Positions 1 to 63,934 of a DNA stretch of 63,934 nt are shown here, in pieces. A program made the position numbers and the translations under genes. The notes below the pieces were generated by a model. That model was not told where the DNA came from, did no database searches, and saw only the letters and a program-made list of their open reading frames with translations. The first letter of the stretch is position 1; every line of letters starts with the position of its first letter. The DNA is from a virus: positions 1-63,934 of the IMG/VR virus record IMGVR_UViG_3300048588_000315; one strand, given 5' to 3'.

Positions 1-1359
1 CTCGGCTGTGATGACCCGTCCTTCAGCGGCTGCTCTCGCCAGTTCTTCTTCGATGGCCGCGATCATGGCCTCGGCGAGATCGACATACAGCTTTCGCTGC
101 TTCGATTGCATCTGAACTTCGTAGACGTCCCATGTCTTTTCCGGCAAGCCGAGATTCGCCTCGGCCTTCGTGATCGAGAACGAGATGCGAGCCAGTCGCT
201 CCTTGATGAGCGGGACGTTCTGGATCGCGACCAGCTTCTCGAATCCGGCCTTCGACTTCTCGTAGACGCCATGGAACGTACGGAACACTTTGTAGTTCAT
301 GAACCCCGACAGTCCGCTGTCAAGGAACTCAAGCTGCGACCAGAGGTCCATCGGATTGTTCGCGATCGGCGTTCCAGTCAGGATCAGTCTGCGATCAGCG
401 AGATCGCGGATGTTTCGGCTGTTCTTCGATCGCTTGCTGTTCGGCGCTTTGATATAGTGAGACTCATCGAGAATCATGATGTCCCACGGAATGCGACTGA
501 ACGCTTCCATCGTGGTATGCAAAGCCTCATACGAACAGACGCAAGCCGAGAAGACGCAGTCATCCTCTTGCCGAACCGCTTCCGTGAGGCCACGGATCCG
601 GCGAACCTTTCCGCCGCGGATGACGACCACCTTTCCCGGCACAGTGGAGAACCGACCGAACTCATTGGACCAGTTCATTCGCACTTGCTTCGGCGCGACG
701 ATGAGGGCGCGGTGCATACCTTTTCCGGCCTTCACCTTCTGCTGTGCCTCATAGCCGACACGAGCGATGGCGATTGGCGTCTTGCCGGTCCCTTGCTGCA
801 TGAACAGCGCGAAGTATGCCTGCTGAAGCTGGCATACGAGAGCAGTTCGCTGATACGATGAAAGCGGGAGCTCGGGATGATCGATGAAGTCAGCCGGAAG
901 TTCCGGCACGACACCGTTCACCTTGAAGTTCGCAGCAGTTACGGCCGTCTTATTCTGGCTGAAGAACCGAAGCAGCAGATACCGATACAGATTCCGAGTC
1001 GCCTCGGTCTTGAAGATCAGCCGATCACTCGGCCAAGCGTGGCGGATCAAGATCGCAGTGAAGTCAGTCCCTGCGAGGACCCACGTGTCGCCCTGAAGAT
1101 GGCCGCGTTCCGGAACCCGCTTGAACCACCTTCTCGCGTCGTAGGACGGAGTCCAGTTCACGACTTCACCGTTGCGGACCGAGATCGCCGTCGCGATGAA
1201 CCGAGTACCGTCCTCATCGAGATCGAGCAGAAGCCGATCGGAAGCAGCGAGCTGAAGCTGCTCCAGCGAGTGTCCAGTAGCGCGGCTCAGTGGCTCCAGT
1301 GTCGGGAGCATACTGAGAAGTTCGAGAGCATTGTTTTCGTTGTTCGTAGTGTCGTTCAT
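1..1359 (-). CDS. Superfamily 2 DEAD/SNF2-type helicase, C-terminus cut by window edge
   Basis: The frame is open from an ATG at 1359 to base 1 (453 codons), so the C-terminal third lies beyond the contig edge. It shows helicase motif I (QQGTGKTP), motif II (DESH) and motif III (LTGTPI), as expected for an ATP-dependent DNA translocase that remodels or unwinds DNA during phage replication or recombination. It is a close but not identical copy of the complete gene at 61777-63804. The N-terminus differs (MNDTTNNENN against MENDN, five residues longer here), substitutions are scattered, and the outermost ~100 bp on each side look identical. The start is set by an AAGGAGG site inside a GCGC/GCGC hairpin (1368-1382) whose loop also holds the TAA stop of the upstream gene. 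It is either the allelic version of the same gene in a circular genome or a real tandem duplicate. Confidence 0.88.
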   Translation of the reverse strand, partial: MNDTTNNENNALELLSMLPTLEPLSRATGHSLEQLQLAASDRLLLDLDEDGTRFIATAISVRNGEVVNWTPSYDARRWFKRVPERGHLQGDTWVLAGTDFTAILIRHAWPSDRLIFKTEATRNLYRYLLLRFFSQNKTAVTAANFKVNGVVPELPADFIDHPELPLSSYQRTALVCQLQQAYFALFMQQGTGKTPIAIARVGYEAQQKVKAGKGMHRALIVAPKQVRMNWSNEFGRFSTVPGKVVVIRGGKVRRIRGLTEAVRQEDDCVFSACVCSYEALHTTMEAFSRIPWDIMILDESHYIKAPNSKRSKNSRNIRDLADRRLILTGTPIANNPMDLWSQLEFLDSGLSGFMNYKVFRTFHGVYEKSKAGFEKLVAIQNVPLIKERLARISFSITKAEANLGLPEKTWDVYEVQMQSKQRKLYVDLAEAMIAAIEEELARAAAEGRVITAE

Positions 1360-1367
1360 GGTACGTT

Positions 1368-1382
1368 GCGCCTCCTTAGCGC
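1368..1382 (-). promoter_or_regulatory. Shine-Dalgarno hairpin for the helicase gene
   Basis: On the minus strand the sequence is GCGC-TAAGGAG-GCGC, a 4-bp stem presenting the ribosome-binding site in a 7-nt loop. The TAA in the loop is the stop codon of the gene at 1376-1852. The same loop with different stems precedes other genes in this region. Confidence 0.6.
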
Positions 1383-1852
1383 TGTTCAGTCGACGGATCG
1401 ACCTGATCATCGTCGGGGTTGAGGAAGTTAAGATTCGCACTCTTCATCGCCTGTCGTAGCATGGCGATTTCTTCTTCGTTGAGCTTGCCGTTAGCAGCGT
1501 CCTTCTCCAGACTGCGAAGCTGAGCCACGAGCTTCTTCGCCTTGTCGATCTTCGGTTGGAGCTTATGGAGCTTTTCCTCCTGACCGATCTTCTTCAGTTG
1601 TGAGACACATGACTGATAGCCTTTCTCGGCTCGTGCCTCGTGATCTTCCCACCACTCAATGTCCTCCTGAAGAACTGCTATCTTCATCTTCAGTTCGGCG
1701 ATGCGACGCTGTGCCTGACCGTTGATGAGCGACTTCCAGAAGTTCATCATGCCGATGAGCTTCGCTCGCTTCACGTACACTGCCTCAGCATCGATCTTCC
1801 TTTTCCGTGCTTTCGCTTTCGCTTCTTTCCTGCTTGCCTTTGATTTCACCAT
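1376..1852 (-). CDS. Hypothetical coiled-coil protein, 158 aa
   Basis: No family recognised. The N-terminal 30 residues are very basic (Lys/Arg/Ala), which suggests nucleic-acid binding. The rest is charged and helical with heptad-like spacing (Lys/Glu/Leu-rich, about residues 45-135), consistent with a coiled coil. The last residues are acidic and Pro-containing. The ATG at 1852 follows a perfect site, TAAGGAGG, in a CAGGC/GCCTG hairpin. The stop codon falls inside the ribosome-binding hairpin of the downstream helicase, so the two genes are probably translationally coupled. The same gene end is seen again at the right edge of the contig (63826-63934). Confidence 0.75.
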   Translation of the reverse strand: MVKSKASRKEAKAKARKRKIDAEAVYVKRAKLIGMMNFWKSLINGQAQRRIAELKMKIAVLQEDIEWWEDHEARAEKGYQSCVSQLKKIGQEEKLHKLQPKIDKAKKLVAQLRSLEKDAANGKLNEEEIAMLRQAMKSANLNFLNPDDDQVDPSTEQR

Positions 1853-1855
1853 TGT

Positions 1856-1872
1856 CAGGCCTCCTTAGCCTG
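1856..1872 (-). promoter_or_regulatory. Shine-Dalgarno hairpin (CAGGC/GCCTG stem)
   Basis: Minus strand CAGGC-TAAGGAG-GCCTG, 5-bp perfect stem. Compared with the TAGGC/GCCTA stems at other genes, the outer pair changes on both sides (T-A to C-G), a compensatory change that supports pairing. Confidence 0.6.
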
Positions 1873-1891
1873 CTTCCATTGAAAACTGTTT

Positions 1892-2239
1892 CTGCCTGCT
1901 GCGGCCCTGCGGCCCTGCCTGCGGCCCTGCGGCCCTGCGGCCCTGCCTGCGGCCCTGCGGCCCTGCCTGCGGCCCTGCGGCCCTGCCTGCGGCCCTGCCT
2001 GCGGCCCTGCGGCCCTGCCTGCGGCCCTGCGGCCCTGCGGCCCTGCCTGCGGCCCTGCCTGCGGCCCTGCGGCCCTGCGGCCCTGCGGCCCTGCCTGCGG
2101 CCCTGCGGCCCTGCCTGCGGCCCTGCGGCCCTGCCTGCGGCCCTGCGGCCCTGCCTGCGGCCCTGCGGCCCTGCCTGCGGCCCTGCGACCCTGCCTGCGG
2201 CCCTGCGGCCCTGCCTGCGGCCCTGCCTGCGGCCCTGCT
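1892..2239. repeat. GC-rich tandem array built from 8- and 12-nt units
   Basis: About 350 bp made almost entirely of two words, CTGCGGCC (8 nt) and CTGCCTGCGGCC (12 nt), mixed irregularly. Both are built from the 4-nt blocks CTGC and GGCC. One unit carries a point change (GACC near 2188). Open reading frames exist across it only because stops cannot form. It lies exactly between the stop of the DUF2786 gene and the leader of the 158-aa gene. Confidence 0.9.
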
Positions 2240-2241
2240 GT

Positions 2242-2985
2242 TCACAGCGTCATGTCGGGCCGCATTTTCTTTTCGCCTTCGATGCCATTGGCGTGAAGAC
2301 CGACTTCACGTGCATCGGCGGCTCCCTTGTAATAGGCATCACCGACAACGTTCTTCCTGCGGACGATCGCCTTGCCGAGACCACCCGGTATGTTGGAAGT
2401 GAACCAATCGTTGATGACATCGGCCTTCCGCACTACGATCGCCGTGCATTTGTTGTCCTCGGTCTTCCGCATTTCCTTGGCACGACACACGAGCTCAGCG
2501 ACGAACCCCTCGCAGTACGATGCAGTCTCCGCCGCCTGATTCCTGCGATAGTGCTGAAGCGACATCGCACGGATTGTGGCATGGAGCGCTGTATAGAGCG
2601 ACTTCGCGACTTCCACGTCGCGCTGAAGACCGACGAAATGGATCTCGGTCTTTCCAGTCTTCCACGAACGGATGAATGACTTCGTGTCGCAGATGAGATC
2701 GACGACATACGGCAGAGACTTCCGCCACGACCGAACCGTCTTGCCCGAGAGCTCGACGTAGTCCTCAACTGCCTGGACCCGGCATTGCTGCTGATCCGCT
2801 TGACGAAACATCGCCTCGTCTTCGGCGATGCCATACTTCTGCATCAGCTTCCGGCACTGAGAAGCCGCCGTCGCAGCTTCGTCGACCGTGCATCCACGGT
2901 CGGTTGTCATGCGCATCAGCTTGGCGATCTGCCCGAGGATTCGTTCCTTTGCCGACTGTTCCTTTTCACGCTCTTGCTCTGTCAT
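2242..2985 (-). CDS. DUF2786-type protein, 247 aa
   Basis: The N-terminal ~60 residues match the DUF2786 pattern: a basic helix with ILGQIAKLMRM, then an Ala-rich segment ending in LMQKYGIAEDEA. The rest (about 75-230) is a mixed alpha/beta domain seen with DUF2786 in other phage and bacterial proteins (DUF7168-like). Function is unknown; such proteins are often found among phage early genes. The ATG at 2985 follows a TAGGC/GCCTA Shine-Dalgarno hairpin. The longer upstream frame has no ribosome site and crosses that hairpin, so it was not used. The tandem array 1892-2239 begins right after the stop. Confidence 0.75.
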   Translation of the reverse strand: MTEQEREKEQSAKERILGQIAKLMRMTTDRGCTVDEAATAASQCRKLMQKYGIAEDEAMFRQADQQQCRVQAVEDYVELSGKTVRSWRKSLPYVVDLICDTKSFIRSWKTGKTEIHFVGLQRDVEVAKSLYTALHATIRAMSLQHYRRNQAAETASYCEGFVAELVCRAKEMRKTEDNKCTAIVVRKADVINDWFTSNIPGGLGKAIVRRKNVVGDAYYKGAADAREVGLHANGIEGEKKMRPDMTL

Positions 2986-3082
2986 GGTAGGCCTCCTTAG
3001 CCTATAAGGTTGACTGCCTGTTCTCAACGTGAGAGCAGACTGGTCTCCGGCTTACCGTAGCAAGCCGGAGTGCAGTGCGCTG
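2986..3082 (-). promoter_or_regulatory. Structured intergenic leader with Shine-Dalgarno hairpin
   Basis: In minus-strand order: a GACAGCGCACTGCACTC-type box at the preceding stop, a 9-bp hairpin (CTCCGGCTT/AAGCCGGAG, 3043-3071), a small TCTCA/TGAGA hairpin, then TAGGC-TAAGGAG-GCCTA (2988-3004) and ATG. The same order recurs at 5065-5162, 5475-5564 and 5772-5873. Confidence 0.55.
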
Positions 3083-3310
3083 TCACCAGTGAATGTCCGT
3101 CGCCGGGATGAGAAGATCGCCTCGTTCGTTAAACGGCAGGCAGATCCAAGCATCTCCGTCTATTCGCAGTTCGTCCAGCGGTCGGGCAAGTCGCGCCCAG
3201 TCATACAAGCTGTTAGATCCATACATGGTCCACAGTTCATTGGGTGAACTGCAATTGAAGTCGCGACATGGATCAGACCTGAGCCCGAACCTGATCGATG
3301 CAATCGACAT
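3083..3310 (-). CDS. Hypothetical protein, 75 aa
   Basis: No family recognised. It is rich in Trp/Leu/Asp with no membrane segment or Cys pairs. The ATG at 3310 is preceded by AAGGAGG at good spacing. Its coding region begins 11 nt after the stop of the upstream gene (3322), so the two are in one transcript. The stop codon merges with the conserved intergenic leader box (GACAGCGCACTGC), as for other genes in this run. Confidence 0.65.
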   Translation of the reverse strand: MSIASIRFGLRSDPCRDFNCSSPNELWTMYGSNSLYDWARLARPLDELRIDGDAWICLPFNERGDLLIPATDIHW

Positions 3311-3321
3311 AGCGACCTCCT

Positions 3322-3801
3322 TCACAGCAGTGTCGCCGGATCGGCGATGAACTGAATCGCTTCCCATCGCCGGCGCGCATCGGCCAGTACGCGCTCCAAC
3401 GTCGGTCCGTGCATCACGCTGATCTGATCGAGATCGTAGGCCTCACGATGCTCCAAGGCGTTTTTGATGCGAAGGTGCATCTCCTCTTCGGTGATGATCT
3501 CACGATCATCGCGCATCGACCGGAGAACGCTGAACGCCATGAACTTCCATTCAGCATCGTTATGCTTGTAGATCCGGACTTCCAGATCGCCGATGTCATC
3601 CGGTCCCTTGCCCTCGTCGTAGTCGTGGTAGTCGAGGACCCACGAATGGATGCTGTTCGTGTAAGGTGTCCGTGCCGGTTCAACATGCTGACGGAGGGTC
3701 GGCACGACGCTGAAGTCCCAGTGCTTCAGATTTCCGGCTGGCTCCGCCGCTTGAAGGATGCGGGTCGCGACAGGGACGGACAAGTGCGGGTTCTTCGACA
3801 T
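3322..3801 (-). CDS. Hypothetical protein, 159 aa
   Basis: No family recognised. It is an acidic, soluble protein with Asp/His-rich central part (HDYDEGKGPDDIGD) and a helical C-terminus ending near DARRRWEAIQF. There is no signal peptide. The ATG at 3801 is chosen because it directly follows a TAGGC-TAAGGAG-GCCTA Shine-Dalgarno hairpin (3804-3820). The longer frame upstream would read through that hairpin. It belongs to the run of small early-type genes sharing this leader. Confidence 0.7.
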   Translation of the reverse strand: MSKNPHLSVPVATRILQAAEPAGNLKHWDFSVVPTLRQHVEPARTPYTNSIHSWVLDYHDYDEGKGPDDIGDLEVRIYKHNDAEWKFMAFSVLRSMRDDREIITEEEMHLRIKNALEHREAYDLDQISVMHGPTLERVLADARRRWEAIQFIADPATLL

Positions 3802-3803
3802 GG

Positions 3804-3820
3804 TAGGCCTCCTTAGCCTA
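3804..3820 (-). promoter_or_regulatory. Shine-Dalgarno hairpin
   Basis: Minus strand TAGGC-TAAGGAG-GCCTA, perfect 5-bp stem, placed directly before the ATG at 3801. Confidence 0.6.
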
Positions 3821-3833
3821 TGAGGTTGAGACT

Positions 3834-3859
3834 GGCTCGCTGCTACATTGCAGCGAGCC
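3834..3859 (-). terminator. Intergenic hairpin, 10-bp perfect stem
   Basis: GGCTCGCTGC and GCAGCGAGCC pair around a 6-nt loop. It lies downstream of the 3932-4405 gene and upstream of the Shine-Dalgarno hairpin at 3804. There is no T-run, so it may stabilise or process RNA rather than terminate. Confidence 0.45.
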
Positions 3860-3866
3860 ACAGACA

Positions 3867-3895
3867 AAGGGAAAGCTCGGCGTTTCCGCCGAGCT
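3867..3895 (-). terminator. Possible rho-independent terminator
   Basis: AGCTCGGCG and CGCCGAGCT form a 9-bp stem with a 4-nt loop. On the minus strand it is followed by TTTCCCTTT, about 35 nt after the stop of the 3932-4405 gene. Confidence 0.5.
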
Positions 3896-3931
3896 CCCGC
3901 TTCCCGGAATGCGGACCGAGGCGCCGACGAA

Positions 3932-4405
3932 TCAGGCCTTCGCTTCCTCGCCTTCCTCCTCGCTGTCCGGCTTGGCGAGCTCCTTGAGCTGATCCATGGT
4001 GAGACCGGCTTCCTTGAGTTGCTTCTCCAGGTCGGCCAGCGCGTTGATGACGCGAAGTCCCTTCTTGACGACCTTCGCCTGCTTCTCGTCGCCCATCGCG
4101 GCGAGCTGCTTCGCCTTGGTCTCGAGCTTCCCGGCCTTCGCCGTCATCTGCTCGGCCTTGAAGCGAAGCTCAGCGGCAGTGTGTTCGAGATACGCGGCCG
4201 TCGACTTGAAGTCCTTCTTCTTCAGCGGTTTGTTGACCTTGAAGTCGAAGCCGTCGGGGATCGCCTTCTCGAACGGATAGTCCGACTTCTTCGCCGGAGT
4301 GAAGGCGACGCGCTTCTTGCTCGCCTTCTTGTCCGCCTTCTCCGAGCCGGAACCTTGCTGCTGCTGACCACCGACGCGACGCGATTCAGACTGAGACTTG
4401 GCCAT
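3932..4405 (-). CDS. Hypothetical Lys/Glu-rich coiled-coil protein, 157 aa
   Basis: No family recognised. The N-terminus (1-40) is disordered with a QQQQ tract and Lys-rich stretches. Residues about 65-145 are Ala/Lys/Glu/Leu-rich with coiled-coil character. The tail is a run of Glu. The overall composition suggests a nucleic-acid-associated or scaffolding role, but nothing specific can be said. The ATG at 4405 has AAGGAGG upstream, but unlike its neighbours the site is not in a paired stem (AACAAGGAGGCC). A terminator-like hairpin follows at 3867-3895. Confidence 0.7.
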   Translation of the reverse strand: MAKSQSESRRVGGQQQQGSGSEKADKKASKKRVAFTPAKKSDYPFEKAIPDGFDFKVNKPLKKKDFKSTAAYLEHTAAELRFKAEQMTAKAGKLETKAKQLAAMGDEKQAKVVKKGLRVINALADLEKQLKEAGLTMDQLKELAKPDSEEEGEEAKA

Positions 4406-4492
4406 GATAGGCCTCCTTGTTACTGCCGCGGAATTGCGGACAGTGAATCGGCACCGAGGACGTTACTCCGCGATGCCTTTATGAATCAGTGA

Positions 4493-4714
4493 TCAGTGGA
4501 GCAGATCGTACGCTTGCTGAAGCAAGCGAGACACTTGGAGATTGATCTGGCCTCCAAGAGATTCGGATCCTCTGGCGACCGCGGACTCCTGGAAGATATC
4601 CATGAGTGCCGACACGACTTCCTTCTCGCCAGCTTCGCCGATGAGCCGGAGCAGCGCGGCTTTCACGTGATCGACACGAGCCTCGGCCTCAAGCCGGTCA
4701 CCATGCTCCGTCAT
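4493..4714 (-). CDS. Hypothetical helical protein, 73 aa
   Basis: No family recognised. It is small and predicted helical, with EAGEKEVVSALMDIF in the middle and a Leu/Gln-rich end. The start at 4714 is set by an ATGA overlap with the stop of the gene 4711-5064, so it is translated by coupling. The longer frame upstream lies entirely within that gene and is not used. Confidence 0.6.
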   Translation of the reverse strand: MTEHGDRLEAEARVDHVKAALLRLIGEAGEKEVVSALMDIFQESAVARGSESLGGQINLQVSRLLQQAYDLLH

Positions 4715-5064
4715 CTTCGAAGTGGCGTTGGAATCGAGAGCGTTGAAGCAGCGCGATGAGCGGCATCCACGGTACGCTCGGTGAAGTCCTCGCTGAGAGG
4801 CGGCACGGCATCGGTCAGCGCTTTCGCGATCGGCTTCAACGCTGGCGTGTAGTGCTGATCGACGCGTTCCTTCGCGTCCTTGTAGATGACGCCGACCGAC
4901 CCGTCCCACTCACCGATGGGCACGACGCCATCTTCGGTGAACGCGCTGCAGATGTCCTTGTCGCCATCCCACTTCGCTTCGAAGTCGATGGCCCGAACCG
5001 CCGCCTTCCAAGACTTGTAGTTGCTGAACTCACGCTCGCCGAGATGATTGATGCTCTTCGCCAT
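4711..5064 (-). CDS. Hypothetical protein, 117 aa, paralogue of 5565-5771
   Basis: Residues about 17-60 (WKAAVRAIDFEAKWDGDKD, then an acidic stretch, a DGV and GEW) align with the gene at 5565-5771 (WKKQVRALDPEAEFEGRGD, then DG and GNW), so the two are paralogues. The family is not recognised; function unknown. The C-terminal half is helical. The ATG at 5064 follows a TAGGC-TAAGGAG-GCCTA hairpin (5069-5085). The stop overlaps the next gene as ATGA. Confidence 0.7.
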   Translation of the reverse strand: MAKSINHLGEREFSNYKSWKAAVRAIDFEAKWDGDKDICSAFTEDGVVPIGEWDGSVGVIYKDAKERVDQHYTPALKPIAKALTDAVPPLSEDFTERTVDAAHRAASTLSIPTPLRR

Positions 5065-5162
5065 AGTGTAGGCCTCCTTAGCCTAGTGTTGTGAACTGTC
5101 CGTCTCAGCATTGAGAGCGGATCGGTCTCGGGCCCGAAGGCCCGAGTGCGATGCGCTGTCGC
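5065..5162 (-). promoter_or_regulatory. Structured intergenic leader with Shine-Dalgarno hairpin
   Basis: It contains a CTCGGGCC/GGCCCGAG hairpin with a TTCG loop (5133-5152), a short CTC/GAG hairpin, and the TAGGC-TAAGGAG-GCCTA element (5069-5085) before the ATG at 5064. The layout is the same as 5475-5564, with partly identical sequence. Confidence 0.55.
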
Positions 5163-5474
5163 TTACTTCAAACTGCCGTCGGCTCGGGCCGCACAGAACT
5201 TCTTCGCGGCCTTCTTCGCCTTGCCTTTCTTCGCCTTGCCTTTCTTCGCCTTGCGATGCTTCGGCTTGCGACGCTTGATCACGTCACCGAGGACGCTGGC
5301 GTCCATCGGCAACGTGAGCTCCTTGCTCGCCTTCGCCTTCAGGCGATCGATGCGGGACTCGATCCGCTTGACTTCCTTGTCACGCTTGCGGAGCAGCGCG
5401 ATGCACTGCTTCTGCAGCTTGCGGATTTCAGACAGGACCGAATCGAACCGACGCTTGCTGAACTGCTTCGACAT
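5163..5474 (-). CDS. Small basic protein with histone-H1-like Lys/Ala tail, 103 aa
   Basis: The N-terminal 50 residues are a charged helix (coiled-coil-like). Residues about 68-93 are a Lys/Ala/Gly repeat (KAKKGKAKKGKAKKAAKK) like histone H1 or bacterial HU-tail proteins, so DNA or RNA binding is likely by charge alone. The family is otherwise not recognised. The ATG at 5474 follows a TAGGC-TAAGGAG-GCCTA hairpin (5477-5493). It lies between the two paralogues 4711-5064 and 5565-5771. Confidence 0.72.
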   Translation of the reverse strand: MSKQFSKRRFDSVLSEIRKLQKQCIALLRKRDKEVKRIESRIDRLKAKASKELTLPMDASVLGDVIKRRKPKHRKAKKGKAKKGKAKKAAKKFCAARADGSLK

Positions 5475-5564
5475 GGTAGGCCTCCTTAGCCTAGAACATT
5501 GAATGCCACTCTCACCTTGAGAGCGGACCGGTCTCGGGCCCGAAGGCCCGAGTGCGGTACGCTG
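5475..5564 (-). promoter_or_regulatory. Structured intergenic leader with Shine-Dalgarno hairpin
   Basis: Near-copy of 5065-5162: the CTCGGGCC-TTCG-GGCCCGAG hairpin, the CTCTCA/TGAGAG hairpin and TAGGC-TAAGGAG-GCCTA (5477-5493) are all present in the same order. Confidence 0.55.
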
Positions 5565-5771
5565 TCATCGATACGTGTCAGCGATGACACGCTCGTATCC
5601 CTTCTCTGTCAGCACTGAACCGATGTTGCGCTTCCGCTTCCAGTTGCCGAGAGCGATGCATCCGTCCTTGTCGTACGCCACGATCATGTCACCGCGTCCT
5701 TCGAACTCGGCTTCCGGGTCCAGAGCACGAACTTGCTTCTTCCACGCTTCGAACTTGTTGATCCACTTCAT
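5565..5771 (-). CDS. Hypothetical protein, 68 aa, paralogue of 4711-5064
   Basis: It is a short version of the 4711-5064 family, starting with a WKKQVRALDPEAEF block and ending with a helix. Function unknown. The ATG at 5771 is placed 3 nt after an AGGC-TAAGGAG-GCCT hairpin (5774-5788). The in-frame ATG further upstream would cross it. The stop is embedded in the conserved leader box GACAGCGTACCGCACTC. Confidence 0.68.
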   Translation of the reverse strand: MKWINKFEAWKKQVRALDPEAEFEGRGDMIVAYDKDGCIALGNWKRKRNIGSVLTEKGYERVIADTYR

Positions 5772-5873
5772 ATAGGCCTCCTTAGCCTGATTAGAGAACA
5801 CGCTGCACTCAACGCGAGAGCAGTTCGGTCCCGATCCGCTATTGCATACGGATCGGGTGCGAAATGCTGTCGT
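5772..5873 (-). promoter_or_regulatory. Structured intergenic leader with Shine-Dalgarno hairpin
   Basis: GACAGCATTTCGCACC box, a 9-bp CCCGATCCG/CGGATCGGG hairpin (about 5830-5857), then AGGC-TAAGGAG-GCCT (5774-5788). By analogy with the other copies, a gene should end just upstream, at about 5874. Confidence 0.5.
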
Positions 5874-5960
5874 TCATTTCACTGAGACCCGTTTCGGCTT
5901 CGCGCGATTCATTGGATTGAGCAGGATCCAAATTTCGCGGTTATCCAAAACGTGTAGCAA
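5874..5960 (-). CDS. Possible tiny ORF, 28 aa
   Basis: A short frame ends with NPMNRAKPKRVSVK and a TGA placed exactly where the conserved intergenic box begins, as real genes do at the other leaders. The only start giving 28 residues is TTG at 5960, with no clear ribosome site; an ATG at 5912 would give 12 residues. This may be the tail of a gene broken upstream by the TAG just before it. Weak evidence. Confidence 0.3.
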   Translation of the reverse strand: MLHVLDNREIWILLNPMNRAKPKRVSVK

Positions 5961-5996
5961 GCTACGCTGCTATCACAGCAGTGTCTCACCAGCTTG

Positions 5997-6185
5997 CTAA
6001 CGGCAGGAAGGATTTTCTTTCGGTGAACGGTTTTCGCCAAATTCATCACCTACGAATCCGTACCCATTTTCTTCACACGACACGATCGGGTCGCAGCAGT
6101 TCTTCACAGAACAAACCACTTTTTCAGGGACTGTTTCGTTGCCTACTTGAGAATCCGGCGGCACGTATTTTCTCGCTCGCGCCAT
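5997..6185 (-). CDS. Possible small Cys-containing protein, 62 aa
   Basis: The frame holds four Cys in a tight region (CSVKNCCDPIVSC) and an acidic second half. No family is recognised. The ribosome site before the ATG at 6185 is weak (AGGGCGGG). It lies alone in a stretch of lower GC than the coding regions around it, so it may be spurious. Confidence 0.35.
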   Translation of the reverse strand: MARARKYVPPDSQVGNETVPEKVVCSVKNCCDPIVSCEENGYGFVGDEFGENRSPKENPSCR

Positions 6186-6430
6186 TGCAGAATTCCCGCC
6201 CTGCTTTCCCGCACCGTTTCACGCGTCACGCGTTTTCGTGCGTCCTGCCGTCTTCACTTGTCATTTACTACAGCTATAATTTACCATAACCACTTGTGAT
6301 GACAAGTGGTTAGCATCATTTCTCCTCAATTTTCTTCAAATTGTTCATTTTCCGTAAACCGAGCAATTTCAACGACTTACGACGGATTCTCGCCACGTTT
6401 CGCGGTTTTCCGCCGCTGGCCCCTCTTATA
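6186..6430. promoter_or_regulatory. AT-rich intergenic region with palindrome, early promoter or origin candidate
   Basis: About 245 bp of AT-rich DNA before the small-gene run. It holds a perfect 11-bp inverted repeat, TAACCACTTGT/ACAAGTGGTTA with a 4-nt spacer (6287-6312), and a nearby half-site CACTTGTCA (about 6256). On the minus strand TTGTCA in the palindrome, a 16-nt spacer and TAAATT make a plausible sigma-70-like promoter overlapped by the operator. AGCTATATA near 6427 resembles motifs at 14020, 16095 and 47940. No gene is convincing here; GAGGAGAA followed by a 12-codon frame at the palindrome could be a leader peptide. Confidence 0.45.
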
Positions 6431-6487
6431 TAGCTTCGGCGGCAGGGCGGCAGGGCCAGCGGCAGGGCGGCAGGGCCAGCGGCAGGA
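6431..6487. repeat. Short GC-rich array of 8/12-nt units
   Basis: Units GGCAGGGC (8) and GGCAGGGCCAGC (12) alternate about five times. These are the same words, in reverse complement, as the CCGCCCTG/CCGCTGGCCCTG segments in the arrays at 24129-25104 and 54704-55471. The array lies just after the stop of DNA polymerase. Confidence 0.8.
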
Positions 6488-6494
6488 TCCATAG

Positions 6495-8474
6495 CTACCG
6501 AATTGGAGACGCCACGATTTTCCCTTCCACCGTGATCGGCTTTTCGCATCCTGCTTCGGCCCAGTTTCTGTCACTGAATCCCATGTCGATGATGATCGGC
6601 ACGAGGAACGGAGAGGAGACGGATTCCATCGTTTCACGGAAATGCCGATGCAGTCTTGGATCTCGCGCTGCTTCATGAGGAACGTAGGAATCCGTGGAGT
6701 CGTGGACGAGAGCGAAGAGACGCATCCCGAAATCGCGAGAAGTGGAGTTGTATCGCGGGGCGAGAGCGACGACTCGCTCTTTCATCACATCGGCCGCCGA
6801 AGACTGAATGACCGCGTTGAATGCTTTATGAGCCGCCTTGTCTGGAAGAGTCCTCACTCTGCCGAAGTGATTGAACACGTTCCCGCGCATCTTGATCGTG
6901 TCCATCGCCTTCCGAGACGTCGCGCGAATTCCAGGCAGTCGTTCGTGATACGTTGAGTAGACGTCATCGGCTCGCTTCTCAACGAACTCGTTGAACGCCA
7001 GCGCTCGGTTCGCTTCATCCAGTGTTCCGGCCTTGATCAGAGCCGAGACGGTCTCAGTAGCTTCAGCGATGATGTCAGGGTTCGTTACGAGACGCTTCTT
7101 CGTCGTTCGCTTTCCAGCCCCGAACGCCATCGTGAAGTTCAATGTCTTCGCAGGCTTCCGTTTGATCGTGCAGAGTTCGGCGACCCATCGATGAAAGTCC
7201 GTTCTCGGGTTCTGCCGATACGCTTCGATCGCCGTCTCGTCAACGATGTAGTGAACGATCAGGCGAAACTCGATCTGCGAATAGTCGCCACCGAAGATCG
7301 AATACCCATCAGGCGGAATGATGAGCTCCTTCGCCCGGCTGTTCAACTGCTGCGCATTAGGCTTCCGGCACGAGAGACGTCCAGTGCGAACGCATTGGTT
7401 GTATGACGGATGCAGGACTCCGTCGACGTTCAGTTCATCGTAGGTCTGCAGAAACAGTCCGTGGAACTGAGACTCCTTCTTGTACGTCGCCATCAAGTTG
7501 AGGATCTTCTTGACACGTTCATCGAAAAGCACTTTCGGGTGGACAGCGTATGCCGCCATCGCTTCCTTGTCGAAGGATGGATTGCCAGTCTTGTCGTCTC
7601 GCTTGAGGACCGGAAGGCCGAGCTGATTGACCAGAAGATCGTAGGTCTGCGGCGAAGAGTTCGGGTTCATCTCATAGCCGAGCAGCTTCGCCAGCTTCTC
7701 TTCCAGCATGATCATGTGCTGAAGCGTCTTGTAGCGCTCCATCTTCACACGGAGCCGATCCACTCTCATGCCCTCTTCTTCGATATCGAACAGGATCGGC
7801 GTGAAGAGAATCTCGGTCTCCCATACCTTGGCGCATCGTTCTGGCCTACGCCGAAGCATCTCGTGGTAGAGCTCTCTGTTACTGAGAACGTCGCCGCAAG
7901 CGTAGTGTCCGGCCAGATCGATCGGAAGATCACCATAGTCCTTCGACTTCAGTGCCGACAGGAACGCCGACACGCGGTCCTCTTCATGATCTTTCCATCC
8001 GCACCACTCTTGCCGGAGGACCTTCAATCCGTAGGAGAGCCGATCACTCTGGACCAGCTTGGCGAGAGTGTTCGTGTCAACCAATCGACCGCCGAATATC
8101 GCGCCGTCTCTCGCTGCGAAGTGCGCATCGAACAGAACGTTGTGATTGATCCAGTTCTCGCACGTAGCCAGCGTGTCTCTCAACCACGGACGGACGTTCT
8201 CTAACGGGAGATTCTTCGGGTGAGACTTCCACTCTCGCCCGGGATTCGCGTTGTGGCGGACCGGCACGAAGAAGGATCTCGGGTCGTCGTCTCGCGTGAC
8301 GGCGATGCCGCTGATCCTGTGACCGTGGAACGGCTGGAACGCTTCCACTTCGCGATTGAACGAAGTGGTCTCGAAGTCTTGGAAGAGCATCTTCGCGTTC
8401 ATCATGTCCGGTAATTCGGACGCGGACTCGACCACGAATCTGTTCTGGCCTAGTGAGATCATGGCGACGGGCAT
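6495..8474 (-). CDS. DNA polymerase I family (family A) replicative polymerase
   Basis: Phage replicative polymerase of 659 aa. The 3'-5' exonuclease domain shows Exo I DFETT (residue 33 on), Exo II NHNVLFDA and Exo III YACGD. The polymerase domain shows motif A GGDYSQIEFR, motif B RKPAKTLNFTMAFG (keeping the R, K and F positions; the usual Tyr is Phe) and motif C VHDS. Motif C is normally HDE; here the second acid is Ser, as in only some phage members. There is no 5' nuclease domain. The start at 8474 is 2 nt after the upstream stop with AGGA very close; an ATG at 8462 is the alternative. It is downstream of, and probably co-transcribed with, the nucleotide-metabolism genes. Confidence 0.93.
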   Translation of the reverse strand: MPVAMISLGQNRFVVESASELPDMMNAKMLFQDFETTSFNREVEAFQPFHGHRISGIAVTRDDDPRSFFVPVRHNANPGREWKSHPKNLPLENVRPWLRDTLATCENWINHNVLFDAHFAARDGAIFGGRLVDTNTLAKLVQSDRLSYGLKVLRQEWCGWKDHEEDRVSAFLSALKSKDYGDLPIDLAGHYACGDVLSNRELYHEMLRRRPERCAKVWETEILFTPILFDIEEEGMRVDRLRVKMERYKTLQHMIMLEEKLAKLLGYEMNPNSSPQTYDLLVNQLGLPVLKRDDKTGNPSFDKEAMAAYAVHPKVLFDERVKKILNLMATYKKESQFHGLFLQTYDELNVDGVLHPSYNQCVRTGRLSCRKPNAQQLNSRAKELIIPPDGYSIFGGDYSQIEFRLIVHYIVDETAIEAYRQNPRTDFHRWVAELCTIKRKPAKTLNFTMAFGAGKRTTKKRLVTNPDIIAEATETVSALIKAGTLDEANRALAFNEFVEKRADDVYSTYHERLPGIRATSRKAMDTIKMRGNVFNHFGRVRTLPDKAAHKAFNAVIQSSAADVMKERVVALAPRYNSTSRDFGMRLFALVHDSTDSYVPHEAARDPRLHRHFRETMESVSSPFLVPIIIDMGFSDRNWAEAGCEKPITVEGKIVASPIR

Positions 8475-8476
8475 TC

Positions 8477-8938
8477 CTACTTGAGATCATCCACGTGATA
8501 AGAGATTCCGGCCTTGCGAAGACGCTCTTCTCCGCGCTGGTCATGTTGTGTCAGCGTCTTCCATATCACAGCCATCACGATGCGTGTCTCAATGATGAGA
8601 TTCGCGCATCGTGTGCAAGGAGAGTAACTGACCAGCATGATCGGATTCCTCGCTCTCAGCTCGCTGACATCCTGCTTCATCATGGTCAGGATCATGCGCT
8701 CTTCGGCGTGAACGCATCCGCAGTTCCCGACCTCGTTGGAGCATGAAAACTCAAGCCCGGATCCCGCGTACGGAGGCCCATTGACGCTGCGATGCCACAA
8801 GATGATTCCATTTTCACTTGGAAGCCAGAGAGAGCAGCCGACTCCCTTCCGTTGACACCGAGTGAACTGCTTCGCCTCTTCTTCATCGAGCTGAATGTGC
8901 CTCAGCGCCCAGTCTTTCAATCCTGTCGGTAGCGTCAT
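8477..8938 (-). CDS. dCMP deaminase family protein
   Basis: 153 aa, zinc-dependent cytidine/deoxycytidylate deaminase fold. The zinc and proton-shuttle motif HAEE is at residues 77-80 and the second zinc motif PCxxC at 107-111. The known family reaction is dCMP to dUMP. The neighbours are a dNMP kinase-like protein (ATGA overlap at 8935-8938), a thymidylate-synthase-family enzyme and a MazG-type pyrophosphatase, so it feeds the phage nucleotide pool, probably for modified-base DNA. Good ribosome site (GAAAGGG). It might instead act on a modified dCMP; the sequence cannot tell. Confidence 0.88.
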   Translation of the reverse strand: MTLPTGLKDWALRHIQLDEEEAKQFTRCQRKGVGCSLWLPSENGIILWHRSVNGPPYAGSGLEFSCSNEVGNCGCVHAEERMILTMMKQDVSELRARNPIMLVSYSPCTRCANLIIETRIVMAVIWKTLTQHDQRGEERLRKAGISYHVDDLK

Positions 8939-9483
8939 GCCATTTCCCTTTCACCATTGGCGAGCCGTGCGAAGTTGACGCGATCGGCCCAGATGCCGAG
9001 CCATTCGCGCAGTTCGTTGTCATCAGTGAAGCCTCCGACGTCCACGTAGCTGATCGCGTCGTAGTGAGCGACTCGATCATCGGCTATTTCTTCGAAGCGT
9101 CGCGCAGCTTCTAGTATCCCTTCAGGCCTGAACATCTCGTGCCGTCCAGACTCGATTATGCGTTTGCGATACCAATCCATATCGCCCGGCAGGACGAGCA
9201 ATACGAACGAGCCTCGGCGCAGCAGTTCGCCTTCGATCCACCGAAGCGCTGGCTCCTTCAACGTACCTTCGGGATGGTACGCCAGCGCACCGAGATGAAA
9301 GCGATCTTGCACAGCGTAGTACGACATCATGTCGCGGTAGTGAGTGCTGAAGTTGAAGAGCGCACTCGGTTTCGACATGTGAGAGTATCGCGCCGGAAGA
9401 TTGAACTCGGTGACAGCGAGCTCTACCGCACGTTTCGCCAGTGTCGTCTTCCCCACGTTATCTGGTCCTTCGATGATGAACAT
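8935..9483 (-). CDS. Deoxynucleoside monophosphate kinase-like P-loop protein
   Basis: 182 aa with an N-terminal Walker A, GPDNVGKTT (6-14), right at the start as in thymidylate kinase and phage dNMP kinases. It has a central DRFHLG motif (the DR of thymidylate kinases) and a DMDWYRKRI lid-like region. The likely role is phosphorylation of (modified) dNMP to dNDP in the cytoplasm. It overlaps the deaminase by ATGA and follows the thymidylate-synthase-family gene by 3 nt. In T4 the same step for hydroxymethyl-dCMP is done by gp1; whether this protein accepts a modified nucleotide is inference. Confidence 0.78.
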   Translation of the reverse strand: MFIIEGPDNVGKTTLAKRAVELAVTEFNLPARYSHMSKPSALFNFSTHYRDMMSYYAVQDRFHLGALAYHPEGTLKEPALRWIEGELLRRGSFVLLVLPGDMDWYRKRIIESGRHEMFRPEGILEAARRFEEIADDRVAHYDAISYVDVGGFTDDNELREWLGIWADRVNFARLANGEREMA

Positions 9484-9486
9484 GAT

Positions 9487-10530
9487 TCAGCGTTCCCTTC
9501 TTCGTTTGAGCATGTCAACGACCGCCGCGTTCCAGACGCGGTTCTTCAAGTACTTCTCGAAGTCGTTCTCGTCAGTGATCCACTTCAGTGCTGCCATGAC
9601 CATCAGTTGCCCACAGAGAGAGTTCTGGCCAACGAGATCCATTGACGGAGCGCTGATGCATTTGTGCTTTCGATTGTGCGGCTCCGACTCGACAGAGACC
9701 TTCACGGCGTGAGAGATCTTCGTTTGATGATGATCGTACTTCACGGTGCGAATGGAGTATCCGTCAACGATCGACTCTTCAGCAGCTGCTCGGTTCCTGT
9801 CGTAGAGATGCATCGAACCGACCTGATGCTGATACCATCCAACTTCGGCACGGAGAGCCTCGGCAACGAGGATCTGGATGCCGCAGAAGCAGAAGACGTC
9901 GTACGGCAGGCCGAGCCATGCGTCATTCGATCTCATCGTGCAGATGAGATTCAGCTTCCCCGCTCGCAAGATGAACTGAAGCGACAGCGTGCAAGGAATG
10001 TCGTTCTTGATTCCAGAGAGACCGTAGAGCAGATCCGACGGGTTGAATAGCGCGATCACTGCCTGCCGAGAGTCTGGCTTCTCAGTGAGCATTGAGATCA
10101 CGGCGCTGATAGCGCTGTTCGCCGGTTTGTTCTTCAGCGCTCGATGGAGCTCCTCGTCGTAGAACGGTCGCGGAGAGCCGGGATCTATTACGGCGGAGAA
10201 CCCATGATGGTCCGCCATACGATGACCGTATGCTCCATGAGCGACGCCATTGTTCACGAATCTCGTGTACTGTGGCGCATATGGAACGATGCGGTCAATC
10301 TTGTTCTCGCCACTGAGATACCACAGCAGTTCCGCAGCGGCATAGCTCGGGCACATCGCTCTCACAGGATTCTGCAGCAGGGACTCCGCTGGATACAGCA
10401 GTCGCGCCGCGAACCCCATGCGTTCTCGCGACGCTCCATCACGAGAACCAGTATCTTCGCCGCAATCGAGAATGTCTTTGATCGTGGCGAGCCACATCTC
10501 ATCAATGCACTCAAAGTTCTGTGGATACAT
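9487..10530 (-). CDS. Thymidylate synthase family; Asp signature of dCMP hydroxymethylase
   Basis: 347 aa, ThyA fold. The catalytic Cys is C180 in IPCTL. The nucleotide-binding segments SRQAVIALFNPSD and RSNDAWLGLPYDVF are clear, as is HLY at 241-243. In thymidylate synthase the last block reads GLPFN, and that Asn selects dUMP. Here the residue is Asp (D211), the substitution known from T4 dCMP hydroxymethylase, so the predicted reaction is dCMP plus methylene-tetrahydrofolate to 5-hydroxymethyl-dCMP. A methylating enzyme or dUMP use cannot be excluded. The start at 10530 has AAAGGAG; the longer frame is not needed. It sits between a MazG-type pyrophosphatase and a dNMP kinase, matching a modified-pyrimidine pathway. 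Confidence 0.85.
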   Translation of the reverse strand: MYPQNFECIDEMWLATIKDILDCGEDTGSRDGASRERMGFAARLLYPAESLLQNPVRAMCPSYAAAELLWYLSGENKIDRIVPYAPQYTRFVNNGVAHGAYGHRMADHHGFSAVIDPGSPRPFYDEELHRALKNKPANSAISAVISMLTEKPDSRQAVIALFNPSDLLYGLSGIKNDIPCTLSLQFILRAGKLNLICTMRSNDAWLGLPYDVFCFCGIQILVAEALRAEVGWYQHQVGSMHLYDRNRAAAEESIVDGYSIRTVKYDHHQTKISHAVKVSVESEPHNRKHKCISAPSMDLVGQNSLCGQLMVMAALKWITDENDFEKYLKNRVWNAAVVDMLKRRRER

Positions 10531-10532
10531 GC

Positions 10533-11036
10533 TCAATCTCCTTTCAGCTTCTGTTCCCATCGCCGGCGATCGAGTCCGCGCTGGATAGCTTCCGCGATGC
10601 GCGGAGGCTGATAACTCGGTCCTTTGTCTCTCATCCGCTCGTTGCCGGGAACGCGAAGCTTCTTCGTCATGTTAGAACGATGCACTTCGGCGAAGACCTC
10701 GGCAATTGGAAGACCATACGTGATCGCCGTCCCGACCACGACGTACATCAGATCGGCGAGGCCATCAGCGAACTTCTCCGGATCCTTGTTCGCCATCGCT
10801 TCGAGTGTCTCTCCAAGCTCTTCCATCATGAGGTACGCGCGATACAGGCTTTCATCTCCTGACTTCTGAGCTTCCATCGCCGTGTCCTTCATGGACTCCG
10901 CGATCTCAAGGAGACACTTCGACTCCTGCTCCAGATCCTGAGCGCACTGAGGTTGGATGGCCTCAAAGAAGATGTCCACTGGGAATCCGTACTTCCCATG
11001 GAACTCTCTCAACGCATTGTCAGCTTCGTACAGCAT
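10533..11036 (-). CDS. MazG-type nucleotide pyrophosphohydrolase
   Basis: 167 aa, all-alpha NTP pyrophosphatase. The metal-binding signature is visible as MMEELGETLEA followed by DGLADLMYVVVG, then the C-terminal EVHRSNMTK found in phage dCTP/dUTP-type MazG proteins. The likely role is to hydrolyse a dNTP to dNMP, removing an unwanted canonical nucleotide and supplying substrate for the next gene. The TAATG overlap with the primase stop shows translational coupling. Substrate choice (dCTP or dUTP) is not readable from sequence. Confidence 0.8.
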   Translation of the reverse strand: MLYEADNALREFHGKYGFPVDIFFEAIQPQCAQDLEQESKCLLEIAESMKDTAMEAQKSGDESLYRAYLMMEELGETLEAMANKDPEKFADGLADLMYVVVGTAITYGLPIAEVFAEVHRSNMTKKLRVPGNERMRDKGPSYQPPRIAEAIQRGLDRRRWEQKLKGD

Positions 11037-13915
11037 TAGAACGATTCCTTTCCTGTCGACTTGCCAGTCTCAGGCAGACCTTCTGCCTTCATCTGCTTCA
11101 GTAGAACGATGAACTCATCCGTCTTGTAGTAGCATCTCTGCTTTCGGTACAGCGCATGCTTCCGAACCAACAGACTGACGAGAGTCTTCACGATATCCGA
11201 ATCTGCCTCGCACCAATCTGCTATGTCACTCGCCGTGATCTCATCGGCGAACAGCAGAGAATCCACGAAGTCTTTCGGATGCTTCGTGCCGATGATATGC
11301 TTCTTGACGATGTCAGGATCCCTGACCTGAGAGGCAAACGTCTGTGCTTGGCTGAAGTCCCGATACCCGAACGTCTGCGAGTCGTAGACTGACTGAAGAA
11401 ACTTCGCCACGAACTCCACGTGACACGGCCGAACCACGAGATCACTCCCAGTCGTCGTGCTGAACGTTCTAGCAGCCATTGCAGCTGCGAGTCTCGCCAG
11501 CTTGTGCCGCATGGTCCCTTTGTCAACGAGAGGCAGAGCCTCCGAGTACAGCCCGCACAGCTTGATTGCCTGATCCACGATCACGTCGTTCGTCTTGCTG
11601 TCAATGACCACTTCATCGACATCTCGCGTCCAACTCCACAGAACGAGACGACGGCAGAGATTCGGAGCGAACGTACAGTCGTTTTTGCTCACTTTTCTGC
11701 TCATCTCATTTATGACGCTTGAGGAGACTTGTTTCTCAGCAGCTACAAGAGCGAAATCGAACCGCCGAATGTCCTCCAATCCGCCCATCAGTTCTCGTAT
11801 CGCTTCGATGCCGAAGTTGTAGGCGGACATCGGCCTGCCGGACCGCGGATTGGAGATGAAGATCAGCCGAGTTCTGGCGTAGGCCCGTCGCTTCTCGATC
11901 TTCGGTAGCTCTGCGATGCCCGACGAACGCATGTCGGTTAGCTTCGCTAGAACCTCCGGGTCAGCGCCTTTCACTTCTTCCATGACGACAAGCCGACGGT
12001 CGTGCGTTGGAATGACTCCCCACGACACGAACCATCGGGATGTGCCGAACTGCTGCAATCCACCGAGGAGACCGGCAACGGACGCGTTCTTGCAGTCCAC
12101 GCGCTCGCCGAGGCCGTAGTGCTCCATGAGGCGGATCGCCGTTTCGGATTTCCCTTGAGAAGAGTCGCCGATGATGAGCGAGTTGATCCATCCCTTGACG
12201 GCTCGCCCATCGAACGGCAAGCTGAGGACGGAGTGGAAGGTGAGATCTATGCCAAGGTGAAGCTCTGGCCTCTTGAAGATTCTGGTTACGTTCGATGAGA
12301 AGTCTTCGTGGATCGCGTTCCACTTGTCGTTCACAGCTTCCGCCGTCCACGAAGAAGGCTGGAAGATCTTCAACTCGCTAAGCTGCTCCTCGGTCGGCTC
12401 GAACATATTCAAGCTGTCATCACCGGCCTCAGCCTCATCTAGGAGCAAGACTGCCTGCTGGCTCTTCGGCGCTGGATGCACTCGGCCGCGGAACTTGTAT
12501 GGAGAGTTCATCTCGAAGTTCTGCCCGATACAGAACGCGGGCTGCATCACGTTCTCACTGGCGCGATTGCCGATGTGAAGCTGAGGCGTGATCCTGATCT
12601 CAGTCACATTGAAGTAGCTCTCGACAGTGAGAGTGACCGCCTTGCACGGCGGGATGCGGAGAGCGTTCATGATCGCCTCTCGCTGGCCTGACTTCGGAGC
12701 ATTCACCATTTCCAGAACACCAATGGAAGTTCCCTTCACCGTGAGATGAACGAGACCGCTGTCCTTGTCAGGTGATTCGGGGAAGATCGGGCATCGTTCA
12801 CAATTGTTCTGGTCCTTCGTGCACGATGCGTTGATGTTCTTCGGTATGAGGAAAGGAGTCTGGTCCATTGCCGAGATGACGCCAGCTACTTCGATCCGCC
12901 GACCGACGTACTTCGCCAGCGTAGCTTCACTGAGAATCGGCTTCTCCGGCTCCTCTTTCTTCTCATCTTCGAACTGATCAATGTCGTCCCTGTTAGCGGG
13001 CTCCCATTTTCTGGCGTTGACCATCAAGCTCAGCAGATCCTGATCCGTCGCGCCTTCGCTCCCTACGTAGTCGTTGATGTCTCCCTTCGGGTAGACGCTG
13101 CGCTCTAGCGGCAGATCGATGATGTGAAGCGAGGATGTGAACCGCCGGAGAAATGGGGCCAGCTTGTTGATGGCGATAGTTCCACCATCGTCAATGTCCA
13201 TACATAGGTAGACGCGCTTGTCCTTGAACAGCGGCCCTGTGGACGGGTCGTAGTTACCTTCGCCTGCCGTATAGGTCGTCGCGCCGATGTTGTGCTGATT
13301 CAGCAGGGAGGCTGCAACGATCGCCTTCATTTCACCGCCGCAAAGCCAGATCGTCGGATATTCGATCTGCTTCGGCATGTAGAGCCGAACTCCGCCGTAT
13401 CCCTTCACGTTCTTCATCTTCTCAGCGCCTGGAGCGCCTGGAAGATATCGGCGAAGATTGACTATGTCTCCAGCAGCATCGTAGACCGGGATGATGATCC
13501 GGCCCTCGTGGTACCCGAGGCGAGCTCGGCGGATCATCTCATCTGTGAGGCCGCGATCGTAGAGAGCCTTGAGAAGAGGGCCAGCGGACCAGATCTGTTC
13601 GTGGTGTTTCTCAACGACGCGAGGATCGATCTTCTTCTTCGCCCTGATGCCGTACCGCGTACTGAGCTCTTCTACTACGGTGAACCGCGATACGTTAGCT
13701 ATCAGGGCGATGAGAGTGACGACATCGCCGTCCTTGCCGCATGAAGCAGCATGGCACTTCCACAGATTCTTCTTCACGTTCATCGTCGCGCTTGGCGATT
13801 CGTCCTTATGGGCCGGACAACAGAACCTGATCTCTTCCTCGCCGATCGGTTCGTACCGATAGCCGAGACGATCCAGCTCTGCAAGCGCGTTGATGAGTTC
13901 AATCTTCAATGACAT
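11036..13915 (-). CDS. DnaG-like primase fused to MCM-like AAA+ helicase
   Basis: 959 aa. The N-terminus holds a CHC2-type zinc finger (C32/C33, H36, C54, C59), then an alpha/beta region and a Toprim domain with a GGEMKAI segment and LCMDIDDGG. A central domain has a four-Cys cluster (CTKDQNNCERCPIFP). The C-terminal third (from about residue 600) is an AAA+ module: Walker A GDSSQGKSE, Walker B VVMEE and sensor-like ISNPRSG, most like the MCM/archaeal helicase branch rather than DnaB. It should prime and unwind at the phage fork. The start at 13915 is chosen because a terminator hairpin (13933-13964) lies just upstream; an ATG at 13978 would read through it. Ribosome site weak. Confidence 0.85.
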   Translation of the reverse strand: MSLKIELINALAELDRLGYRYEPIGEEEIRFCCPAHKDESPSATMNVKKNLWKCHAASCGKDGDVVTLIALIANVSRFTVVEELSTRYGIRAKKKIDPRVVEKHHEQIWSAGPLLKALYDRGLTDEMIRRARLGYHEGRIIIPVYDAAGDIVNLRRYLPGAPGAEKMKNVKGYGGVRLYMPKQIEYPTIWLCGGEMKAIVAASLLNQHNIGATTYTAGEGNYDPSTGPLFKDKRVYLCMDIDDGGTIAINKLAPFLRRFTSSLHIIDLPLERSVYPKGDINDYVGSEGATDQDLLSLMVNARKWEPANRDDIDQFEDEKKEEPEKPILSEATLAKYVGRRIEVAGVISAMDQTPFLIPKNINASCTKDQNNCERCPIFPESPDKDSGLVHLTVKGTSIGVLEMVNAPKSGQREAIMNALRIPPCKAVTLTVESYFNVTEIRITPQLHIGNRASENVMQPAFCIGQNFEMNSPYKFRGRVHPAPKSQQAVLLLDEAEAGDDSLNMFEPTEEQLSELKIFQPSSWTAEAVNDKWNAIHEDFSSNVTRIFKRPELHLGIDLTFHSVLSLPFDGRAVKGWINSLIIGDSSQGKSETAIRLMEHYGLGERVDCKNASVAGLLGGLQQFGTSRWFVSWGVIPTHDRRLVVMEEVKGADPEVLAKLTDMRSSGIAELPKIEKRRAYARTRLIFISNPRSGRPMSAYNFGIEAIRELMGGLEDIRRFDFALVAAEKQVSSSVINEMSRKVSKNDCTFAPNLCRRLVLWSWTRDVDEVVIDSKTNDVIVDQAIKLCGLYSEALPLVDKGTMRHKLARLAAAMAARTFSTTTGSDLVVRPCHVEFVAKFLQSVYDSQTFGYRDFSQAQTFASQVRDPDIVKKHIIGTKHPKDFVDSLLFADEITASDIADWCEADSDIVKTLVSLLVRKHALYRKQRCYYKTDEFIVLLKQMKAEGLPETGKSTGKESF

Positions 13916-13932
13916 ACGCTGATCTACACTGT

Positions 13933-13964
13933 AAAACGTGCCTCGCCCGGTGGAGCGAGACACG
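13933..13964 (-). terminator. Rho-independent-type terminator before the primase gene
   Basis: CGTGTCTCGC and GCGAGGCACG pair (one G-T/mismatch) around an 8-nt loop and are followed on the minus strand by TTTTAC. It lies after the 14075-14914 gene. Confidence 0.55.
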
Positions 13965-13978
13965 TGTTCCGGCGGCAT

Positions 13979-14074
13979 TGTCCTAGGGCAGTCCGCGAAT
14001 CGCGGAGCTTAGTCTTACCTATAGCTGAGCGCCGAAGGCGATCGCCACCGAGAATTAGAAGAGAACCGATCGAA
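13979..14074 (-). promoter_or_regulatory. Intergenic spacer with AGCTATA motif
   Basis: 96 bp with a CCGCG/CGCGG hairpin and AGCTATAGG on the minus strand (14018-14026), matching motifs in the two large regulatory elements (16004-16246, 47880-48111). Possible internal promoter for primase. Confidence 0.35.
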
Positions 14075-14914
14075 TCAGAAGCTGCGCTTGTCCTCGGGGC
14101 CAAGGTCGGTCTCGCCGTCGCCCTCGCGATCGGAGTGATCGACGATGAGCTTCTGCTTCGCGATCATGGCCAGAAGTTCTTCGTGGGCGGCGAGGGACTT
14201 CTCAACTTCTTCTTCCGGAATGATGCGCTCATCCTCTTCCGGCACTTCGGCGACGTCGATACCGAACCACTTCTTGTCGCCGCCGCGATCACGCCAGCCG
14301 ACCGTGATCTCCCAAAGCTGTGCCCAGAGGGGAGCCTTGATCATTGCGATGCGAGTGGCGAAGTTCCGGCCGACAGTGAATTCGCCACGAGCGAAGACCA
14401 TCGCGACCATCTCGCCGGCGAGATCGTGCTCTCCGCGGATCATGCAGATGAAGTTGAGGTGTTCGCAGAAGCGATACGTGTACTGATCCTCCTTGCCGTA
14501 CTTCTCCTTCCGGCCTTCGATGCTGCGCGCCTTCTGGGCTACTTCGCTTCCCGGATCGAAGGACCGAGTGATGATGGTCGGGCTCTGCTTGTCCTTGATG
14601 TCGGCGAACTGACAGAAGTCAGTGTAGAACACGAGAGGCTGGAGCCGAACCATGCGGTCCGACTTTCGGGTCTTCCGGTCCAGATCGGCGACGATCGCCT
14701 GATTCGGCCAGAGGATGATCGCGCCCGGCTGGAACTTCTGCTGGATCTCGGTTCCGGCCGTGCCCTGAACGATCTTGAGACGAGGAACGACGCGATACTG
14801 GTTCAAGGCGTCCTTCGACTTGTCGTTCTCGACATATTGTGCGAGGTACGACGGCACTCCGGCCGGAGGCTTGACCAGTGTCTTGTCCTGATTGGGTTCA
14901 TTCCGCTTTGCCAT
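14075..14914 (-). CDS. Hypothetical replication-module protein, 279 aa
   Basis: No family identified with certainty. The central region (VVPRLKIVQG, FQPGAIILWPNQ, PLVFYTDFCQFADIKD) is beta-rich, with a Phe/Tyr/Trp content suggestive of an OB-like or single-strand DNA-binding protein, and the tail is strongly acidic (EVPEEDERIIPEEEVEK, then EGDGETDLGPED), as single-strand DNA-binding proteins often have. The place just before primase supports a DNA-replication accessory role; this is inference. The ATG at 14914 has GAAGGA. The gene starts 6 nt after the upstream stop at 14921, so they share one transcript. Confidence 0.7.
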   Translation of the reverse strand: MAKRNEPNQDKTLVKPPAGVPSYLAQYVENDKSKDALNQYRVVPRLKIVQGTAGTEIQQKFQPGAIILWPNQAIVADLDRKTRKSDRMVRLQPLVFYTDFCQFADIKDKQSPTIITRSFDPGSEVAQKARSIEGRKEKYGKEDQYTYRFCEHLNFICMIRGEHDLAGEMVAMVFARGEFTVGRNFATRIAMIKAPLWAQLWEITVGWRDRGGDKKWFGIDVAEVPEEDERIIPEEEVEKSLAAHEELLAMIAKQKLIVDHSDREGDGETDLGPEDKRSF

Positions 14915-14920
14915 TGTTGT

Positions 14921-15556
14921 TCATCCTTCGTGGTTTGATTCTTCGGACTTCTTACGTTGAAGCTTCGATAGAGCCAGTGGCTCAGCCAGCTTGTCCTTTC
15001 TTCGCCGAAACTCACAGACGAAGCTAGGCCAAGTCTTAGTGATTCCAGGAGGCATGTTCTTCGCGTCCTGCGCTCTCTTCGTCACCAGATCGCACAGTTC
15101 CTGGAACTTGAACGACAAGACGCCAGAGTCGAGAAGCTCTCTGTCGGTGATGCCGAGCCATGCCATCAGTTGAAGGTACTCCGGAGTTCCAGGTTGAGGA
15201 ATCTTCGGAATCTGCTTCACATCCGGAGTGGCAATGGAAAACCGGCCTCGCACGGAATCGACAACCTTGCTAGGGTCGGCGACGCGAGCTTGAGCAGTGA
15301 CAAAGGCGATGACCTTACCGCATAGTTCTTTTCGGGCACGAGCCTCCTTTCTTGTTTCATCCACAGACTTCTCGATCTCGCGGCAGAGAAAGCCCAGATC
15401 GGCGAGCTCCTCAAGTGTGAACTTGCGGGACTGAATCCCGTTCAGGGTATCTGCCGTGAACGTGTAGACCTCCATGAGAAGGTCCTCAACACGCACTCTC
15501 AGTTCGTCAGCCCTCTCGATTGCTTTCTGTCCTTCACTCAATTGTTTTGGCGGCAT
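14921..15556 (-). CDS. Hypothetical helical protein, 211 aa
   Basis: Function not assigned. It is predicted mostly helical in the first 100 residues (coiled-coil segment SVDETRKEARARKELC), then a Pro-rich turn (KIPQPGTPEYLQ) and a basic C-terminus (Arg/Lys-rich, last 40 residues). This resembles small phage recombination or replication accessory proteins in general layout only. The ATG at 15556 has GCGAGGA at good spacing. Its first 23 nt overlap the upstream gene's end; the longer upstream frame lies inside that gene and was rejected. Confidence 0.65.
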   Translation of the reverse strand: MPPKQLSEGQKAIERADELRVRVEDLLMEVYTFTADTLNGIQSRKFTLEELADLGFLCREIEKSVDETRKEARARKELCGKVIAFVTAQARVADPSKVVDSVRGRFSIATPDVKQIPKIPQPGTPEYLQLMAWLGITDRELLDSGVLSFKFQELCDLVTKRAQDAKNMPPGITKTWPSFVCEFRRRKDKLAEPLALSKLQRKKSEESNHEG

Positions 15557-15896
15557 CTGCGATCCTCGCTTTCGGCACGATGTTAGAGATGTCGACTGTT
15601 CTCGCCTTATAGGACGAGTCCACAGCGTCAAACACTAGCAGTCGCACCCGACCAGAGATCTGCGAAGCCGCGAGCGTGAGAAGGGACAGGATAACAGGGT
15701 TCCCGGACATCCCGATAAAGTCTTCATCCGGCCGATACGATTGGGTATCGAGAGCCGCGCTGAGAGCTTCGAACGTAGCTTCGGCGTTCACCGGATTCAA
15801 TCTGCGATCACAGAGGATCGTGACTGACCCGAATCGCTCTGCATCGCGAGCATTCAGCTTCAGTTGTTCTGGGAAGAAGACCCGAGGGGAATGCAC
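15534..15896 (-). CDS. Hypothetical protein, 120 aa, paralogue of 16270-16566
   Basis: First gene of the replication operon. No family is known to me. A block DAERFGSVTI, then DFIGMSGNPVI, then RLLVFD and YKART matches the gene 16270-16566 (DAARFGEICI, DFIILAGPTIM, NVLVYD, YKHKT) in the same order and spacing, so the two are paralogues placed on the two sides of the regulatory element 16004-16246. The GTG at 15896 is preferred, with AAGAGGATAAA just upstream; the ATG farther up lacks a site. Function unknown; regulation or replication control fits the position. Confidence 0.65.
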   Translation of the reverse strand: MHSPRVFFPEQLKLNARDAERFGSVTILCDRRLNPVNAEATFEALSAALDTQSYRPDEDFIGMSGNPVILSLLTLAASQISGRVRLLVFDAVDSSYKARTVDISNIVPKARIADAAKTIE

Positions 15897-16003
15897 TTTA
15901 TCCTCTTTCTTACACTGTAAGCGCTGCGAATCGCTGCTCGGCCCGATGCCGACGCTGCACGGAGTGCATTCTACCACAGCCGGAACTCTCGTGCTTCATT
16001 TAC
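15897..16003 (-). promoter_or_regulatory. Untranslated leader of the replication operon
   Basis: About 107 bp between the regulatory element and the GTG start at 15896. It carries the AAGAGGA ribosome site and no other gene. An ATG-initiated longer frame exists but has no ribosome site. Confidence 0.35.
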
Positions 16004-16246
16004 GGTACTCCAAGATGGTCCATACATGGGCCATGGAAGAGTTGCAGTAAACGCGCAGCCGCGGAGTCACCCGCACTGTATAAGGTATCGCCTATAGCTT
16101 GTAGTCTACCTTACTTACTGGCTCAGATATGAGATAAGTATAGTATAGTATGGATATGGGTATTATGGACTCGGGTAAATCCAACGGACTGCCGCTGGCG
16201 TGTCCACTGCAACTTTTCCCCGGCCCCTACTTGGACCATCTGAGAG
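16004..16246. promoter_or_regulatory. Duplicated regulatory element A with inverted ends
   Basis: A 34-nt motif occurs inverted at both ends. The left arm reads GGTACTC, AGATGGTCCATACATGGGCC, then AAGAGTTGCAGT (16004-16048). The right arm, read on the other strand, has ACTCTCAGATGGTCCA and AAAAGTTGCAGT (16205-16246). The core is AT-rich with TATAGCTTGTA. The same elements in the same order occur at 47880-48111. It lies between the end of the structural operon and the start of the replication operon, so it is the likely promoter/control region or a replication or packaging site. Confidence 0.7.
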
Positions 16247-16269
16247 TGCTGCGCGTGGAGTGCCGAGAA

Positions 16270-16566
16270 TCACAGCGTTTTATGCTTGTAAATGCGAAGA
16301 TTTGAATCGTAGACAAGAACGTTCGCGCACTTGAACCGTTCTTTCCACATGAGAATGAAGTTGACGACCATGATCGTAGGTCCGGCAAGGATGATGAAAT
16401 CGGAGCCGTTAGCAGCAGGGATGACGTCCTGAGAGAAGATCTCTCGCTGCTTTACGATGTCGTTCGGGCTCACGTGCCGGTTCATTGCGATGCAGATCTC
16501 GCCGAACCGCGCAGCGTCGGTCATATCGCGATCCTTGACGGGCCTCACAAGCCAGACAATACTCAT
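16270..16566 (-). CDS. Hypothetical protein, 98 aa, paralogue of 15534-15896
   Basis: Last gene of the structural operon. It shares the DAxRFG, DFI, LVxD and YKxxT framework with the 15534-15896 protein. The first 15 residues are basic and aromatic. Function unknown. The ATG overlaps the stop of the fibre gene as ATGA. The gene ends 24 bp before the regulatory element. Confidence 0.65.
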   Translation of the reverse strand: MSIVWLVRPVKDRDMTDAARFGEICIAMNRHVSPNDIVKQREIFSQDVIPAANGSDFIILAGPTIMVVNFILMWKERFKCANVLVYDSNLRIYKHKTL

Positions 16567-17990
16567 GACAGCTTCTCCAACCAGATGATCGTATCGTAGT
16601 TCGGCGTGAACGTGAACGTCGTAGGGAACTGAACGTCGTACGTCGATCCGCTTCCACCCCTCATGCGGACAGCATACTGATGCCCAGACGAAACGAAGAT
16701 GCCTCTCAGTACCGTGACCATCCCACTCGCTTCAAATGGCCCGGCTCCATGCGCTGAGTCGTTTCGCTCGGATAGACCTTCCATGGCGACAGCCGCGCTG
16801 GACACGTTATACAGTTCGAGCTCGAGCGCTCCTGCTCCGGCCTGAGAGGACACGACGACTTCGATCTCATACGTGCCGGACGCGAGAGTGAACTTCGATC
16901 CAGACACAGTGCAATTGCCATCGGTATCAGCGACTTCAGTCAAGGAGACGTCGCCGAGCTCGAACGGTCTCGCTTGATCATCGGAGGTCTGACCGGCGAG
17001 GAGAACGTATGGGAAGCTTCCAGTGCTGACAGTCATCTCATCCCACGATGAGCCATCCGAGATGAACACACGAGGAGTGGATCCCGCGACGTCCACGACA
17101 GCCAAGCATCCTTCATACGTAGCTGCAGAAGGGAGCGCTCCGGTGTTCGCGTATGTGACGGTCGGCATCGGCTGAGTGTAGAAGCGATTCAGCCGGTCGA
17201 TGTTCGTCGCGAGAGTCGCGTCCCACGCTTGCTCTCCGGAAACGAGAGCCAGCGCAGTAGGGACGGCGGACGGAGAATCAGAAGTCGGCGCATTGTTGCC
17301 ATACTTCTTGAGAAGCAGCCGCGAGAAGACGTTCACGTTCGTGCCGTCGTTCACAGCGCCACCGAGACCGTTGGAGGACTGAGCCGACTCGATGGCATGT
17401 TGCAGTTCCACTTCCGCCGGAGCGTTGAGAGTGAACCCGCAGACTCCACGAGATTCCGTCTCTTCTGATGGACCGCCCGCGTACGAAAGAACTCCGTACC
17501 CGATGACGGAGCCAGCGGAGACGTTATACAAGCGAATCTGGTGATGCCCGGCGGCTCTCGCTCTCGCATGGAAGTGAGCGAAGTACGTTCCTACCGGGAG
17601 TGTGACTCTCTTGGATGACAGTGACACGCCGATCTCATTGAGAGAAACAGTGTTCAAGTTCCTCACGTTGCTGGACCAGCTTCCATAGGCGACGGAAGAG
17701 CCAGCCGACGCGCTGCTCGCAGTCTGCTCTTCTATGGCAGCGTATGCTGGAGTCCGGCTTCCAATCGGGAGCCACGAGTTTCCATCGCTGATCAGCATCC
17801 TTGCCGTCACTCCATCGATCATGATCGCAGACCGATGGAGTGATGGATTCGGCAACGAGGATGAATACAAGCGAAGAGGACGCCCGAAGTGTGCTTGCAG
17901 CCGATCGAAGTTGTCGTTGATCACATCTTCGGTGAGGGCCTGCTGAGGAGCGACGACCCGAAGAGCCGGTGATTGAATTGATCGCATCAT
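16563..17990 (-). CDS. Tail or head fibre with two C1q-like jelly-roll domains, 475 aa
   Basis: Two similar modules follow one another. Each begins with an ISDGxSW segment (a common phage fibre motif), then a beta-rich domain with LPVGTYFAHFHARARA or LASGTYEIEVVVSSQA and a YNVS(A) strand, typical of C1q/TNF-like jelly rolls used in phage fibres and head decorations for host or glycan binding. The start at 17990 (the first of two ATGs) has GGAG five nt upstream. It follows a related single-module fibre gene (17992-18690) by 1 nt, so the pair probably arose by duplication. Confidence 0.75.
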   Translation of the reverse strand: MMRSIQSPALRVVAPQQALTEDVINDNFDRLQAHFGRPLRLYSSSLPNPSLHRSAIMIDGVTARMLISDGNSWLPIGSRTPAYAAIEEQTASSASAGSSVAYGSWSSNVRNLNTVSLNEIGVSLSSKRVTLPVGTYFAHFHARARAAGHHQIRLYNVSAGSVIGYGVLSYAGGPSEETESRGVCGFTLNAPAEVELQHAIESAQSSNGLGGAVNDGTNVNVFSRLLLKKYGNNAPTSDSPSAVPTALALVSGEQAWDATLATNIDRLNRFYTQPMPTVTYANTGALPSAATYEGCLAVVDVAGSTPRVFISDGSSWDEMTVSTGSFPYVLLAGQTSDDQARPFELGDVSLTEVADTDGNCTVSGSKFTLASGTYEIEVVVSSQAGAGALELELYNVSSAAVAMEGLSERNDSAHGAGPFEASGMVTVLRGIFVSSGHQYAVRMRGGSGSTYDVQFPTTFTFTPNYDTIIWLEKLS

Positions 17991-17991
17991 G

Positions 17992-18690
17992 TTATCTCCA
18001 CTTCCAGATATCAACGAGAGCGTAGATTTCCTGGACGCTCAGGTTAGACGCTCGCCCGCTGGCGTAGTTATGGCCCGCTGTCACGTTGTATTCCATCAGC
18101 TTCAGGTCTGTCTGCGCCGTGACAGTGATGACGCCAGCGCATTCCGAGATGTTCGTCGCCACGTTGCTCCCGCTCGCAGAGGCATCTCCTATGATGAGAT
18201 CCGTATCAGGAGTCCCATGTGCCACGATCTTCACCTTCTTGCTGATCGCGTACCCGACACTCCGGGCGCGAATGAAGTACTTCCCGGCTTGGATTCTCAT
18301 TCGGTTCGACGTGATCGACACTATACCGCCAGCGTCGGTGATCTCAGTATTCACTGGGCGCTGATACCATGTATTGTCGGTCGGCACGGCAGGATTCGTG
18401 TTCAGCGTAGCAGTGTGAGCGATCTGCGCGTACGACGGGCCGCTGGACATCGCGTTCCACACTCGGCCATCCGACACGTAGATGGTGACCGTCCCGCCAG
18501 AGATGACGAGGGCTGCACATGACGGGTACAGCGCGGCCGACGGCAGAGAGCCGACGAGCGTGTATGCTTTGATCGGGATCGGCGCTGCGATGAAGCCGAA
18601 CGCTGTGCTCAGTTCGGTGTTCAGCGCAGATTGCCATCCGCTCTGAGACATGTCGACGGAGTTGTGAGTAGGGTACGTTCTCTGTGCCAT
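17992..18690 (-). CDS. Fibre protein with one C1q-like module, 232 aa
   Basis: The N-terminal 90 residues contain the ALVISGG and YVSDGRVWNAM segment typical of phage fibres. The C-terminal half is a beta-rich jelly roll with IQAGKYFIRARSVGYA and YNVTAGHNY, like each half of the neighbouring gene. The likely role is in tail-tip host recognition. It lies directly downstream of the large tail tip gene, a usual place for receptor-binding proteins. Confidence 0.72.
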   Translation of the reverse strand: MAQRTYPTHNSVDMSQSGWQSALNTELSTAFGFIAAPIPIKAYTLVGSLPSAALYPSCAALVISGGTVTIYVSDGRVWNAMSSGPSYAQIAHTATLNTNPAVPTDNTWYQRPVNTEITDAGGIVSITSNRMRIQAGKYFIRARSVGYAISKKVKIVAHGTPDTDLIIGDASASGSNVATNISECAGVITVTAQTDLKLMEYNVTAGHNYASGRASNLSVQEIYALVDIWKWR

Positions 18691-18692
18691 GA

Positions 18693-21602
18693 TTAGACTT
18701 TCGTGATTACGATTCCTTCGCTTGGAGAAGAAAGAGATCCATCGAACTGATAGATCAACGCGAACAGACTCGACGGCTCGCTACCGAAGTCTGTGATGAC
18801 GTTGGCGTTCGTGTACGTATGCGTGACTGCTCCACCGGTCACGTCGATCGTACGCTTCAGCGTTCCGCCTTCTTCATCGTAGATTTCGATCCGGAAGAAG
18901 TCCTCGGGGTCTGGTTCACTGACGACCGGAGTTCCAGCCGGAAGCTCTCCAGCCGAACCGCCTCGGCCGATCTTGACGCGATAGTCCCATGTGAACACGA
19001 TGTCGTCGCTGGCCGAGTACACATTGAAGTCCAGTCCGTCATCGTTCGCACGGAAGTTATCCGGCTTCAGCGGGCGATTAAACCGTTCAATCAACTCTCC
19101 GTGGAACGCATTGACAGCGGATACGTCGGCTATCTCAGAAGAAGTGAACGGCTGAGTCTTCACATAGAGATCGGGTATGTTGTTCTTGTCGACCAGAACG
19201 TCGCGGATCGGGAACAGCTTGCCAATGTCTACAATGAACCCGACCGCTTCCGTCGCATGGCTCTCCTGCTCCGTATCGTATCTTGCCCTGATGAGGCCTT
19301 CCATCGCATACGTGCCGTCTCCATTTGGAGACACGGATTGCAGCAGGATGATCTCGTTGCCGATGAACAGAACTTGCCTGCCGCTTCGCCAAGTCGGTTC
19401 GTCACCACTGAGATCCTGTATCTCATCGACATCTCCGCCGTTCAGTGGCGAGAAGCTTGGACCTTCCTCGATGATCGTGTCCGTTCCAGAATCGAGAGCA
19501 GTCGTGAGCATGACAGCTACTGCCGTCGCATTCTGGAACCCGACCTGATAGTACGCTGAATCATCAACAGAGATGTGAACGACTGCTCCATCGATCTCTT
19601 CATTGGCTCTTGCTCGGAGAACGCCGATCGCAGCGACTGGCGTCATGCCGAAAGGAAGCTCTATGAACTTGAACGTCGTGTCGTTGACCGCTGGCTCAGC
19701 AGCTGTCGGGTCAGTCGGCACGAAAATGAACTGGGAGGGCTCGACGTCAAACGGCTCCGTGACACCTTGGATCTCCACCTTGCTCGTTTTAGAATCGCGC
19801 TTGACGGACAGAACTCTCATCGTGCCGAAGCCTGATCGGGCGATCAAGTCTCCGGGAATGGCCGTGATCATGCCTCTCGTGCCGGTGAACTTCACAGCGT
19901 TCGGCTTGCTCAACTCTTGCTGCATCCGGAACTCGGCGATCTTAGCAGCATTGTATGAGTCGATGACGTTCATCATGTTGACGCGATGGACACTGGGTCC
20001 GCCGCGCATGTCGGCAAGGGAGTCGTCACTCACTGCGTGATCAGTGTCTCTGAATCCGTTCGCCCTGTCCTTGTACACGAACACGATGTTGTCTGTCGTT
20101 GCTTCGGCGGTGAAGACTGTGACTTCCATGTCGGGCCCAACGATCAAGTCGTCGGTGAGAATCTTCACCTGTCCAGCTTCCGGCCTTCGATACGGATTCG
20201 CGTACAAGAGACCCGAGTTCATGACGATCGCTGTATTGCAATCGAGCAGCATTTCGGAGATGACTTTGGAAGCTTCCGATCCTTCGGTAGCTGCTGAGTT
20301 GAAGGCGAGAGTCTCGGTAGCGAACAGAGCCGCCAAGTCTTCGAACGAATCCTTGTCGAACTCTGCCTCCGCGATTCCGCATCCGTATGGATACGGGGAC
20401 GTGAGCACTTGCCAGAGAGCGTGCGCCGGATTGACTCCATCATCTTCCAGGACCGGAGTGTAGGTCACGCTCAGGTACATCGCATCGATGCGAGCCGAAG
20501 AAGCTGAAGAGGTTCCGTCGTACTCGATCTTCACTCGAACAGCGTTTATCTCGGCATACGTAGCAGGGAACAGCGACGCGTCTGAGCTGACATTGAAGGT
20601 CAGCGCCACCCATCCGTCTTCGCCAGATGAGACCGTCTGCGCGTTCGTATACGTGCTACCGATTTTCAGCTTGACAGTGTAAGAGCCGCCACCGATCGTG
20701 ACAGTGTGGATCTTCACTACTATCTGGGACACTTCATCTACGCTCTTCAAAGCGGAGAACAGGAATTCTGCATCCGCTCCTGGAACACCGGAGGTGAACA
20801 GATAGTCAGCATCGCTGGGATCGGACGGATCTTCAACCTCATCATCGATCCTGCTGTACGCTGCTGAGTTGTAAGGCTTCCAGTCAGACGAGATGTCATC
20901 AGCAGGGCGAAGGATCGCGCTGACAGCAGCCCCGACTGAAGCGGATATCCATCCATCGGCATCGACCAGAGAGGACTGCTCTTCTGCGACTATGTCGTAC
21001 GAAAGCGTCGGCCAAGTCGGCTGTCCGCCGAGCGCTTTGCCGATCCACAGAACGTAGGCGATCTTCGGCCAGCGACTAGCTACGCCGATGAACTCCGCAA
21101 GATCATCGTCAACCGGCTGATCATCCTCTCCCCAGTAGATCTTGAAAGAGCCGTGCTTCTTCACAACGACCGTCGTTCCACTGGGAGATGTCGACGGATC
21201 GAGATACGTGCCGATTGGATCATCGGCATTAGGCCAGATCTGCTTTCCAGCTTGCATGATCCTGTCCAGTCTGGACAGAGGCCCGACGGCGAGAACATGC
21301 CAAGCCGATTCTCGGTACGTCGTGGTCTCGGCGCCTCCGCCTCCGCCTCCGCCTTTCCCGCCTCCGCCTCCGCTCTTCTTCACCTTCCGGTCTCCGACCC
21401 ATGCGAAGACCGGAGCGACTCTTCTTCGGCCGATGATCAGAGGAACGAACGATCCTCTCTGCGTGAGAGGATTGGACTCTTCCGGCAACGGAGCTTCCGT
21501 CTTACGACGAAGCATAGACGCTGTGATCAAGGATGCACCGAGGGACAAGATCCCGCCGAGCGCGATCAATCCCAGAGTGCCGATGGTAGCTAGTGTGATC
21601 AT
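18693..21602 (-). CDS. Large tail tip / central hub protein, 969 aa
   Basis: It begins with a hydrophobic segment (LATIGTLGLIALGGILSLGASL) then PLTQRGSFVPLIIGRRRVAPVF, the pattern of phage tail tip proteins of the gpJ/GTA-hub type. A striking Gly stretch (KSGGGGGKGGGGGGG, about residues 76-90) follows. Middle and C-terminal parts hold fibronectin-like and hub-type beta domains (TIDVTGGAVTHTYTNANV near the end). The ATG at 21602 overlaps the upstream stop as TGATG, with GGAG six nt before; the TTG at 21614 was rejected. It follows the tail peptidase, as in gene transfer agent tails. Confidence 0.82.
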   Translation of the reverse strand: MITLATIGTLGLIALGGILSLGASLITASMLRRKTEAPLPEESNPLTQRGSFVPLIIGRRRVAPVFAWVGDRKVKKSGGGGGKGGGGGGGAETTTYRESAWHVLAVGPLSRLDRIMQAGKQIWPNADDPIGTYLDPSTSPSGTTVVVKKHGSFKIYWGEDDQPVDDDLAEFIGVASRWPKIAYVLWIGKALGGQPTWPTLSYDIVAEEQSSLVDADGWISASVGAAVSAILRPADDISSDWKPYNSAAYSRIDDEVEDPSDPSDADYLFTSGVPGADAEFLFSALKSVDEVSQIVVKIHTVTIGGGSYTVKLKIGSTYTNAQTVSSGEDGWVALTFNVSSDASLFPATYAEINAVRVKIEYDGTSSASSARIDAMYLSVTYTPVLEDDGVNPAHALWQVLTSPYPYGCGIAEAEFDKDSFEDLAALFATETLAFNSAATEGSEASKVISEMLLDCNTAIVMNSGLLYANPYRRPEAGQVKILTDDLIVGPDMEVTVFTAEATTDNIVFVYKDRANGFRDTDHAVSDDSLADMRGGPSVHRVNMMNVIDSYNAAKIAEFRMQQELSKPNAVKFTGTRGMITAIPGDLIARSGFGTMRVLSVKRDSKTSKVEIQGVTEPFDVEPSQFIFVPTDPTAAEPAVNDTTFKFIELPFGMTPVAAIGVLRARANEEIDGAVVHISVDDSAYYQVGFQNATAVAVMLTTALDSGTDTIIEEGPSFSPLNGGDVDEIQDLSGDEPTWRSGRQVLFIGNEIILLQSVSPNGDGTYAMEGLIRARYDTEQESHATEAVGFIVDIGKLFPIRDVLVDKNNIPDLYVKTQPFTSSEIADVSAVNAFHGELIERFNRPLKPDNFRANDDGLDFNVYSASDDIVFTWDYRVKIGRGGSAGELPAGTPVVSEPDPEDFFRIEIYDEEGGTLKRTIDVTGGAVTHTYTNANVITDFGSEPSSLFALIYQFDGSLSSPSEGIVITKV

Positions 21603-22123
21603 CACGATCTCCAACTATCTTTTACACAAGACCGATACACTGCTTCTACGATGCCGAGAGAATGCGCTGACGCTTTGCACACTCCGATTCCTTCTTGCGC
21701 ATGCCAGAACGTCCAGGCATCCCATCCAGCGATCGCAACGTGTCCGGGCCCGCGACCGATCCGGCACACGACGATGTCTCCGTACTGGAGATCCTTATGA
21801 ACTCTCCTCATAGGCCAAGCTCTCCGCATGATCGCCACAGTCTGGATAGCTGCGGAGCGATTGTGCATCGCAGTGGACGGATGCAACCGAGGAGAACACG
21901 TTCGCGTTCCGTGAAGCTGATCCATGACAGCTACCACGAATCGGATGCAGTCAACTCCTCCGCGCCTCCCGAGCTTCGCTCCTCCGGCGAAGTAAGGAGT
22001 TCCGATCCATGGAGCGACGGCCCGCTGAAGAGCTATTCGGGGCTCTCGTACAGAGGATTGTAGCTCGGCATCTTCAAACCAATCCCAGCAAACCGCTCTT
22101 CGTTGTCCCATTGTTCGCGGCAT
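21602..22123 (-). CDS. NlpC/P60-type tail peptidase
   Basis: 173 aa. The Cys/His hydrolase motifs are TPYFAGGAKLGRRGGVDCIRF (catalytic Cys in DCIRF) and GPGHVAIAGWD (catalytic His). In siphophages and gene transfer agents this protein sits at the tail tip and cuts peptidoglycan cross-links during DNA entry. No dedicated endolysin was recognised elsewhere. The only ATG start (22123) overlaps the upstream gene by 91 nt; a non-ATG start nearer 22040 is possible, but no good ribosome site is visible. Confidence 0.8.
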   Translation of the reverse strand: MPRTMGQRRAVCWDWFEDAELQSSVREPRIALQRAVAPWIGTPYFAGGAKLGRRGGVDCIRFVVAVMDQLHGTRTCSPRLHPSTAMHNRSAAIQTVAIMRRAWPMRRVHKDLQYGDIVVCRIGRGPGHVAIAGWDAWTFWHAQEGIGVCKASAHSLGIVEAVYRSCVKDSWRS

Positions 22124-22845
22124 GTCTCAAGCGCCTTATCACATCCTGGAGTCAGCTCTGCCTCTTCATTCAGCCACGAGGCCGGAGGAGCTTTGATCAG
22201 ATCGAGAGTCGTCCCAGAAGCATGGGTCCTTATGAGAAGTCGCACGCCATCCCGCTCTATCCATCCACGATGCCAATAGGCGGATGAAGTGGTTATGCCG
22301 GATACGATGATCGTCGATCCTGATATGGAAGTCACTGTGCCGGTCTCTTTCAACGCATCAGTATCGACTTGACAGTTCGCATCACCGAAAGTCCAAGCGC
22401 ATGATCCGGTAGCGATGATCCCTAGTGGGATATTCGCTTTCGCTTTATGGCTCGCGAACGTCATGCGAACCAGATCGCTTCTCCCCTGCGATCGCGAGAC
22501 AGACTTCATCAAGAACCCGCGGAACACTTGTCGCCATGTTCCTGCTATGTCGGCAGGGTCGCACTCTCCTACGACCACAGAGACCGGAGCATGCGGATCT
22601 CCGGTGAGCATCGTGTTAGCTGGCGCGTATCCTTTCCACATTGTGATATCGATCGGCGCATCCTTGATTGACCCGTCAAACGCTTTGAAGTCCACTTCAA
22701 TTCTTGGAGCAGCAGTGTATAGAAGGCTGTCCACAGTCACGCTGTCAGTGTGAACAGCGAGCCGAGAAGTGTCACTTCCCCATGAGAAGGCTAGTGTCAT
22801 CACATAGCGAGACGATGCCACAGTGTCCAGAGTGTTTTCAGCCAT
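22033..22845 (-). CDS. DUF2163/BR0599-type tail protein, 270 aa
   Basis: The C-terminal signature of the phage BR0599 family is clear: CDKALETCREQWDNEERFAG followed by MPSYNP. The N-terminus (SRYVMTLAFSWGSDT, then EVDFKAFDGSIKDAP) fits DUF2163. This is a tail tip/baseplate hub component of siphophages and gene transfer agents, placed between the previous tail protein and the NlpC/P60 peptidase, the same order as in those systems. The start overlaps the upstream stop as TAATG. Confidence 0.85.
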   Translation of the reverse strand: MAENTLDTVASSRYVMTLAFSWGSDTSRLAVHTDSVTVDSLLYTAAPRIEVDFKAFDGSIKDAPIDITMWKGYAPANTMLTGDPHAPVSVVVGECDPADIAGTWRQVFRGFLMKSVSRSQGRSDLVRMTFASHKAKANIPLGIIATGSCAWTFGDANCQVDTDALKETGTVTSISGSTIIVSGITTSSAYWHRGWIERDGVRLLIRTHASGTTLDLIKAPPASWLNEEAELTPGCDKALETCREQWDNEERFAGIGLKMPSYNPLYESPE

Positions 22846-24128
22846 TAGACAAGTCCGATTTCTACTTCGCCATCATTCAGCACTTGAACGATGGAGAAGT
22901 TCATGCTGACCGCGTTATCCGTCAACCATTCTTCCTGAAGCTCATCTGAGTCAAACCGGCTGAGCGCAGCGGGCCCGACATGTGATACATGAGACGGCAC
23001 GGAGATGGATTCTGCGAGGGCCAGCGTGTCCACCCCATCCGTAGTGCTGACTGAATCTACCTCAGCGATCTGCAGTCCGTCTTCGCCTCTAACATACACG
23101 TGTCCGAGCCATGACCAATCACACGTCTGCTCCGTGGACTCGAAGTCTATCTCGTCTTCTCGAACTTCGATGAGCGAGCCAAGCCGATACGGATACGCGA
23201 ACCAAAATGGAAACGCGCGGCCCGCGCGGCTGTCCCAGAACTTCAGCGTTCTCATGGCCTCGGTGCGGTCAAGGTTGAGAACGTTGATCTCGCAGGCCAG
23301 ACGCGCTTTCGGGCCGAGAGCATCTAGCACGTACCCGAACCCGAGATCGGAGGTCTCGCCATCACGCATGATCGCTAACGTGGGGCCATTGGACCAGTTG
23401 ATGGTCGGGCTGAATATCGGATGGTCTTCGTACTCATCTTCGCCAGATGGAGTTGTTCCGGCAGTGATCAATGGATCGAGAGCGACAACCCCGACATCTT
23501 CCAACGCTTGCATCGTGCCGCTGACGAACGATCTAGTTCTCAGTGCTCCAGAACCATTCAACAAGAGGCGGCTCTCCATCAGCGGCATCGCGCGAACAGT
23601 TCCAGAGACAGCTGCTCCAACGAACGTATTCGCAGTTGTCCCATCCACCGTTATGGTTGATCCACTGATGGACTCGATGTACGTGACGATGAAGCTTCCG
23701 GCACGGGAAGGAGTCGGCGTGTGAAGGAGAACCCATCCGTACTGATGAAAGCGAAAGTCGGCCGCTGGTCTGCTAAGCGTGAGAACGGAGTCTCCAGATG
23801 AAGTCGTTGATCCAGTCACATGGGCACGATCGCAGTACAGAGGAGTCAGCGTCCGTGCCGTAGATCGCCTGATCAGCTGATGAAGGAAGAATCCGGGAGT
23901 CTCTGTGCTCTCTACCAGCCGAAAATCCACCGACCGATACGGTTTTCCGATCAGCGCTCGGCGCTTCTCTGACGACGATCTGGCTCCAACGATGTCCGTC
24001 AGCCATGAAGACCGCACGATCAGGCGCTCGCTCCAGTCGTGCGATGCGAAAGAAGACGGACACCACAGATCCGAAGGAACCGTCGGCAGTGAATTAGCAG
24101 CAACTAAGGTAGATCGTGCTATGGTCAT
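22845..24128 (-). CDS. Minor tail protein, 427 aa
   Basis: Beta-rich tail protein located between the tape measure and the DUF2163 protein, the place of the DUF2460-type (distal tail-like) component. Supporting segments include RTLKFWDSRAGRAFPFWF and, at the end, MNFSIVQVLNDGEVEIG. The family name is not certain. The ATG at 24128 uses the ribosome site GGACAGGAAGGACAGAA that lies within the repeated leader 24129-24226. Confidence 0.65.
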   Translation of the reverse strand: MTIARSTLVAANSLPTVPSDLWCPSSFASHDWSERLIVRSSWLTDIVGARSSSEKRRALIGKPYRSVDFRLVESTETPGFFLHQLIRRSTARTLTPLYCDRAHVTGSTTSSGDSVLTLSRPAADFRFHQYGWVLLHTPTPSRAGSFIVTYIESISGSTITVDGTTANTFVGAAVSGTVRAMPLMESRLLLNGSGALRTRSFVSGTMQALEDVGVVALDPLITAGTTPSGEDEYEDHPIFSPTINWSNGPTLAIMRDGETSDLGFGYVLDALGPKARLACEINVLNLDRTEAMRTLKFWDSRAGRAFPFWFAYPYRLGSLIEVREDEIDFESTEQTCDWSWLGHVYVRGEDGLQIAEVDSVSTTDGVDTLALAESISVPSHVSHVGPAALSRFDSDELQEEWLTDNAVSMNFSIVQVLNDGEVEIGLV

Positions 24129-24226
24129 TTCTGTCCTTCCTGTCCGCTGGCCCCGACCATTACAGAGTCCGGGTCGCGCCTAGACCGCATACTGGCCCGA
24201 CCCGGACGCTGTAGTAGCCCTGCCGC
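24129..24226 (-). repeat. Repeated leader, copy 1, with long hairpin and ribosome site
   Basis: About 98 bp nearly identical (one difference seen) to 54704-54802. On the minus strand it forms a hairpin with a stem of about 16-18 bp (GTCCGGGTCG/CGACCCGGAC core, 24159-24215) and then provides GGACAGGAAGGACAGAA before the next ATG. In both copies it follows a 33-bp array. Confidence 0.8.
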
Positions 24227-25104
24227 TGGCCCTGCCGCTGGCGGTCTTTCCAAGGCGGAGCCCTGCCGCCCTGCCGCTCTTTCCAAGGCGGAGCCCTGCC
24301 GCCCTGCCGCTCTTTCCAAGGCGGAGCCCTGCTCCGAGGGCCAGTTTTCCAAGGCGGAGCCCCATTCAGAGGGCCAGTTTTCCAAGGCGGAGCCCCATTC
24401 AGAGGGCCAGTTTTCCAAGGCGGAGCCCCATTCAGAGGGCCAGTTTTCCAAGGCGGAGCCCTGCTCCGAGGGCCAATTTTCCAAGGCGGGAGCCCGCTCA
24501 GAGGGCCCATTTTCCAAGGCGGAGCCCTGCCGCTGGCCCTGCCGCTGGCCCTGCCGCTGGCCCTGCCGCTGGCCCTGCCGCCCTGCCGCCCTGCCGCTGG
24601 CCCTGCCGCTGGCGTATCCGTCCGCTGGAGCGTTTCAGCCGCTATACCCTGCCGCTGTGCCCTGCCGCCCTGCCGCCCTGCCGCTGGCCCTGCCGCTGGC
24701 CCTGCCGCTGGCCCTGCCGCTGGCGCTGGCCCTGCCGCCCTGCCGCTGGCGGTCTTTCCAAGGCGGAGCCCCATTCGGAGGGCCCAATTTCCAAGGCGGG
24801 AGCCCGCTCCGAGGGCCCGATTTCCAAGGCGGGAGCCCGCTCCGAGGGCCCGATTTCCAAGGCGGGAGCCCGCTCCGAGGGCCCGATTTCCAAGGTGGGA
24901 GCCCGCTCCGAGGGCCCAATTTCCAAGGCGGGAGCCCGCTCCGAGGGCCCGATTTCCAAGGTGGGAGCCCGCTCCGAGGGCCCAATTTCCAAGGTGGGAG
25001 CCCGCTCCGAGGGCCCAATTTCCAAGGCGGGAGCCCGCTCCGAGGGCCCAATTTCCAAGGCGGGAGCCCGCTCCGAGGGCCCAATTTCCAAGGCGGATAG
25101 CTGC
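24227..25104. repeat. Tandem array of 33-bp units and 8/12-nt units
   Basis: Two blocks of 33-bp units (about 24250-24530 and 24750-25096; about 6 and 10 clear copies) with core GGCGGGAGCCCGCTCC, GAGGGCCC and TTTCCAA. Between them lies a block built from CCGCCCTG (8) and CCGCTGGCCCTG (12), interrupted by a 45-bp unique piece near 24613-24657. Because 33 is divisible by 3 and the units lack stops, several frames are open on both strands. The array begins right after the tape-measure stop. Confidence 0.85.
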
Positions 25105-28100
25105 TCAGCGCTGGCCGAGCACAGCGGAGAGCTGAGACGCATGTTCCTCCATCCAGCGCATCATGGAATTTGTTCCGCCGGACAGCAGTCGCTCAAGCGA
25201 CTGCTCATCGGGCACGACGAATGCGACAGCAGGAGAGCCGGAAGACCCTGTCCCGTAAGCACGACCGCCATCGGCAAACCCGTTTCCTAGAACGGCCGAA
25301 GAGCTCGTGCCGAACGGCAGAAGCATGGATCTCGGGATGAGCCTGTTGTTCAGCGCACTCATGATCGCATCACCGTAGTAGCGAGAAGCATCGCGCCGAA
25401 TGACCCATTCATTCGGCATCAACATCGCCGGGATAACGTCACGACGAACGTCTGGTCCAGGGACCGGACCGCCAGATGCCAGACCCATCCCAGATCCGAA
25501 CGCTCCTCCTGCTCCGGGTATGATCCCCGCTCCTCCTGCTCCACCGGAGAATGCGCCGATCGCGGCCGAGATGGCGCGGAACACGAGCATCTTGATGATC
25601 ATGGAAGCCAGATCCGACAGAAGCGAGGCAGCGAACTGCTTGAAAGCTGTCTTCGCATTCGCCGATCCGCTGATGATCGACTGGAAGAAGTTCTCAATTC
25701 CACCAGTGAGAGAAGACCCGACTGTCTCGCCGAGCCGTGTTCCAGCGACGGCGAGATCATCGAAGTCATCCACAGCTTGCCGCAATCCAGTGGAGAAGCC
25801 GGTGGAGAAAGTTCCCTTCACCTTGTCTTGGACGGACCTCAGGACTTCATCGATCTCAAGCAGCTTCAGCTTCAGTTCCGGAGACAGATCATCTCCTTCG
25901 AGAAGAAGCTTCAACGCTTCCTTCGCCTCGACTGCCGCATCTCTGGTCCGCAGAACAGCTGCTTTCGCTCTCTCTTGGGATTCGGTAAAGGTGATGACGC
26001 CAGAATCGTACAAGTCTTTTGCCTCTTGCACAGCTTCGGCTGTCTTCGACCTCTGCTCGTTCAGCCCAGAGATCACATCTTCGGCCAGCCGCCGGCGCGC
26101 ATCGAGAGTGGACTTCTCGAGATCGGCGATGAACTTATTCACCTCCTCCGTTCTGTTCTTCAGATCGTTTGCGAACTCTGGATCGGCAAGGAGGGAAGAC
26201 AGCAGTCCTTTCGCTTTCTGCGCCTCTTCCTTCGCAGCAGCTATGGTCGCGTCCAAGCGAGCGTCGGCCACAGAAGCAGTGATGGCTCTGACCGAAGACA
26301 GCTGCTGGACCTTCTCAATCGTGTCCGAAATCTTCTCGGACTGCTTGTTGAGATCAGAAATCACCTCTCGGCCCAGCGATCGACGGGCCTCCACCAGAGC
26401 TTGATCAGTGGCGAGGACTTGTGTAGCTATCTCCTGCTCCTGCCTTCTCAGTTGGATCAGTTGCTCAAGCTGAAGTCGAACGTCGACGAATCCTTCCTTG
26501 CCCTCCTTCATCTGCCGGATCTGATCTTCGACCAGCTTTATCTGCTCGCGTGTGCTCGCCAGAATCGGTTCCACTCCAGCGAGTTCCAGCTCTCGGCGCT
26601 GTTTCAGGTACTCTTCAAACGAGATCAGCCTTGCGTCGAGAGAGCTATCCAGTGCCTTCAACTTGATCTCGGCATCGGATCGAATCGCTGCTTCATTCCT
26701 GCGAGCGATGAGGTTCGCGAGAGACTCTTCCAGCCGCGCTTGCTCCCTGATGGCCCGGGAGAGATCCTCTTTCTTCTCCTTTTGGTTTTCCCGGAACTTG
26801 TCTATGTCAGCCTTCTGTCTGGCTGCATCCCGCGCAGCGAGCCGAGCCGCCAGTGCTTTCTCCTCATTGTCGATCTCGATCATCGTGTTCTTGAACGCTG
26901 CTTTGCCCTCTTCCAGCGCAATCGTAAACGAGTTCTTCACGCTGGAGAAGGACTGCGAGATATCCTTCTCTGCCTGCTTCGCGTTAGCTACTGCCGCCTT
27001 GAATCCCTCGTTCGTATCGGCCGACAAGGAAGTCCTGACAGCGTTCGCAGTCTCCACTGAGACGCCTGGAATCTTCGCCAGGAAATCGGCAACGAGACCC
27101 GTGACAGTGTCAATCACTCCGCGAATCGCGAACTCGATAACGTTCACGATGTACTTGACTACATTGGCAACGATGCGAAGGATCTCCAGCCCTGATGTAC
27201 CGACTACACTGCCGAGACCGATAATGAAGTTGGCGACCGGCTCGAACAGATACCCTCTCAAGTAGAGATAGACTTGCTTCGCCTTCGTAAGGATGATATC
27301 AAACAGATCCGAGAAGTCTATGGATCCAGTTGAGAGAGCCTTCGCTATGTCCTTCACTGAACCAGAAACAGTAGCGAACGCTCCTTCGATGCCCTCAACT
27401 TTCTCTTTCGTGCCGTCGAGAGACGTATTGATGTCCCCAATGCCGGAGTTCGTGTCCGCTACGGTCTCGTAGATCGCCTTGATTCCGGCACCGATGAGAT
27501 AGATGCCTGCTGTGATAGCAGCTACCTTCGTCGCGAAGATGAGGAACGGATAGAGGAACATCGACAGCTTGATGCCGCCGATGACGAGACCGAGCTTCAC
27601 GAAGAACGGAATCAGCTTGGAGAGTCCTTCGATGGTTCCTTCGATGGCCCTGAAGACCACTCGCCCGAACGTGCCGTCCATGGAACGAGACAGCTGATCA
27701 ACAGCGCTCGTCAGTCCTTTGAACACAAGCTCCTTGATCCGGACGAACTTGAATCCTTGAACTTCCGCAGCGTCGCCCAGAGCGTTGACAGCTTGTGTAG
27801 CTCGGCCGAACGGAGTAGCTGCGACCGCCCTGCCGACGCCAGAGAACTTCTCTGAGAGAAGATCCAGTCCGTTAGCTGCGAGGCGGCCGGACTCTTCCAG
27901 ATCCCGTAGCTCCGGCACGAGACGAGCCAGAAGTCCGGCTCGTCCCTGCTCGAACTGAGCGATGGACTTCGCAACGGATTCCATCGGCTGATCGAGCGCT
28001 GTAGCAGTGTCCACCGTTGCGCGCATCGCCTTCTCTAGCTTATTGGCGGACACGCCAGCGTTCACCAGAAGTGCAGCGATCTCGATCATCTCCTCGTCGC

Positions 28101-28545
28101 CGCGGATCGTCAAGTTCTGGATATCGGTGGCGACGATCTTGATCCGTTCGAGCTCGGTTCTGCTTCCTTTCAACGCTTGAAGAAGCCTCTGTTCGGCGTT
28201 CACCTGCCGTTCCGCAGCTGCGATGGCTCCCTTGAATGCGGCCGCGCTGGCGACTACGGCAACGAGACCGGCGAACTGCCTCGTCAACGGAGTCAGTTTG
28301 TTGCTGAGATTCCCCGCCTCATTCTTCAGCCCGCGGAATCCGCCGAGAACGCTGGCGAAAGATCGCCCAACTGCCGCCATCTGCACGTTGCCGAGCGCGG
28401 CGAGCCTGACGCCGAGAGGAACTACCTTCGCACTGAGAGCAGTCACTCTCGCTTCGATCGAAGCGAACAATCGAGCGAAGCCTGACATCGGCTTCGTCAA
28501 GCGATCATCGATTGTCGCTACTATGGATACAGTTTCCTCAGCCAT
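25105..28545 (-). CDS. Tail tape measure protein, 1146 aa
   Basis: A long, mostly helical protein that sets tail length and helps channel formation. Residues 1-200 resemble the tape-measure N-terminus (Ala-rich, LGxLSNKLTPLTRQFAGL). A hydrophobic segment is around residues 320-360. A long coiled coil (about 540-950, repeats of Leu/Lys/Glu) follows. The C-terminus has Gly/Ala-rich hydrophobic stretches (AISAAIGAFSGGAGGAG). About 1146 residues predict a long flexible tail (roughly 170 nm at 1.5 angstrom per residue, a rule of thumb). It starts 8 nt inside the end of the tail chaperone frame. Confidence 0.92.
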   Translation of the reverse strand: MAEETVSIVATIDDRLTKPMSGFARLFASIEARVTALSAKVVPLGVRLAALGNVQMAAVGRSFASVLGGFRGLKNEAGNLSNKLTPLTRQFAGLVAVVASAAAFKGAIAAAERQVNAEQRLLQALKGSRTELERIKIVATDIQNLTIRGDEEMIEIAALLVNAGVSANKLEKAMRATVDTATALDQPMESVAKSIAQFEQGRAGLLARLVPELRDLEESGRLAANGLDLLSEKFSGVGRAVAATPFGRATQAVNALGDAAEVQGFKFVRIKELVFKGLTSAVDQLSRSMDGTFGRVVFRAIEGTIEGLSKLIPFFVKLGLVIGGIKLSMFLYPFLIFATKVAAITAGIYLIGAGIKAIYETVADTNSGIGDINTSLDGTKEKVEGIEGAFATVSGSVKDIAKALSTGSIDFSDLFDIILTKAKQVYLYLRGYLFEPVANFIIGLGSVVGTSGLEILRIVANVVKYIVNVIEFAIRGVIDTVTGLVADFLAKIPGVSVETANAVRTSLSADTNEGFKAAVANAKQAEKDISQSFSSVKNSFTIALEEGKAAFKNTMIEIDNEEKALAARLAARDAARQKADIDKFRENQKEKKEDLSRAIREQARLEESLANLIARRNEAAIRSDAEIKLKALDSSLDARLISFEEYLKQRRELELAGVEPILASTREQIKLVEDQIRQMKEGKEGFVDVRLQLEQLIQLRRQEQEIATQVLATDQALVEARRSLGREVISDLNKQSEKISDTIEKVQQLSSVRAITASVADARLDATIAAAKEEAQKAKGLLSSLLADPEFANDLKNRTEEVNKFIADLEKSTLDARRRLAEDVISGLNEQRSKTAEAVQEAKDLYDSGVITFTESQERAKAAVLRTRDAAVEAKEALKLLLEGDDLSPELKLKLLEIDEVLRSVQDKVKGTFSTGFSTGLRQAVDDFDDLAVAGTRLGETVGSSLTGGIENFFQSIISGSANAKTAFKQFAASLLSDLASMIIKMLVFRAISAAIGAFSGGAGGAGIIPGAGGAFGSGMGLASGGPVPGPDVRRDVIPAMLMPNEWVIRRDASRYYGDAIMSALNNRLIPRSMLLPFGTSSSAVLGNGFADGGRAYGTGSSGSPAVAFVVPDEQSLERLLSGGTNSMMRWMEEHASQLSAVLGQR

Positions 28546-28852
28546 CGCTCAGTTCTTTCTTTATCTCTGCGTTCAGCTTTTGAGAAGCTTCTTTGTCGAA
28601 GCAAGCTGCGATGGCGGACCTCATCACGCTTGCTGCTTGGATCTGCTCTAGCCTCTTCGTCTTCGCAGCTTGCTCAACGAAGAACAGATACTGAGGAAGC
28701 GTCCATCCTACGTAGGGGATTCCGTCTTGCTGTCGGCCGGTGATGTCTGCGATTGAGTGCCCGGCTGAGAGAAGAAGCTGGAGAGAGCGGTCGAGGTCTC
28801 CTTGTCGCTGATGCCGAGGCGGCGGCCGACCTCCACTGCCGCCTCCATCCAA
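28538..28852 (-). CDS. Tail assembly chaperone, second frame (gpGT-like extension)
   Basis: This frame overlaps the end of 28708-29244 in the -1 frame and ends 8 nt into the tape-measure gene, the usual place of the T part of phage gpG/gpGT chaperones. The plausible protein part begins around IADITG and includes WTLPQYLFFVEQAA. The ATG at 28852 gives a Gly/Pro/Arg-rich start that looks like out-of-frame translation, so expression by -1 frameshift from the upstream gene is more likely. No canonical heptamer is evident. Confidence 0.6.
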   Translation of the reverse strand: MDGGGSGGRPPPRHQRQGDLDRSLQLLLSAGHSIADITGRQQDGIPYVGWTLPQYLFFVEQAAKTKRLEQIQAASVMRSAIAACFDKEASQKLNAEIKKELSDG

Positions 28853-29244
28853 GGGGACAGCTTATCCGCGCCGATGAAGGACTCTTCAATCCACGCGACG
28901 GCGAGCTTCGGGATGCAGTAGTGCGGAAGATCTTCGACGGTGACTTCACTGTTGTCAAAGCGAACGCACTCGGCGAAGACAGTCAGAAGGTCAGTCATCA
29001 CGACGGGGAGCAGAACCTGAGTGACGATCTTCCCGGCTTGAGCCCAGTCCTGCTTGATGGCAGCTTCACGAAACGACGGCATCGACATCATGGAGTCGAT
29101 GATCCGGAGAACTGACCCCCGGAGTGCTTTGACATGCTTGAACCCGACAGGGTAGACTCGTGCTGAGAGCTTCCCTTCGATGATAACGATCTCTCTTCCA
29201 GGAAAGAGAACGTCAACAGCAGAAACCTTTTCCTTCTTCGCCAT
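28708..29244 (-). CDS. Tail assembly chaperone (gpG-like), 178 aa
   Basis: It lies between the major tail protein and the tape measure, where lambda gpG-type chaperones are found. Helical segments such as VKALRGSVLRIIDSMM and a TDLLTVFAE region fit the small chaperones that coat the tape measure before tube assembly. The last 25 residues are Ser/Thr/Gln-rich and overlap the second frame. The ATG at 29244 follows the hairpin 29259-29301 with a weak site. Confidence 0.68.
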   Translation of the reverse strand: MAKKEKVSAVDVLFPGREIVIIEGKLSARVYPVGFKHVKALRGSVLRIIDSMMSMPSFREAAIKQDWAQAGKIVTQVLLPVVMTDLLTVFAECVRFDNSEVTVEDLPHYCIPKLAVAWIEESFIGADKLSPWMEAAVEVGRRLGISDKETSTALSSFFSQPGTQSQTSPADSKTESPT

Positions 29245-29258
29245 GTGAACCTACTCCA

Positions 29259-29301
29259 AGGCCGAGACTCTCGGGAGCGAACGAGAGTCCCGGCCTTCTT
29301 C
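29259..29301 (-). terminator. Strong hairpin after the major tail protein gene
   Basis: GGCCGGGACTCTCG and CGAGAGTCTCGGCC pair (one mismatch) around an 8-nt loop. No T-run follows, so it may reduce read-through or protect the upstream mRNA, giving more major tail protein than downstream products. Confidence 0.5.
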
Positions 29302-29334
29302 AAAATGAGAATCGCTCCTACGAGTTGAACGCAA

Positions 29335-30372
29335 TTAGCTGACGGTCGGCAGATCGCCCACCCACTGAACGAGACGTCCGGCCGGATTCGCAGCCGTGCG
29401 ATCGGCGAGGACGGTGAAGTCCAGCGTCATGGTGGAATAGTTATCCACCGAGAAAGCGCCGGACGCGGGAGTGACGGAGACCCGGCACTCGCGGACGGTC
29501 TGCCGCGTGTTTCCTTCGCGCGACCAGATGAGAGCGACGTCTCCCTTGATGGCGCCGACGGAGTTCTGCGGATAGAGGATGCGATTGCCGGTGATGGCGC
29601 GAGGAGTCATCACAACGTAGATCGCGCCGTCGGCATCGAAAGCTCCGCCGTCGATCATGCGGATCATGCCACGTTCCAGCGAGGCGACTTCCCAGTCCGT
29701 GTCCTCCACGAGGACATCCTTGTTGATACTGCCTCCCGTGCTATTCGATCCGGCGATCGCTTCATCGACCACGATGTTCGTGTGATCCGTGTCGAAGGTC
29801 GCCGACGCGACCGTCAACGTGAGGCCCTGCTGCGCAGCGTCGCTGGTCCCCCAGAGAAGGATCGTGTCGCCATCGCTGTAGTTCGCAGCGACGTTGCCCG
29901 GAACGACGATCGTCTTCGTGCCGGTCGTCACCGAAGTGATGGCGACAGCCGCGCCGGTCGTGACGCCGAGAACGGCGGACAGGCCGAAGATGAAGTTGAC
30001 CGTCGCCGCGTCGTAGTCCGCATCGAGCAGCTTCAGCAGACGGCCGACGTGAGCGTAGTGCTTCTTGCTGATCTTCGTCGCCGCCTGAGTGAACGCTCCG
30101 GCCGGATTGGCGAGGAACATGAGCGCAAGGTTGTCCAGATTCAAGTTCGAGCAGACGATGCTGTACTTCTCGGTGATGGCGATCACCTGCTCATCGGCAA
30201 TGACCTTGATGCCGCCGTCGGCATCCTGAAGCGTGATCTTCTCCGGCTCCAGCGTGGGAGACGCGACTTCGATGATGCCGAGGTCGACGATCGGCTGGCG
30301 CACGGCGCTGATGGGATCGCGGCGGAAGTAGAGACGCGATCCGGTGATCCACGGATCCTGGAATCCAAGCAT
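29335..30372 (-). CDS. Major tail tube protein, 345 aa
   Basis: A beta-rich tail tube protein placed before the chaperone pair, with TLEPEKITLQDADGG near the N-terminus and a C-terminal YSTMTLDFTVLADRT strand as seen in many siphophage tube proteins. The central region (about 130-210, Thr/Val/Gly-rich with TSVTTGTKTIVV) looks like an inserted Ig-like domain, making it longer than typical tube proteins. It is followed by a strong hairpin, consistent with high expression. The start has AAAGGAG. Confidence 0.75.
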   Translation of the reverse strand: MLGFQDPWITGSRLYFRRDPISAVRQPIVDLGIIEVASPTLEPEKITLQDADGGIKVIADEQVIAITEKYSIVCSNLNLDNLALMFLANPAGAFTQAATKISKKHYAHVGRLLKLLDADYDAATVNFIFGLSAVLGVTTGAAVAITSVTTGTKTIVVPGNVAANYSDGDTILLWGTSDAAQQGLTLTVASATFDTDHTNIVVDEAIAGSNSTGGSINKDVLVEDTDWEVASLERGMIRMIDGGAFDADGAIYVVMTPRAITGNRILYPQNSVGAIKGDVALIWSREGNTRQTVRECRVSVTPASGAFSVDNYSTMTLDFTVLADRTAANPAGRLVQWVGDLPTVS

Positions 30373-30384
30373 GAGAGAGCTCCT

Positions 30385-30834
30385 TTAGAATTCGATCTTC
30401 ACATTCGTTACGAGACCCTGGACTCCACGATCGGAGTCAGAGACTTCTACTGCCTTATTCAAGTCGCGAAATCTTCGCGTGATCAACGGCATCTGTGACT
30501 CTTCATCAATCGAACTTGAAGCGACCCGAATCACATGTCTCACATCGAAGAACATTTCATCCAAGAGACCATCGTCAATATCGTTGCCTGATATAGCAGC
30601 CATCAGCTCGAAACCGACTATCGCTACGCTCTTGCCGTTCTCATCCGGAAAGAGATCGCACTCATCGAACATGAAGCAGACGGCAAACGGGAACGCCTGA
30701 AAGTCGTGCTTCGCCCAGACGACCGGTCCGCGCTTGACGAACTTATAGCGGCCTCCGTGGACGCGCTTGAACTCGTCGCGTATCGCCACTACGATCTTAG
30801 CGCGGATTGACTCTGGATTTCGTATTGTCGCCAC
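30385..30834 (-). CDS. Tail terminator/completion-like protein, 149 aa
   Basis: Between the neck protein and the major tail protein, the usual place of the tail terminator. The sequence pattern (N-terminal helix AKIVVAIRDEFKRV, beta segments FAVCFMFDECDLFP, C-terminal RRFRDLNKAVEV) fits in size and fold type, but the family cannot be proven by eye. GTG start at 30834 with GAAGGA. It overlaps the upstream gene by 38 nt. Confidence 0.55.
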   Translation of the reverse strand: MATIRNPESIRAKIVVAIRDEFKRVHGGRYKFVKRGPVVWAKHDFQAFPFAVCFMFDECDLFPDENGKSVAIVGFELMAAISGNDIDDGLLDEMFFDVRHVIRVASSSIDEESQMPLITRRFRDLNKAVEVSDSDRGVQGLVTNVKIEF

Positions 30835-31462
30835 GTATCAGTTCCTTCACGAACGATGCAATGTCGGCCGCGATCTGCGGCAGAAACTCTTTCACAGGAT
30901 CACTGAGCCAGTGATACGCTGGAATCTGAACTCGCTTCACGAGGAGATACAGCGTAGCTACATCCCTGAGTTCCAGACCCTGCTCCATCGCTGCTTCATA
31001 CTCTCCAGCGTCCACCAGTCTACCTACTGCTACGCGGCCTCCGCGAAACGGAATGAACCGGAGCTCTCCGGGATAGTTTCGTGGTCCGCCATATCTGTCC
31101 ACGCCAGCGGGAGTCATCGCCTTCTCTTGTGGGATGGCGAGTGCCTTCGCATTCTTCGGCTCGATCGTGCCTCCTCGTTCCAGTATTCCGGCGTAGGCGA
31201 GGCTAGGACCGCGCAGTACTCCAACTCGTATAACCGGCAGGCCTCGCATACGTTCAGCCTTGCCGATCACCGACCGGGCCAGTCCACCGGTCCGCCTCTT
31301 CAGCCGATTGCCGGACAGCGTAGTCTTGATCACGTACGATGCAGTCTTCAACGCGAGAACTTCTAATCGCTGAAACAGCAACGACTGAAGTTGATTGAAC
31401 TCCAGTTGCGTCTTGAGGCGCGCGATCTCCTTTCTGGATGCAGCAGTTATCTTGATCTCCAC
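30797..31462 (-). CDS. HK97 gp10-like neck protein, 221 aa
   Basis: The segment YAGILERGGTIEPKNAKALA is characteristic of the HK97 gp10-type head-tail joining family. The N-terminal 70 residues are a long helix. The GTG at 31462 overlaps the upstream stop as TAGTG and has GAGGAGG at ideal spacing, so it is preferred over the ATG at 31480 inside the upstream gene. It forms part of the connector cascade with 31462-32022 and 30385-30834. Confidence 0.78.
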   Translation of the reverse strand: MEIKITAASRKEIARLKTQLEFNQLQSLLFQRLEVLALKTASYVIKTTLSGNRLKRRTGGLARSVIGKAERMRGLPVIRVGVLRGPSLAYAGILERGGTIEPKNAKALAIPQEKAMTPAGVDRYGGPRNYPGELRFIPFRGGRVAVGRLVDAGEYEAAMEQGLELRDVATLYLLVKRVQIPAYHWLSDPVKEFLPQIAADIASFVKELIRGDNTKSRVNPR

Positions 31463-32022
31463 TACAGCCTCCTCGCCCATCTCTGCGCAGCTGCTTTGAA
31501 CGCGTCATGATGGAGAGACGACTTGAAGCTCGTCGATCCGCCTTGAAATCCTTGAGACGCGATATGGATCAGAGAATCCGTGTCTCTCGCAAGGCGGAAC
31601 TGGACCTCCGTCAGCAGGGCGAGCCGAATATCGGCAAGGGACTGGACGGAGCTCAGCGCCTCGAGCCCACAATCGTACGTCACGCGAACGTACCGCGTGA
31701 AGTAGTCGTTCAACCTGCGGACGGAGTGCCGTGTCAACGAGAACTTCCTCAGCACGAACTCGCTCTCTTCCAACTCGACAGCGTCAGCCGGATCGTTCTC
31801 CCACACTTCCACTTTGGAGATGGTCGGTTCATAGGCGAAGATGTGAATCTCATCCTGCTGCTCTTCGAGCATGAACTCTTCGATCTCGTCTTCTCGTACG
31901 GACCACTTGACGCCAGTCGCTCGTTCGAAATCGGCGACGACAGCTGCACTGAGGACCGCTACGCGAGCCTCGTTCTTCACCGGTCCGCCGAGGAAGGCGC
32001 GCACTTCAGCTATACTGATCAT
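31462..32022 (-). CDS. Head-tail connector/adaptor protein (gp6-like), 186 aa
   Basis: The pattern fits the HK97 gp6-like connector family: an N-terminal helix with VRAFLGG, a central VRVTYDCGL strand and a C-terminal helical segment (LADIRLALLTEVQFRLARDT). It would bind the portal bottom in the capsid neck. Ends with TAGTG overlap to the next neck gene. Moderate certainty because these small proteins diverge strongly. Confidence 0.7.
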   Translation of the reverse strand: MISIAEVRAFLGGPVKNEARVAVLSAAVVADFERATGVKWSVREDEIEEFMLEEQQDEIHIFAYEPTISKVEVWENDPADAVELEESEFVLRKFSLTRHSVRRLNDYFTRYVRVTYDCGLEALSSVQSLADIRLALLTEVQFRLARDTDSLIHIASQGFQGGSTSFKSSLHHDAFKAAAQRWARRL

Positions 32023-32024
32023 GA

Positions 32025-32384
32025 TCAGGCTCCTTCAGCGGACAGAGGCAGAGAGCAGTTGACATAGAAGCGATCAGTGTAGACCCAATCACCGCCTCGC
32101 TTCAAAGCAACATCGGCGAGGTAGATGCCGGGAGTGAGGTCCTCGATCTCCTCTTCTGTCGGCGGATCGATGACCAGCTTGTCATTGACAGCGTCGATCG
32201 AGATACCGTCGGCGTCCGTTCGCTCGACCAGAGCAGCAGAGTTCTCTGTCGCCTTGATGACGAACCGCGCTTCCGTCACAGTCGACATGTCCTCGTTGTC
32301 ACCGTTCTCGTCGACGACGATCACAACGATCGGCTGCGCAGACCCGAGAATGACGTTGAGAGTAGATGGAACGCTATCTGTCAT
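32025..32384 (-). CDS. Structural protein with Ig-like/BppU-N-like domain, 119 aa
   Basis: Beta-rich throughout (LGSAQPIVVIVVDENGD, ARFVIKAT, TPGIYLADVAL, DWVYTDRFYVNC). This layout matches the small beta-sandwich phage proteins similar to the N-terminal domain of BppU-type baseplate or head decoration proteins. The ATG at 32384 has AAAGG; the GTG at 32393 is an alternative. It overlaps the end of the 48-aa gene 32374-32520 by 11 nt. Confidence 0.62.
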   Translation of the reverse strand: MTDSVPSTLNVILGSAQPIVVIVVDENGDNEDMSTVTEARFVIKATENSAALVERTDADGISIDAVNDKLVIDPPTEEEIEDLTPGIYLADVALKRGGDWVYTDRFYVNCSLPLSAEGA

Positions 32385-32520
32385 CGACTGCACCTTTGCT
32401 TTGATATCTCACGATGACTGTCGGCTGTCTTAGCATCACGATCACAGTGTTCGTTGTCGGCACTTCAGGCGTCGGCACTGGATCCGGGTCGCCGAAAGTT
32501 CTTTTTCTGAAGTCTTCCAT
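32374..32520 (-). CDS. Small Pro-rich protein, 48 aa
   Basis: An ATG at 32520 opens a 48-codon frame that fills the gap between two structural genes: a charged start (MEDFRKRTFG), a Pro-rich middle (DPDPVPTPEVP) and a beta-like end (PTVIVRY). The stop lies just inside the next gene, as in other overlaps here. No ribosome site is clear; a GGCGAC/GTCGCC hairpin lies just upstream (about 32531-32548). Confidence 0.5.
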   Translation of the reverse strand: MEDFRKRTFGDPDPVPTPEVPTTNTVIVMLRQPTVIVRYQSKGAVDDR

Positions 32521-32560
32521 AATAGAGAACGGCGACCGTTGAGTCGCCGCCTCGTTGAGA

Positions 32561-33061
32561 TTAGGCGTTCACGAAGTCGATCTGCTTCGCCAGCAGGTCT
32601 TCCAGCGCCTCGTTCGTGCTGTCCGGCTCGGCGATGAGATCGCCGATGGCATAGACGGCACCGACGATGACGTTCTGCGCGGCGGCATTCACGGCGGAGA
32701 TGCGGACCGCGTCGTACTCATACGACGAAGACGGCCGCTGAAGGCGAGAGAGATCCAGCTCGCCATGGAGCATGCCGTTCTCGAGGACGCCAGTGTCGGA
32801 GGTCTTCGCGACGGTGAAGGTGAGATCGGTGGAGCCGTCGGCCTTCTTCGCCGCGTCCCACGTGCTCGTCCCCTTCCGGCGCATCTGAACGGTGACGGTG
32901 AGAGCGTCGTTCGTGGTCATCGCTGCACCGATCAGGCACAGAATGAGACGGCGACCTTTCTCCCACGGACGGACGATGCTCTCGCCATTGATGGCCGAGT
33001 TGTTGATGTTCTGGGGCTTGAGAGCGAGGCCCCAGACCATTCGCTGATGCAGAGGAACCAT
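32561..33061 (-). CDS. Hypothetical virion protein, 166 aa
   Basis: Between the major capsid and the connectors. Beta-rich, with ALTVTVQMRRKGTSTWDAA and DLTFTVAKTSDTG, similar in feel to phage head decoration proteins; family not certain. The ATG at 33061 has GGAG six nt before it. Upstream in-frame starts are without a site and were rejected. Its mRNA could be abundant given the neighbouring capsid gene. Confidence 0.6.
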   Translation of the reverse strand: MVPLHQRMVWGLALKPQNINNSAINGESIVRPWEKGRRLILCLIGAAMTTNDALTVTVQMRRKGTSTWDAAKKADGSTDLTFTVAKTSDTGVLENGMLHGELDLSRLQRPSSSYEYDAVRISAVNAAAQNVIVGAVYAIGDLIAEPDSTNEALEDLLAKQIDFVNA

Positions 33062-33196
33062 GATTGTCTCCAAAGTGAAACGTGTTTGTTGATGAACCGT
33101 AACGACCCGGAATTCCGCTGCGAAAAGTAGCGGATCGCCCGCCCTGCTGCAAGCGAGCGACCCGCTCAAGGAGGCCGATGACTGAGCAGCAGTGGA
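33062..33196 (-). other. Spacer after the major capsid gene
   Basis: 135 bp with several short GC stems (for example CGGGTCGCTCG-type pairing near 33155-33175), no gene seen. It may hold a partial terminator that separates capsid from later genes. Confidence 0.35.
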
Positions 33197-34609
33197 TCAG
33201 GCCCGCATCTTCGCGTCGGGGCAGATCACGATGCTTTCCTCGTGACGGTAGCCGACGTCGGCGAACATGCGGAGCTTGACGAAGCCCTGATCCTTGATGA
33301 AGCCGGTTCCCTTCCCGGCGTCATCTTCGATCTCGATGCCGCCCCATCGGGCGAGGAGAACTTCGGACCAGTTCCCGTAGAAGACGTCGCCGTACTTCTC
33401 GTTCGTGCTGTCCGTCGTGCCGCCGATGGAAGCTCCAGGCTTCGCAGTGGTCGGGATCTGGGTGGACTTGTCGAACGCGCCGATGAGACCGCGCAGCGTT
33501 TCGTCCTTCAGCATGGGAGCGCCGAGGAGGTAGGGCTGACCCGAGGTCTGGCTGGAGTAGTTCTCCACCTTGATCTTCTTGAGGCGGCGGAAGTAGCGAG
33601 GCGCCGAGATGATCGCAGCGCTGGCGTCTTCCACGATGTTGGCGTCTTCGAGCGCTCCCTTCATTTCGTCGAGATCGTCGAAGTCCAGTTCGCCGCCGTC
33701 CCAGTCGGAGACGGCGAGGGCCGCCGTCCGCGTGAGGACCGTGCCATCCTCGGCGCGATAGTACTTCGCACCGGGGAGATTCACGAGTCCCTTCGGCTGG
33801 TTCTCGGTCCCCTTCCCGTAGGCGACCGTGTAGTCCAGCTTGAGAGCGGAAGCGCGAGTCATGTCGGATCGGAGGAGAGTCTCGAATCCGTACGAGCTGA
33901 ACCGCCGCATCTCATCGGTGATGCGGATGAGAACGCCCATCTTCTTCGGCGTGATGCTGACGTTGCCGGTCGACGCGACCGATTCAACGTAGGCATCTTC
34001 TTCGCCGATCCAGTAGGCGATGACGCCACCGTTGAACTTCGGGATGCGGGTCGTGCCGCCGACGAGACCGTCGAGAACCGAAACGCGGGTCGCTCCGCCG
34101 GGAAGAAGCGAAACGAAGACCGAGCGCCCGTAGATGGGAGCGATCACGTCGGCGATCACCTGATCCGGCACGAAGAAACCGCCCTGAGTGCCGATGCCGA
34201 CGACGTGACCGGTGGAGGAGGCCTTCGCCATCGCCGCCTGGATGACTTCCCATTCGAAGCCAGCGCCAGCTTTCTCGAACGCCGCCTTGTCCGAGCCCAT
34301 CTTCACGGCGCAGCAAGCGCGGAGCAGAGAGAACTTCTCCGCCTCGTCTTCCAGGCCGGGAATGAAGAGCGCGTTCTTGTTCGTCCGGATCTTCGCCTTC
34401 ACCTGCTCCATGCCAGTGTGAAGCTGATCCAGCTTCGCGAGAACGCTCTTCGGGTCGATGTCCTTGAACCGTTCGTCGAACGTCTCAAGCGCCTTGATGC
34501 GCTCGAGCAGCTTCGGCTGGCCTTCCGCGAGAGTCTTCATCTGAGTGAAGAGCTCGCGAGCCGCCATCAGCTCCTTCATCATCTTTTCCTGATCAGTCGT
34601 GAGAGCCAT
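33197..34609 (-). CDS. Major capsid protein, HK97 fold, 470 aa
   Basis: An N-terminal helical delta-domain-like part (about 1-100, ending near NKNALFIPG) is followed by the HK97 core: GTQGGFFVPDQV, then SVFVSLLPGGATRVSVLDGL, ITPKKMGVLIRITDEMRRFS, LDYTVAYGKGTENQPKGLV and a C-terminal P-domain strand GFVKLRMFADVGYR. Directly downstream of the protease, as in HK97-type phages, so the delta domain may be removed in maturation. ATG at 34609 with GGAG. Confidence 0.92.
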   Translation of the reverse strand: MALTTDQEKMMKELMAARELFTQMKTLAEGQPKLLERIKALETFDERFKDIDPKSVLAKLDQLHTGMEQVKAKIRTNKNALFIPGLEDEAEKFSLLRACCAVKMGSDKAAFEKAGAGFEWEVIQAAMAKASSTGHVVGIGTQGGFFVPDQVIADVIAPIYGRSVFVSLLPGGATRVSVLDGLVGGTTRIPKFNGGVIAYWIGEEDAYVESVASTGNVSITPKKMGVLIRITDEMRRFSSYGFETLLRSDMTRASALKLDYTVAYGKGTENQPKGLVNLPGAKYYRAEDGTVLTRTAALAVSDWDGGELDFDDLDEMKGALEDANIVEDASAAIISAPRYFRRLKKIKVENYSSQTSGQPYLLGAPMLKDETLRGLIGAFDKSTQIPTTAKPGASIGGTTDSTNEKYGDVFYGNWSEVLLARWGGIEIEDDAGKGTGFIKDQGFVKLRMFADVGYRHEESIVICPDAKMRA

Positions 34610-34697
34610 GATAGTTCATCTCCTATGGGTTCGTTTGAATGGAGGCTAACGTCGCCTTCTAATCTCTGTTCAATCACTGTTCCACTCTGTGGTATGT

Positions 34698-35933
34698 TCA
34701 AGCGCTGGAGCAGCTGTTCGCTGCTCTCAATGCCGCCGTGAGGTCCTCAATGAATTCCATGTCCTTACCTTCCTGCTCCTCCTGCTCTTCCTGTTCCTCC
34801 TCTTCGCCAGCTTTCGCTTCCGTTTCGGCCTTGTCCTCGATCAAAGACCGGATGTCCTTGATCGCCTCTCCCATGGACGAGAGCGATTCCTTCAGTTCGG
34901 TGATCTCGCCGCGGATCGCTTCCAGTTCCTTCTTGCCCTCCTCATTCGTGGGCGCGGTCGTGCCCTCGGAGTTGAGCTCGATCTCCTGCTCCGTCGGCAG
35001 AATCGGCTCATCCAAGTTCTTGTGGACGCTGAGCTCCAGCTTGGACTTCGGAAACAGCGCCTTCCACATTGCGATGACGCCAGCGTCCTTGGACCGGAAG
35101 CCGTCGGCAGTGAAGCCGGACCGGAGGCACTCCTGCCGCGTCAGTTCTCGTACAACTGCTGCATCGCCCGGCCGCAGCATGTTGCTAGCCTTCGCCGATC
35201 GCAGAAGGCTGAACGCTCCGGTGTTCGCCGGGATGGTCGTCGGCGAATGCTCAACGAGAACGCACGCTTCGAGAACCACTCCCCATCGGCCGAGACCGAG
35301 CTCTTCCCGCTCCTTCTCATCCTTGATGTCAAGGATGATTCCGGGATAGAACCCGACGGAAGAGGTTCGCAAGAAGCCCGACTTCACGAGGCGATAGACC
35401 GTATCGCCCCATGCGTAGACGTCGCCCGGCACGAAGAGATTGAGAAGGAACAGCGCGGGGCCCTCGTACTCCTTGTCCTTCCGGTCGACGACTTCCCACT
35501 TCAGAGAGTTGCCGATCGGCGGCATGTCCCACTGATGAGAGTAGGCGACGACGGGATTGTTGGCGAAGTCCTTGAAGTTCCAGTTCTGCCGCACGATGTC
35601 GCCGTGCCGGTCGACGCGCTCATCGCTGCCGAAATACGGGATGACGCGCTCTTCGAATCCGGCTCTCCACTCGATGCCGAGCTTCTCGGCCAGCTTGCGG
35701 AGATCCTCGGTCGGCGGCATCTCGAAGCCTGACGCGATGGAGTTCGTGACGCGCTTCTCCACGAACATCCGTCCGGTGGCGTCCTCGCCGACGACCGTCT
35801 GCGCGTCGTGCTTTGCTTCCTGCGTCGCTTCACGAATCTTCGTGTCGCGATCCTTGAGGAGCGCTTCGATCTTCGCCGGATCGGATACTTGCTCCACCGA
35901 CTTCAGTCCCTTGATACGTTCTTCAAGTTTCAT
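34698..35933 (-). CDS. Prohead protease with C-terminal scaffold-like acidic tail, 411 aa
   Basis: An HK97-type prohead protease domain is recognisable by its layout: RVIPYFGSDERVDRHGDIV, VAYSHQWDMPPIGNSLKW, a region FLRTSSVGFYPG (the usual catalytic Ser neighbourhood) and VVLEACVLVEHSPTTIPAN. The C-terminal 90 residues are helical and very acidic (AGEEEEQEEQEEQEGKD), a likely scaffold. The start at 35933 has AAGGAG. It lies between portal and capsid genes. The exact catalytic residues are assigned by family, not proven. Confidence 0.85.
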   Translation of the reverse strand: MKLEERIKGLKSVEQVSDPAKIEALLKDRDTKIREATQEAKHDAQTVVGEDATGRMFVEKRVTNSIASGFEMPPTEDLRKLAEKLGIEWRAGFEERVIPYFGSDERVDRHGDIVRQNWNFKDFANNPVVAYSHQWDMPPIGNSLKWEVVDRKDKEYEGPALFLLNLFVPGDVYAWGDTVYRLVKSGFLRTSSVGFYPGIILDIKDEKEREELGLGRWGVVLEACVLVEHSPTTIPANTGAFSLLRSAKASNMLRPGDAAVVRELTRQECLRSGFTADGFRSKDAGVIAMWKALFPKSKLELSVHKNLDEPILPTEQEIELNSEGTTAPTNEEGKKELEAIRGEITELKESLSSMGEAIKDIRSLIEDKAETEAKAGEEEEQEEQEEQEGKDMEFIEDLTAALRAANSCSSA

Positions 35934-35934
35934 G

Positions 35935-36117
35935 TCACGCTCCTTCAGCGCGTATCTGGCCGACACGTTCGGCCAGAGCTTTCTTGATCTGCTTCAGTTC
36001 TTCGACAGTTCCGCCGCACGACGAAGCCAGCTTGCGAATGCCGGTCTTCGTTCTCATTTCTACTTCGATGATGGTACGACCACCTTCGGTTCGAGTTGTC
36101 CACTTGTCCCTCATCAT
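35935..36117 (-). CDS. Hypothetical protein, 60 aa
   Basis: Small protein with a beta-like start (RTIIEVEMR) and a helical end (VEELKQIKKALAERVGQIR). The ATG at 36117 overlaps the portal stop as ATGA, so translation is coupled to portal. Family unknown; perhaps a small capsid accessory protein. Confidence 0.6.
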   Translation of the reverse strand: MMRDKWTTRTEGGRTIIEVEMRTKTGIRKLASSCGGTVEELKQIKKALAERVGQIRAEGA

Positions 36118-38516
36118 ACCGGAATGATCCTCACGCAACGGCAGTTCGCCACTTCACCGATCGGCGCGTCCGGATCGCCCGGGAACTTCAGCTCTCCCTC
36201 GCCAGACCGCCCGAGCGCCGACAGATAGTTATATCCCATCTTCTGAGGAGCCATCCCGCCGAAGACCTTATGTGATTCGCGAACATGCTCATCACCTGCT
36301 GTCACCCACTCCAGTTCTTCCACGCCAGTAGCTTCGAACATTCCTTCGCGAACGCTGTTCATGAACGACGCCGATTCGGTGCGAGCGATGGCGAGCGTCT
36401 TCGGCGTAGACACTGCTACGTTGAACACGTGCGCCACTCGCTCACGTATCTGGCCGATGGTCTCAGCCGCCTTGATCCCTTCCACAAGCTGCTTCTTCAA
36501 TCGCTTCTGCAGCGTCTTCGGTGCCGACGTACTGAGAGCGGTCAGTCTCCGCGTCATCTTATCAATGATGCGCGGGTCGTCGATCTCGAACGTAACGATG
36601 CCGCCGAGTTCCTCAGTTGTCAGGTTGTAAGTCGCTTCAAGAGCCGAGGAGTATTTCGGTTGGAACTTTCCTTTGATCCGGCTCGTCATCTCCGGCAACG
36701 GGATGAGGATGTTCGCGGCGATCTCAGCGACAGAGGCCTTCGCCCGCTTGCCGAGAACCTCCTGGATCCGCTTCAGTTGCAGCTTGCGTTCGCCCTCGAC
36801 CCAATCTCGCCACGACAGCTTCATTCCTTTCTCGATGGTCGTCTGTACCGCCAAGAACCTCTTCCACTGATTCGCCTTGGACAGCTTGCGTCGCGGCAGA
36901 AGCAGATTGACCGCGCCTCGCATCAGCTTCTTTGCCTCCTCGTCCTCGTCCTCATCCTCTTCCTTCGGCTTCTCTTCTTCCTCCGGCTCCTCCTCGTCTT
37001 CCTCTTCCTCATCATCAACATTCGGCGGAGTCTCGGACGGCGCGACCTCCGGTTCTTCTTCCGCTGCTTCCTCGTCTTCGAGCAGCTTCTCCACAGACAC
37101 GTTAAGAGGAGCAACGAAACACGTATCGCTTCCAGGATACTCCGGCACTTCGAGACCGACCATTTCGAAAGCGAGAACCGGCGGCATGTGAGCATCGACA
37201 GCCATCAATTTCTTCGCCGCGTCAATCTGCTCGGCGAGGCCTTGCTTCAGCGCTTCGATGTTGCTGAGGTCAAACGCGATCGTCACGTTGTCCTGCACGT
37301 TGCCGAGGACCGAAGTGTCAATCGTGTCTTCGATCAGGCGAACATCGGGCAGAAGACCTTTGTCCCAGAGATTCTTGTCCTGTCCAAGCTGAGTGGCGTA
37401 GTTCACAGATTCAGTCACGCCAGCGGTCGTCTTCGGCACACGAAGGACAGCGAAGATCTCATCGCGATCCCACTTCAGTGTCTCGAGATGCTGGAGATCA
37501 GCGGGCGACAGTCCGGTCTTCAAATACTTCCATGATCCCCAGAGGATCCCGACCTTGCTCACGTTCGTCGGTCCCTTGTGACGGTTCTCCCATCGTGACC
37601 GGACTGCTTCTTCTTCCTGCGGATCGAGCATCTCGCCTTCATAGGTGAGAACGCCGCCCGGATCACTGCCGTTCGCCATGATGGCGCGGTTCATCTCCTT
37701 CGCCATGAGATCCAGATTGATGCTGGAAGCAGCGGCCGCGATCGGGCTCAGTCCGCGGAACGGATTTACCGGATTGGGATACTTGAAGTGTGCAACCTCA
37801 TGCATCTCCAACGGGATCCGCTGTCCGCGATGGCCCATCGGGTCGTTCTCTTCCGTGCGATAGAACCATCCAAGCTGGCGACCGCCTCCGGGCTCGAAGA
37901 CCTCTTCAAAGCGATCCGGGTTCGCAGGCCAGATCTCGCCGATCGGCGTAGTGTCGGTGAGAAGACGCTCTCCGTTCTCATCGAAGAAGACCCAGAACGC
38001 TTCGCCGCGAAGACAGAGCCACAACTCGAGAAGCTGCACGAGCTGAGACTTCGTCATGAACGGATTGGGTCTGTCGAGCACAGCGGACAGCGGATGCTCG
38101 GGCATCGGCTCAAGCTTCTTCATCCGCTCACCGCGGAAGCGAGCCGGATTGGCTGCGCGTGTGAGATGCCGCTGTACTGCTGCTCGGCGACGGCCGGACT
38201 GAGGGCCATCCCATCGACCGAGGCGCTTGAGCGAAGCCTCCTGCCGGGACTTCTCAGTTTCCTCGGTCTCGCGGAACAGCGTGAGAGGCGCTTGGCTGAT
38301 GTTCGTCGCACGGATCATCGCCGCGGCGAATACCCATGCGTGATTCGCCATCGGGTCTCGGGCCCTCGCCAGCGACGGAGCGCTGAGGGAGACCAGAGAT
38401 GACAGGAACGAAGAGACCGGAGAGAACGACTTGGTGAGCGCAGCCGCTTTCTTCTCATCTTCGATCGGCGCGAACGGCCTGCCGAACTTATCAAGAATGT
38501 GAGTTCCGGTCTTCAT
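36114..38516 (-). CDS. Portal protein fused to a Mu F-like head morphogenesis domain, 800 aa
   Basis: The first ~480 residues match HK97-type portal proteins (ANHAWVFAAAMIRATNISQA, LRGEAFWVFFDENGERL, HFKYPNPVNPFRGLSPI, DEIFAVLRVPKTT). A long very acidic linker (about residues 490-530, mostly Glu/Asp) leads to a helical domain and a C-terminal Mu gpF-like domain (IARTESASFMNSVREGMFEA, ending PIGEVANCRCVRIIPV). Fusion of portal with the F-like minor head protein is seen in some phages and could tie ejection proteins to the vertex. The gene starts 1 nt overlapping the upstream stop. Large for a portal. Confidence 0.88.
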   Translation of the reverse strand: MKTGTHILDKFGRPFAPIEDEKKAAALTKSFSPVSSFLSSLVSLSAPSLARARDPMANHAWVFAAAMIRATNISQAPLTLFRETEETEKSRQEASLKRLGRWDGPQSGRRRAAVQRHLTRAANPARFRGERMKKLEPMPEHPLSAVLDRPNPFMTKSQLVQLLELWLCLRGEAFWVFFDENGERLLTDTTPIGEIWPANPDRFEEVFEPGGGRQLGWFYRTEENDPMGHRGQRIPLEMHEVAHFKYPNPVNPFRGLSPIAAAASSINLDLMAKEMNRAIMANGSDPGGVLTYEGEMLDPQEEEAVRSRWENRHKGPTNVSKVGILWGSWKYLKTGLSPADLQHLETLKWDRDEIFAVLRVPKTTAGVTESVNYATQLGQDKNLWDKGLLPDVRLIEDTIDTSVLGNVQDNVTIAFDLSNIEALKQGLAEQIDAAKKLMAVDAHMPPVLAFEMVGLEVPEYPGSDTCFVAPLNVSVEKLLEDEEAAEEEPEVAPSETPPNVDDEEEEDEEEPEEEEKPKEEDEDEDEEAKKLMRGAVNLLLPRRKLSKANQWKRFLAVQTTIEKGMKLSWRDWVEGERKLQLKRIQEVLGKRAKASVAEIAANILIPLPEMTSRIKGKFQPKYSSALEATYNLTTEELGGIVTFEIDDPRIIDKMTRRLTALSTSAPKTLQKRLKKQLVEGIKAAETIGQIRERVAHVFNVAVSTPKTLAIARTESASFMNSVREGMFEATGVEELEWVTAGDEHVRESHKVFGGMAPQKMGYNYLSALGRSGEGELKFPGDPDAPIGEVANCRCVRIIPV

Positions 38517-38761
38517 TATTCGTCCATCATGTTGAGCAATTCTTCAACCATCTGCTTCAGTGCGGTTTGCCGTTCCGATAAGATGTTCACGTCCTTCTCA
38601 AGGCCGACCATCTTCTCGCGGACCGCCGCTATCTCCTGAGCCGCCGCCTTCTCCTTCTTCAATGCGAAGATGAAGACCGTGACGACAACACCGAGAGCGC
38701 CGGTAATGATGCCGAACAGAGTCAGTATGTCCTGCGTTGATATTGCCGTTTGTGAGAGCAT
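38516..38761 (-). CDS. Membrane protein with coiled coil, 81 aa
   Basis: One transmembrane helix (about 13-34, ILTLFGIITGALGVVVTVFIF) with a short outside start and a Lys/Glu coiled-coil tail (AAVREKMVGLEKDVNILSE). This layout fits a haemolysin-XhlA-like holin or an inner-membrane spanin-like protein, but no family signature is decisive. It sits between the receiver-like gene and portal. Confidence 0.65.
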   Translation of the reverse strand: MLSQTAISTQDILTLFGIITGALGVVVTVFIFALKKEKAAAQEIAAVREKMVGLEKDVNILSERQTALKQMVEELLNMMDE

Positions 38762-38764
38762 TGA

Positions 38765-39223
38765 TCATCCGCAACATGTGAGGGGCCTCTTCATAGCAGG
38801 ATGGTCCGCCAATCGTTCCATCATCCGCCGGACAGTGCTCCGCTTTTTCCGTTTCTCCTCGTGAATCGTTTCCGCAAGGCCGATCGCGTGATAGATCGCG
38901 CAGATCCCGGCACTCGAAGACAGCATGTCCACCGGGATGTAGCTGGCTGACTTCATGCGACCGGCTTCTCGTGCGACCTCCGGGTCGGGCGCTCCAGTGG
39001 CGACGACCACTGGAACGTCGCCAGCGCGGCCGAATATCCGTTCACTCAGCGGGCCGCAATCAACACTGAGGACGATGACGTCGATCTCAACCTCCGATAG
39101 AAGAACAACTGCTGCTTCATCTTCGCTTGAGACCACGATCACTTCGACGTCGTTCTGCCGTTGGAGTGCATTCTTCAATGCACTGTGCTTCTCGTTTCCG
39201 TCGACATAGAGTACCGTGATCAT
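38765..39223 (-). CDS. Receiver-like domain protein without phospho-Asp, 152 aa
   Basis: The layout is that of a response-regulator receiver: MITVLYVDGNEKHSALKNAL, VEIDVIVLSVDCGP, VPVVVATGAPDPE and MKSASYIPVD align with the beta/alpha order and the acidic start of CheY folds. At the phospho-acceptor position the usual LLD reads VLS (Ser), with an Asp two residues later, and the usual Lys near the end is missing, so phosphorylation in the normal way is unlikely. The C-terminus is basic (EEKRKKRSTVRRMM). The ATG at 39223 has GAGGA. Why a virion operon carries a pseudo-receiver is unclear. Confidence 0.65.
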   Translation of the reverse strand: MITVLYVDGNEKHSALKNALQRQNDVEVIVVSSEDEAAVVLLSEVEIDVIVLSVDCGPLSERIFGRAGDVPVVVATGAPDPEVAREAGRMKSASYIPVDMLSSSAGICAIYHAIGLAETIHEEKRKKRSTVRRMMERLADHPAMKRPLTCCG

Positions 39224-39331
39224 TTCAGTTCCTCTTGTGCGAGCTAATAGGTGCGATCCACGCAATCGCAGCTATCAGCTCGCACGCGCGAGCGCGTGCG
39301 AGCCTTCTCGTCACCCCTGACGAGGAGCATG

Positions 39332-39949
39332 TCACTGGGAAGTCGGACTTCCCCCGCCGCCCGAATTGGAAGACCCGGAGTCAGTCGTGCCCGACGGACC
39401 AGTGGATCCAGGCGCGGCGTTATCCGTTCGCATGTTGACGGAGGCCGATGATCCAGGAGCAGCGTTGATCGTGACCGGCACGGTGACTGGCGTACTCTGC
39501 GATGCGTCGGTCTTCGTGTCAGCCCGCTGTGCAGCGTTCGCAGATGCGGACGCGCTCGTGGAGCCGCTGAGATCCAGCCATACTTGGAAGCTGTTCCCGA
39601 TCATGTTCAGCGGTCCGGACGGCGAGCCAGCTTTCATCGCGTCGACTTCGCTCTTCGGAATGGAAGCGATGACTGTGCCGTCGTCGGCCTTCTTGACGAG
39701 ACCGCCTTTCCCGTCCGGCTTGAATCCGGCGGCGAGCAGCGAAGTCGTGGCATCGATGGTCTTGTTCGGGTCGGTGGACACGCCGGATCCGTTGTTCAGC
39801 GGAACGGCGAGAACGAGATTGATCGGCCCGATGTTGTCAGCCGTGTTCTTCTGGAGAGCGCTTTGAGGCGTCTCCGTCTTCTGGTCCTGACAGCCGGTCA
39901 GGGCCATCGGCGCAACGAGCGCCAAGATGCAGATGGGTATCTTCTTCAC
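39332..39949 (-). CDS. Predicted lipoprotein, 205 aa
   Basis: The GTG start at 39949 gives KKIPICILALVAPMALTGCQD, a typical lipoprotein signal with lipobox LTGC. The mature part is small-residue-rich (Ser/Ala/Thr/Gly), ending in SGGGGSPTSQ, probably flexible. The GTG overlaps the stop of the upstream membrane protein gene as GTGA and has AAGGAG. It may be an outer-membrane spanin-like lysis partner or a superinfection-exclusion lipoprotein; the sequence does not decide. Confidence 0.75.
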   Translation of the reverse strand: MKKIPICILALVAPMALTGCQDQKTETPQSALQKNTADNIGPINLVLAVPLNNGSGVSTDPNKTIDATTSLLAAGFKPDGKGGLVKKADDGTVIASIPKSEVDAMKAGSPSGPLNMIGNSFQVWLDLSGSTSASASANAAQRADTKTDASQSTPVTVPVTINAAPGSSASVNMRTDNAAPGSTGPSGTTDSGSSNSGGGGSPTSQ

Positions 39950-40203
39950 GATTCGGTCTCCTTGTCTTTCTGTGCCCGATCCTTTCGGGCCTTGATCACG
40001 CCGGACGCCATCAGCACGATGCCGATGCCGCCGACGAGTTGTTCCACGTATCCTTGAGCGTCCCCCCATCCTTCGATGGTCGTCGTGTCAATGCCGATCT
40101 TCGTGGCGAAGACAGACAGCAGGATCATGGTCAACCCTGCGATAGCACGGCGCACTCCGGGAATGGAGAGCAGCGACCCCACGATTCTCCACGCCTTTGA
40201 CAT
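39946..40203 (-). CDS. Small membrane protein, holin candidate, 85 aa
   Basis: Two hydrophobic helices (about residues 18-36, AIAGLTMILLSVFATKIGI, and 55-70, LVGGIGIVLMASGVI) separated by a polar loop, with a charged Lys/Asp/Glu C-terminus, as in class II holins. It is translationally coupled to the lipoprotein gene. No endolysin gene lies next to it, so the lysis role is inferred from topology only. Confidence 0.6.
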   Translation of the reverse strand: MSKAWRIVGSLLSIPGVRRAIAGLTMILLSVFATKIGIDTTTIEGWGDAQGYVEQLVGGIGIVLMASGVIKARKDRAQKDKETES

Positions 40204-43200
40204 CAGGTTCCTTTCGCCTTTTCATCGACAGTGTCGTTCGGGATCAGCTCCGAAAGCAGATCATGAACGTAGTCCGGTGAGAGGATCGGGAAGAACTTCC
40301 GCTTCACGCGAATGTTCGACTTCGCAGAGTTCCCGCCGCCGCCAGAAACAGGAGCGACGCCAGTTCCACTGAGAGCGAACGTGTATGTGCCCTCGTCCTC
40401 ATCATCGCTCGTGATGGTCAGCGTTCCAGTCTTCGCTTCGGCAGAGGAAGGAGTGAACCGGACCACGACGAGTGCCGATTCTCCGGCCGGAATGACCTGA
40501 GCGCCCGCGCCGTGAACGACTGCGAAGTCGCCCGATCCTTCCGCCATCGTGACACTGAGATCGCCGGATCCATCGTTCGTGATGCGATACGTTCTCTCCG
40601 CATACGTGTTCGTGTAGACGTTCCCGAACGCGGTCCAATCTCCGCTGCTCGGCGTCGCGTCGGCATCGACGATCTCCACGCCATTGCCTGTCACCGTGAT
40701 TTCCGGCGCGACGACGCCAGTCGCCGTGATGTCAAACGTGAACGGCGAATCGGGGCCGCTGTGCGGGATGGACACGGTAGCAGTCACCACTCCTGCTATG
40801 GTCGGGTCCACGGACACTACGAGGTCCGTAGCAGCGTCCGGGGCCAGCGGGTCGGTAGTGGGCTGACCGGTTATGGTGAACGCATATGCGCCATCCCCGC
40901 TCAGTGTAGCTGGCCCTGTCACGTTGCCCGACGCCTCGCCCGCATTGGTGATGGTGAACGTATGCTCACTGCCGCCAGCGTGAACGATGACATCACCGAA
41001 GTCCGTGCCGTCTTCAGTGCTCGGCGTGTCATCGCCATTCGCGATCGACACTTCAAGCGTCTCATCGGCGACTTCCGGCACGAACGCTCGTCCGGTCCCT
41101 TGAATCGCAAACGTGAACGGAGAGGCGGGATCGTTGCTCGCGATCGTCACCGTCGCTGATCGAACGCCGACTGCGCTCGGCGTGAAGCGAATCGTGAACG
41201 TGTCGCCGCCGAACGCTTCAATCGGGCTCGTCGGCTGATCGGTCACTTCAAAGTCGGCCGCGTTCGCGCCACTGAGAACGACCTTCGGCGTTCCAGTGAG
41301 AGTCAGCTCAAGGCCAGCGGCCTCGTTCAACTCGAATACGACATCAGTGTTATTGCCGAAGTCAACGTTCCCGAAGTCAGTGTCGTCCGCAGGATCCGGC
41401 GTCGCGTCGCCCGACGTGATGAGAACGTCGTTCCCGTAGACTTCCAGTTCCGGATCGGAAGGGACAGGAACGCAATCGCCCGCGATATCAAACTCGAAAT
41501 CGCCAGCGATCGGAGTACCATTCTCATCGGTGCGATTCATCGGGATGACAACGGTCGCGACCTTCGCGCCCTCGCTTGTCGGCGAGAAGCGAATCGTGAA
41601 CGTCGTGGTCTCCTCGGCGTCCAGCGTCGCGTCGCCAACCTGAGCGTGAACTTCGAACTGATCGGCGTCATCGCCTTCGATGGTGATTGTGCCGATACTC
41701 AGTGCAGCTTCGTTGTCCACTCCGGCTTCGATCGTATACGTTCGGTCCTCGGTGAGATCGACGATACACTCTTCGAAGTCAGTGTGATCGGCAACGGACG
41801 GAGTCGTGTCGCCGCTGTCGATCTCAACTCCGTTCCCCGACACGATAGCTTCGCGGATCGTGACCTGAGCCGTGCCGGTGATGTCGAACGTGTAAGTCGA
41901 CGGGTTCCCGCCAGCGTCAAACGAGACCGTCGCGGTCTTCACGCCAGCAGACGTCGGATTGAACGTGACAGTGAAGGTCTCGCTGCTGATGCTCTCGGTC
42001 GTCTCAGGCTGAGTGATGGAGAACTGATCGGCGTTCGCACCACTGAGCTCGATGTCACCTGAGATAGTGATGGTCCCGCCATCGACTTCGATGGTGAACT
42101 CATGAGCAACCGGAGCCCCAGTGTCCGTCGTCCCGAAGTCCGTGTCATCAGTCACGCTCGGCGTCGTGTCACCACTCTCGATGACGACCGCGTTCCCCGA
42201 GACCGTGTAATCAGCCAGTCCGGGAGCGAGTGAAGCCCAGTATGAGTAGCGCGCGTCGACCTCAAACGTCGTGACGTTGAGACACGTATTGTTCCCACCC
42301 GGCTCAATGAGCACGTGGATATCCGCGAGGTCACTGAGCGCGTCGAGCTCCGGATCGGCGGGGAAGTTAGAAAGGTCCGGCGTGAGCCATCTCGTGCAGT
42401 CTTGTCCTCCAGATTCGAGATTGAACGGATACTCGCCACCGATGTTCGATCCGCCGCTGCCAAACTTCATCTTCGCAGCGCCGGAGTAGCTGCCTGCGAT
42501 GGTAGTGATCTGACCGCGAGTGCGGAGAGCCAGCAACGTGCGATCCTGTCCGGTCAACGCTTCAGGCTCGTCGAACACGATGCCGACGTTCAGCGCTCCG
42601 TCTGTGAACGGATCGCTTCCGGGCCACGGATCGCGGAAGACGATCTTCAGGTGGCCCGGACTGGTCCCTTGAACGACGTCCAGCGCCGTCTCGCCCGGAT
42701 CCTCACCGACTACGCCAGTATCCGCGACCCACTCATCAAACTGATAGATGGACAACGGCGGGAGAGCAGCAGTCGTGTACCCGAACTCCCATGCGTTCAC
42801 TGCGAAGACATCTCCGTCCCATCCGCCGTCAGGCTCCCATCCTCCGGCCATCGACGGGATACCGCCGTCATCGAGACAGTGGGCCAGCAGTGTCCCGGCG
42901 AAAGCTGTCACGCCAGTGCGCAGCTCCCATTGTCCGCTTTGATACGCGACGTGATACCCATTGCCGTCCGCAATGAAGACAGCGTAGTCGTTCGCCATGT
43001 CCTTCCATCGGAACAGGAGACCGGTCGGGTCCGGCGTTCCGCCGCACGACAGCACGAGACCGCGCTTGTTCTCTTCGATATCCACCGTGCAGATATCGGG
43101 GATCGCGGTCTCGCTGTTGTGCGCCGTCCAGCCGAACTTCGGCGGAACATTTTCATTATCCGGATCGGCCGGAGCGCGGAGATACTCACTGTCCGGTCCG

Positions 43201-43418
43201 CCGAAGAAAACATCAAACGCGGTCGTGGACTTCGACGAGATCCAGTACTTCTCGCCGTCGATGAACATGTCACTGCTGTCATCGTGGAACCAGATCCAGA
43301 AGTCCTGACCCGTATTGTTGCGAGTCCACTTCTGCTTGCCGTTCTTGGTTCCGTCGACAGTGTGATCGCCGTTCTTTCGCGTATCACCAGCGCCGGACAT
43401 GACGATTTTCGTACTCAT
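40203..43418 (-). CDS. Choice-of-anchor-D repeat protein, possible fibre or appendage, 1071 aa
   Basis: The first ~430 residues are a unique beta-rich domain (Trp/Gly-rich). From about 430 to 1030 there are five tandem Ig-like modules of the choice-of-anchor-D/ASPM-SPD-2-Hydin type, each with GDTTPSVTDDTDFGTTD, then TFTVTFNPTSAGVKTATV and FDITGT. Such repeats extend surface proteins. The final 40 residues are basic and hydrophobic. A head- or neck-attached whisker or host-binding fibre is a reasonable guess. It is the longest head-side gene after the tape measure. Confidence 0.75.
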   Translation of the reverse strand: MSTKIVMSGAGDTRKNGDHTVDGTKNGKQKWTRNNTGQDFWIWFHDDSSDMFIDGEKYWISSKSTTAFDVFFGGPDSEYLRAPADPDNENVPPKFGWTAHNSETAIPDICTVDIEENKRGLVLSCGGTPDPTGLLFRWKDMANDYAVFIADGNGYHVAYQSGQWELRTGVTAFAGTLLAHCLDDGGIPSMAGGWEPDGGWDGDVFAVNAWEFGYTTAALPPLSIYQFDEWVADTGVVGEDPGETALDVVQGTSPGHLKIVFRDPWPGSDPFTDGALNVGIVFDEPEALTGQDRTLLALRTRGQITTIAGSYSGAAKMKFGSGGSNIGGEYPFNLESGGQDCTRWLTPDLSNFPADPELDALSDLADIHVLIEPGGNNTCLNVTTFEVDARYSYWASLAPGLADYTVSGNAVVIESGDTTPSVTDDTDFGTTDTGAPVAHEFTIEVDGGTITISGDIELSGANADQFSITQPETTESISSETFTVTFNPTSAGVKTATVSFDAGGNPSTYTFDITGTAQVTIREAIVSGNGVEIDSGDTTPSVADHTDFEECIVDLTEDRTYTIEAGVDNEAALSIGTITIEGDDADQFEVHAQVGDATLDAEETTTFTIRFSPTSEGAKVATVVIPMNRTDENGTPIAGDFEFDIAGDCVPVPSDPELEVYGNDVLITSGDATPDPADDTDFGNVDFGNNTDVVFELNEAAGLELTLTGTPKVVLSGANAADFEVTDQPTSPIEAFGGDTFTIRFTPSAVGVRSATVTIASNDPASPFTFAIQGTGRAFVPEVADETLEVSIANGDDTPSTEDGTDFGDVIVHAGGSEHTFTITNAGEASGNVTGPATLSGDGAYAFTITGQPTTDPLAPDAATDLVVSVDPTIAGVVTATVSIPHSGPDSPFTFDITATGVVAPEITVTGNGVEIVDADATPSSGDWTAFGNVYTNTYAERTYRITNDGSGDLSVTMAEGSGDFAVVHGAGAQVIPAGESALVVVRFTPSSAEAKTGTLTITSDDEDEGTYTFALSGTGVAPVSGGGGNSAKSNIRVKRKFFPILSPDYVHDLLSELIPNDTVDEKAKGT

Positions 43419-43442
43419 CTCAAGCTCTCACTCTATGCGTTT

Positions 43443-43661
43443 TCAGATGTCCACTTCGAGCGTCTGTTCAACGTACTCGAGAACAGATTCGCTGATGATG
43501 GCGAGAGGCGCGGTCTTGATGCCGTCCTTCTGAGCCCGACGGATCGCGGCCTTCCGTGCAGCTTTCGTTCGCTCCGCCTGCGACCGCCGTCGTGCTTTGC
43601 GGTTCGGCATGATCGCCGATCGTTCTTCGCGAAAAGCCTTCAGTGTCTTATCTTCGTTCAT
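43443..43661 (-). CDS. Small basic protein, 72 aa
   Basis: A basic middle (MPNRKARRRSQAERTKAARK) suggests nucleic-acid binding, and the end is acidic (SVLEYVEQTLEVD). An ATG at 43661 follows ATGAGG, and an ATG at 43670 overlaps the terminase stop as ATGA; either could start it. Between large terminase and the big repeat protein. Confidence 0.6.
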   Translation of the reverse strand: MNEDKTLKAFREERSAIMPNRKARRRSQAERTKAARKAAIRRAQKDGIKTAPLAIISESVLEYVEQTLEVDI

Positions 43662-43666
43662 GATCC

Positions 43667-45949
43667 TCATCCAGTAGTGAACGTCGCCTTTGCAATGTTG
43701 ATCTTCCGCATCTGGTTCGCGATTCCCCACTTGAAGACCGTATCATCATGACAGCCGGGATCGGCTTCGAAGTTCCCGTTCTTCTGCAGCTTGAACGTCG
43801 TGCACTCTCGCATGAACTCCCGGTCTCGACAAAGATCAGCGATCGTATCCACTTCGAACCATTCATATAGATCATCGAGGAGAAGCGGTCGCGTCACAAC
43901 GTCCGTCGGCCATCCGGCCCGACCCGCGTCCTTCATCGTCGCGCCGTGATGATAGAGCCGACCGCCGTGAAGCTGATCGGTGCGATACCGCGATCCGCCG
44001 TGCTCCTTCACCCACTGGATCACCGAGTGACCGTGATTGTTTCGCTCGATTCCCCACAGCGCTTCGTTGTATCGCTTCACCAGCTTCAGCGAGTGCTCGC
44101 CGAGTTTGTCGGGCCGCCATCGACCGTGGATCGCCGCGACCTGACGACCGTTGTCCTTCCGCATGATTCCCGTACCGTTCAGGTCTCCGCCCGGAAGACC
44201 TTCGCTCGTGTCGGATCCGGCAACGTACTGAACGTTCGGCGACGGCGGCTCCCACTCCACCACGTATCCGCCCGGAAGCTGCTTCACATCTTCAACGAAA
44301 CTCCATCGCTCAAGAAGGATGAGCAGCAGATCATTGTTGTAGAACGGAGTGCCGCTGGTGATGAAGCACGATACGTCGTCCTCCGGATACTCTTGCACGA
44401 ACAGACGGCCGAACTCTCGCTTCGTGCGACGACGCCATGCGATCTCCTCGGCGCCGATACGACGACCGTAGTCTCGCTTCGCACGCTCGATGATCGCCTT
44501 CTCTTCATCGCTGAGATGCGACATGATGTCGCGTCGCTCTTCGGCGCTGTCGACAAGAACGCGGTTCAGCGGATCCATGTACCACGGAAGGAATAGAGGA
44601 ATCCAATCGTTGACTCCGTTCTTCGCTTCCTTGTACGTGTGAGCGAACCACTCGTATCCGTTCGGCGTCGTCTCAAGCACGACTTCGCCGTTCGAAGCTG
44701 CTCCCAACAGACCGGCAACGAGATCCTCCACGCGCTCCATCGATCCATCGCACCACTTCGATACCTCAGATCCATGAACGCGCTGAAGCGTATCACCACG
44801 AGAGAAGCCGCGTCCGCCCGCCGTGCCGATGAAGAACGTCGACCCGCTGTCTGCGAAATCAAGCGACGACTTGCTGTCGTTCGCGAGTCGAGGCTTCCGT
44901 GGATCCTTCTCATGGAAGATACTCACCATGCGGAAGATTCGGTTCGTTGACTCGCGGGTCTGCGCGAGCGTGACCGCCTGAGCATGCGATGACGAGACGC
45001 ACAGCCGATACGACTGCGCTTGCTCCAACGTGGTGAATCCGCCCCGACGGTACTTCAGCAGCAGGAAGCGTGGACGCTTGCCCTGCTTGATGGCCAGACG
45101 CTTCATGGCGAGGTACCGCCGTTGCAGCTTACTAAGGTAGAACGGCAGTACGGGCGACCCCTCAATGCGAGCATCGACCATCGCCTGCTGCTCAGGCGAC
45201 AGCAGTGCGACGGGCTTGTCGGTGCGAATCCACAGCCGACGCTTCGCAAAGCGCGTGATCGGCGGCGTCGTGACAACGACATCGGGCCGCACTTCAACGA
45301 ATCGCTGGATCTCGGCTCTCGACAGATCAGCCAGAAGTTCTTCTTGCTTCGATCGCTGATCAGGGTACGCTGCGACAACGTCGGCCGCAGAAACACACTT
45401 CTTCTCAGGCAGATCCATCGTCCAGTGATTCAACGTTCGCGGGACTTCACTCACTGCGATGAACGCCGAGCCTTCAGTAGCTTGCCGGAAGCGATTCGCA
45501 ATCTCGTAGGAGACGGAGTGAGCCTCGCAGATCACCGCGCAATCCAGCGAGGTGAAGGGAAGATCCTCCATCTGCAGATCTTTCGCAGCGCCGATCCACA
45601 GCGTGTATCGCTGAAGCTTGACCGCCGACAGACCGCCGACGTTCCGCTTCCCAGCGTACGGAATTCGCAGTTTCTCGATCCAGTCGAGCGCTGTGCGATA
45701 GGTCTTGTTCGCGCTGTGCGTGATGAGAACCGCGTCGGCCTCGTTCTCGAAGACCCCACGTTCCATCGCCCGCGACAGAAGACCGGCAAGGAATGAAGAC
45801 GCTGCTCTCGCGTTCAACGGCGGAAGGAAGACCGCGAGATCGCACTCGCGCTGAAGAGGGATGATTCCCTTCCAGCAGCGGGCGACGCGGATCGCTCCGG
45901 ATGCCGCTGATTCAGTGCTGACCGAACTGATCGCGTGTATCGTTGTCAT
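43667..45949 (-). CDS. Terminase large subunit with long N-terminal extension, 760 aa
   Basis: From about residue 280 it is a phage terminase. The ATPase part carries LLLKYRRGGFTT, with RRGGFTT at the Walker A position, and VVLETTPNGYEWF. The nuclease part shows YVAGSDTSEGLPGGDLNGTG and a late GCHDDTVFKWGI (HDD). It packages DNA into the head as a motor and nuclease. The first ~280 residues are extra and of unknown fold (SLDCAVICEAHSVSYEIANR, RSKQEELLADLSRAEIQ). The ATG at 45949 has no strong ribosome site, and it overlaps a small frame at 45912-46115. Other starts further in would keep the motor. Confidence 0.87.
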   Translation of the reverse strand: MTTIHAISSVSTESAASGAIRVARCWKGIIPLQRECDLAVFLPPLNARAASSFLAGLLSRAMERGVFENEADAVLITHSANKTYRTALDWIEKLRIPYAGKRNVGGLSAVKLQRYTLWIGAAKDLQMEDLPFTSLDCAVICEAHSVSYEIANRFRQATEGSAFIAVSEVPRTLNHWTMDLPEKKCVSAADVVAAYPDQRSKQEELLADLSRAEIQRFVEVRPDVVVTTPPITRFAKRRLWIRTDKPVALLSPEQQAMVDARIEGSPVLPFYLSKLQRRYLAMKRLAIKQGKRPRFLLLKYRRGGFTTLEQAQSYRLCVSSSHAQAVTLAQTRESTNRIFRMVSIFHEKDPRKPRLANDSKSSLDFADSGSTFFIGTAGGRGFSRGDTLQRVHGSEVSKWCDGSMERVEDLVAGLLGAASNGEVVLETTPNGYEWFAHTYKEAKNGVNDWIPLFLPWYMDPLNRVLVDSAEERRDIMSHLSDEEKAIIERAKRDYGRRIGAEEIAWRRRTKREFGRLFVQEYPEDDVSCFITSGTPFYNNDLLLILLERWSFVEDVKQLPGGYVVEWEPPSPNVQYVAGSDTSEGLPGGDLNGTGIMRKDNGRQVAAIHGRWRPDKLGEHSLKLVKRYNEALWGIERNNHGHSVIQWVKEHGGSRYRTDQLHGGRLYHHGATMKDAGRAGWPTDVVTRPLLLDDLYEWFEVDTIADLCRDREFMRECTTFKLQKNGNFEADPGCHDDTVFKWGIANQMRKINIAKATFTTG

Positions 45950-46115
45950 GAGAGCGCAGTGTCTTCGGCGGTGGACAGGGCGGAGGCTTCGGCTTGCTCG
46001 TTCCTGATGAACCGCGTCGGTAGCGATACGATCCCGATGATCCGGGATTCTGGCTCTGTCCACCGAAGATCAACCACAGAATGAACACTGTGATGAGAAG
46101 TCCGGTGAATGACAC
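45912..46115 (-). CDS. Small membrane protein, 67 aa
   Basis: The GTG start at 46115 opens a frame with a hydrophobic helix at once (SFTGLLITVFILWLIFGG), followed by a Gly/Ser/Tyr and Pro-rich tail (KPKPPPCPPPK). One Cys. The ribosome site is weak (AGAGAG). It overlaps the start of the terminase gene by 38 nt. Possibly a membrane-linked accessory or a spurious frame. Confidence 0.42.
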   Translation of the reverse strand: MSFTGLLITVFILWLIFGGQSQNPGSSGSYRYRRGSSGTSKPKPPPCPPPKTLRSHDNDTRDQFGQH

Positions 46116-46232
46116 TGCTGCTCTCTGTCTCTGTCTTGAAAGGAAAGGCTGATGCAAGGCGGCACGAACGGATCGGGTGACGGCAATCGCGACATGGTCC
46201 GACCGGCTGTGCCTCCTCGTATCAGTCCTTCA

Positions 46233-46469
46233 CTACTTGATCACGCTCGGCGCTGTCGCCGTGTTCATCGCTCCAACGTACATCGTCTCGCGACCGACGC
46301 GAGGAGCGGCCTTCGGTCCGCAGTCATAGATCGGCTCAGGAAAGCCGATGGGCCGACGAGACAGATCCACTCGTTCCACTGCCTCGTGGAACATCGTGCC
46401 GAAGCGAACCGGCACACGACCGACTCGCTTCTCGTTCTTCGATCCTTCAGTCGACGGAGATTGTGACAT
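46233..46469 (-). CDS. Hypothetical protein, 78 aa
   Basis: Basic/neutral small protein with FGTMFHEAVERVDLSRR and PEPIYDCGP, no known family. The ATG at 46469 overlaps the small terminase end by 23 nt and has GGAAGGG. Unknown role in the packaging module. Confidence 0.6.
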   Translation of the reverse strand: MSQSPSTEGSKNEKRVGRVPVRFGTMFHEAVERVDLSRRPIGFPEPIYDCGPKAAPRVGRETMYVGAMNTATAPSVIK

Positions 46470-47154
46470 TCGCTTTCCCTTCCTTGCCGATGACCTTGAT
46501 ATTGTTCAGGTCAGTCATGATCTTGTCGAACAGCGCTGGCGAGTCCTCGCGAAGGTGACGGGCTATCACCAGTCCCACTTCGCTGATCACCCAGTCAACG
46601 TTCTTCGCATCCAACGTACTCGCCGAAAGCGCCTTCGCCTTATGAGAAGCGAGAACCAGCGAAGCTACATGGTTCAAGGCCTCTCGCAGCGTGATCGTCG
46701 CCTGAGCCTTCAGGCGAGACACGTGGTCCTCATCGAGATTCTTTCCCTTCAGGCCGTCTTCAATAACGACCTTGTCGTACATCTCAATCGCACGAAGAGC
46801 CATGACCCGAGCAACATCGCACTCCTGTTCCAACGCCAGTCGTGCGTCGCCCTCGGCTTCCGCCTCGGCGAGCAGCTGCTTGAGCTTCGGTCCCAGTCGC
46901 TTACTATAGTACATCAGTTCCTGTCTCAGTCCAGCGTGTCGGCCCGATGCGATCCGTTGAGCCGTGCGACCTCCGTGCCTCGCACAGAAGTTCGTTCCTC
47001 GCAGGGCCCATCGGCCGCATTGAAGACCGAGGAAGTTGTGAGACTGACATCGCTGAGGATGTCCTTCGGGCGGAGGTCCGCCGCATCCCACTTTCTTCAC
47101 GGATGGATCTATCCGCCACTCGCGGAGTTTTCTGCTTTTCCTTCGCTTCGCCAC
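46447..47154 (-). CDS. Terminase small subunit-like with zinc finger, 235 aa
   Basis: Residues about 24-62 hold a Cys/His cluster (RCQSHNFLGLQCGRWALRG, then FCARHGG), the signature of HGG-type zinc-binding small terminases. A helical domain (LRQELMYYSKRLGPKLKQL and following) occupies the middle and could form the oligomer. It would recognise the packaging site. It starts by GTG at 47154 with a weak site. It lies directly before the large terminase genes, and its gene is close to the regulatory element 47880-48111, which may contain the site it binds. Confidence 0.75.
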   Translation of the reverse strand: MAKRRKSRKLREWRIDPSVKKVGCGGPPPEGHPQRCQSHNFLGLQCGRWALRGTNFCARHGGRTAQRIASGRHAGLRQELMYYSKRLGPKLKQLLAEAEAEGDARLALEQECDVARVMALRAIEMYDKVVIEDGLKGKNLDEDHVSRLKAQATITLREALNHVASLVLASHKAKALSASTLDAKNVDWVISEVGLVIARHLREDSPALFDKIMTDLNNIKVIGKEGKANVTISVD

Positions 47155-47234
47155 ATTTCAACTTTTCTCGGGTCGCCTTATTAGGATCTCACAAAATCCA
47201 TGTGGATTCCGCGATGTCCCCCTCAACCCGCGTA
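47155..47234 (-). other. Short spacer, nothing recognised
   Basis: 80 bp of moderately AT-rich DNA before the small terminase start. No gene or clear terminator. Confidence 0.3.
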
Positions 47235-47846
47235 TTATACCATAGATCGATGCCTGACGATGGCCCCACATTGGGCCATCACGTTCTCTGCGAATTCAGT
47301 GACATAGTCTGGCGTATCCAGCTTCGCTTCGCTGAGGACTACGAGAATCGTCTCGGCCGTGTCGACAGTCACTGTAGCTACGATGCCATCCTCAATCTTT
47401 CGCTGATAGGATCGGCTCCATCCGGCGCGACGAGCGAATTCGCTCTGCGTCAGCCCGGCTTCCTCTCTCGCTGCGAGGAATGCGAGCCGATCGATACTGC
47501 ACCGAATATCCGGCCGAAAGATCAATCGGCTGAACTGCTTCGGCTTCTCGATCGCCTGAGACTTCTTATTCCTGTCCCAGCATGATCGGCAACATGCTGA
47601 CTTCTCGCTCTTCGAAACGACCCATCTGCTGAGCTCCATCACGAGACGAGAACATGATGGGCACTTCCTGTCCGGAGCAACCGACAGGATGATCTTCTCC
47701 CGCTCCTCGTATCGCTGATCTTTCCGGTACTCGGCAACGTCGGCAAGATCCTTCCAGTCACACTTCCTGGATCTCCGTCTTTCTTCATACTGCTCGATGC
47801 GTTTCGCCTCATCCAGTATGCTCTTCGCGTCCTTGAAGATGTTCAC
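47235..47846 (-). CDS. Zinc-ribbon/HTH regulator-like protein, 203 aa
   Basis: First gene after element B, at the start of the structural operon. An N-terminal helix (charged) is followed by a zinc-ribbon-like cluster (CPSCSRLVM, CCRSCWDRN). The C-terminus has an XRE-type helix-turn-helix: AREEAGLTQSEFARRAGWSR, then YQRKIEDG. It is a candidate transcription regulator acting on the adjacent element and possibly its copy at 16004-16246. The GTG at 47846 has AAAGGA; the ATG at 47903 lies in the element and lacks a site. Confidence 0.7.
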   Translation of the reverse strand: MNIFKDAKSILDEAKRIEQYEERRRSRKCDWKDLADVAEYRKDQRYEEREKIILSVAPDRKCPSCSRLVMELSRWVVSKSEKSACCRSCWDRNKKSQAIEKPKQFSRLIFRPDIRCSIDRLAFLAAREEAGLTQSEFARRAGWSRSYQRKIEDGIVATVTVDTAETILVVLSEAKLDTPDYVTEFAENVMAQCGAIVRHRSMV

Positions 47847-47879
47847 GCAAGCTGTCCTTTCTCTTCGTGTTTGCAGCAG

Positions 47880-48111
47880 GGTACTCTCAGATGGTCCATA
47901 CATGGGCCATACAAGAGTTGTAATGTGTCACCTGTATATAGCTTGTACGATTCCGCTGAGTGTACCCTAATACTGATTACTGGGCATTTGAATAAATACA
48001 ATAATGGGCTATACGTGGTAGATATTTGCGAATCTTATATCTTCTGCCGGTTCAAGCCGACTGCCGCCAGCGCGCTCACTGCAACTCTTCCCCGGCCCAT
48101 ACTTGGACCAT
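47880..48111. promoter_or_regulatory. Duplicated regulatory element B with inverted ends
   Basis: The same architecture as 16004-16246: left arm TACTC, then AGATGGTCCATACATGGGCC, then AAGAGTTG (47880-47920); right arm inverted, ACTGCAAC, CCCCGGCCC, ACTTGGACCAT (48077-48111); shared core TATAGCTTGTA on the + strand. It lies before the structural operon. The spacing to element A (about 31.9 kb) is close to half of the unit genome. Confidence 0.7.
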
Positions 48112-48138
48112 TTCCGACCGCCGAGAAATGCCCGTTTC

Positions 48139-48579
48139 TCATCTTTTCTCCGCTGTGCCGTCCTCCGGTCGTCGTGTTCTACGCGGATCGCCATCAATGT
48201 TCGTCCATTTGTGGATGGCCCACAGCGATGCTCTCGTCTGTATGTCCATGTCAAACGACTCGAGAGTCAGCTTCCCGAGACCGACGATCTCATACCGTTT
48301 GTCCACGTACGAGACTTCAATGACATGACGAGCCGAGTCCAGCCGCATGACGATCGCATTATCCCCGCGAATGTTCAGATCACCGATGAACTTCAACTGA
48401 AGTGGCGTGAGTTTCCTCGATCCAACCTTGAACTCCACCCATCCTCTCCAGTTCCAATGAGAGACATACGTGTCGGGCCATCCGGCCGCTTGCATCGCGT
48501 GTCCGTGGAGCTTGAGAACCTTCGCGCCAGCTGTCTTCAGTGCCGACCCGATGTACGATGAGAATTGTGATTCGTTCAT
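48139..48579 (-). CDS. VRR-NUC-like PD-(D/E)XK nuclease, 146 aa
   Basis: The motif series AAGWPDTYVSHWNWRGWVEF, ending WVEFKVG, gives the GxPD and EFK catalytic arrangement of VRR-NUC/restriction-like nucleases. The C-terminal part is basic. It is the last gene of the replication operon. A role in recombination, DNA repair or host DNA breakdown is plausible. ATG at 48579 with GAGGAATC. Confidence 0.75.
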   Translation of the reverse strand: MNESQFSSYIGSALKTAGAKVLKLHGHAMQAAGWPDTYVSHWNWRGWVEFKVGSRKLTPLQLKFIGDLNIRGDNAIVMRLDSARHVIEVSYVDKRYEIVGLGKLTLESFDMDIQTRASLWAIHKWTNIDGDPRRTRRPEDGTAEKR

Positions 48580-48622
48580 GATTCCTCTATCAGAGAAAGC
48601 GTGAAGGAAGAACAGTACTTGA

Positions 48623-48901
48623 TCACATCTTGACTATCTTCGTAGCGTAGCCTTTCCGCACCGAGAACTTGACGTCCTCATTATCCTTGACTATCGCCAT
48701 GCGTTCGCCATCCTTGAGCCCGAGATCCATCCGTGCTTTCTTCTCCTGCAGATCGAGGACTCTGTTCGCCCTGCGAACCAGCGACACGACGTGGAACGCC
48801 ATCACCACGATGCACAGCGTGATGATGAGCATGAAGCCGAACGTGCAGCCACTTGAGAACTCGGCGACCTGAGATGGTGATGGTATTGCTTCTGCGGTCA
48901 T
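48623..48901 (-). CDS. Membrane protein, 92 aa
   Basis: One transmembrane helix (about 21-42, FGFMLIITLCIVVMAFHVVSL) near a Cys, followed by a charged helix (RRANRVLDLQEKKARMDLG). Function unknown, no lysis signature. Start overlaps the upstream stop as ATGA. Confidence 0.6.
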   Translation of the reverse strand: MTAEAIPSPSQVAEFSSGCTFGFMLIITLCIVVMAFHVVSLVRRANRVLDLQEKKARMDLGLKDGERMAIVKDNEDVKFSVRKGYATKIVKM

Positions 48902-49149
48902 GACTTCCTCGCCTTCTCTTCCAGCTTCTTCGCAGCGTACCGGAGAGCCGAGACCACGTTATGCGGCGAAGGGAAGTTCGCGCGGTCGCCGAGCACGATA
49001 GCGTCGGCCATCTTGCGGAGACCCGTTGGAACATCCAGCGGCCTCCTGTCCTCCGGCGAAGGGAGGTCTCCATGTTGCCATCTGAACAGTTCGACTTCGG
49101 CCCAGTCGTCGTTCGGGTCGTGAGTGATATGAGTGTGCTTCGGGCTCAT
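48898..49149 (-). CDS. Hypothetical protein, 83 aa
   Basis: Middle segment GLRKMADAIVLGDRANFPSP and a C-terminal helix (VVSALRYAAKKLEEKARKS). No family recognised. It overlaps both neighbours as ATGA, so the cluster is one translational unit. Confidence 0.6.
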   Translation of the reverse strand: MSPKHTHITHDPNDDWAEVELFRWQHGDLPSPEDRRPLDVPTGLRKMADAIVLGDRANFPSPHNVVSALRYAAKKLEEKARKS

Positions 49150-49544
49150 TCGTAGGATCCTCTCAGAGAATGGAAGGTCGTATCGGCGAACGACGATGAT
49201 GAGCTCTTTGGCTCCGGAGCCGACGGAGCGACCGACGGAGCGACGGGATCATCCGGATCCGGCTCCAGTTCGTATTCATCGCCGAACAGCTCATGCTGAT
49301 GGATCGGCTTGATGTATCCAAGCCTCAGCGCCAGCACGAACAGATGGTCTCTGTTCTTCGCGCCCAGCTTCCTGCGACAGCTGTCCAACTGACTCTGTAG
49401 AGTCTTGTCGCTCTTGCCGATCTTCTTCAGAGCGCCTTCGATCGAATACGGCGGTCCGCCGTATCGCGCTATGAGCGCGGCCTTCTCAGCAGCAGTGAGA
49501 TGACCTTTGGGAACGTTCGGGCCTCGTGGACCTCTCCTTGGCAT
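49146..49544 (-). CDS. LuxR/GerE-type HTH protein, 132 aa
   Basis: The segment SDKTLQSQLDSCRRKLGAKN followed by FVLALRLGYI matches the DNA-contacting end of LuxR/GerE helix-turn-helix domains. No receiver domain is present. The N-terminus is basic, and the C-terminus is Pro/Ser/Asp-rich and disordered. A small transcription regulator is the likely function; its target cannot be read. The ATG at 49544 follows TGCC-type spacing. Confidence 0.65.
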   Translation of the reverse strand: MPRRGPRGPNVPKGHLTAAEKAALIARYGGPPYSIEGALKKIGKSDKTLQSQLDSCRRKLGAKNRDHLFVLALRLGYIKPIHQHELFGDEYELEPDPDDPVAPSVAPSAPEPKSSSSSFADTTFHSLRGSYE

Positions 49545-49583
49545 GGTTGACTCCTCGTGTATGAGAAACGATTCTACGATGTT

Positions 49584-49637
49584 CTACGGACACTACGGAC
49601 ACTACGGACACTACGGACACTACGGACACTACGGATA
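49584..49637. repeat. 9-bp tandem repeat, six units
   Basis: CTACGGACA repeated five times plus a variant unit (CTACGGATA), just after the stop of the 460-aa gene. It contains stop triplets in the minus-strand direction and is noncoding. Copy number may vary. Confidence 0.85.
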
Positions 49638-49638
49638 C

Positions 49639-51021
49639 TTAGTTCTTCGGCTTGACCTCAATGCCATCCGGCTCCCCGCCGACTTCCAGCCTCGTCACCA
49701 TCTTCCCGCCGGTCTTCGGCACGACGGTGACGAACTTCGTGCCCGGGATCTCGTGAACATCGACGAGACCGGCGGCGTTCATGCGAACGTCCTGTCCACG
49801 ACAGATGGTCCCGCCTTCCTTCTCGATGAGAAGCAGTGCTTTGACGATGGCGCTCGATCCGCTGTTGAGATACGCCAGCTTCGACTGCGCGGTAGCGAGA
49901 TCGCGGCGGAGACTGAGAACGTGGTCTTTCAGTTCGGTTGGCCCCATCCCTCCAATGACATCTCTGAAGCTTTCCAAGATCATCTTCAAGTGTTTCCACT
50001 CGCACCCGAGAACGTTGACCATCTGCGAGACGGTATACGACTTCTCCTCGGCGTTCGGCGCACGGAAGTTCGCGACCAGCGACTTCCATATCAGCTTCAC
50101 TTCGGTCGTATCCCCGACGCGCAGCTTGTAGTCGGCAATAAGGCAGGAGAGCTCTCGCACGGCGCGGTTGGGTTCGCGCTCGCCGTGGAAAGACGGAACG
50201 TCCGCTTCATTGAGCTTGTCTAGCATCTTCACATACGCTGCCGACTGATTGCACGTTCGCACGAGAGCGACGTCGATATCCTGCCCGCGCGAGTGGACCG
50301 ACATGTCGAGCATCTTGCAAGTCAGGTCACAGATGCGAATCCGGCGAGCAAGTTCTTCCAGCAGGCTCTCGTCGGTGACGTCACTCATCGCGCTCAGCCT
50401 GGAGCGCAGCTGCGACCTCACGTCCAGCGCCGATTTCACTACGCCGAGGACTTGCTCGGAAGTCAGCACTCCCTTGTCGCCGACTTCCAGAGAGCAGACC
50501 CATGCGAAGACCGTGTCGAAGAGCCTGACTTTATTCGGTATCTCCTGGAGATTCGGAGCCGACTTGAAATCCGCCGCTGTCGCTGGAACCGCCGGAACGC
50601 GAATCCGGCCGAAGATCTTCAGCTCCTCATCCACAGCGTGCATGATGTTGTCGGCGATGCGATCGGCAATGAGGACGGTTCCTTTCGTTGATGACATCTC
50701 GAACGCCATATGCCGCAAGCTGACCTTCGCAATGCGGCCGTTGACACAGTTCGGCATCGCTTCGCAGACCGACTGAATGAAGAACGCTAGCTCACTCATC
50801 AAGACCGCATTGTCTTTCGTGAGCTTCGGGCGAAGCCTCAGCCGCTCGCGCTCATCGTAGATCGCCTGCTGCTCCTTCGACTTCTCGGCGGCCCATCGGG
50901 CGACGCGTTCAACGGCGCTCTTGCCGACGATGAGGATCACCTTGATCGTGATCCAAGCTAACGGAGCAGTGACAGCGAGCAGCAGGGTGAACAGCAGAAC
51001 GAATGGGATCGTAGACGACAT
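49639..51021 (-). CDS. Membrane-anchored protein of unknown function, 460 aa
   Basis: A single N-terminal transmembrane helix (about 5-30, FVLLFTLLLAVTAPLAWITI) anchors a long cytoplasmic or periplasmic domain. The rest is helical and soluble with no known catalytic motif (for example AIYDERERLRLRPKL, ARRIRICDLTCKMLD). Its size and single gene position suggest an important early function, such as host takeover, but this is inference. Good ribosome site (GAAGGA). Confidence 0.65.
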   Translation of the reverse strand: MSSTIPFVLLFTLLLAVTAPLAWITIKVILIVGKSAVERVARWAAEKSKEQQAIYDERERLRLRPKLTKDNAVLMSELAFFIQSVCEAMPNCVNGRIAKVSLRHMAFEMSSTKGTVLIADRIADNIMHAVDEELKIFGRIRVPAVPATAADFKSAPNLQEIPNKVRLFDTVFAWVCSLEVGDKGVLTSEQVLGVVKSALDVRSQLRSRLSAMSDVTDESLLEELARRIRICDLTCKMLDMSVHSRGQDIDVALVRTCNQSAAYVKMLDKLNEADVPSFHGEREPNRAVRELSCLIADYKLRVGDTTEVKLIWKSLVANFRAPNAEEKSYTVSQMVNVLGCEWKHLKMILESFRDVIGGMGPTELKDHVLSLRRDLATAQSKLAYLNSGSSAIVKALLLIEKEGGTICRGQDVRMNAAGLVDVHEIPGTKFVTVVPKTGGKMVTRLEVGGEPDGIEVKPKN

Positions 51022-51023
51022 GC

Positions 51024-51374
51024 TTATATCCTTCCTCTCATGAGATTATGGTTTGTCCACTTGTGAATCAACAAACTCGCCAGTTCGATCTGTGACCATC
51101 GGTCTCCTTCACTGATGGTCAGGCAGGCGAACTCGGCGAACACGACGACACAATCAGTCTTCACGTACGCGCACCGAAGATCGTACTGACCGATCCACGG
51201 ACCGTACCTCATCTTTGACAAGCGATAGCTGTCCACTCCTTTCAACCATGCGGACAGCGTGCATCCTAGATCATACGTGCCCACTCCGGGTCCGGTTTTG
51301 AGCATGATGATCGGCTCGGTGTGAACATACACGTTCCCATCGACGCCGCGAGAACACGCGCGCCGAACGATCAC
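51024..51374 (-). CDS. Hypothetical protein, 116 aa
   Basis: Several Cys and aromatic residues (GTYDLGCTLSAWLKGVDSYR, CVVVFAEFACL). Family unknown. The GTG at 51374 overlaps the upstream stop as GTGA; the ATG at 51485 would overlap the upstream gene by 115 nt and is less likely. No strong ribosome site; translation coupling is assumed. Confidence 0.5.
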   Translation of the reverse strand: MIVRRACSRGVDGNVYVHTEPIIMLKTGPGVGTYDLGCTLSAWLKGVDSYRLSKMRYGPWIGQYDLRCAYVKTDCVVVFAEFACLTISEGDRWSQIELASLLIHKWTNHNLMRGRI

Positions 51375-52150
51375 CGTTTTCGTTTGGAGATCTTGCTCGC
51401 AGATCCACGATTCTTCGCCGACGCATTGCGTGTAGTCGGGCGTTTCCGTCCTTGTGACACGACTTCGGATCGCTGTAGCTTGCATACGTCAGCCTGTTCC
51501 CGCCGTTGAAGGCGAATCAATCGTTCAATCTCCGCGATGATCAATGCTCCGGCCTTCACGAGATCGTGGATCCGCATGTGACGAGGAAGATGCATCGTGC
51601 TTCCAGGGCACTGAGGCTTCCACCATGATTCGTCCCAAGGCCATAGAGTACGACGAAGATTCCCGCCGCCAGCCCCGACCAGCAGCGCGCGGAAGTGACC
51701 CGGCATCGCGTAGCAAGCGGCCGCGCGAGCGAGATCCTCGAACGTATGCTTGTCATCGTGCCGGTCATTGAAGCCTTCCGTCTTCAGTTGCCGAACACGC
51801 TCGTCGGACAGCAGAGCGAGAACGCGGAACGTATCGCCCGAGACGACGCGACCCGGTCCGGCTCCGTACGCTCGCGCGAACTCTTCATTCTTGCGCGAAT
51901 TGTAAGCATCGGCGGCAGGAGCCGGAGTCACGCGAGCCACGATCGGCACACGAATGTATCCGTCCAGTGAATACGCTCTCGCGTTCTCAATGTCATCTCG
52001 GCTTAGAGCGCCGAGCATCTGGGCCGCCATTTTCTTGGACAGCTTCTCGATGTCTTCAGTCATCCTGTCTTTCTGCGGAGAGCCGCCGGATCCGCGAGAT
52101 CGGGTCGATGGTTTCCGCTTCGTCCGCTTCACTGACTTTCTGCGCTTCAT
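51371..52150 (-). CDS. Phage protein with the WPWD-WWKP motif, 259 aa
   Basis: The C-terminal half has the pattern TLWPWDESWWKP, then a RIHDLVKAGALIIAEIERL segment, and before it RVRQLKTEGFNDRHDD, all seen together in a common phage protein type of unknown function. The N-terminal 30 residues and the last 40 are basic (nucleic-acid binding possible). The start at 52150 has AAAGG at good spacing, though it overlaps the upstream gene by 95 nt. An ATG at 52063 would overlap by only 8 nt. Confidence 0.65.
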   Translation of the reverse strand: MKRRKSVKRTKRKPSTRSRGSGGSPQKDRMTEDIEKLSKKMAAQMLGALSRDDIENARAYSLDGYIRVPIVARVTPAPAADAYNSRKNEEFARAYGAGPGRVVSGDTFRVLALLSDERVRQLKTEGFNDRHDDKHTFEDLARAAACYAMPGHFRALLVGAGGGNLRRTLWPWDESWWKPQCPGSTMHLPRHMRIHDLVKAGALIIAEIERLIRLQRREQADVCKLQRSEVVSQGRKRPTTRNASAKNRGSASKISKRKR

Positions 52151-52634
52151 GTTCTGGCCTTTCTGTGAGAACCCGCTGGAGTTCTACGCTGTCGATGTTC
52201 TTCACTACGGATTCCAGCGATCCGTAGGCATCGGTCGCCTGCTGCGCCAATGCTTTGTAATTCTCAATGAGTTCACTCAGGTCGCTCAGGTGATACGCCA
52301 GTGTTTCCAGCACGTGGACCTGATGAAGATCGAGATCCAACTTGCTTCCGTTGCTCAGTGCAATCTCGTGGAGCAGCTTCTCGGCTGAGAGCAGTGAGAG
52401 CCGATGCCATTCATCGTCGGGCCGGATCAGGATCGGCACGTCGCTCTTGTCCCGCACGATCGCGGTGAAGTGCAGCTTCTTGCCGGACAGCCCTGGAATG
52501 TCACCGCGACGGCATCTCTCCTTGAATTCCTTGACCACGTCCCATAGATCGGCGTGATCGGAATCGTATGCGGCCTCGGCGTAGTATTTTCCGGAGGCCT
52601 TGAAGTATTCGACTCGAACGGTGTTAGCAGCCAT
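52056..52634 (-). CDS. Hypothetical protein, 192 aa
   Basis: The N-terminal half is beta-rich (TVRVEYFKASGKYYAE, HFTAIVRDKSD). The middle has a helical coiled-coil stretch (LHQVHVLETLAYHLSDLSEL). Unknown family. The ATG at 52634 has AGAAGG nine nt before and overlaps the upstream gene end. Confidence 0.6.
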   Translation of the reverse strand: MAANTVRVEYFKASGKYYAEAAYDSDHADLWDVVKEFKERCRRGDIPGLSGKKLHFTAIVRDKSDVPILIRPDDEWHRLSLLSAEKLLHEIALSNGSKLDLDLHQVHVLETLAYHLSDLSELIENYKALAQQATDAYGSLESVVKNIDSVELQRVLTERPEHEAQKVSEADEAETIDPISRIRRLSAERQDD

Positions 52635-52869
52635 CGCTGTCATCCTTCTGTTTCTTCAAAATGGTGATTGCATTGTTGATCGCCGCGAACAGGCTCGGGC
52701 TAGACGAACCGATCTGCCTGTTATCTTTCCACACTGACCATTCTTCCTCCACGGGGAAGTAGGTCGCACGCGCTCCGGGATCCACGGCTCTCAGCTCTTC
52801 ATGCGCTTTTCTCTTAGCGTCCAGCAGCGCTTGGAGGGCCGAATCCGGGCATCCGTTGTAGCATCTCAT
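52624..52869 (-). CDS. Hypothetical small protein, 81 aa
   Basis: It contains ELRAVDPGARATYF then an acidic segment and a DNR-type loop, loosely like the VRALDPEAEF block of the 4711/5565 paralogues, so it may be a distant member. Two Cys near the start. The ATG overlaps the upstream stop as ATGA, with AAGGGAAAGG. Confidence 0.55.
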   Translation of the reverse strand: MRCYNGCPDSALQALLDAKRKAHEELRAVDPGARATYFPVEEEWSVWKDNRQIGSSSPSLFAAINNAITILKKQKDDSDGC

Positions 52870-53228
52870 TTCAGCCTTTCCCTTATGTCGACCCATCGCG
52901 GATCTTCCGGCGAATAGTTTCTCAGTTGCCGGAGCTTGATCCGTTCAGGAGCCTCTATTGCGAACCGAACTAAGTGATCATGTAACGCATGAACACGAAC
53001 GGTGAAGTTCACACCGTCCAAGTGAAACGTCTTCACTTCGCCTACGTCGATCTCTATGATGCGACGGAGAACGCTGACATACACGCATACGTACCGCGTC
53101 GCTCCGTTAGATCGGTACCGCACTGCTACAACAGCGAAGATGCAGCAGGACGAGTTCCGTGGATCGTCGGGCGCGAGCGGGATGTACGCCATGATGCGGC
53201 CGCGAAGTGTGACGTCACGTGTGAGCAT
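52866..53228 (-). CDS. Possible CsrA-like protein with N-terminal extension, 120 aa
   Basis: Residues about 55-100 (RIIEIDVGEVKTFHLDGV, then VNFTVRVHALHDHLVRFAIE, APERIKLRQLRN) follow the CsrA strand order (I-x-I, a VTVxV strand, VRxxIxAPexI), but the final HREE is not exact. The first 50 residues carry two adjacent Cys and a Val/Arg-rich strand that CsrA lacks. RNA binding is a hypothesis. The ATG at 53228 has AGGGA and overlaps the upstream stop. Confidence 0.42.
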   Translation of the reverse strand: MLTRDVTLRGRIMAYIPLAPDDPRNSSCCIFAVVAVRYRSNGATRYVCVYVSVLRRIIEIDVGEVKTFHLDGVNFTVRVHALHDHLVRFAIEAPERIKLRQLRNYSPEDPRWVDIRERLK

Positions 53229-53523
53229 GTAAATCCCTATGCTGCTGTCTCGCAGCCTTCATCACTCTCCGCCACTCTTCGATCTTGTTGGAGAGCAGTT
53301 CGATCTCGATGGCTCCGGCTTCCACTGCTTGCTCGCGCCTGGAAGTTGTGAGATCGTAGTGGCATCCGCTCGGCTTGTCTTGGAACCACGGCCTTCGCAG
53401 GCCGATCGTGTCCGCCATCTTGTGGAGCTCTTCCAAGGTATCGGCCATCATGTGACACGATGGCACGAGACGACCGCGGATGGCGAAGCCCCACGAGCGC
53501 AGATTGTCTACGTAGACCGGCAT
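53215..53523 (-). CDS. DUF4031 protein, 102 aa
   Basis: It starts with PVYVDNLRSWGFAIRGR and has GLRRPWFQDKPSGCHYDLT, the typical pattern of DUF4031. The function of this family is not known; it is common in phages and bacteria. The C-terminal helix (EIELLSNKIEEWRRVMKAA) is an addition. ATG at 53523 with GAGAGGA. Confidence 0.78.
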   Translation of the reverse strand: MPVYVDNLRSWGFAIRGRLVPSCHMMADTLEELHKMADTIGLRRPWFQDKPSGCHYDLTTSRREQAVEAGAIEIELLSNKIEEWRRVMKAARQQHRDLHAHT

Positions 53524-53533
53524 CGCAGTCCTC

Positions 53534-53944
53534 TCACGTGGGAGCACGTTCAAAGCCGGACATGACCACGACCTGAGACAGCTTGCCTGCTATCTCATCG
53601 CGACCAGAAAGCCGATCGGCCGAAATGTCGTCGATGAGTTGCACGAGGAGGCCGATAGCCTTCCAGTGCTCCCGCCGAAGCCGGTCGTACTTCCGCTGAG
53701 AGATACGCTTTCGCTTCGGGGCCTTCGCGATCTGGTGAGAGAACAGATCGCAGTGATCTTCCCTCATTTTCCGCCCGGTCCACTTCTTGCCGTCGTGGAT
53801 GCGAACGTGGATGTACTGCTCGCCTACGTTGATGAACCGATCCAGTGAACTACCGTGCCCCTGATGATCGAGACAGTTATCACACTGACAGCAGAACCCG
53901 TACCTCGCCTTGCGATACTCGCCTCTTCGTAGCTGAGATCCCAT
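53534..53944 (-). CDS. Hypothetical zinc-binding-like protein, 136 aa
   Basis: Near the N-terminus, FCCQCDNCLDHQGHGSSLDR gives several Cys/His that could bind zinc. The rest is basic and helical (KAPKRKRISQRKYDRLRREH). Might be a small DNA-binding or nuclease-related protein; not proven. ATG at 53944 with GAGGA. Confidence 0.55.
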   Translation of the reverse strand: MGSQLRRGEYRKARYGFCCQCDNCLDHQGHGSSLDRFINVGEQYIHVRIHDGKKWTGRKMREDHCDLFSHQIAKAPKRKRISQRKYDRLRREHWKAIGLLVQLIDDISADRLSGRDEIAGKLSQVVVMSGFERAPT

Positions 53945-53973
53945 GACAGACACTCCTCTTCAAGTTGTTCACT

Positions 53974-54082
53974 TCACTGTAAGATCACCTTCATCACGCT
54001 GATGAAGATCATTGTTGTCGTTGCGCCGAGCACAGCTATGATCCCGACGAGCACAGCGGTCTCAACCCATTCATTCCTTTTT
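53974..54082 (-). other. Frame with a transmembrane segment reachable by -1 frameshift
   Basis: Beyond the AAAAAG run (T5 at 54078-54082 on the + strand) the -1 frame of the gene 54036-54344 is open for about 35 codons and encodes WVETAVLVGIIAVLGATTT followed by another hydrophobic stretch. It has no ATG/GTG start with a ribosome site. It may extend that protein with a membrane anchor by programmed slippage, or mark a sequencing/pseudogene frameshift. Confidence 0.35.
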
Positions 54083-54344
54083 GCGGTTCATAGCCATCGG
54101 CTCCTTCCGAGCTTCTCATGAAGACATACGCTGTGTCGGTTTGCAAACAGATGCTGACGCTGATGGGAGTGTATTCTACCACTTCCGGCAACTGAAGACA
54201 ACCTAATAGTTGATCAAAGAACATCTCCGGATCGTTGCAAGTCAGCACGGCATCTTGACAGACGAAGCCGTCAATGATGCGGACGACACGACCAGCGAGA
54301 ACGTCGTTTTTGAAAGTACGCCAGCAGTTCCATGATGCACTCAA
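54036..54344 (-). CDS. Hypothetical protein, 102 aa
   Basis: Contains FKNDVLAGRVVRIIDGFVCQ and LTCNDPEMFFDQLLGCLQLP; no family recognised. The ATG at 54344 overlaps the GNAT gene stop as ATGA. Near its end an A-run (CAAAAAGGA) could let some ribosomes shift into a transmembrane frame (53974-54082). Confidence 0.55.
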   Translation of the reverse strand: MSASWNCWRTFKNDVLAGRVVRIIDGFVCQDAVLTCNDPEMFFDQLLGCLQLPEVVEYTPISVSICLQTDTAYVFMRSSEGADGYEPQKGMNGLRPLCSSGS

Positions 54345-54703
54345 GCCTTTCTTGTCCAGTTGATGTGAGCGATGAACTCAGTCACGCACTCCTCCGGTCC
54401 GTAGTGCGAGATCATTTCCTCTAAGCTGATTCCAAGAGACCCGAAAGCGCCGAGCTTCCGCATCTCCTCTTCCATGGTGAAGAACATCGTCGTGCCGATC
54501 TTCCGTCGGCGCATACGTTCGTTGACGGAGATTCTCCGCACGAACCCGAAGTCGAAGTATGGCCCGCTGTCGATGATCATGAAACCGACAGGTCTCTTCT
54601 CGGCGTGCGCGATGACCGTCGTTCTCCACGTAGAGCAGCGGTACCGAATAGCAAGTTCGCCGACGACTACCGTTTTCTCAACCGCATTTCCGTATAGCAG
54701 CAT
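54341..54703 (-). CDS. GNAT-type acetyltransferase-like protein, 120 aa
   Basis: The segment FVRRISVNERMRRRKIGTTM matches the acetyl-CoA-binding motif of GNAT proteins (V..RRxxxG followed by a helix). The N-terminal strands and a C-terminal part fit a small GNAT domain. Its likely target is an amine; in this modified-base cluster, an amino group on DNA or a nucleotide is a fair guess. The ATG at 54703 uses the ribosome site of the repeated leader; the longer frame upstream is the repeat array. Confidence 0.65.
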   Translation of the reverse strand: MLLYGNAVEKTVVVGELAIRYRCSTWRTTVIAHAEKRPVGFMIIDSGPYFDFGFVRRISVNERMRRRKIGTTMFFTMEEEMRKLGAFGSLGISLEEMISHYGPEECVTEFIAHINWTRKA

Positions 54704-54802
54704 TTTCTGTCCTTCCTGTCCGCTGGCCCCGACCATTACAGAGTCCGGGTCGCGCCTAGACCGCATACTGGCCCGACCCGGACGCTGTAATAGCCCTGCC
54801 GC
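54704..54802 (-). repeat. Repeated leader, copy 2, with long hairpin and ribosome site
   Basis: Nearly identical to 24129-24226. An 18-bp stem with one mismatch (ATTACAG.GTCCGGGTCG with CGACCCGGAC.CTGTAAT, 54735-54791, loop 21 nt), then GGACAGGAAGGACAGAAA right before the ATG of the GNAT gene. Confidence 0.8.
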
Positions 54803-55471
54803 TGGCGGTCTTTCCAAGGCGGAGCCCCATTCGGAGGGGCCAATTTCCAAGGCGGGAGCCCGCTCGGAGGGCTCATTTTCCAAGGCGGAGCCCCATTCAG
54901 AGGGGCCAATTTCCAAGGCGGGAGCCCGCTCGGAGGGCTCATTTTCCAAGGCGGAGCCCCATTCGGAGGGACCAATTTCCAAGGCGGAGCCCCATTCAGA
55001 GGGCCCATTTTCCAAGGCGGAGCCCCATTCGGAGGGGCCAATTTCCAAGGCGGGAGCCCTGCCGCTGGCCCTGCCGCCCTGCCGCTGGCCCTGCCGCCCT
55101 GCCGCTGGCCCTGCCGCCCTGCCGCTGGCCCTGCCGCCCTGCCGCCCTGCCGCTGGCCCTGCCGCCCTGCCGCTGGCCCTGCCGCCCTGCCGCTGGCCAG
55201 CGGTCTTTCCAAGGCGGAGCCCTGCCGCCCTGCCGCTCTTTCCAAGGCGGGAGCCCGCTCCGAGGGCCCAATTTCCAAGGCGGGAGCCCGCTCCGAGGGC
55301 CCAATTTCCAAGGCGGGAGCCCGCTCCGAGGGCCCAATTTCCAAGGCGGGAGCCCGCTCGGAGGCCTGAATTTCCAAGGCGGGAGCCCGCTCCGAGGGCC
55401 CAATTTCCAAGGCGGGAGCCCGCTCGGAGGCCGGTCTTTCAAACGCCAGCGGCAGGGCGGACCATCGTCTT
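54803..55471. repeat. Tandem array of 33-bp and 8/12-nt units, second copy
   Basis: 33-bp units (about 54810-55055 and 55225-55440) flank a block of CCGCCCTG/CCGCTGGCCCTG units (55056-55200). The core words GGCGGGAGCCCGCTCC and GAGGGCCC and TTTCCAA are the same as at 24227-25104. It starts directly after the stop of the 55472 gene. Near 55430-55485 the word CTTTCAAACGCC occurs twice. Confidence 0.85.
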
Positions 55472-56251
55472 TCAAACGCCGGACCGCTGAACCGTCATCA
55501 TGAACGTTTCAGCCGCAAGCGCGTTCCTCAGTTCATCGATGGACGCGTACTCGGCCGCGATGCCCGAAGCGTAGTGGAACACTTGTTCGCGCGGACCGAC
55601 GAGGAAGACCGGCTTCTTGAGAGCGAGCGCAATACCGACTTCGCTGTGCCTTCCGCCTTTAGTTTCTGTATCGCCAGTCAACACCACGACGAAATCCACA
55701 CCGACAATATCTTCCAGATCATGGTCGGCCATCTCCTGCTTCGTGAAGCGTGGATGCTCAGCGTACCCTGAACCCTGTTCCTTCGCCAGATCTATCCATC
55801 GCGCCGTCACCCGGATTCCAGCGCTGCGAAGAGCCGACGCGATCGCCTCGGCTTCATGACGACGAGGAAAGCTGGCGGCGACATACGCCGACAAGGCTTC
55901 TCGCCCTGCCGTTCGCTGGCCGAAGACTTGATACTCGGCGACCGACGCACGATGCTCGCTGACGCCGAGATGCATCAGCGTTTCCTTGAAGTTCCGCCGG
56001 GACGGATCGATGATGCGTGCGCAGATCGCCGGACCGGACTTGACGACAACGGCTCTCACTGAACCGGTATCATCCGTCCGCGTGCCGATCACGCGAACGA
56101 CGTTACCGTCATCCGTCGGGGCCATCCAGACCTGATCCGGCACGAGACCTTTCCCGCCGTCTCGCGTGCGCAGTACTTCACACGCTTTCTCGAACTCGCT
56201 CAGTCCGTACTGATCGATCAGTCTCAACGCTTCTTGAAGCTTTGCTCTCAT
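55472..56251 (-). CDS. Nucleoside 2-deoxyribosyltransferase-like protein with extra N-terminus, 259 aa
   Basis: The C-terminal ~130 residues have the 2-deoxyribosyltransferase-like fold: VAASFPRRHEAEAIASALRS, VDFVVVLTGDTET, GGRHSEVGIALALKKPVFLV. The Glu in RHSEVG is at the place of the catalytic Glu of this family. The N-terminal 120 residues are unknown (SEFEKACEVLRTRDGG). It may move or hydrolyse a (modified) nucleobase. It is the neighbour of the base-modification genes. The ATG at 56251 has AAAGG. Confidence 0.72.
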   Translation of the reverse strand: MRAKLQEALRLIDQYGLSEFEKACEVLRTRDGGKGLVPDQVWMAPTDDGNVVRVIGTRTDDTGSVRAVVVKSGPAICARIIDPSRRNFKETLMHLGVSEHRASVAEYQVFGQRTAGREALSAYVAASFPRRHEAEAIASALRSAGIRVTARWIDLAKEQGSGYAEHPRFTKQEMADHDLEDIVGVDFVVVLTGDTETKGGRHSEVGIALALKKPVFLVGPREQVFHYASGIAAEYASIDELRNALAAETFMMTVQRSGV

Positions 56252-56254
56252 GGA

Positions 56255-56920
56255 TCATTTCGCCTTTCCACAGATAAAGAGGTGACGCTTTCGTGAGATA
56301 CCGCCGCTGTCACCACAGCCGAGGTGATCAGCGTAACCGAACGCCGACGACAGGAGACCTTGGATCTCATCAGTGTCCATCTTCGCGCCTTGAATGTTGG
56401 ACTCGAAGAAACACCGACCGCCTTTCGCCACGAGCGAGGCTAGCCATCCGTAGAACGTCGGCAGATAATCAACGTCGAAGTAGTCATCAACCGAACAGCA
56501 GAAGACCACGCTCGCCTTGCCGATCTTCGGCAGGCTGACCCTGAAGTCTGCCTGCCGAAAGTCAACGTGCCCGGACTTGTTCATGCCGTGGAATTCGGCA
56601 ACGTCCCTGCAGAACTGAATCCGTTCATCGTTGAATTCCATGCCGAGGATGTTCCGGCATCCGCGACGCCATGCTTCCCAGCAGAGAGCGCCGACGTTCG
56701 AGCCGACGTCGAACATGGTTTCTTTCGCCAGCGCCGATGGGCTGTCATCGAAGCCAAAGTCGTCGAACCGCTTGATCGTATCCCGAACGTACTCCTCGTT
56801 CTCGAACGGCGGTATGGTCAGCCGAGAGTAGAGACCGTGCGATCGGGTCGTAGACAGACGCTTCCCGCCGCCGCTGAGACGATGGGCCTCGTGGATAAGT
56901 TCGCTCGCAGACTTCATCAT
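56255..56920 (-). CDS. Class I SAM methyltransferase-like protein, 221 aa
   Basis: SAM-binding motif I, MFDVGSNVGALCWEAW, is clear, followed by ILGMEFNDERIQFCRDVAEF (acidic end of motif II) and VVFCCSVDDYF at the motif IV place. The target is not shown; no DNA-methylase NPPY/DPPY is seen, so a small molecule, tRNA-like or base-modifying intermediate is possible. It overlaps the radical SAM gene as ATGA and is part of the modification cluster. Confidence 0.75.
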   Translation of the reverse strand: MMKSASELIHEAHRLSGGGKRLSTTRSHGLYSRLTIPPFENEEYVRDTIKRFDDFGFDDSPSALAKETMFDVGSNVGALCWEAWRRGCRNILGMEFNDERIQFCRDVAEFHGMNKSGHVDFRQADFRVSLPKIGKASVVFCCSVDDYFDVDYLPTFYGWLASLVAKGGRCFFESNIQGAKMDTDEIQGLLSSAFGYADHLGCGDSGGISRKRHLFICGKAK

Positions 56921-57993
56921 GTCCTCGCTTTCTTGGAACTGACAGTGAGCGGAATGAAGGAAGGCTGACCGTACCCGATGTCGTCAGCTGAGAGCCAGTC
57001 TTCCGCTAAGATGGCCTCGTCGGCTTCCGGAGAACCGAACGTAATATTCGGCACGTTCCACCGATAGAAGCCTCCGTGATAGTTGCATTGACGGCACAGG
57101 GGAGACCGCCGGTCCTTGTTCTGCAGCTTCAGTCGCAGCTTGTGATATCGCTCATCGTTCCACAGCTCGACGAGAGAGCGCTCAGCCACGTTGCCGGGAG
57201 ATCCGGCTCCGTAGTAGTCGTCGCAGCATTGGATCATGCTTCCTTTCCAGTTGATGATCATGCTGCGGAACGGCCTCACGCACGAGGCCTTCAGCGGCTC
57301 GGCCAGCGGCTTGGAGAACCACGGGATCGCTCCAGCCCGATTGTCGATGGCGTACCGCATCGACTCCTCGTGCTTCTTCTTGCCGAGATGGATCGACTTG
57401 TCGGCATCACCCGGCTGATATCCGTACCATGGAACGGCTTTCACGGTACGGTAGTCAGCGCCACAGTGTTGGAAGATGTTCCCGCCGATGTGAAGGCGAT
57501 CTACCTTCCGCTGCACTTCGTCGAACCATGCCTTGAACTTCTCGTGTCGCTCCCGTGCTTCGGCGATCCCGCCAGCGATGAGATCCGCATCGCCGGTCCC
57601 GTCGTGCTTGCTGTAGACGTTGATCTGGAACTGATTCAGTCCTGCTTCGAACAACGACACGATGTCCTCCGGTCCGCGAAGCAGATCGCCGTTCGACAAC
57701 ACTGCGATCGACGTTCGCGGGAGAACCTCTCGCACGTGCCGGATGCGATGGCGGATCAGCGGATCGAGTAGCGGTTCGTTGTACGAGTACAGATGCACTC
57801 GGCCTTTGAACTTCAGTTCGGCCAGCTCGAGGATGATCTTGTTCCAGATCGCCTCGTCCATCATCTCCTTCGGTCGCGGCGCATGGCTCTCAGGGCAGAA
57901 CGTGCATCGGCGATTGCAGTGTCCGCATGTCTCAATGCCGATGATGCTGAACAGTCTCGTGTTCTCTTTGGATACGTCGTATGTCTGCGGCAT
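56917..57993 (-). CDS. Radical SAM/SPASM enzyme, 358 aa
   Basis: The radical SAM cluster motif is CNRRCTFC (C26, C30, C33). The barrel includes YSYNEPLLDP (a typical GEP/NEP element) and VLSNGDLL. The C-terminal SPASM-like part has IQCCDDYYGAGSPG and SPLCRQCNYHGG, which bind additional iron-sulfur. In thymidine-hypermodifying phages a radical SAM enzyme rearranges an amino-acid adduct on DNA; the neighbours here make a similar role possible. ATG at 57993 with GTAGGAGG. Confidence 0.85.
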   Translation of the reverse strand: MPQTYDVSKENTRLFSIIGIETCGHCNRRCTFCPESHAPRPKEMMDEAIWNKIILELAELKFKGRVHLYSYNEPLLDPLIRHRIRHVREVLPRTSIAVLSNGDLLRGPEDIVSLFEAGLNQFQINVYSKHDGTGDADLIAGGIAEARERHEKFKAWFDEVQRKVDRLHIGGNIFQHCGADYRTVKAVPWYGYQPGDADKSIHLGKKKHEESMRYAIDNRAGAIPWFSKPLAEPLKASCVRPFRSMIINWKGSMIQCCDDYYGAGSPGNVAERSLVELWNDERYHKLRLKLQNKDRRSPLCRQCNYHGGFYRWNVPNITFGSPEADEAILAEDWLSADDIGYGQPSFIPLTVSSKKART

Positions 57994-58001
57994 TCAGCCT
58001 C

Positions 58002-58598
58002 CTACTGGACGGACTTGATCCGCCCGAAAATTTCGTTGGCGATGTACTGGAACGAGCCCCGGATCACGGTGATGTCTCGCTTCTCATCGCCACGAGCGAT
58101 GGAAGCGATCAGGTCTTCATGCTGCTTCAGCAGCTTGTGGTATCTGTCCTTGAGAATCCGGTTGTCACCTTCTCGGAACAGCATCCGCCCGTGTCTCTGC
58201 CGGCGCGCAGAACGATTCTTGATGCACTCGTTCAATGGCGTACCGAGAAACGCGAAGACGACTGGCCCGCGATCAGCGAGACGGAGCCATCTCGGCAACG
58301 AGTCGCTGACTGCTCCACCTTCGAACAGAACGATGCGATAGAGATCGCGCAGTTCATCGACAGCTTCATAGATGCGATGGATCGGCCTGATGCCGTCGCA
58401 TCCTCCAGTCGGCCTGTCGTAGCGTCCAACGATGGCGACCTTGCCGTCATCGTCGGCAATGAACGGAACGGCCCATCGCTCCTTCTCCACCTGGAGCAGC
58501 TTCAGTTCGCCTTTGATCACTTCGGCGAGCTCGACCATCATCGTGGTCTTCCCTGCTCCGTTCGTTCCTCTCACGTTGATCACTGTCCCGAGCGTCAT
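58002..58598 (-). CDS. 5-hydroxymethylpyrimidine DNA kinase-like P-loop protein, 198 aa
   Basis: P-loop GTNGAGKTT (11-19), then VGRYDRPTGGCDG (about 57-69) and IVLFEGG, the combination seen in phage 5-hmdU DNA kinases (Iyer and Aravind; Lee and Weigele work). Those enzymes put a phosphate on the hydroxymethyl group of DNA so that a nucleophile can replace it. Substrate base cannot be read. The ATG at 58598 overlaps the upstream stop as ATGA and has GGAG. The frame upstream in the same reading direction is a shadow. Confidence 0.75.
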   Translation of the reverse strand: MTLGTVINVRGTNGAGKTTMMVELAEVIKGELKLLQVEKERWAVPFIADDDGKVAIVGRYDRPTGGCDGIRPIHRIYEAVDELRDLYRIVLFEGGAVSDSLPRWLRLADRGPVVFAFLGTPLNECIKNRSARRQRHGRMLFREGDNRILKDRYHKLLKQHEDLIASIARGDEKRDITVIRGSFQYIANEIFGRIKSVQ

Positions 58599-59575
58599 AG
58601 CTTCTCCTTTCCTGTCACTCCGGTCCACAGTTCGCGGACGCGAGCAGCGAGGATCGAAGTGAAATCCTTCTTCCATGCCTGCTGCTCCTGCCGTATCTCC
58701 TCGCTCATCGGCAGAAGCTTCGCAACATCGGCGGCAGACGCGACAGTGTAGCGATCCACGTTGTATCCGGCGGTCTGGAACGTGCCGACGGCCGACCGAT
58801 CGAAGAACAGCGGTACGCCAGCGGAGAGGCACTCGTAGAACCGGTTCGCCGGAGAGTTGTACGTCGAGTGAGTGAACTCGTCTTCGATGTAGATGCTCGC
58901 CTGATAGCTGGCGATCTCGGACAGTGAGAGAAACTTCGGCACGGCGGTGAAGTTGCATCCGGCGTCGCGGAACTTCAGCACAGCGCCATCGGAAGTCGTG
59001 GAGAGCAGCGTCGGGTACAGATCGGAGGAGAAGTAGCGCTTGAAGTACTGGACACGATCCTGACGGAACGCTCCGTAGTAGAACAGGCCCGGGACCGGGT
59101 CCGGCCTCGGCCTCTTCGCCTCCGCCATCTCCGAGAACGTCACCATGTTGAGATCGACATAGTCGATCGGAGGGAGGAGCATGTGACGATAGGTCTTGCG
59201 AGAGGCGAAGTTCGGCGGCATCTTCGGAATGTTCGCCCACGTGAACAGCCTCGGCAGATCGCCCTTCGCTTCGCGCTCGAACAGCGCTGTCCTCAGTTGC
59301 GTCGGCGTGTAGAGCGTGTAGTCATTCATCACGTACACGAAATTCTTGCACTCGTTCACTGCTCCGGCCAGATCATCGAGCCACGTGCAGAAGGCGCTCG
59401 GGCTGTTGACGAGGATGATCGTGTCGATGAAAACATCCTCCATCACCTTCGCCAGTTTGTCCTCAGTGTCGACAAGCGGAAGGTTGAGAGTATGCGAAAG
59501 GAACTTCGCGATACGAGCCGACGCCTGAATGCTCGTATCACTGCACTTCGTCATATGGACTACGATACTGTTCAT
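58595..59575 (-). CDS. Glycosyltransferase-like protein, 326 aa
   Basis: The GT-B type C-terminal signature SPANRFYECLSAGVPLFFDR is clear, with a first domain of Rossmann type (FIDTIILVNSPSAF) and a region VYVMNDYTLYTPTQLR. It may glucosylate or otherwise glycosylate the modified base in DNA, as in T4, since it lies in the cluster between the DNA kinase-like and pyrophosphorylase-like genes. The acceptor is inference. ATG at 59575 with AAGGAGAA. Confidence 0.72.
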   Translation of the reverse strand: MNSIVVHMTKCSDTSIQASARIAKFLSHTLNLPLVDTEDKLAKVMEDVFIDTIILVNSPSAFCTWLDDLAGAVNECKNFVYVMNDYTLYTPTQLRTALFEREAKGDLPRLFTWANIPKMPPNFASRKTYRHMLLPPIDYVDLNMVTFSEMAEAKRPRPDPVPGLFYYGAFRQDRVQYFKRYFSSDLYPTLLSTTSDGAVLKFRDAGCNFTAVPKFLSLSEIASYQASIYIEDEFTHSTYNSPANRFYECLSAGVPLFFDRSAVGTFQTAGYNVDRYTVASAADVAKLLPMSEEIRQEQQAWKKDFTSILAARVRELWTGVTGKEKL

Positions 59576-59596
59576 GGTTCTCCTTGATGATTGAAG

Positions 59597-59641
59597 ATCA
59601 AAACAGTCTCAGCCCGATGCGACAACGAGCCGCATCGGGCT
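59597..59641 (-). terminator. Possible terminator hairpin
   Basis: AGCCCGATGCG and CGCATCGGGCT form a perfect 11-bp stem (59611-59641) and the minus strand continues GAGACTGTTTTG. It follows the stop of the pyrophosphorylase-like gene and precedes the glycosyltransferase leader. Confidence 0.55.
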
Positions 59642-59660
59642 GGACTGCTAACTGGTGATG

Positions 59661-60623
59661 TCATGCGTTCGGAGAGCCGACGCCATCGTATTTCTGGCGA
59701 GGCTTGCCTTGACCGAGCCGAACCCGTTCGTACTTGTCGAACTCGCACAGCGAGTGCTCGATCTCGCGCAGCTCGAACGGAGGCCAGATCTCACACTGCG
59801 CATCGAACGAACCGAGTGAGTCCTTGTACTGCCGCCGGTCGGCGATCCGCTTCTTCTTCCACAGATGCGGATGATGCCATCGCACGTTATCCGGCAACTG
59901 ATGGACAGCGGCATGGTTCCACAGCGAGAACATGGAGGACAGCGTCGGCTCCTTGCCGATACGACGCAATCCACGCTTCGCTCCCGGGCCGACGTTCGCC
60001 CACGTGTCAACGTCGCACGGATCGGTGATGAAGATGCTTCGCTGGAACCGCATGTCGCATACCATTTCGTATGCGATGAACGGGCCGACGAAGTGCGTCT
60101 TCCGCAGGGCATGGAACATCGCTTCCATGCTGTTCTCCGTGTGAGCGAGAAGCAGCAGTTCGCCGGATCGCTGAAGCAATTCTCGAACCGAGTTCTTGTA
60201 CGAGATGAACTTCGGTATGCCAGCTTCGCCGCCGGTCATGTGCGCTGAGGTGAAGATCTTATCGCCAGCGCGATACTTGACCTCCAGCGCATCGAGAACT
60301 TCTTTCGCCGTGTAGCAGTACCCTGGAGTCTCGGCGTGTTCGTAGTGGTTGAACAGCCGATACCAACAGATGTTGAACACGTCGAGCATCGGCATGTATC
60401 GCGTGTCCTTCTGTCCACGCTCGAGCATGTCCAGCAGTGCGACGGTTCCCTTGTCGAGCTGACGGAACACGTTTGTGAACTTGTACTGCTGCATGATCTT
60501 GTCCGTGGTCCACGGCCTCGGATTTCCGGCGTCACGCGATTGCCAAATCGCGTGACGCCGACCGATCCACGTGAAGAACCGGCTCACTGTTGAGGAGCCG
60601 TCTTCGAAATCGCGCTTTCCCAT
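59661..60623 (-). CDS. Alpha-glutamyl/putrescinyl-thymine pyrophosphorylase-like (clade 2), 320 aa
   Basis: The N-terminal pattern FFTWIGRRHAIW, then RPWTTDKIMQQYKFTNVFRQ, then the helical FNICWYRLFNHYEHAETPGY is the signature of the aGPT-Pplase2/HMUDK-helical family. Members in phage hypermodification systems displace a phosphate on hydroxymethylpyrimidine in DNA by an amine or amino acid. Conserved Lys/His-rich C-terminal part (WHHPHLWKKKRI). It lies with a DNA kinase-like and a radical SAM enzyme. ATG at 60623 with AAAGGCG. Confidence 0.85.
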   Translation of the reverse strand: MGKRDFEDGSSTVSRFFTWIGRRHAIWQSRDAGNPRPWTTDKIMQQYKFTNVFRQLDKGTVALLDMLERGQKDTRYMPMLDVFNICWYRLFNHYEHAETPGYCYTAKEVLDALEVKYRAGDKIFTSAHMTGGEAGIPKFISYKNSVRELLQRSGELLLLAHTENSMEAMFHALRKTHFVGPFIAYEMVCDMRFQRSIFITDPCDVDTWANVGPGAKRGLRRIGKEPTLSSMFSLWNHAAVHQLPDNVRWHHPHLWKKKRIADRRQYKDSLGSFDAQCEIWPPFELREIEHSLCEFDKYERVRLGQGKPRQKYDGVGSPNA

Positions 60624-60823
60624 TGCTTCGCCTTTCTGTCCACTTCCTTGAGCAACTCTTCACTGAGCAACTCTTCGCGGTGGACGAGTATGTTTGGATC
60701 GAACTCCGACAGAACGGTCATGTTCTTGCCATTGAACCGGCACGTGAACCGACCGAGGATGTTTCCATCCTTGTCCCGAACGATGATTCGCTGACCTTGT
60801 TTTCGGTGGACTTCAAGCGCCAT
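60584..60823 (-). CDS. CsrA-like RNA-binding protein, 79 aa
   Basis: The layout fits CsrA/RsmA: RKQGQRIIVRD near the start, a strand NGKNMTVL, and NILVHREELLSEELL near residues 50-64; VHREE is the conserved RNA-contacting end of CsrA. It is a little longer at the C-terminus (KEVDRKAKQWE). Host CsrA binds ANGGA in hairpin loops. The phage has many Shine-Dalgarno hairpins with AAGGA, so this protein may regulate phage or host translation. ATG at 60823 with AAGGAG; the longer frame lies inside the ligase gene. Confidence 0.6.
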   Translation of the reverse strand: MALEVHRKQGQRIIVRDKDGNILGRFTCRFNGKNMTVLSEFDPNILVHREELLSEELLKEVDRKAKQWESAISKTAPQQ

Positions 60824-61718
60824 TGATCTGCTCCTTCTTGCATTCGTTCGGGGTCTTGTCATCACGGAAGCGGATGAAGCGAGGGAACTCCAAACCGCCT
60901 TTCGCGAGGACGGACTGATACTCGACTTCGATCACCTTGCCGAGAACGTCGGCCGACTTGAGATGCCGCCGAAGTTCATCGCTCAGGCCAGTGCCGACGC
61001 GGCCGATGCCGACCAGCTTCTTGCCATCGTACAAGCCGATGCCGAGAGCGCCGAGTTCGCCGAAGTACTTCCCAGTCCCGGGGATGAACTCGGTCACCAC
61101 GACATCGCACGTTGCCCGGACCTTGATGCGATACCATCGATCCCAGTGAGCATCCTTGATCACGATGCCCTCCCACTTGCGATCGAGACAGACCTTCCGC
61201 ACGACCTCGGTCAGCATGGAAGCGATCCCGCGACTGGAGTCCCAGATGGCCCGCTGCTCGTTGATGAACTCATCAACGTAGAAGGCCGGGATGAACGGGA
61301 TCCCCCATTCCTTCATCATGGACTCGACGGCATCGAGATCCCATTCAGTGCGATCGCGTCCGGCCCAGAGCGGATTCGCGAAGACATTGAACGCGACCGT
61401 CTCCGGCGTGTTGATCATCGCCTGAATCACGTTGCTGGCCCGGTCTTCGGTGGTCGCTAGCTCGCCGTCGAGCACTGTGGACTTCGGCAGATCGAGAGCC
61501 ATCTTGTAGATGGCCGGGATCTCCTTCATGCGATCCCAGTAGTCGGTCTTCCCGGCGATCGCGTTGATCGTGCCTCGCTCGTTCTTCACAAGCGTAACGC
61601 GATGACCGTTACGCTTCCGCTGGCCCCATATCACCGACTCGCCTTTATAGTCGGTAGGCTTCGGGCGGTTGATGGCGTACTCAAGAGGCTTCATTGCTTG
61701 CTTTCCAAACGCTGTCAT
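60813..61718 (-). CDS. ATP-dependent DNA ligase, 301 aa
   Basis: Motif I is RKRNGHR with the lysine to be adenylated at K35. Motif III DGELATTED, motif IV EGIVIKD and motif V YRIKVR are in order, followed by an OB-fold domain (GIGRVGTGLSDELRR, VLGKVIEVEYQSVLAKGG). It seals nicks in replication and repair. It starts at 61718 behind a CTAG-TAAGGAG-CTAG ribosome-site hairpin and ends 11 nt into the CsrA-like gene. Confidence 0.9.
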   Translation of the reverse strand: MTAFGKQAMKPLEYAINRPKPTDYKGESVIWGQRKRNGHRVTLVKNERGTINAIAGKTDYWDRMKEIPAIYKMALDLPKSTVLDGELATTEDRASNVIQAMINTPETVAFNVFANPLWAGRDRTEWDLDAVESMMKEWGIPFIPAFYVDEFINEQRAIWDSSRGIASMLTEVVRKVCLDRKWEGIVIKDAHWDRWYRIKVRATCDVVVTEFIPGTGKYFGELGALGIGLYDGKKLVGIGRVGTGLSDELRRHLKSADVLGKVIEVEYQSVLAKGGLEFPRFIRFRDDKTPNECKKEQINGA

Positions 61719-61720
61719 GA

Positions 61721-61739
61721 TCCTAGCTCCTTACTAGAA
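61721..61739 (-). promoter_or_regulatory. Shine-Dalgarno hairpin with CTAG/CTAG stem
   Basis: Minus strand TTCTAG-TAAGGAG-CTAGGA: four Watson-Crick pairs extended by a G-U wobble and an A-U pair, the same TAAGGAG loop as in the 1.3-5.8 kb genes but an unrelated stem. This is strong support for a selected hairpin. Confidence 0.65.
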
Positions 61740-61749
61740 AGTGTAACGG

Positions 61750-61774
61750 ATCCTGCCTCACACGAGGACAGGAT
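61750..61774 (-). terminator. Intergenic hairpin after the helicase gene
   Basis: ATCCTGCCTC and GAGG.CAGGAT pair with one bulge, 4-nt loop, between the helicase stop and the ligase leader. No T-run. Confidence 0.4.
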
Positions 61775-61776
61775 TC

Positions 61777-63804
61777 TCATTCATCCTCTTCGAGTTCCGA
61801 CTCGACGAGGCGGCTCATCATTTCCCTGATGTCTTGGATCTCCATCGCCATCTTCCGTTTGCCGACAACTCGCTTGCGGATTTCTTCATCGATGGTTCCC
61901 GGCACGGTGAGATCGGTGATGCGAACGTTCCGTCTCGTGCCGCGACGGTGAGCTCGGTCCTCGGCCTGCGAACGCTTGACCGCGCTCCAGTCGCACGACA
62001 TGAAGATTTCATGATCGCAGTACATGTCCGAATCGCTCGGGTTCGCAGGATCGTAGCCGAGCAAGTTCAGGCCCTCAGCCGCCGAAGCCGGATTGCCGAG
62101 GAAGATGGTGACGTCCTTGTCCTGATTGAAGATCCGTGCAGCTTCATGGACTTCCTTCACTCGATACTTCGGGTGAGTGAGAGGATGATAGGACACGTGG
62201 TTGATACCTTCCTTGGCAAGCGCTTCCGACACGACGCGGATGTCTTCCACGAAGTGGCACCAGATGATCCGCTTCGACTTCGGATCGGCTTCCGTGTCTT
62301 CGCGATGGATGTCAAGGATGGCCTGGACCTTCGGGTTTCCGCCGGGGATCTGCTCCACTCGCGGATTGTTCATCGTTGATCCGTCTTCACCATGCTGAGC
62401 ATCCCACCGAACGTGTCCGCTCGTGATCTGCGCCAGTCGCAGCAGTCGCGTCAGCACGTGCTCGGCTGTGATGACCCGTCCTTCAGCGGCTGCTCTCGCC
62501 AGTTCTTCTTCGATGGCCGCGATCATGGCCTCGGCGAGATCGACATACAGCTTTCGCTGCTTCGGTTGCATCGTAACTTCATAGACGTCCCATGTCTTCT
62601 CCGGCAGACCGAGATTCGCTTCGGCCTTCGTGATGGAGAATGAGATGCGAGCCAAGCGCTCCTTGATGAGAGGCACGTTCTGGAGGGCGACCAGCTTCTC
62701 GAATCCGCCTTTCGACTTCTCATAGACGCCATGGAAAGTACGGAACACTTTGTAGCTCATGAACCCGGACAATCCGCTGTCCAGGAACTCAAGCTGCGAC
62801 CAGAGGTCCATCGGGTTGTTCGCGATCGGGGTTCCCGTCAGGATCAAGCGGCGATCGGCGAGATCGCGGATGTTCCGGCTGTTCTTCGAGCGCTTGCTGT
62901 TCGGCGCTTTGATGTAGTGGGACTCGTCAAGGATCATGATGTCCCACGGGATCCGGCTGAAGGCCTCCATCGTATTGTGCAAGGCCTCGTACGAACAGAC
63001 GCAAGCTGAGAACGCACAGTCATCCTCTTGCCGGACAGCTTCCGTCAACCCGCGGATCCGCCTCACCTTTCCACCGCGAATGACCACGACCTTTCCCGGC
63101 ACGGTGGAGAAGCGACCGAACTCGTTCGCCCAGTTCATTCGCACTTGCTTCGGCGCTACGATGAGAGCACGATACATTCCTTTTCCGGCTTGCATCTTCT
63201 GCTGTGCCTCGTAGCCGACGCGAGCGATGGCGATCGGCGTCTTGCCGGTCCCTTGCTGCATGAACAGCGCGAAGTACGACTGCTGTAGCTGACAGAGCAG
63301 CGCGGTTCGCTGATAGCCTGACAGCGGCAGTTCGGGGTGATCGATGAAGTCCTTCGGAAGTTCCGGCACGATGTTATTGATCTTGAAGTTCGCGGCCGTC
63401 ACTGCCGTCTTGTTCTGGCTGAAGAACCGAAGCAGGAGATAGCGGTACAGATTCTTCGCTGCTTCGGTCTTGAAGATCAGCCGATCGGCAGGCCATGCGT
63501 GACGGATCAGGATCGCGGTGAAATCCGTTCCGGCCAGCTTCCACGTGTCGCCATCAAGATGGTCTCGTTCCGGCACTCGCTTGAACCACTTCCTCGCGTC
63601 GTAGGACGGAGTCCAGTTCACCATCTCTCCGTTGCGAACACAGATCGCCGTCGCGATGAACCGAGTACCGTCTTCATCGAGATCGAGCAGCAGTCGATCC
63701 GTGTCAGTCAGGCGAAGCTGCTCCAGCGTGTGACCGGTCGCCCGACTTAGTGGCTCCAACGTGGGGAGCATGCCGAGAAGTTCTAATGCGTTATCGTTTT
63801 CCAT
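61777..63804 (-). CDS. Superfamily 2 DEAD/SNF2-type helicase, complete, 675 aa
   Basis: Complete version of the helicase cut at the left edge. Motif I QQGTGKTP, II DESH, III LTGTPI, and C-terminal helicase motifs including RIIWCHFVEDIRV, TIFLGNPASAAEGLNLLGYD and QAEDRAHRRGT (motif VI, QxxxRxxR) as in SNF2-like enzymes. It uses ATP to move on DNA. The start at 63804 has AAGGAGG in a GCGC/GCGC hairpin; the longer frame to 63885 would cross that hairpin and the end of the next gene. The C-terminus is acidic (SELEEDE). It may help fork restart, annealing or recombination. Confidence 0.92.
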   Translation of the reverse strand: MENDNALELLGMLPTLEPLSRATGHTLEQLRLTDTDRLLLDLDEDGTRFIATAICVRNGEMVNWTPSYDARKWFKRVPERDHLDGDTWKLAGTDFTAILIRHAWPADRLIFKTEAAKNLYRYLLLRFFSQNKTAVTAANFKINNIVPELPKDFIDHPELPLSGYQRTALLCQLQQSYFALFMQQGTGKTPIAIARVGYEAQQKMQAGKGMYRALIVAPKQVRMNWANEFGRFSTVPGKVVVIRGGKVRRIRGLTEAVRQEDDCAFSACVCSYEALHNTMEAFSRIPWDIMILDESHYIKAPNSKRSKNSRNIRDLADRRLILTGTPIANNPMDLWSQLEFLDSGLSGFMSYKVFRTFHGVYEKSKGGFEKLVALQNVPLIKERLARISFSITKAEANLGLPEKTWDVYEVTMQPKQRKLYVDLAEAMIAAIEEELARAAAEGRVITAEHVLTRLLRLAQITSGHVRWDAQHGEDGSTMNNPRVEQIPGGNPKVQAILDIHREDTEADPKSKRIIWCHFVEDIRVVSEALAKEGINHVSYHPLTHPKYRVKEVHEAARIFNQDKDVTIFLGNPASAAEGLNLLGYDPANPSDSDMYCDHEIFMSCDWSAVKRSQAEDRAHRRGTRRNVRITDLTVPGTIDEEIRKRVVGKRKMAMEIQDIREMMSRLVESELEEDE

Positions 63805-63812
63805 AGGACGTT

Positions 63813-63827
63813 GCGCCTCCTTAGCGC
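63813..63827 (-). promoter_or_regulatory. Shine-Dalgarno hairpin for the complete helicase gene
   Basis: Same GCGC-TAAGGAG-GCGC structure as at 1368-1382, sequence identical there although the coding region around it differs. Confidence 0.6.
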
Positions 63828-63934
63828 TGTTCAGTCGACGGATCGACCTGATCATCGTCGGGGTTGAGGAAGTTAAGATTCGCACTCTTCATCGCCTGTC
63901 GTAGCATGGCGATTTCTTCTTCGTTGAGCTTGCC
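63821..63934 (-). CDS. Coiled-coil protein, C-terminal fragment at window edge
   Basis: The last ~37 codons (KLNEEEIAMLRQAMKSANLN and the end DPSTEQR) are identical to the end of the gene 1376-1852. The rest lies outside the window. It shows that the contig ends overlap. Confidence 0.8.
   Translation of the reverse strand, partial: GKLNEEEIAMLRQAMKSANLNFLNPDDDQVDPSTEQR

Follow-up and report, generated by a model that had tools for sequence, protein, structure and literature searches.

A viral gene cassette predicted to hypermodify DNA bases, most likely cytosine, with kinase, transferase and sugar-tailoring enzymes

Introduction

Which base of viral DNA is the target of a compact cluster of kinase, transferase and tailoring genes, and what chemistry might such a cluster perform? 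The question is raised by a 63,934-nucleotide stretch (IMG/VR record IMGVR_UViG_3300048588_000315, positions 1 to 63,934; hereafter the window), for which a preliminary description had proposed a hypermodification cluster combining kinase, pyrophosphorylase-like, radical SAM, glycosyltransferase and methyltransferase genes. We found all the genes so named, every one on the minus strand. Judging from the sequence, this uncultivated bacterial virus very likely puts a complex chemical group on its own DNA bases.

Results and Discussion

Organization of the cassette

The cassette begins with an amino-acid:DNA transferase (AADT) gene, followed by a coupled run of glycosyltransferase, kinase, radical SAM, methyltransferase and nucleoside 2-deoxyribosyltransferase-like (NDT-like) genes:

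59661..60623, minus strand: aGPT-PPlase2 or AADT, 320 aa
59610..59642, minus strand: terminator-like hairpin in the AADT/glycosyltransferase gap, with a 14-bp stem and a T-rich tail
58595..59575, minus strand: predicted DNA glycosyltransferase of the T4 BGT fold, 326 aa, recognized by an AlphaFold2 model and fold search
58002..58598, minus strand: HMUDK-family P-loop DNA-base kinase, 198 aa, with corrected start
56917..57993, minus strand: BtrN-like twitch radical SAM enzyme, 358 aa (its matches to PF04055 and PF13186 exceed their cut-offs)
56255..56920, minus strand: class I SAM methyltransferase, 221 aa, below the Pfam cut-offs
55472..56251, minus strand: NDT-like protein, 259 aa
54341..54703 (true frame), minus strand: GNAT acetyltransferase-like protein, 120 aa (PF00583, 24.0 bits, cut-off 20.7)

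ATGA overlaps join the glycosyltransferase to the kinase gene and the radical SAM to the methyltransferase gene, and the remaining gaps in the run are below 10 bp. The kinase had been listed as a 412-aa frame (58002-59240), which is over-extended: the ATG at the corrected start overlaps the glycosyltransferase stop. The hairpin is a pattern match only, from a scan in which such sites were fewer than in shuffles. The AADT-glycosyltransferase gene order, in some cases with the radical SAM gene, is repeated in many unrelated viral contigs and hence reflects more than chance.

Two genes at the far end of the cluster are less secure. The deoxyribosyltransferase-like gene is indeed part of the coupled run, and its product is 46% identical over 130 aa to a neighbour of the closest radical SAM relative (locus L062); its NDT assignment is doubtful (PF05014, 28.4 bits against a cut-off of 28.8) and its membership in the cassette uncertain. 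The GNAT, previously counted among the pathway genes, lies beyond repeat arrays that put about 770 bp between it and the run, and had no homologue in the related loci; on these grounds we leave it out of the pathway.

The kinase and AADT

The AADT covers nearly the whole of the PF18723 HMUDK_hel model (positions 3-277 of 281; E 1.9e-40, 139.5 bits, cut-off 25) and is 28-33% identical to its homologues in M6-like phages. A single-protein query with it against viral contigs gave no match, and an alignment-based scan did find AADT relatives. The kinase stays below the cut-off of PF18748 HMUDK_HMUD1 (E 1.2e-4, 22.1 bits, cut-off 27), its family being placed instead by phrog_800 (E 4e-15) and by M6 gp54 (32% identity over 86%). 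In an alignment with M6 gp54 and 11 others, the GxxGxGK, GxY..GxD and EG motifs are invariant (R10, G11, G14, G16, K17, Y60, G66, D68, E93 and G94). The proposed pairing of a kinase with aGPT-PPlase2 is thus borne out by family matches, the AADT directly and the kinase by the less direct route.

By analogy, the AADT is predicted to place an amine or amino acid onto an activated base in DNA. To our knowledge, HMUDK and AADT have been characterized on 5-hmdU only, and we know these families only from thymine modification. AADT is present in nearly all the HMUDK loci fetched; conversely, an HMUDK kinase occurs in 3 of the 24 AADT records searched, glycosyltransferase-bearing ones being included among those without it. 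Where the kinase is missing, the AADT may have a different role.

A glycosyltransferase of the T4 BGT fold

A Pfam search with the glycosyltransferase was silent (E 0.12), and its profile matched no glycosyltransferase in the PDB by sequence alone; the relation emerges from fold search. The AlphaFold2 model (pLDDT 91.9) has T4 DNA beta-glucosyltransferase (BGT) as its top PDB match (Z 22.0, rmsd 3.2, 299 residues), ahead of T4 AGT (Z 18) and a remainder at Z of 17.5 or less. A direct hhalign comparison with T4 BGT gave E 6e-7, with about 15% of the aligned residues identical, and pairs D85, R171, D232, R245 and E248 of the window protein with D100, R191, D258, R269 and E272, so that the catalytic base D100 and the donor-site residues R191, R269 and E272 are kept. 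R171, R245 and E248 are invariant across 31 sequences of the family, while the equally invariant R174 sits one alignment column off the donor-site R195. Based on the model, the enzyme would act on hydroxymethyl-pyrimidine-derived DNA, with acceptor and sugar predicted as set out below.

The contexts of this family bear on whether the locus carries out one modification or two. Of 38 clusters formed at 90% identity, 17 have AADT near the glycosyltransferase; the distance is for the most part 0-3.3 kb, and several separate AADT branches are represented. The family is also seen in records that gave no AADT (19 of 20). It is conceivable that the BGT-like enzyme puts its sugar straight onto hydroxymethyl-pyrimidines, where the radical SAM enzyme and methyltransferase would work on it, and that the kinase and AADT produce a separate amine or amino-acid modification of other bases. 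T4 BGT does glucosylate the hydroxymethyl base directly, and the records lacking AADT, together with the missing HMUDK kinase in most AADT records searched, would fit such a division. However, the glycosyltransferase adjoins AADT in many lineages and is translationally coupled to the kinase, both of which suggest a single pathway, and we regard two parallel modifications as doubtful.

The radical SAM enzyme and methyltransferase

Both phmmer (E 6e-25) and profile comparison (E 9e-34, with the auxiliary-cluster cysteines aligned) relate the radical SAM enzyme to BtrN. Its predicted model, of low confidence (pLDDT 63.8), matches BtrN (4m7t) at Z 24.8 over 238 aa with 26% identity, the next match being at Z 15.3. 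The CxxxCxxC cysteines C26, C30 and C33, along with C238, C256, C300 and C303, do not vary among 15 sequences and line up with the BtrN cysteines. An M6-type identity was rejected, the similarity to M6 gp53 (E 0.13) not being meaningful. Hence a carbon-skeleton rearrangement of the M6 style is not expected; by analogy with BtrN, the enzyme is predicted to oxidize a carbinol to a ketone. A phage match considered for it, MT835743, was not used since its V-type ATPase genes suggest a bacterial contig.

The methyltransferase shares 38% identity with the C-terminal half of L010:9901-11037, a protein of the nearest relative that joins kinase and methyltransferase in one chain. The glycosyltransferase, radical SAM enzyme and methyltransferase of the original proposal recur elsewhere, either with AADT or fused to the kinase. 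Sets of radical SAM enzymes, glycosyltransferases and methyltransferases are also found in cell-surface and natural-product clusters, and BtrN, according to the title of the best structural match, belongs to an antibiotic pathway. These three enzymes could accordingly act off DNA, on a host glycan, small molecule or protein, in an accidental AADT neighbourhood. We consider this very improbable in view of the DNA glycosyltransferase as top fold match, the conserved AADT-glycosyltransferase-radical SAM-hydroxymethylase-polymerase order and the kinase-methyltransferase fusion. Taken together, the AADT and kinase families, the BGT-fold match, the fusion and the closeness of AADT and glycosyltransferase genes offer good support for a DNA-base hypermodification cassette.

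The parent base

Several nucleotide-pool and replication genes encoded elsewhere in the window bear on the base under modification:

6495..8474, minus strand: family A DNA polymerase (PF00476, E 6e-42)
8477..8938, minus strand: deoxycytidylate deaminase-like protein (PF00383, E 8.5e-10), HAE and PCxxC motifs intact
8935..9483, minus strand: dNMP kinase-like P-loop protein (weak PF02223), candidate supplier of the modified dNTP
9487..10560, minus strand: ThyA-like pyrimidine hydroxymethylase, predicted dCMP-specific (C190, T191, D221)
10533..11036, minus strand: PRA-PH/MazG-type nucleotide pyrophosphohydrolase, candidate dCTPase (PF01503, E 1.2e-14)
60813..61718, minus strand: ATP-dependent DNA ligase (PF14743, E 1.1e-11), a backbone marker of the clade

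The ThyA-like enzyme, the only one in the window, matches PF00303 (E 8e-23) and falls under all NCBIfam thymidylate synthase cut-offs. Its D221 aligns with D179 of T4 gp42, and the catalytic C190 is followed by T191, a non-His residue. Asp179 decides dCMP specificity in T4 gp42 (PMC6400193), and positions 177 and 147 discriminate cytosine-modified contigs best, Asp at TS-177 and non-His at 147 marking the cytosine-modifying phages (PMC8670742). Ligase, PRA-PH and dCMP-deaminase domains are also associated with or co-occur in such contigs (PMC8670742), and the window holds the same domain set. The dCMP-specifying Asp and the Thr beside the catalytic Cys make a cytosine base more likely than the 5-hydroxymethyl-dU of the preliminary description: the enzyme is predicted from these residues to make hm-dCMP, and a 5-hydroxymethylcytosine-derived base is the likeliest product.

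This feature extends beyond the window. The same Asp is found in 12 of the 12 relatives from the ligase-AADT clade, in which the ligase adjoins AADT, whose hydroxymethylase was read; Asn occupies the position in M6 gp58 and in 81 M6-type enzymes or table rows, most from AADT loci. The two hydroxymethylase types split on a branch with a starred value of 100. In the AADT tree, the AADTs of Asp phages form a single clade (support 100/98) that includes that of the window. TAGT, a glycosyltransferase known from hmC phages, adjoins AADT in two members of the ligase-AADT clade. The dNMP kinase-like gene is syntenic with the hydroxymethylase gene in L061, L064, L068 and L080.

Several observations would nevertheless accord with thymine as the parent base, the ThyA-like enzyme using dUMP despite its Asp, or hm-dCMP being turned into hm-dUMP by deamination before incorporation, with kinase and AADT acting as in M6/ViI and the other enzymes providing extra tailoring. 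Both families are known from hmdU phages; the deaminase, with its HAE/PCxxC motifs, could deaminate hm-dCMP; the glycosyltransferase, together with a radical SAM enzyme, is likewise found in Asn-type AADT phages; and L070 pairs an Asp-type enzyme with an M6-like set (kinase, PLP and M6-type radical SAM). The kinase tree, used as a second test of a base switch, did not recover Asp-phage kinases as one clade and is poorly resolved. Set against this are the marker residues of the cytosine modifiers, the role of Asp179 in T4 gp42, and the uniformity and separateness of the Asp lineage, which lead us to see a thymine base as unlikely.

A proposed pathway

We therefore favour, as moderately probable, a virion-DNA base hypermodification cassette most likely acting on cytosine by a five-step route, for which we infer the product chemistry, step order and donors. 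Going by its residues and synteny, the ThyA-like enzyme would first convert dCMP to 5-hydroxymethyl-dCMP; this would be phosphorylated further by the dNMP kinase, on the way to a triphosphate that the family A polymerase would put into DNA as hmC. After replication, if homology to M6/ViI is a guide, the HMUDK-type kinase would phosphorylate the 5-hydroxymethyl group and the AADT would replace the (pyro)phosphate by an amine or amino acid. Third, the BGT-fold enzyme might transfer sugar from a UDP-sugar to a hydroxyl of the modified base; fourth, the BtrN-like enzyme might oxidize a carbinol in either the sugar or the side chain; and fifth, the methyltransferase, kinase-fused in a relative, could cap the group. 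The outcome would be a bulky base that shields the phage from nucleases. Alternatively, the kinase and glycosyltransferase could share the hydroxymethyl group, on different bases.

More tentatively, and as a possibility rather than an expectation, we propose that the kinase/AADT chemistry was shifted onto 5-hydroxymethylcytosine across the ligase-AADT clade, the window adding an oxidized, methylated sugar on an amine or amino-acid linker. We know of no earlier description of this class of DNA base on cytosine. If true, the parent base of hypermodification would be swappable by replacing one nucleotide-pool enzyme, and cytosine would, throughout a clade, be the target of enzymes now named 5-hmdU kinase and thymine pyrophosphorylase. 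The analysis further identifies a T4-BGT-like glycosyltransferase family, hitherto without annotation, that recurs beside AADT, and it points to DNA as a possible substrate of a BtrN-like radical SAM enzyme.

Comparison with known systems

With the M6-type thymidine pathway the window shares, in one genome, kinase and AADT homologues, a family A polymerase, a deaminase and a ThyA-like hydroxymethylase. It differs in the dCMP type of the latter (Asp221 against Asn in M6 gp58), in a radical SAM enzyme unrelated to M6 gp53, and in adding a BGT-like glycosyltransferase and a methyltransferase; profiles of PLP, aGPT-PPlase1 and the M6-type radical SAM enzyme had no match in the window. In the Escherichia phages IME392 and EP_H11, the glycosyltransferase (34% identity) likewise adjoins AADT, and a P-loop kinase and hydroxymethylase are present too. 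Unlike in the window, their hydroxymethylase is of the Asn type (predicted dUMP), the kinase is from another family, and a PIG-L deacetylase and second glycosyltransferase-like gene occur; no radical SAM gene was found among the proteins scanned.

T4 hmC glucosylation offers a parallel in its dCMP-type hydroxymethylase (gp42, with Asp179 and a Thr after Cys148) and in a glycosyltransferase whose BGT fold and key residues recur in the window enzyme, at the low identity given above. T4, as far as we know, is without AADT, HMUDK kinase or a tailoring radical SAM enzyme or methyltransferase. The MetaGPA cytosine-modified contigs resemble the window in their Asp177-type ThyA-like enzyme and their ligase, PRA-PH and dCMP-deaminase domains; the tailoring enzyme characterized in that study is a 5-hmC carbamoyltransferase, and its text makes no mention of an HMUDK/PF18723 cassette (PMC8670742). 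Finally, BtrN, the radical SAM dehydrogenase of butirosin synthesis, has the same radical SAM and auxiliary-cluster cysteines as the window enzyme; it serves antibiotic synthesis, with a free aminocyclitol as its substrate, whereas the window homologue is encoded in a DNA-modification operon.

Genomic setting and organization of the cassette

The whole window, 63,934 bp, is one IMG/VR virus record. Its - strand carries siphovirus-type genes for terminase, portal, capsid, tape measure and tail. Close to the terminase gene, 40203-43418 encodes a 1071-aa protein with ASPM-SPD-2-Hydin/DUF1573-type Ig-like domains. Positions 1-1489 and 62461-63934, at opposite ends of the window, share 87% identity and each include a helicase copy (91% aa between the two), a pattern that would arise if assembly had passed once around the genome and entered a strain variant; this suggests a circular or permuted genome, and the genome is probably near complete. 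On the - strand, a helicase and an ATP-dependent ligase are followed by these genes:

59661-60623, -, AADT (amino-acid:DNA transferase, aGPT-PPlase2; PF18723 match)
58595-59575, -, glycosyltransferase (fold match to T4 beta-glucosyltransferase, BGT)
58002-58598, -, HMUDK-type kinase (aligned with phage M6 gp54)
56917-57993, -, radical SAM enzyme (BtrN-like)
56255-56920, -, methyltransferase (fused to the kinase in L010, the nearest relative)
55472-56251, -, NDT-like protein (last gene before repeat arrays)
54341-54703, -, GNAT (beyond the repeat arrays)

ATGA overlaps join the glycosyltransferase to the kinase and the radical SAM enzyme to the methyltransferase, the remaining gaps of the glycosyltransferase-to-NDT run are below 10 bp, and a terminator-like hairpin separates the AADT from the glycosyltransferase. 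The mechanically listed kinase ORF proved over-extended, and its start was reassigned to the ATG at 58598.

Repeat arrays lie at 24217-25096 and 54811-55430 (also 1899-2226 and 6438-6486), built of a 33-bp TTTCCAAGGCGGGAGCCCGCTCCGAGGGCCCAA unit and of GCCCTGCCGCTG-like units. TTTCCAAGGCGG occurs in 32 copies, on the + strand only, spread over two arrays of about 82% mutual similarity; one array sits between the NDT and GNAT genes.

The AADT, the kinase and their neighbors

The AADT matches PF18723 with 139.5 bits (cut-off 25) and shares 28-33% identity with homologues of M6-like phages. The kinase scores under the PF18748 cut-off; when aligned with M6 gp54 and eleven others, its P-loop, GxY...GxD and EG motifs are invariant. 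The kinase and aGPT-PPlase2 of the preliminary description are confirmed. Since nearly all of the 80 viral loci retrieved with the kinase alignment also hold an AADT, the pairing is a real functional link. Among 24 AADT records searched, some being fragments, an HMUDK kinase was detectable in only 3.

L010 has the same order as the window (helicase-ligase-AADT...glycosyltransferase-radical SAM), and there a single protein of 378 aa carries both a kinase domain (36% identity to that of the window) and a methyltransferase domain (38%), a fusion that by sequence ties the predicted methyltransferase to the kinase. The NDT-like protein, whose relatives are located near ribonucleotide reductase, may serve the nucleotide pool; neither it nor the GNAT enters the mechanism proposed below.

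A BGT-like glycosyltransferase and a BtrN-like radical SAM enzyme

Sequence libraries gave no match for the glycosyltransferase. An AlphaFold2 model built from 31 homologues (pLDDT 91.9) finds T4 BGT as its best match (Foldseek E 6e-10; Z 22.0 across 299 residues, against 18 for the T4 alpha-glucosyltransferase and at most 17.5 for other glycosyltransferases); the predicted fold supports the earlier assignment as a GT-B glycosyltransferase-like protein. Profile comparison with BGT (E 6e-7) pairs D85 with D100, R171 with R191, D232 with D258, R245 with R269 and E248 with E272; in T4 BGT it is established that D100 is the catalytic base and that the other four contact UDP-glucose.

The family is found with an AADT in 17 of 38 clusters (90% identity), a fraction biased upward in that five of the 17 were reached via the AADT scan. 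It is not exclusive to AADT: of 20 further glycosyltransferase-bearing records, 19 lacked one. The accompanying AADTs fall on several separate tree branches, the cultured Escherichia phages IME392 and EP_H11 included. Loci L011-L015, L021-L031, L063, L067 and L080, some of them fragments, hold the AADT and glycosyltransferase with no detectable HMUDK kinase.

BtrN is the sole PDB sequence match of the radical SAM protein (E 6e-25; profile E 9e-34) and leads the structure comparison (Z 24.8 across 238 residues, next 15.3; model confidence low, 63.8). C26, C30 and C33, together with C238, C256, C300 and C303, are invariant and coincide with the BtrN clusters. BtrN dehydrogenates an aminocyclitol, so our best guess by analogy is that the window enzyme would do the same to a sugar or side-chain carbinol.

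The modified base

T4 gp42 selects dCMP through Asp179 (PMC6400193). In a metagenome study (PMC8670742), E. coli TS positions 177 and 147 were the best two separators of cytosine-modified contigs, Asp being the residue at 177. The ThyA-like enzyme of the window has Asp221 and Thr191 there, as do those of loci L061, L064, L065, L067, L068 and L080; Asp also occurs in the retrieved enzymes of L010, L060, L062, L063, L069 and L070. Asn/Asn is seen in 81 rows of the same table, most from AADT loci, M6 and IME392 included, and His/Asn in four annotated thymidylate synthases. The window enzyme scores far under every NCBIfam thymidylate synthase cut-off. A 100* branch divides Asp from Asn types in the enzyme tree; in the AADT tree, the proteins of Asp phages group as a single clade (100/98) inside the Asn ones. 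The window also has all three of ligase PF14743, PRA-PH PF01503 and deaminase PF00383, which are associated or co-listed with modified cytosine (PMC8670742).

The residue pair, the lineage split and this domain set together make cytosine the likelier modified base, and the hmdU initially proposed is not supported, the enzyme carrying the dCMP-type pair. The main doubt lies in the deaminase, which could convert hm-dCMP to hm-dUMP and make thymine the base, and in L070, which couples an Asp-type enzyme with an M6-type gene set; against this, Asp221/Thr191 matches the pattern of cytosine-modified contigs (PMC8670742). We rate the cytosine reading as the newest point of the cassette.

Variable cassettes in related phages

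Across phages with the ligase-AADT backbone, the region from the AADT to ribonucleotide reductase varies in content:

L070: M6-type kinase/aGPT1/PLP/radical SAM
L063: TAGT, sugar-nucleotidyltransferase-like protein and window-type glycosyltransferase
L080 and L067: TAGT-like or GT-A genes and glycosyltransferase
L010: B12-type radical SAM and second methyltransferase

Between its AADT and glycosyltransferase, L010 has (at 5944-7796) an additional methyltransferase along with a B12-binding radical SAM protein, which point to further tailoring such as C-methylation. In L063 (9553-11993), the TAGT (PF20691), together with a nucleotidyltransferase-like and a kinase-like protein that both lack Pfam matches, lies between the same two genes; the set likely provides a phage-made sugar donor. 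Sulfotransferase-like P-loop proteins adjoin the glycosyltransferase in the AADT loci L016 (7217-7999) and L099 (5721-6482), possibly for a sulfated base modification; the L016 protein, the one scanned, falls below the PF13469 cut-off.

Proposed pathway and comparison with known systems

With the cassette, its operon structure, families, conserved residues, recurrent neighborhood and fusion evident from sequence or fold, we propose that the ThyA-like enzyme would synthesize hm-dCMP, the kinase would phosphorylate the hydroxymethyl group and the AADT would add an amine or amino acid; the glycosyltransferase may then transfer a sugar, the radical SAM enzyme oxidize and the methyltransferase methylate, in this presumed order. 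Among the 80 HMUDK loci retrieved, the kinase was found together with a window-type glycosyltransferase and radical SAM enzyme only in contig L010 and a near-identical partner.

The radical SAM enzyme noted at the outset beside the kinase and AADT is present; it is however not of the M6-like kind, being BtrN-like and unrelated to M6 gp53. In IME392 and EP_H11, the glycosyltransferase abuts an AADT, a kinase and a hydroxymethylase, and a PIG-L deacetylase lies nearby, as does a further glycosyltransferase-like gene; in the cultured coliphage IME392 (L002, 3078-11933) the row reads methyltransferase, BCCT transporter, PIG-L deacetylase, GT-A-like, glycosyltransferase, AADT, kinase and hydroxymethylase.
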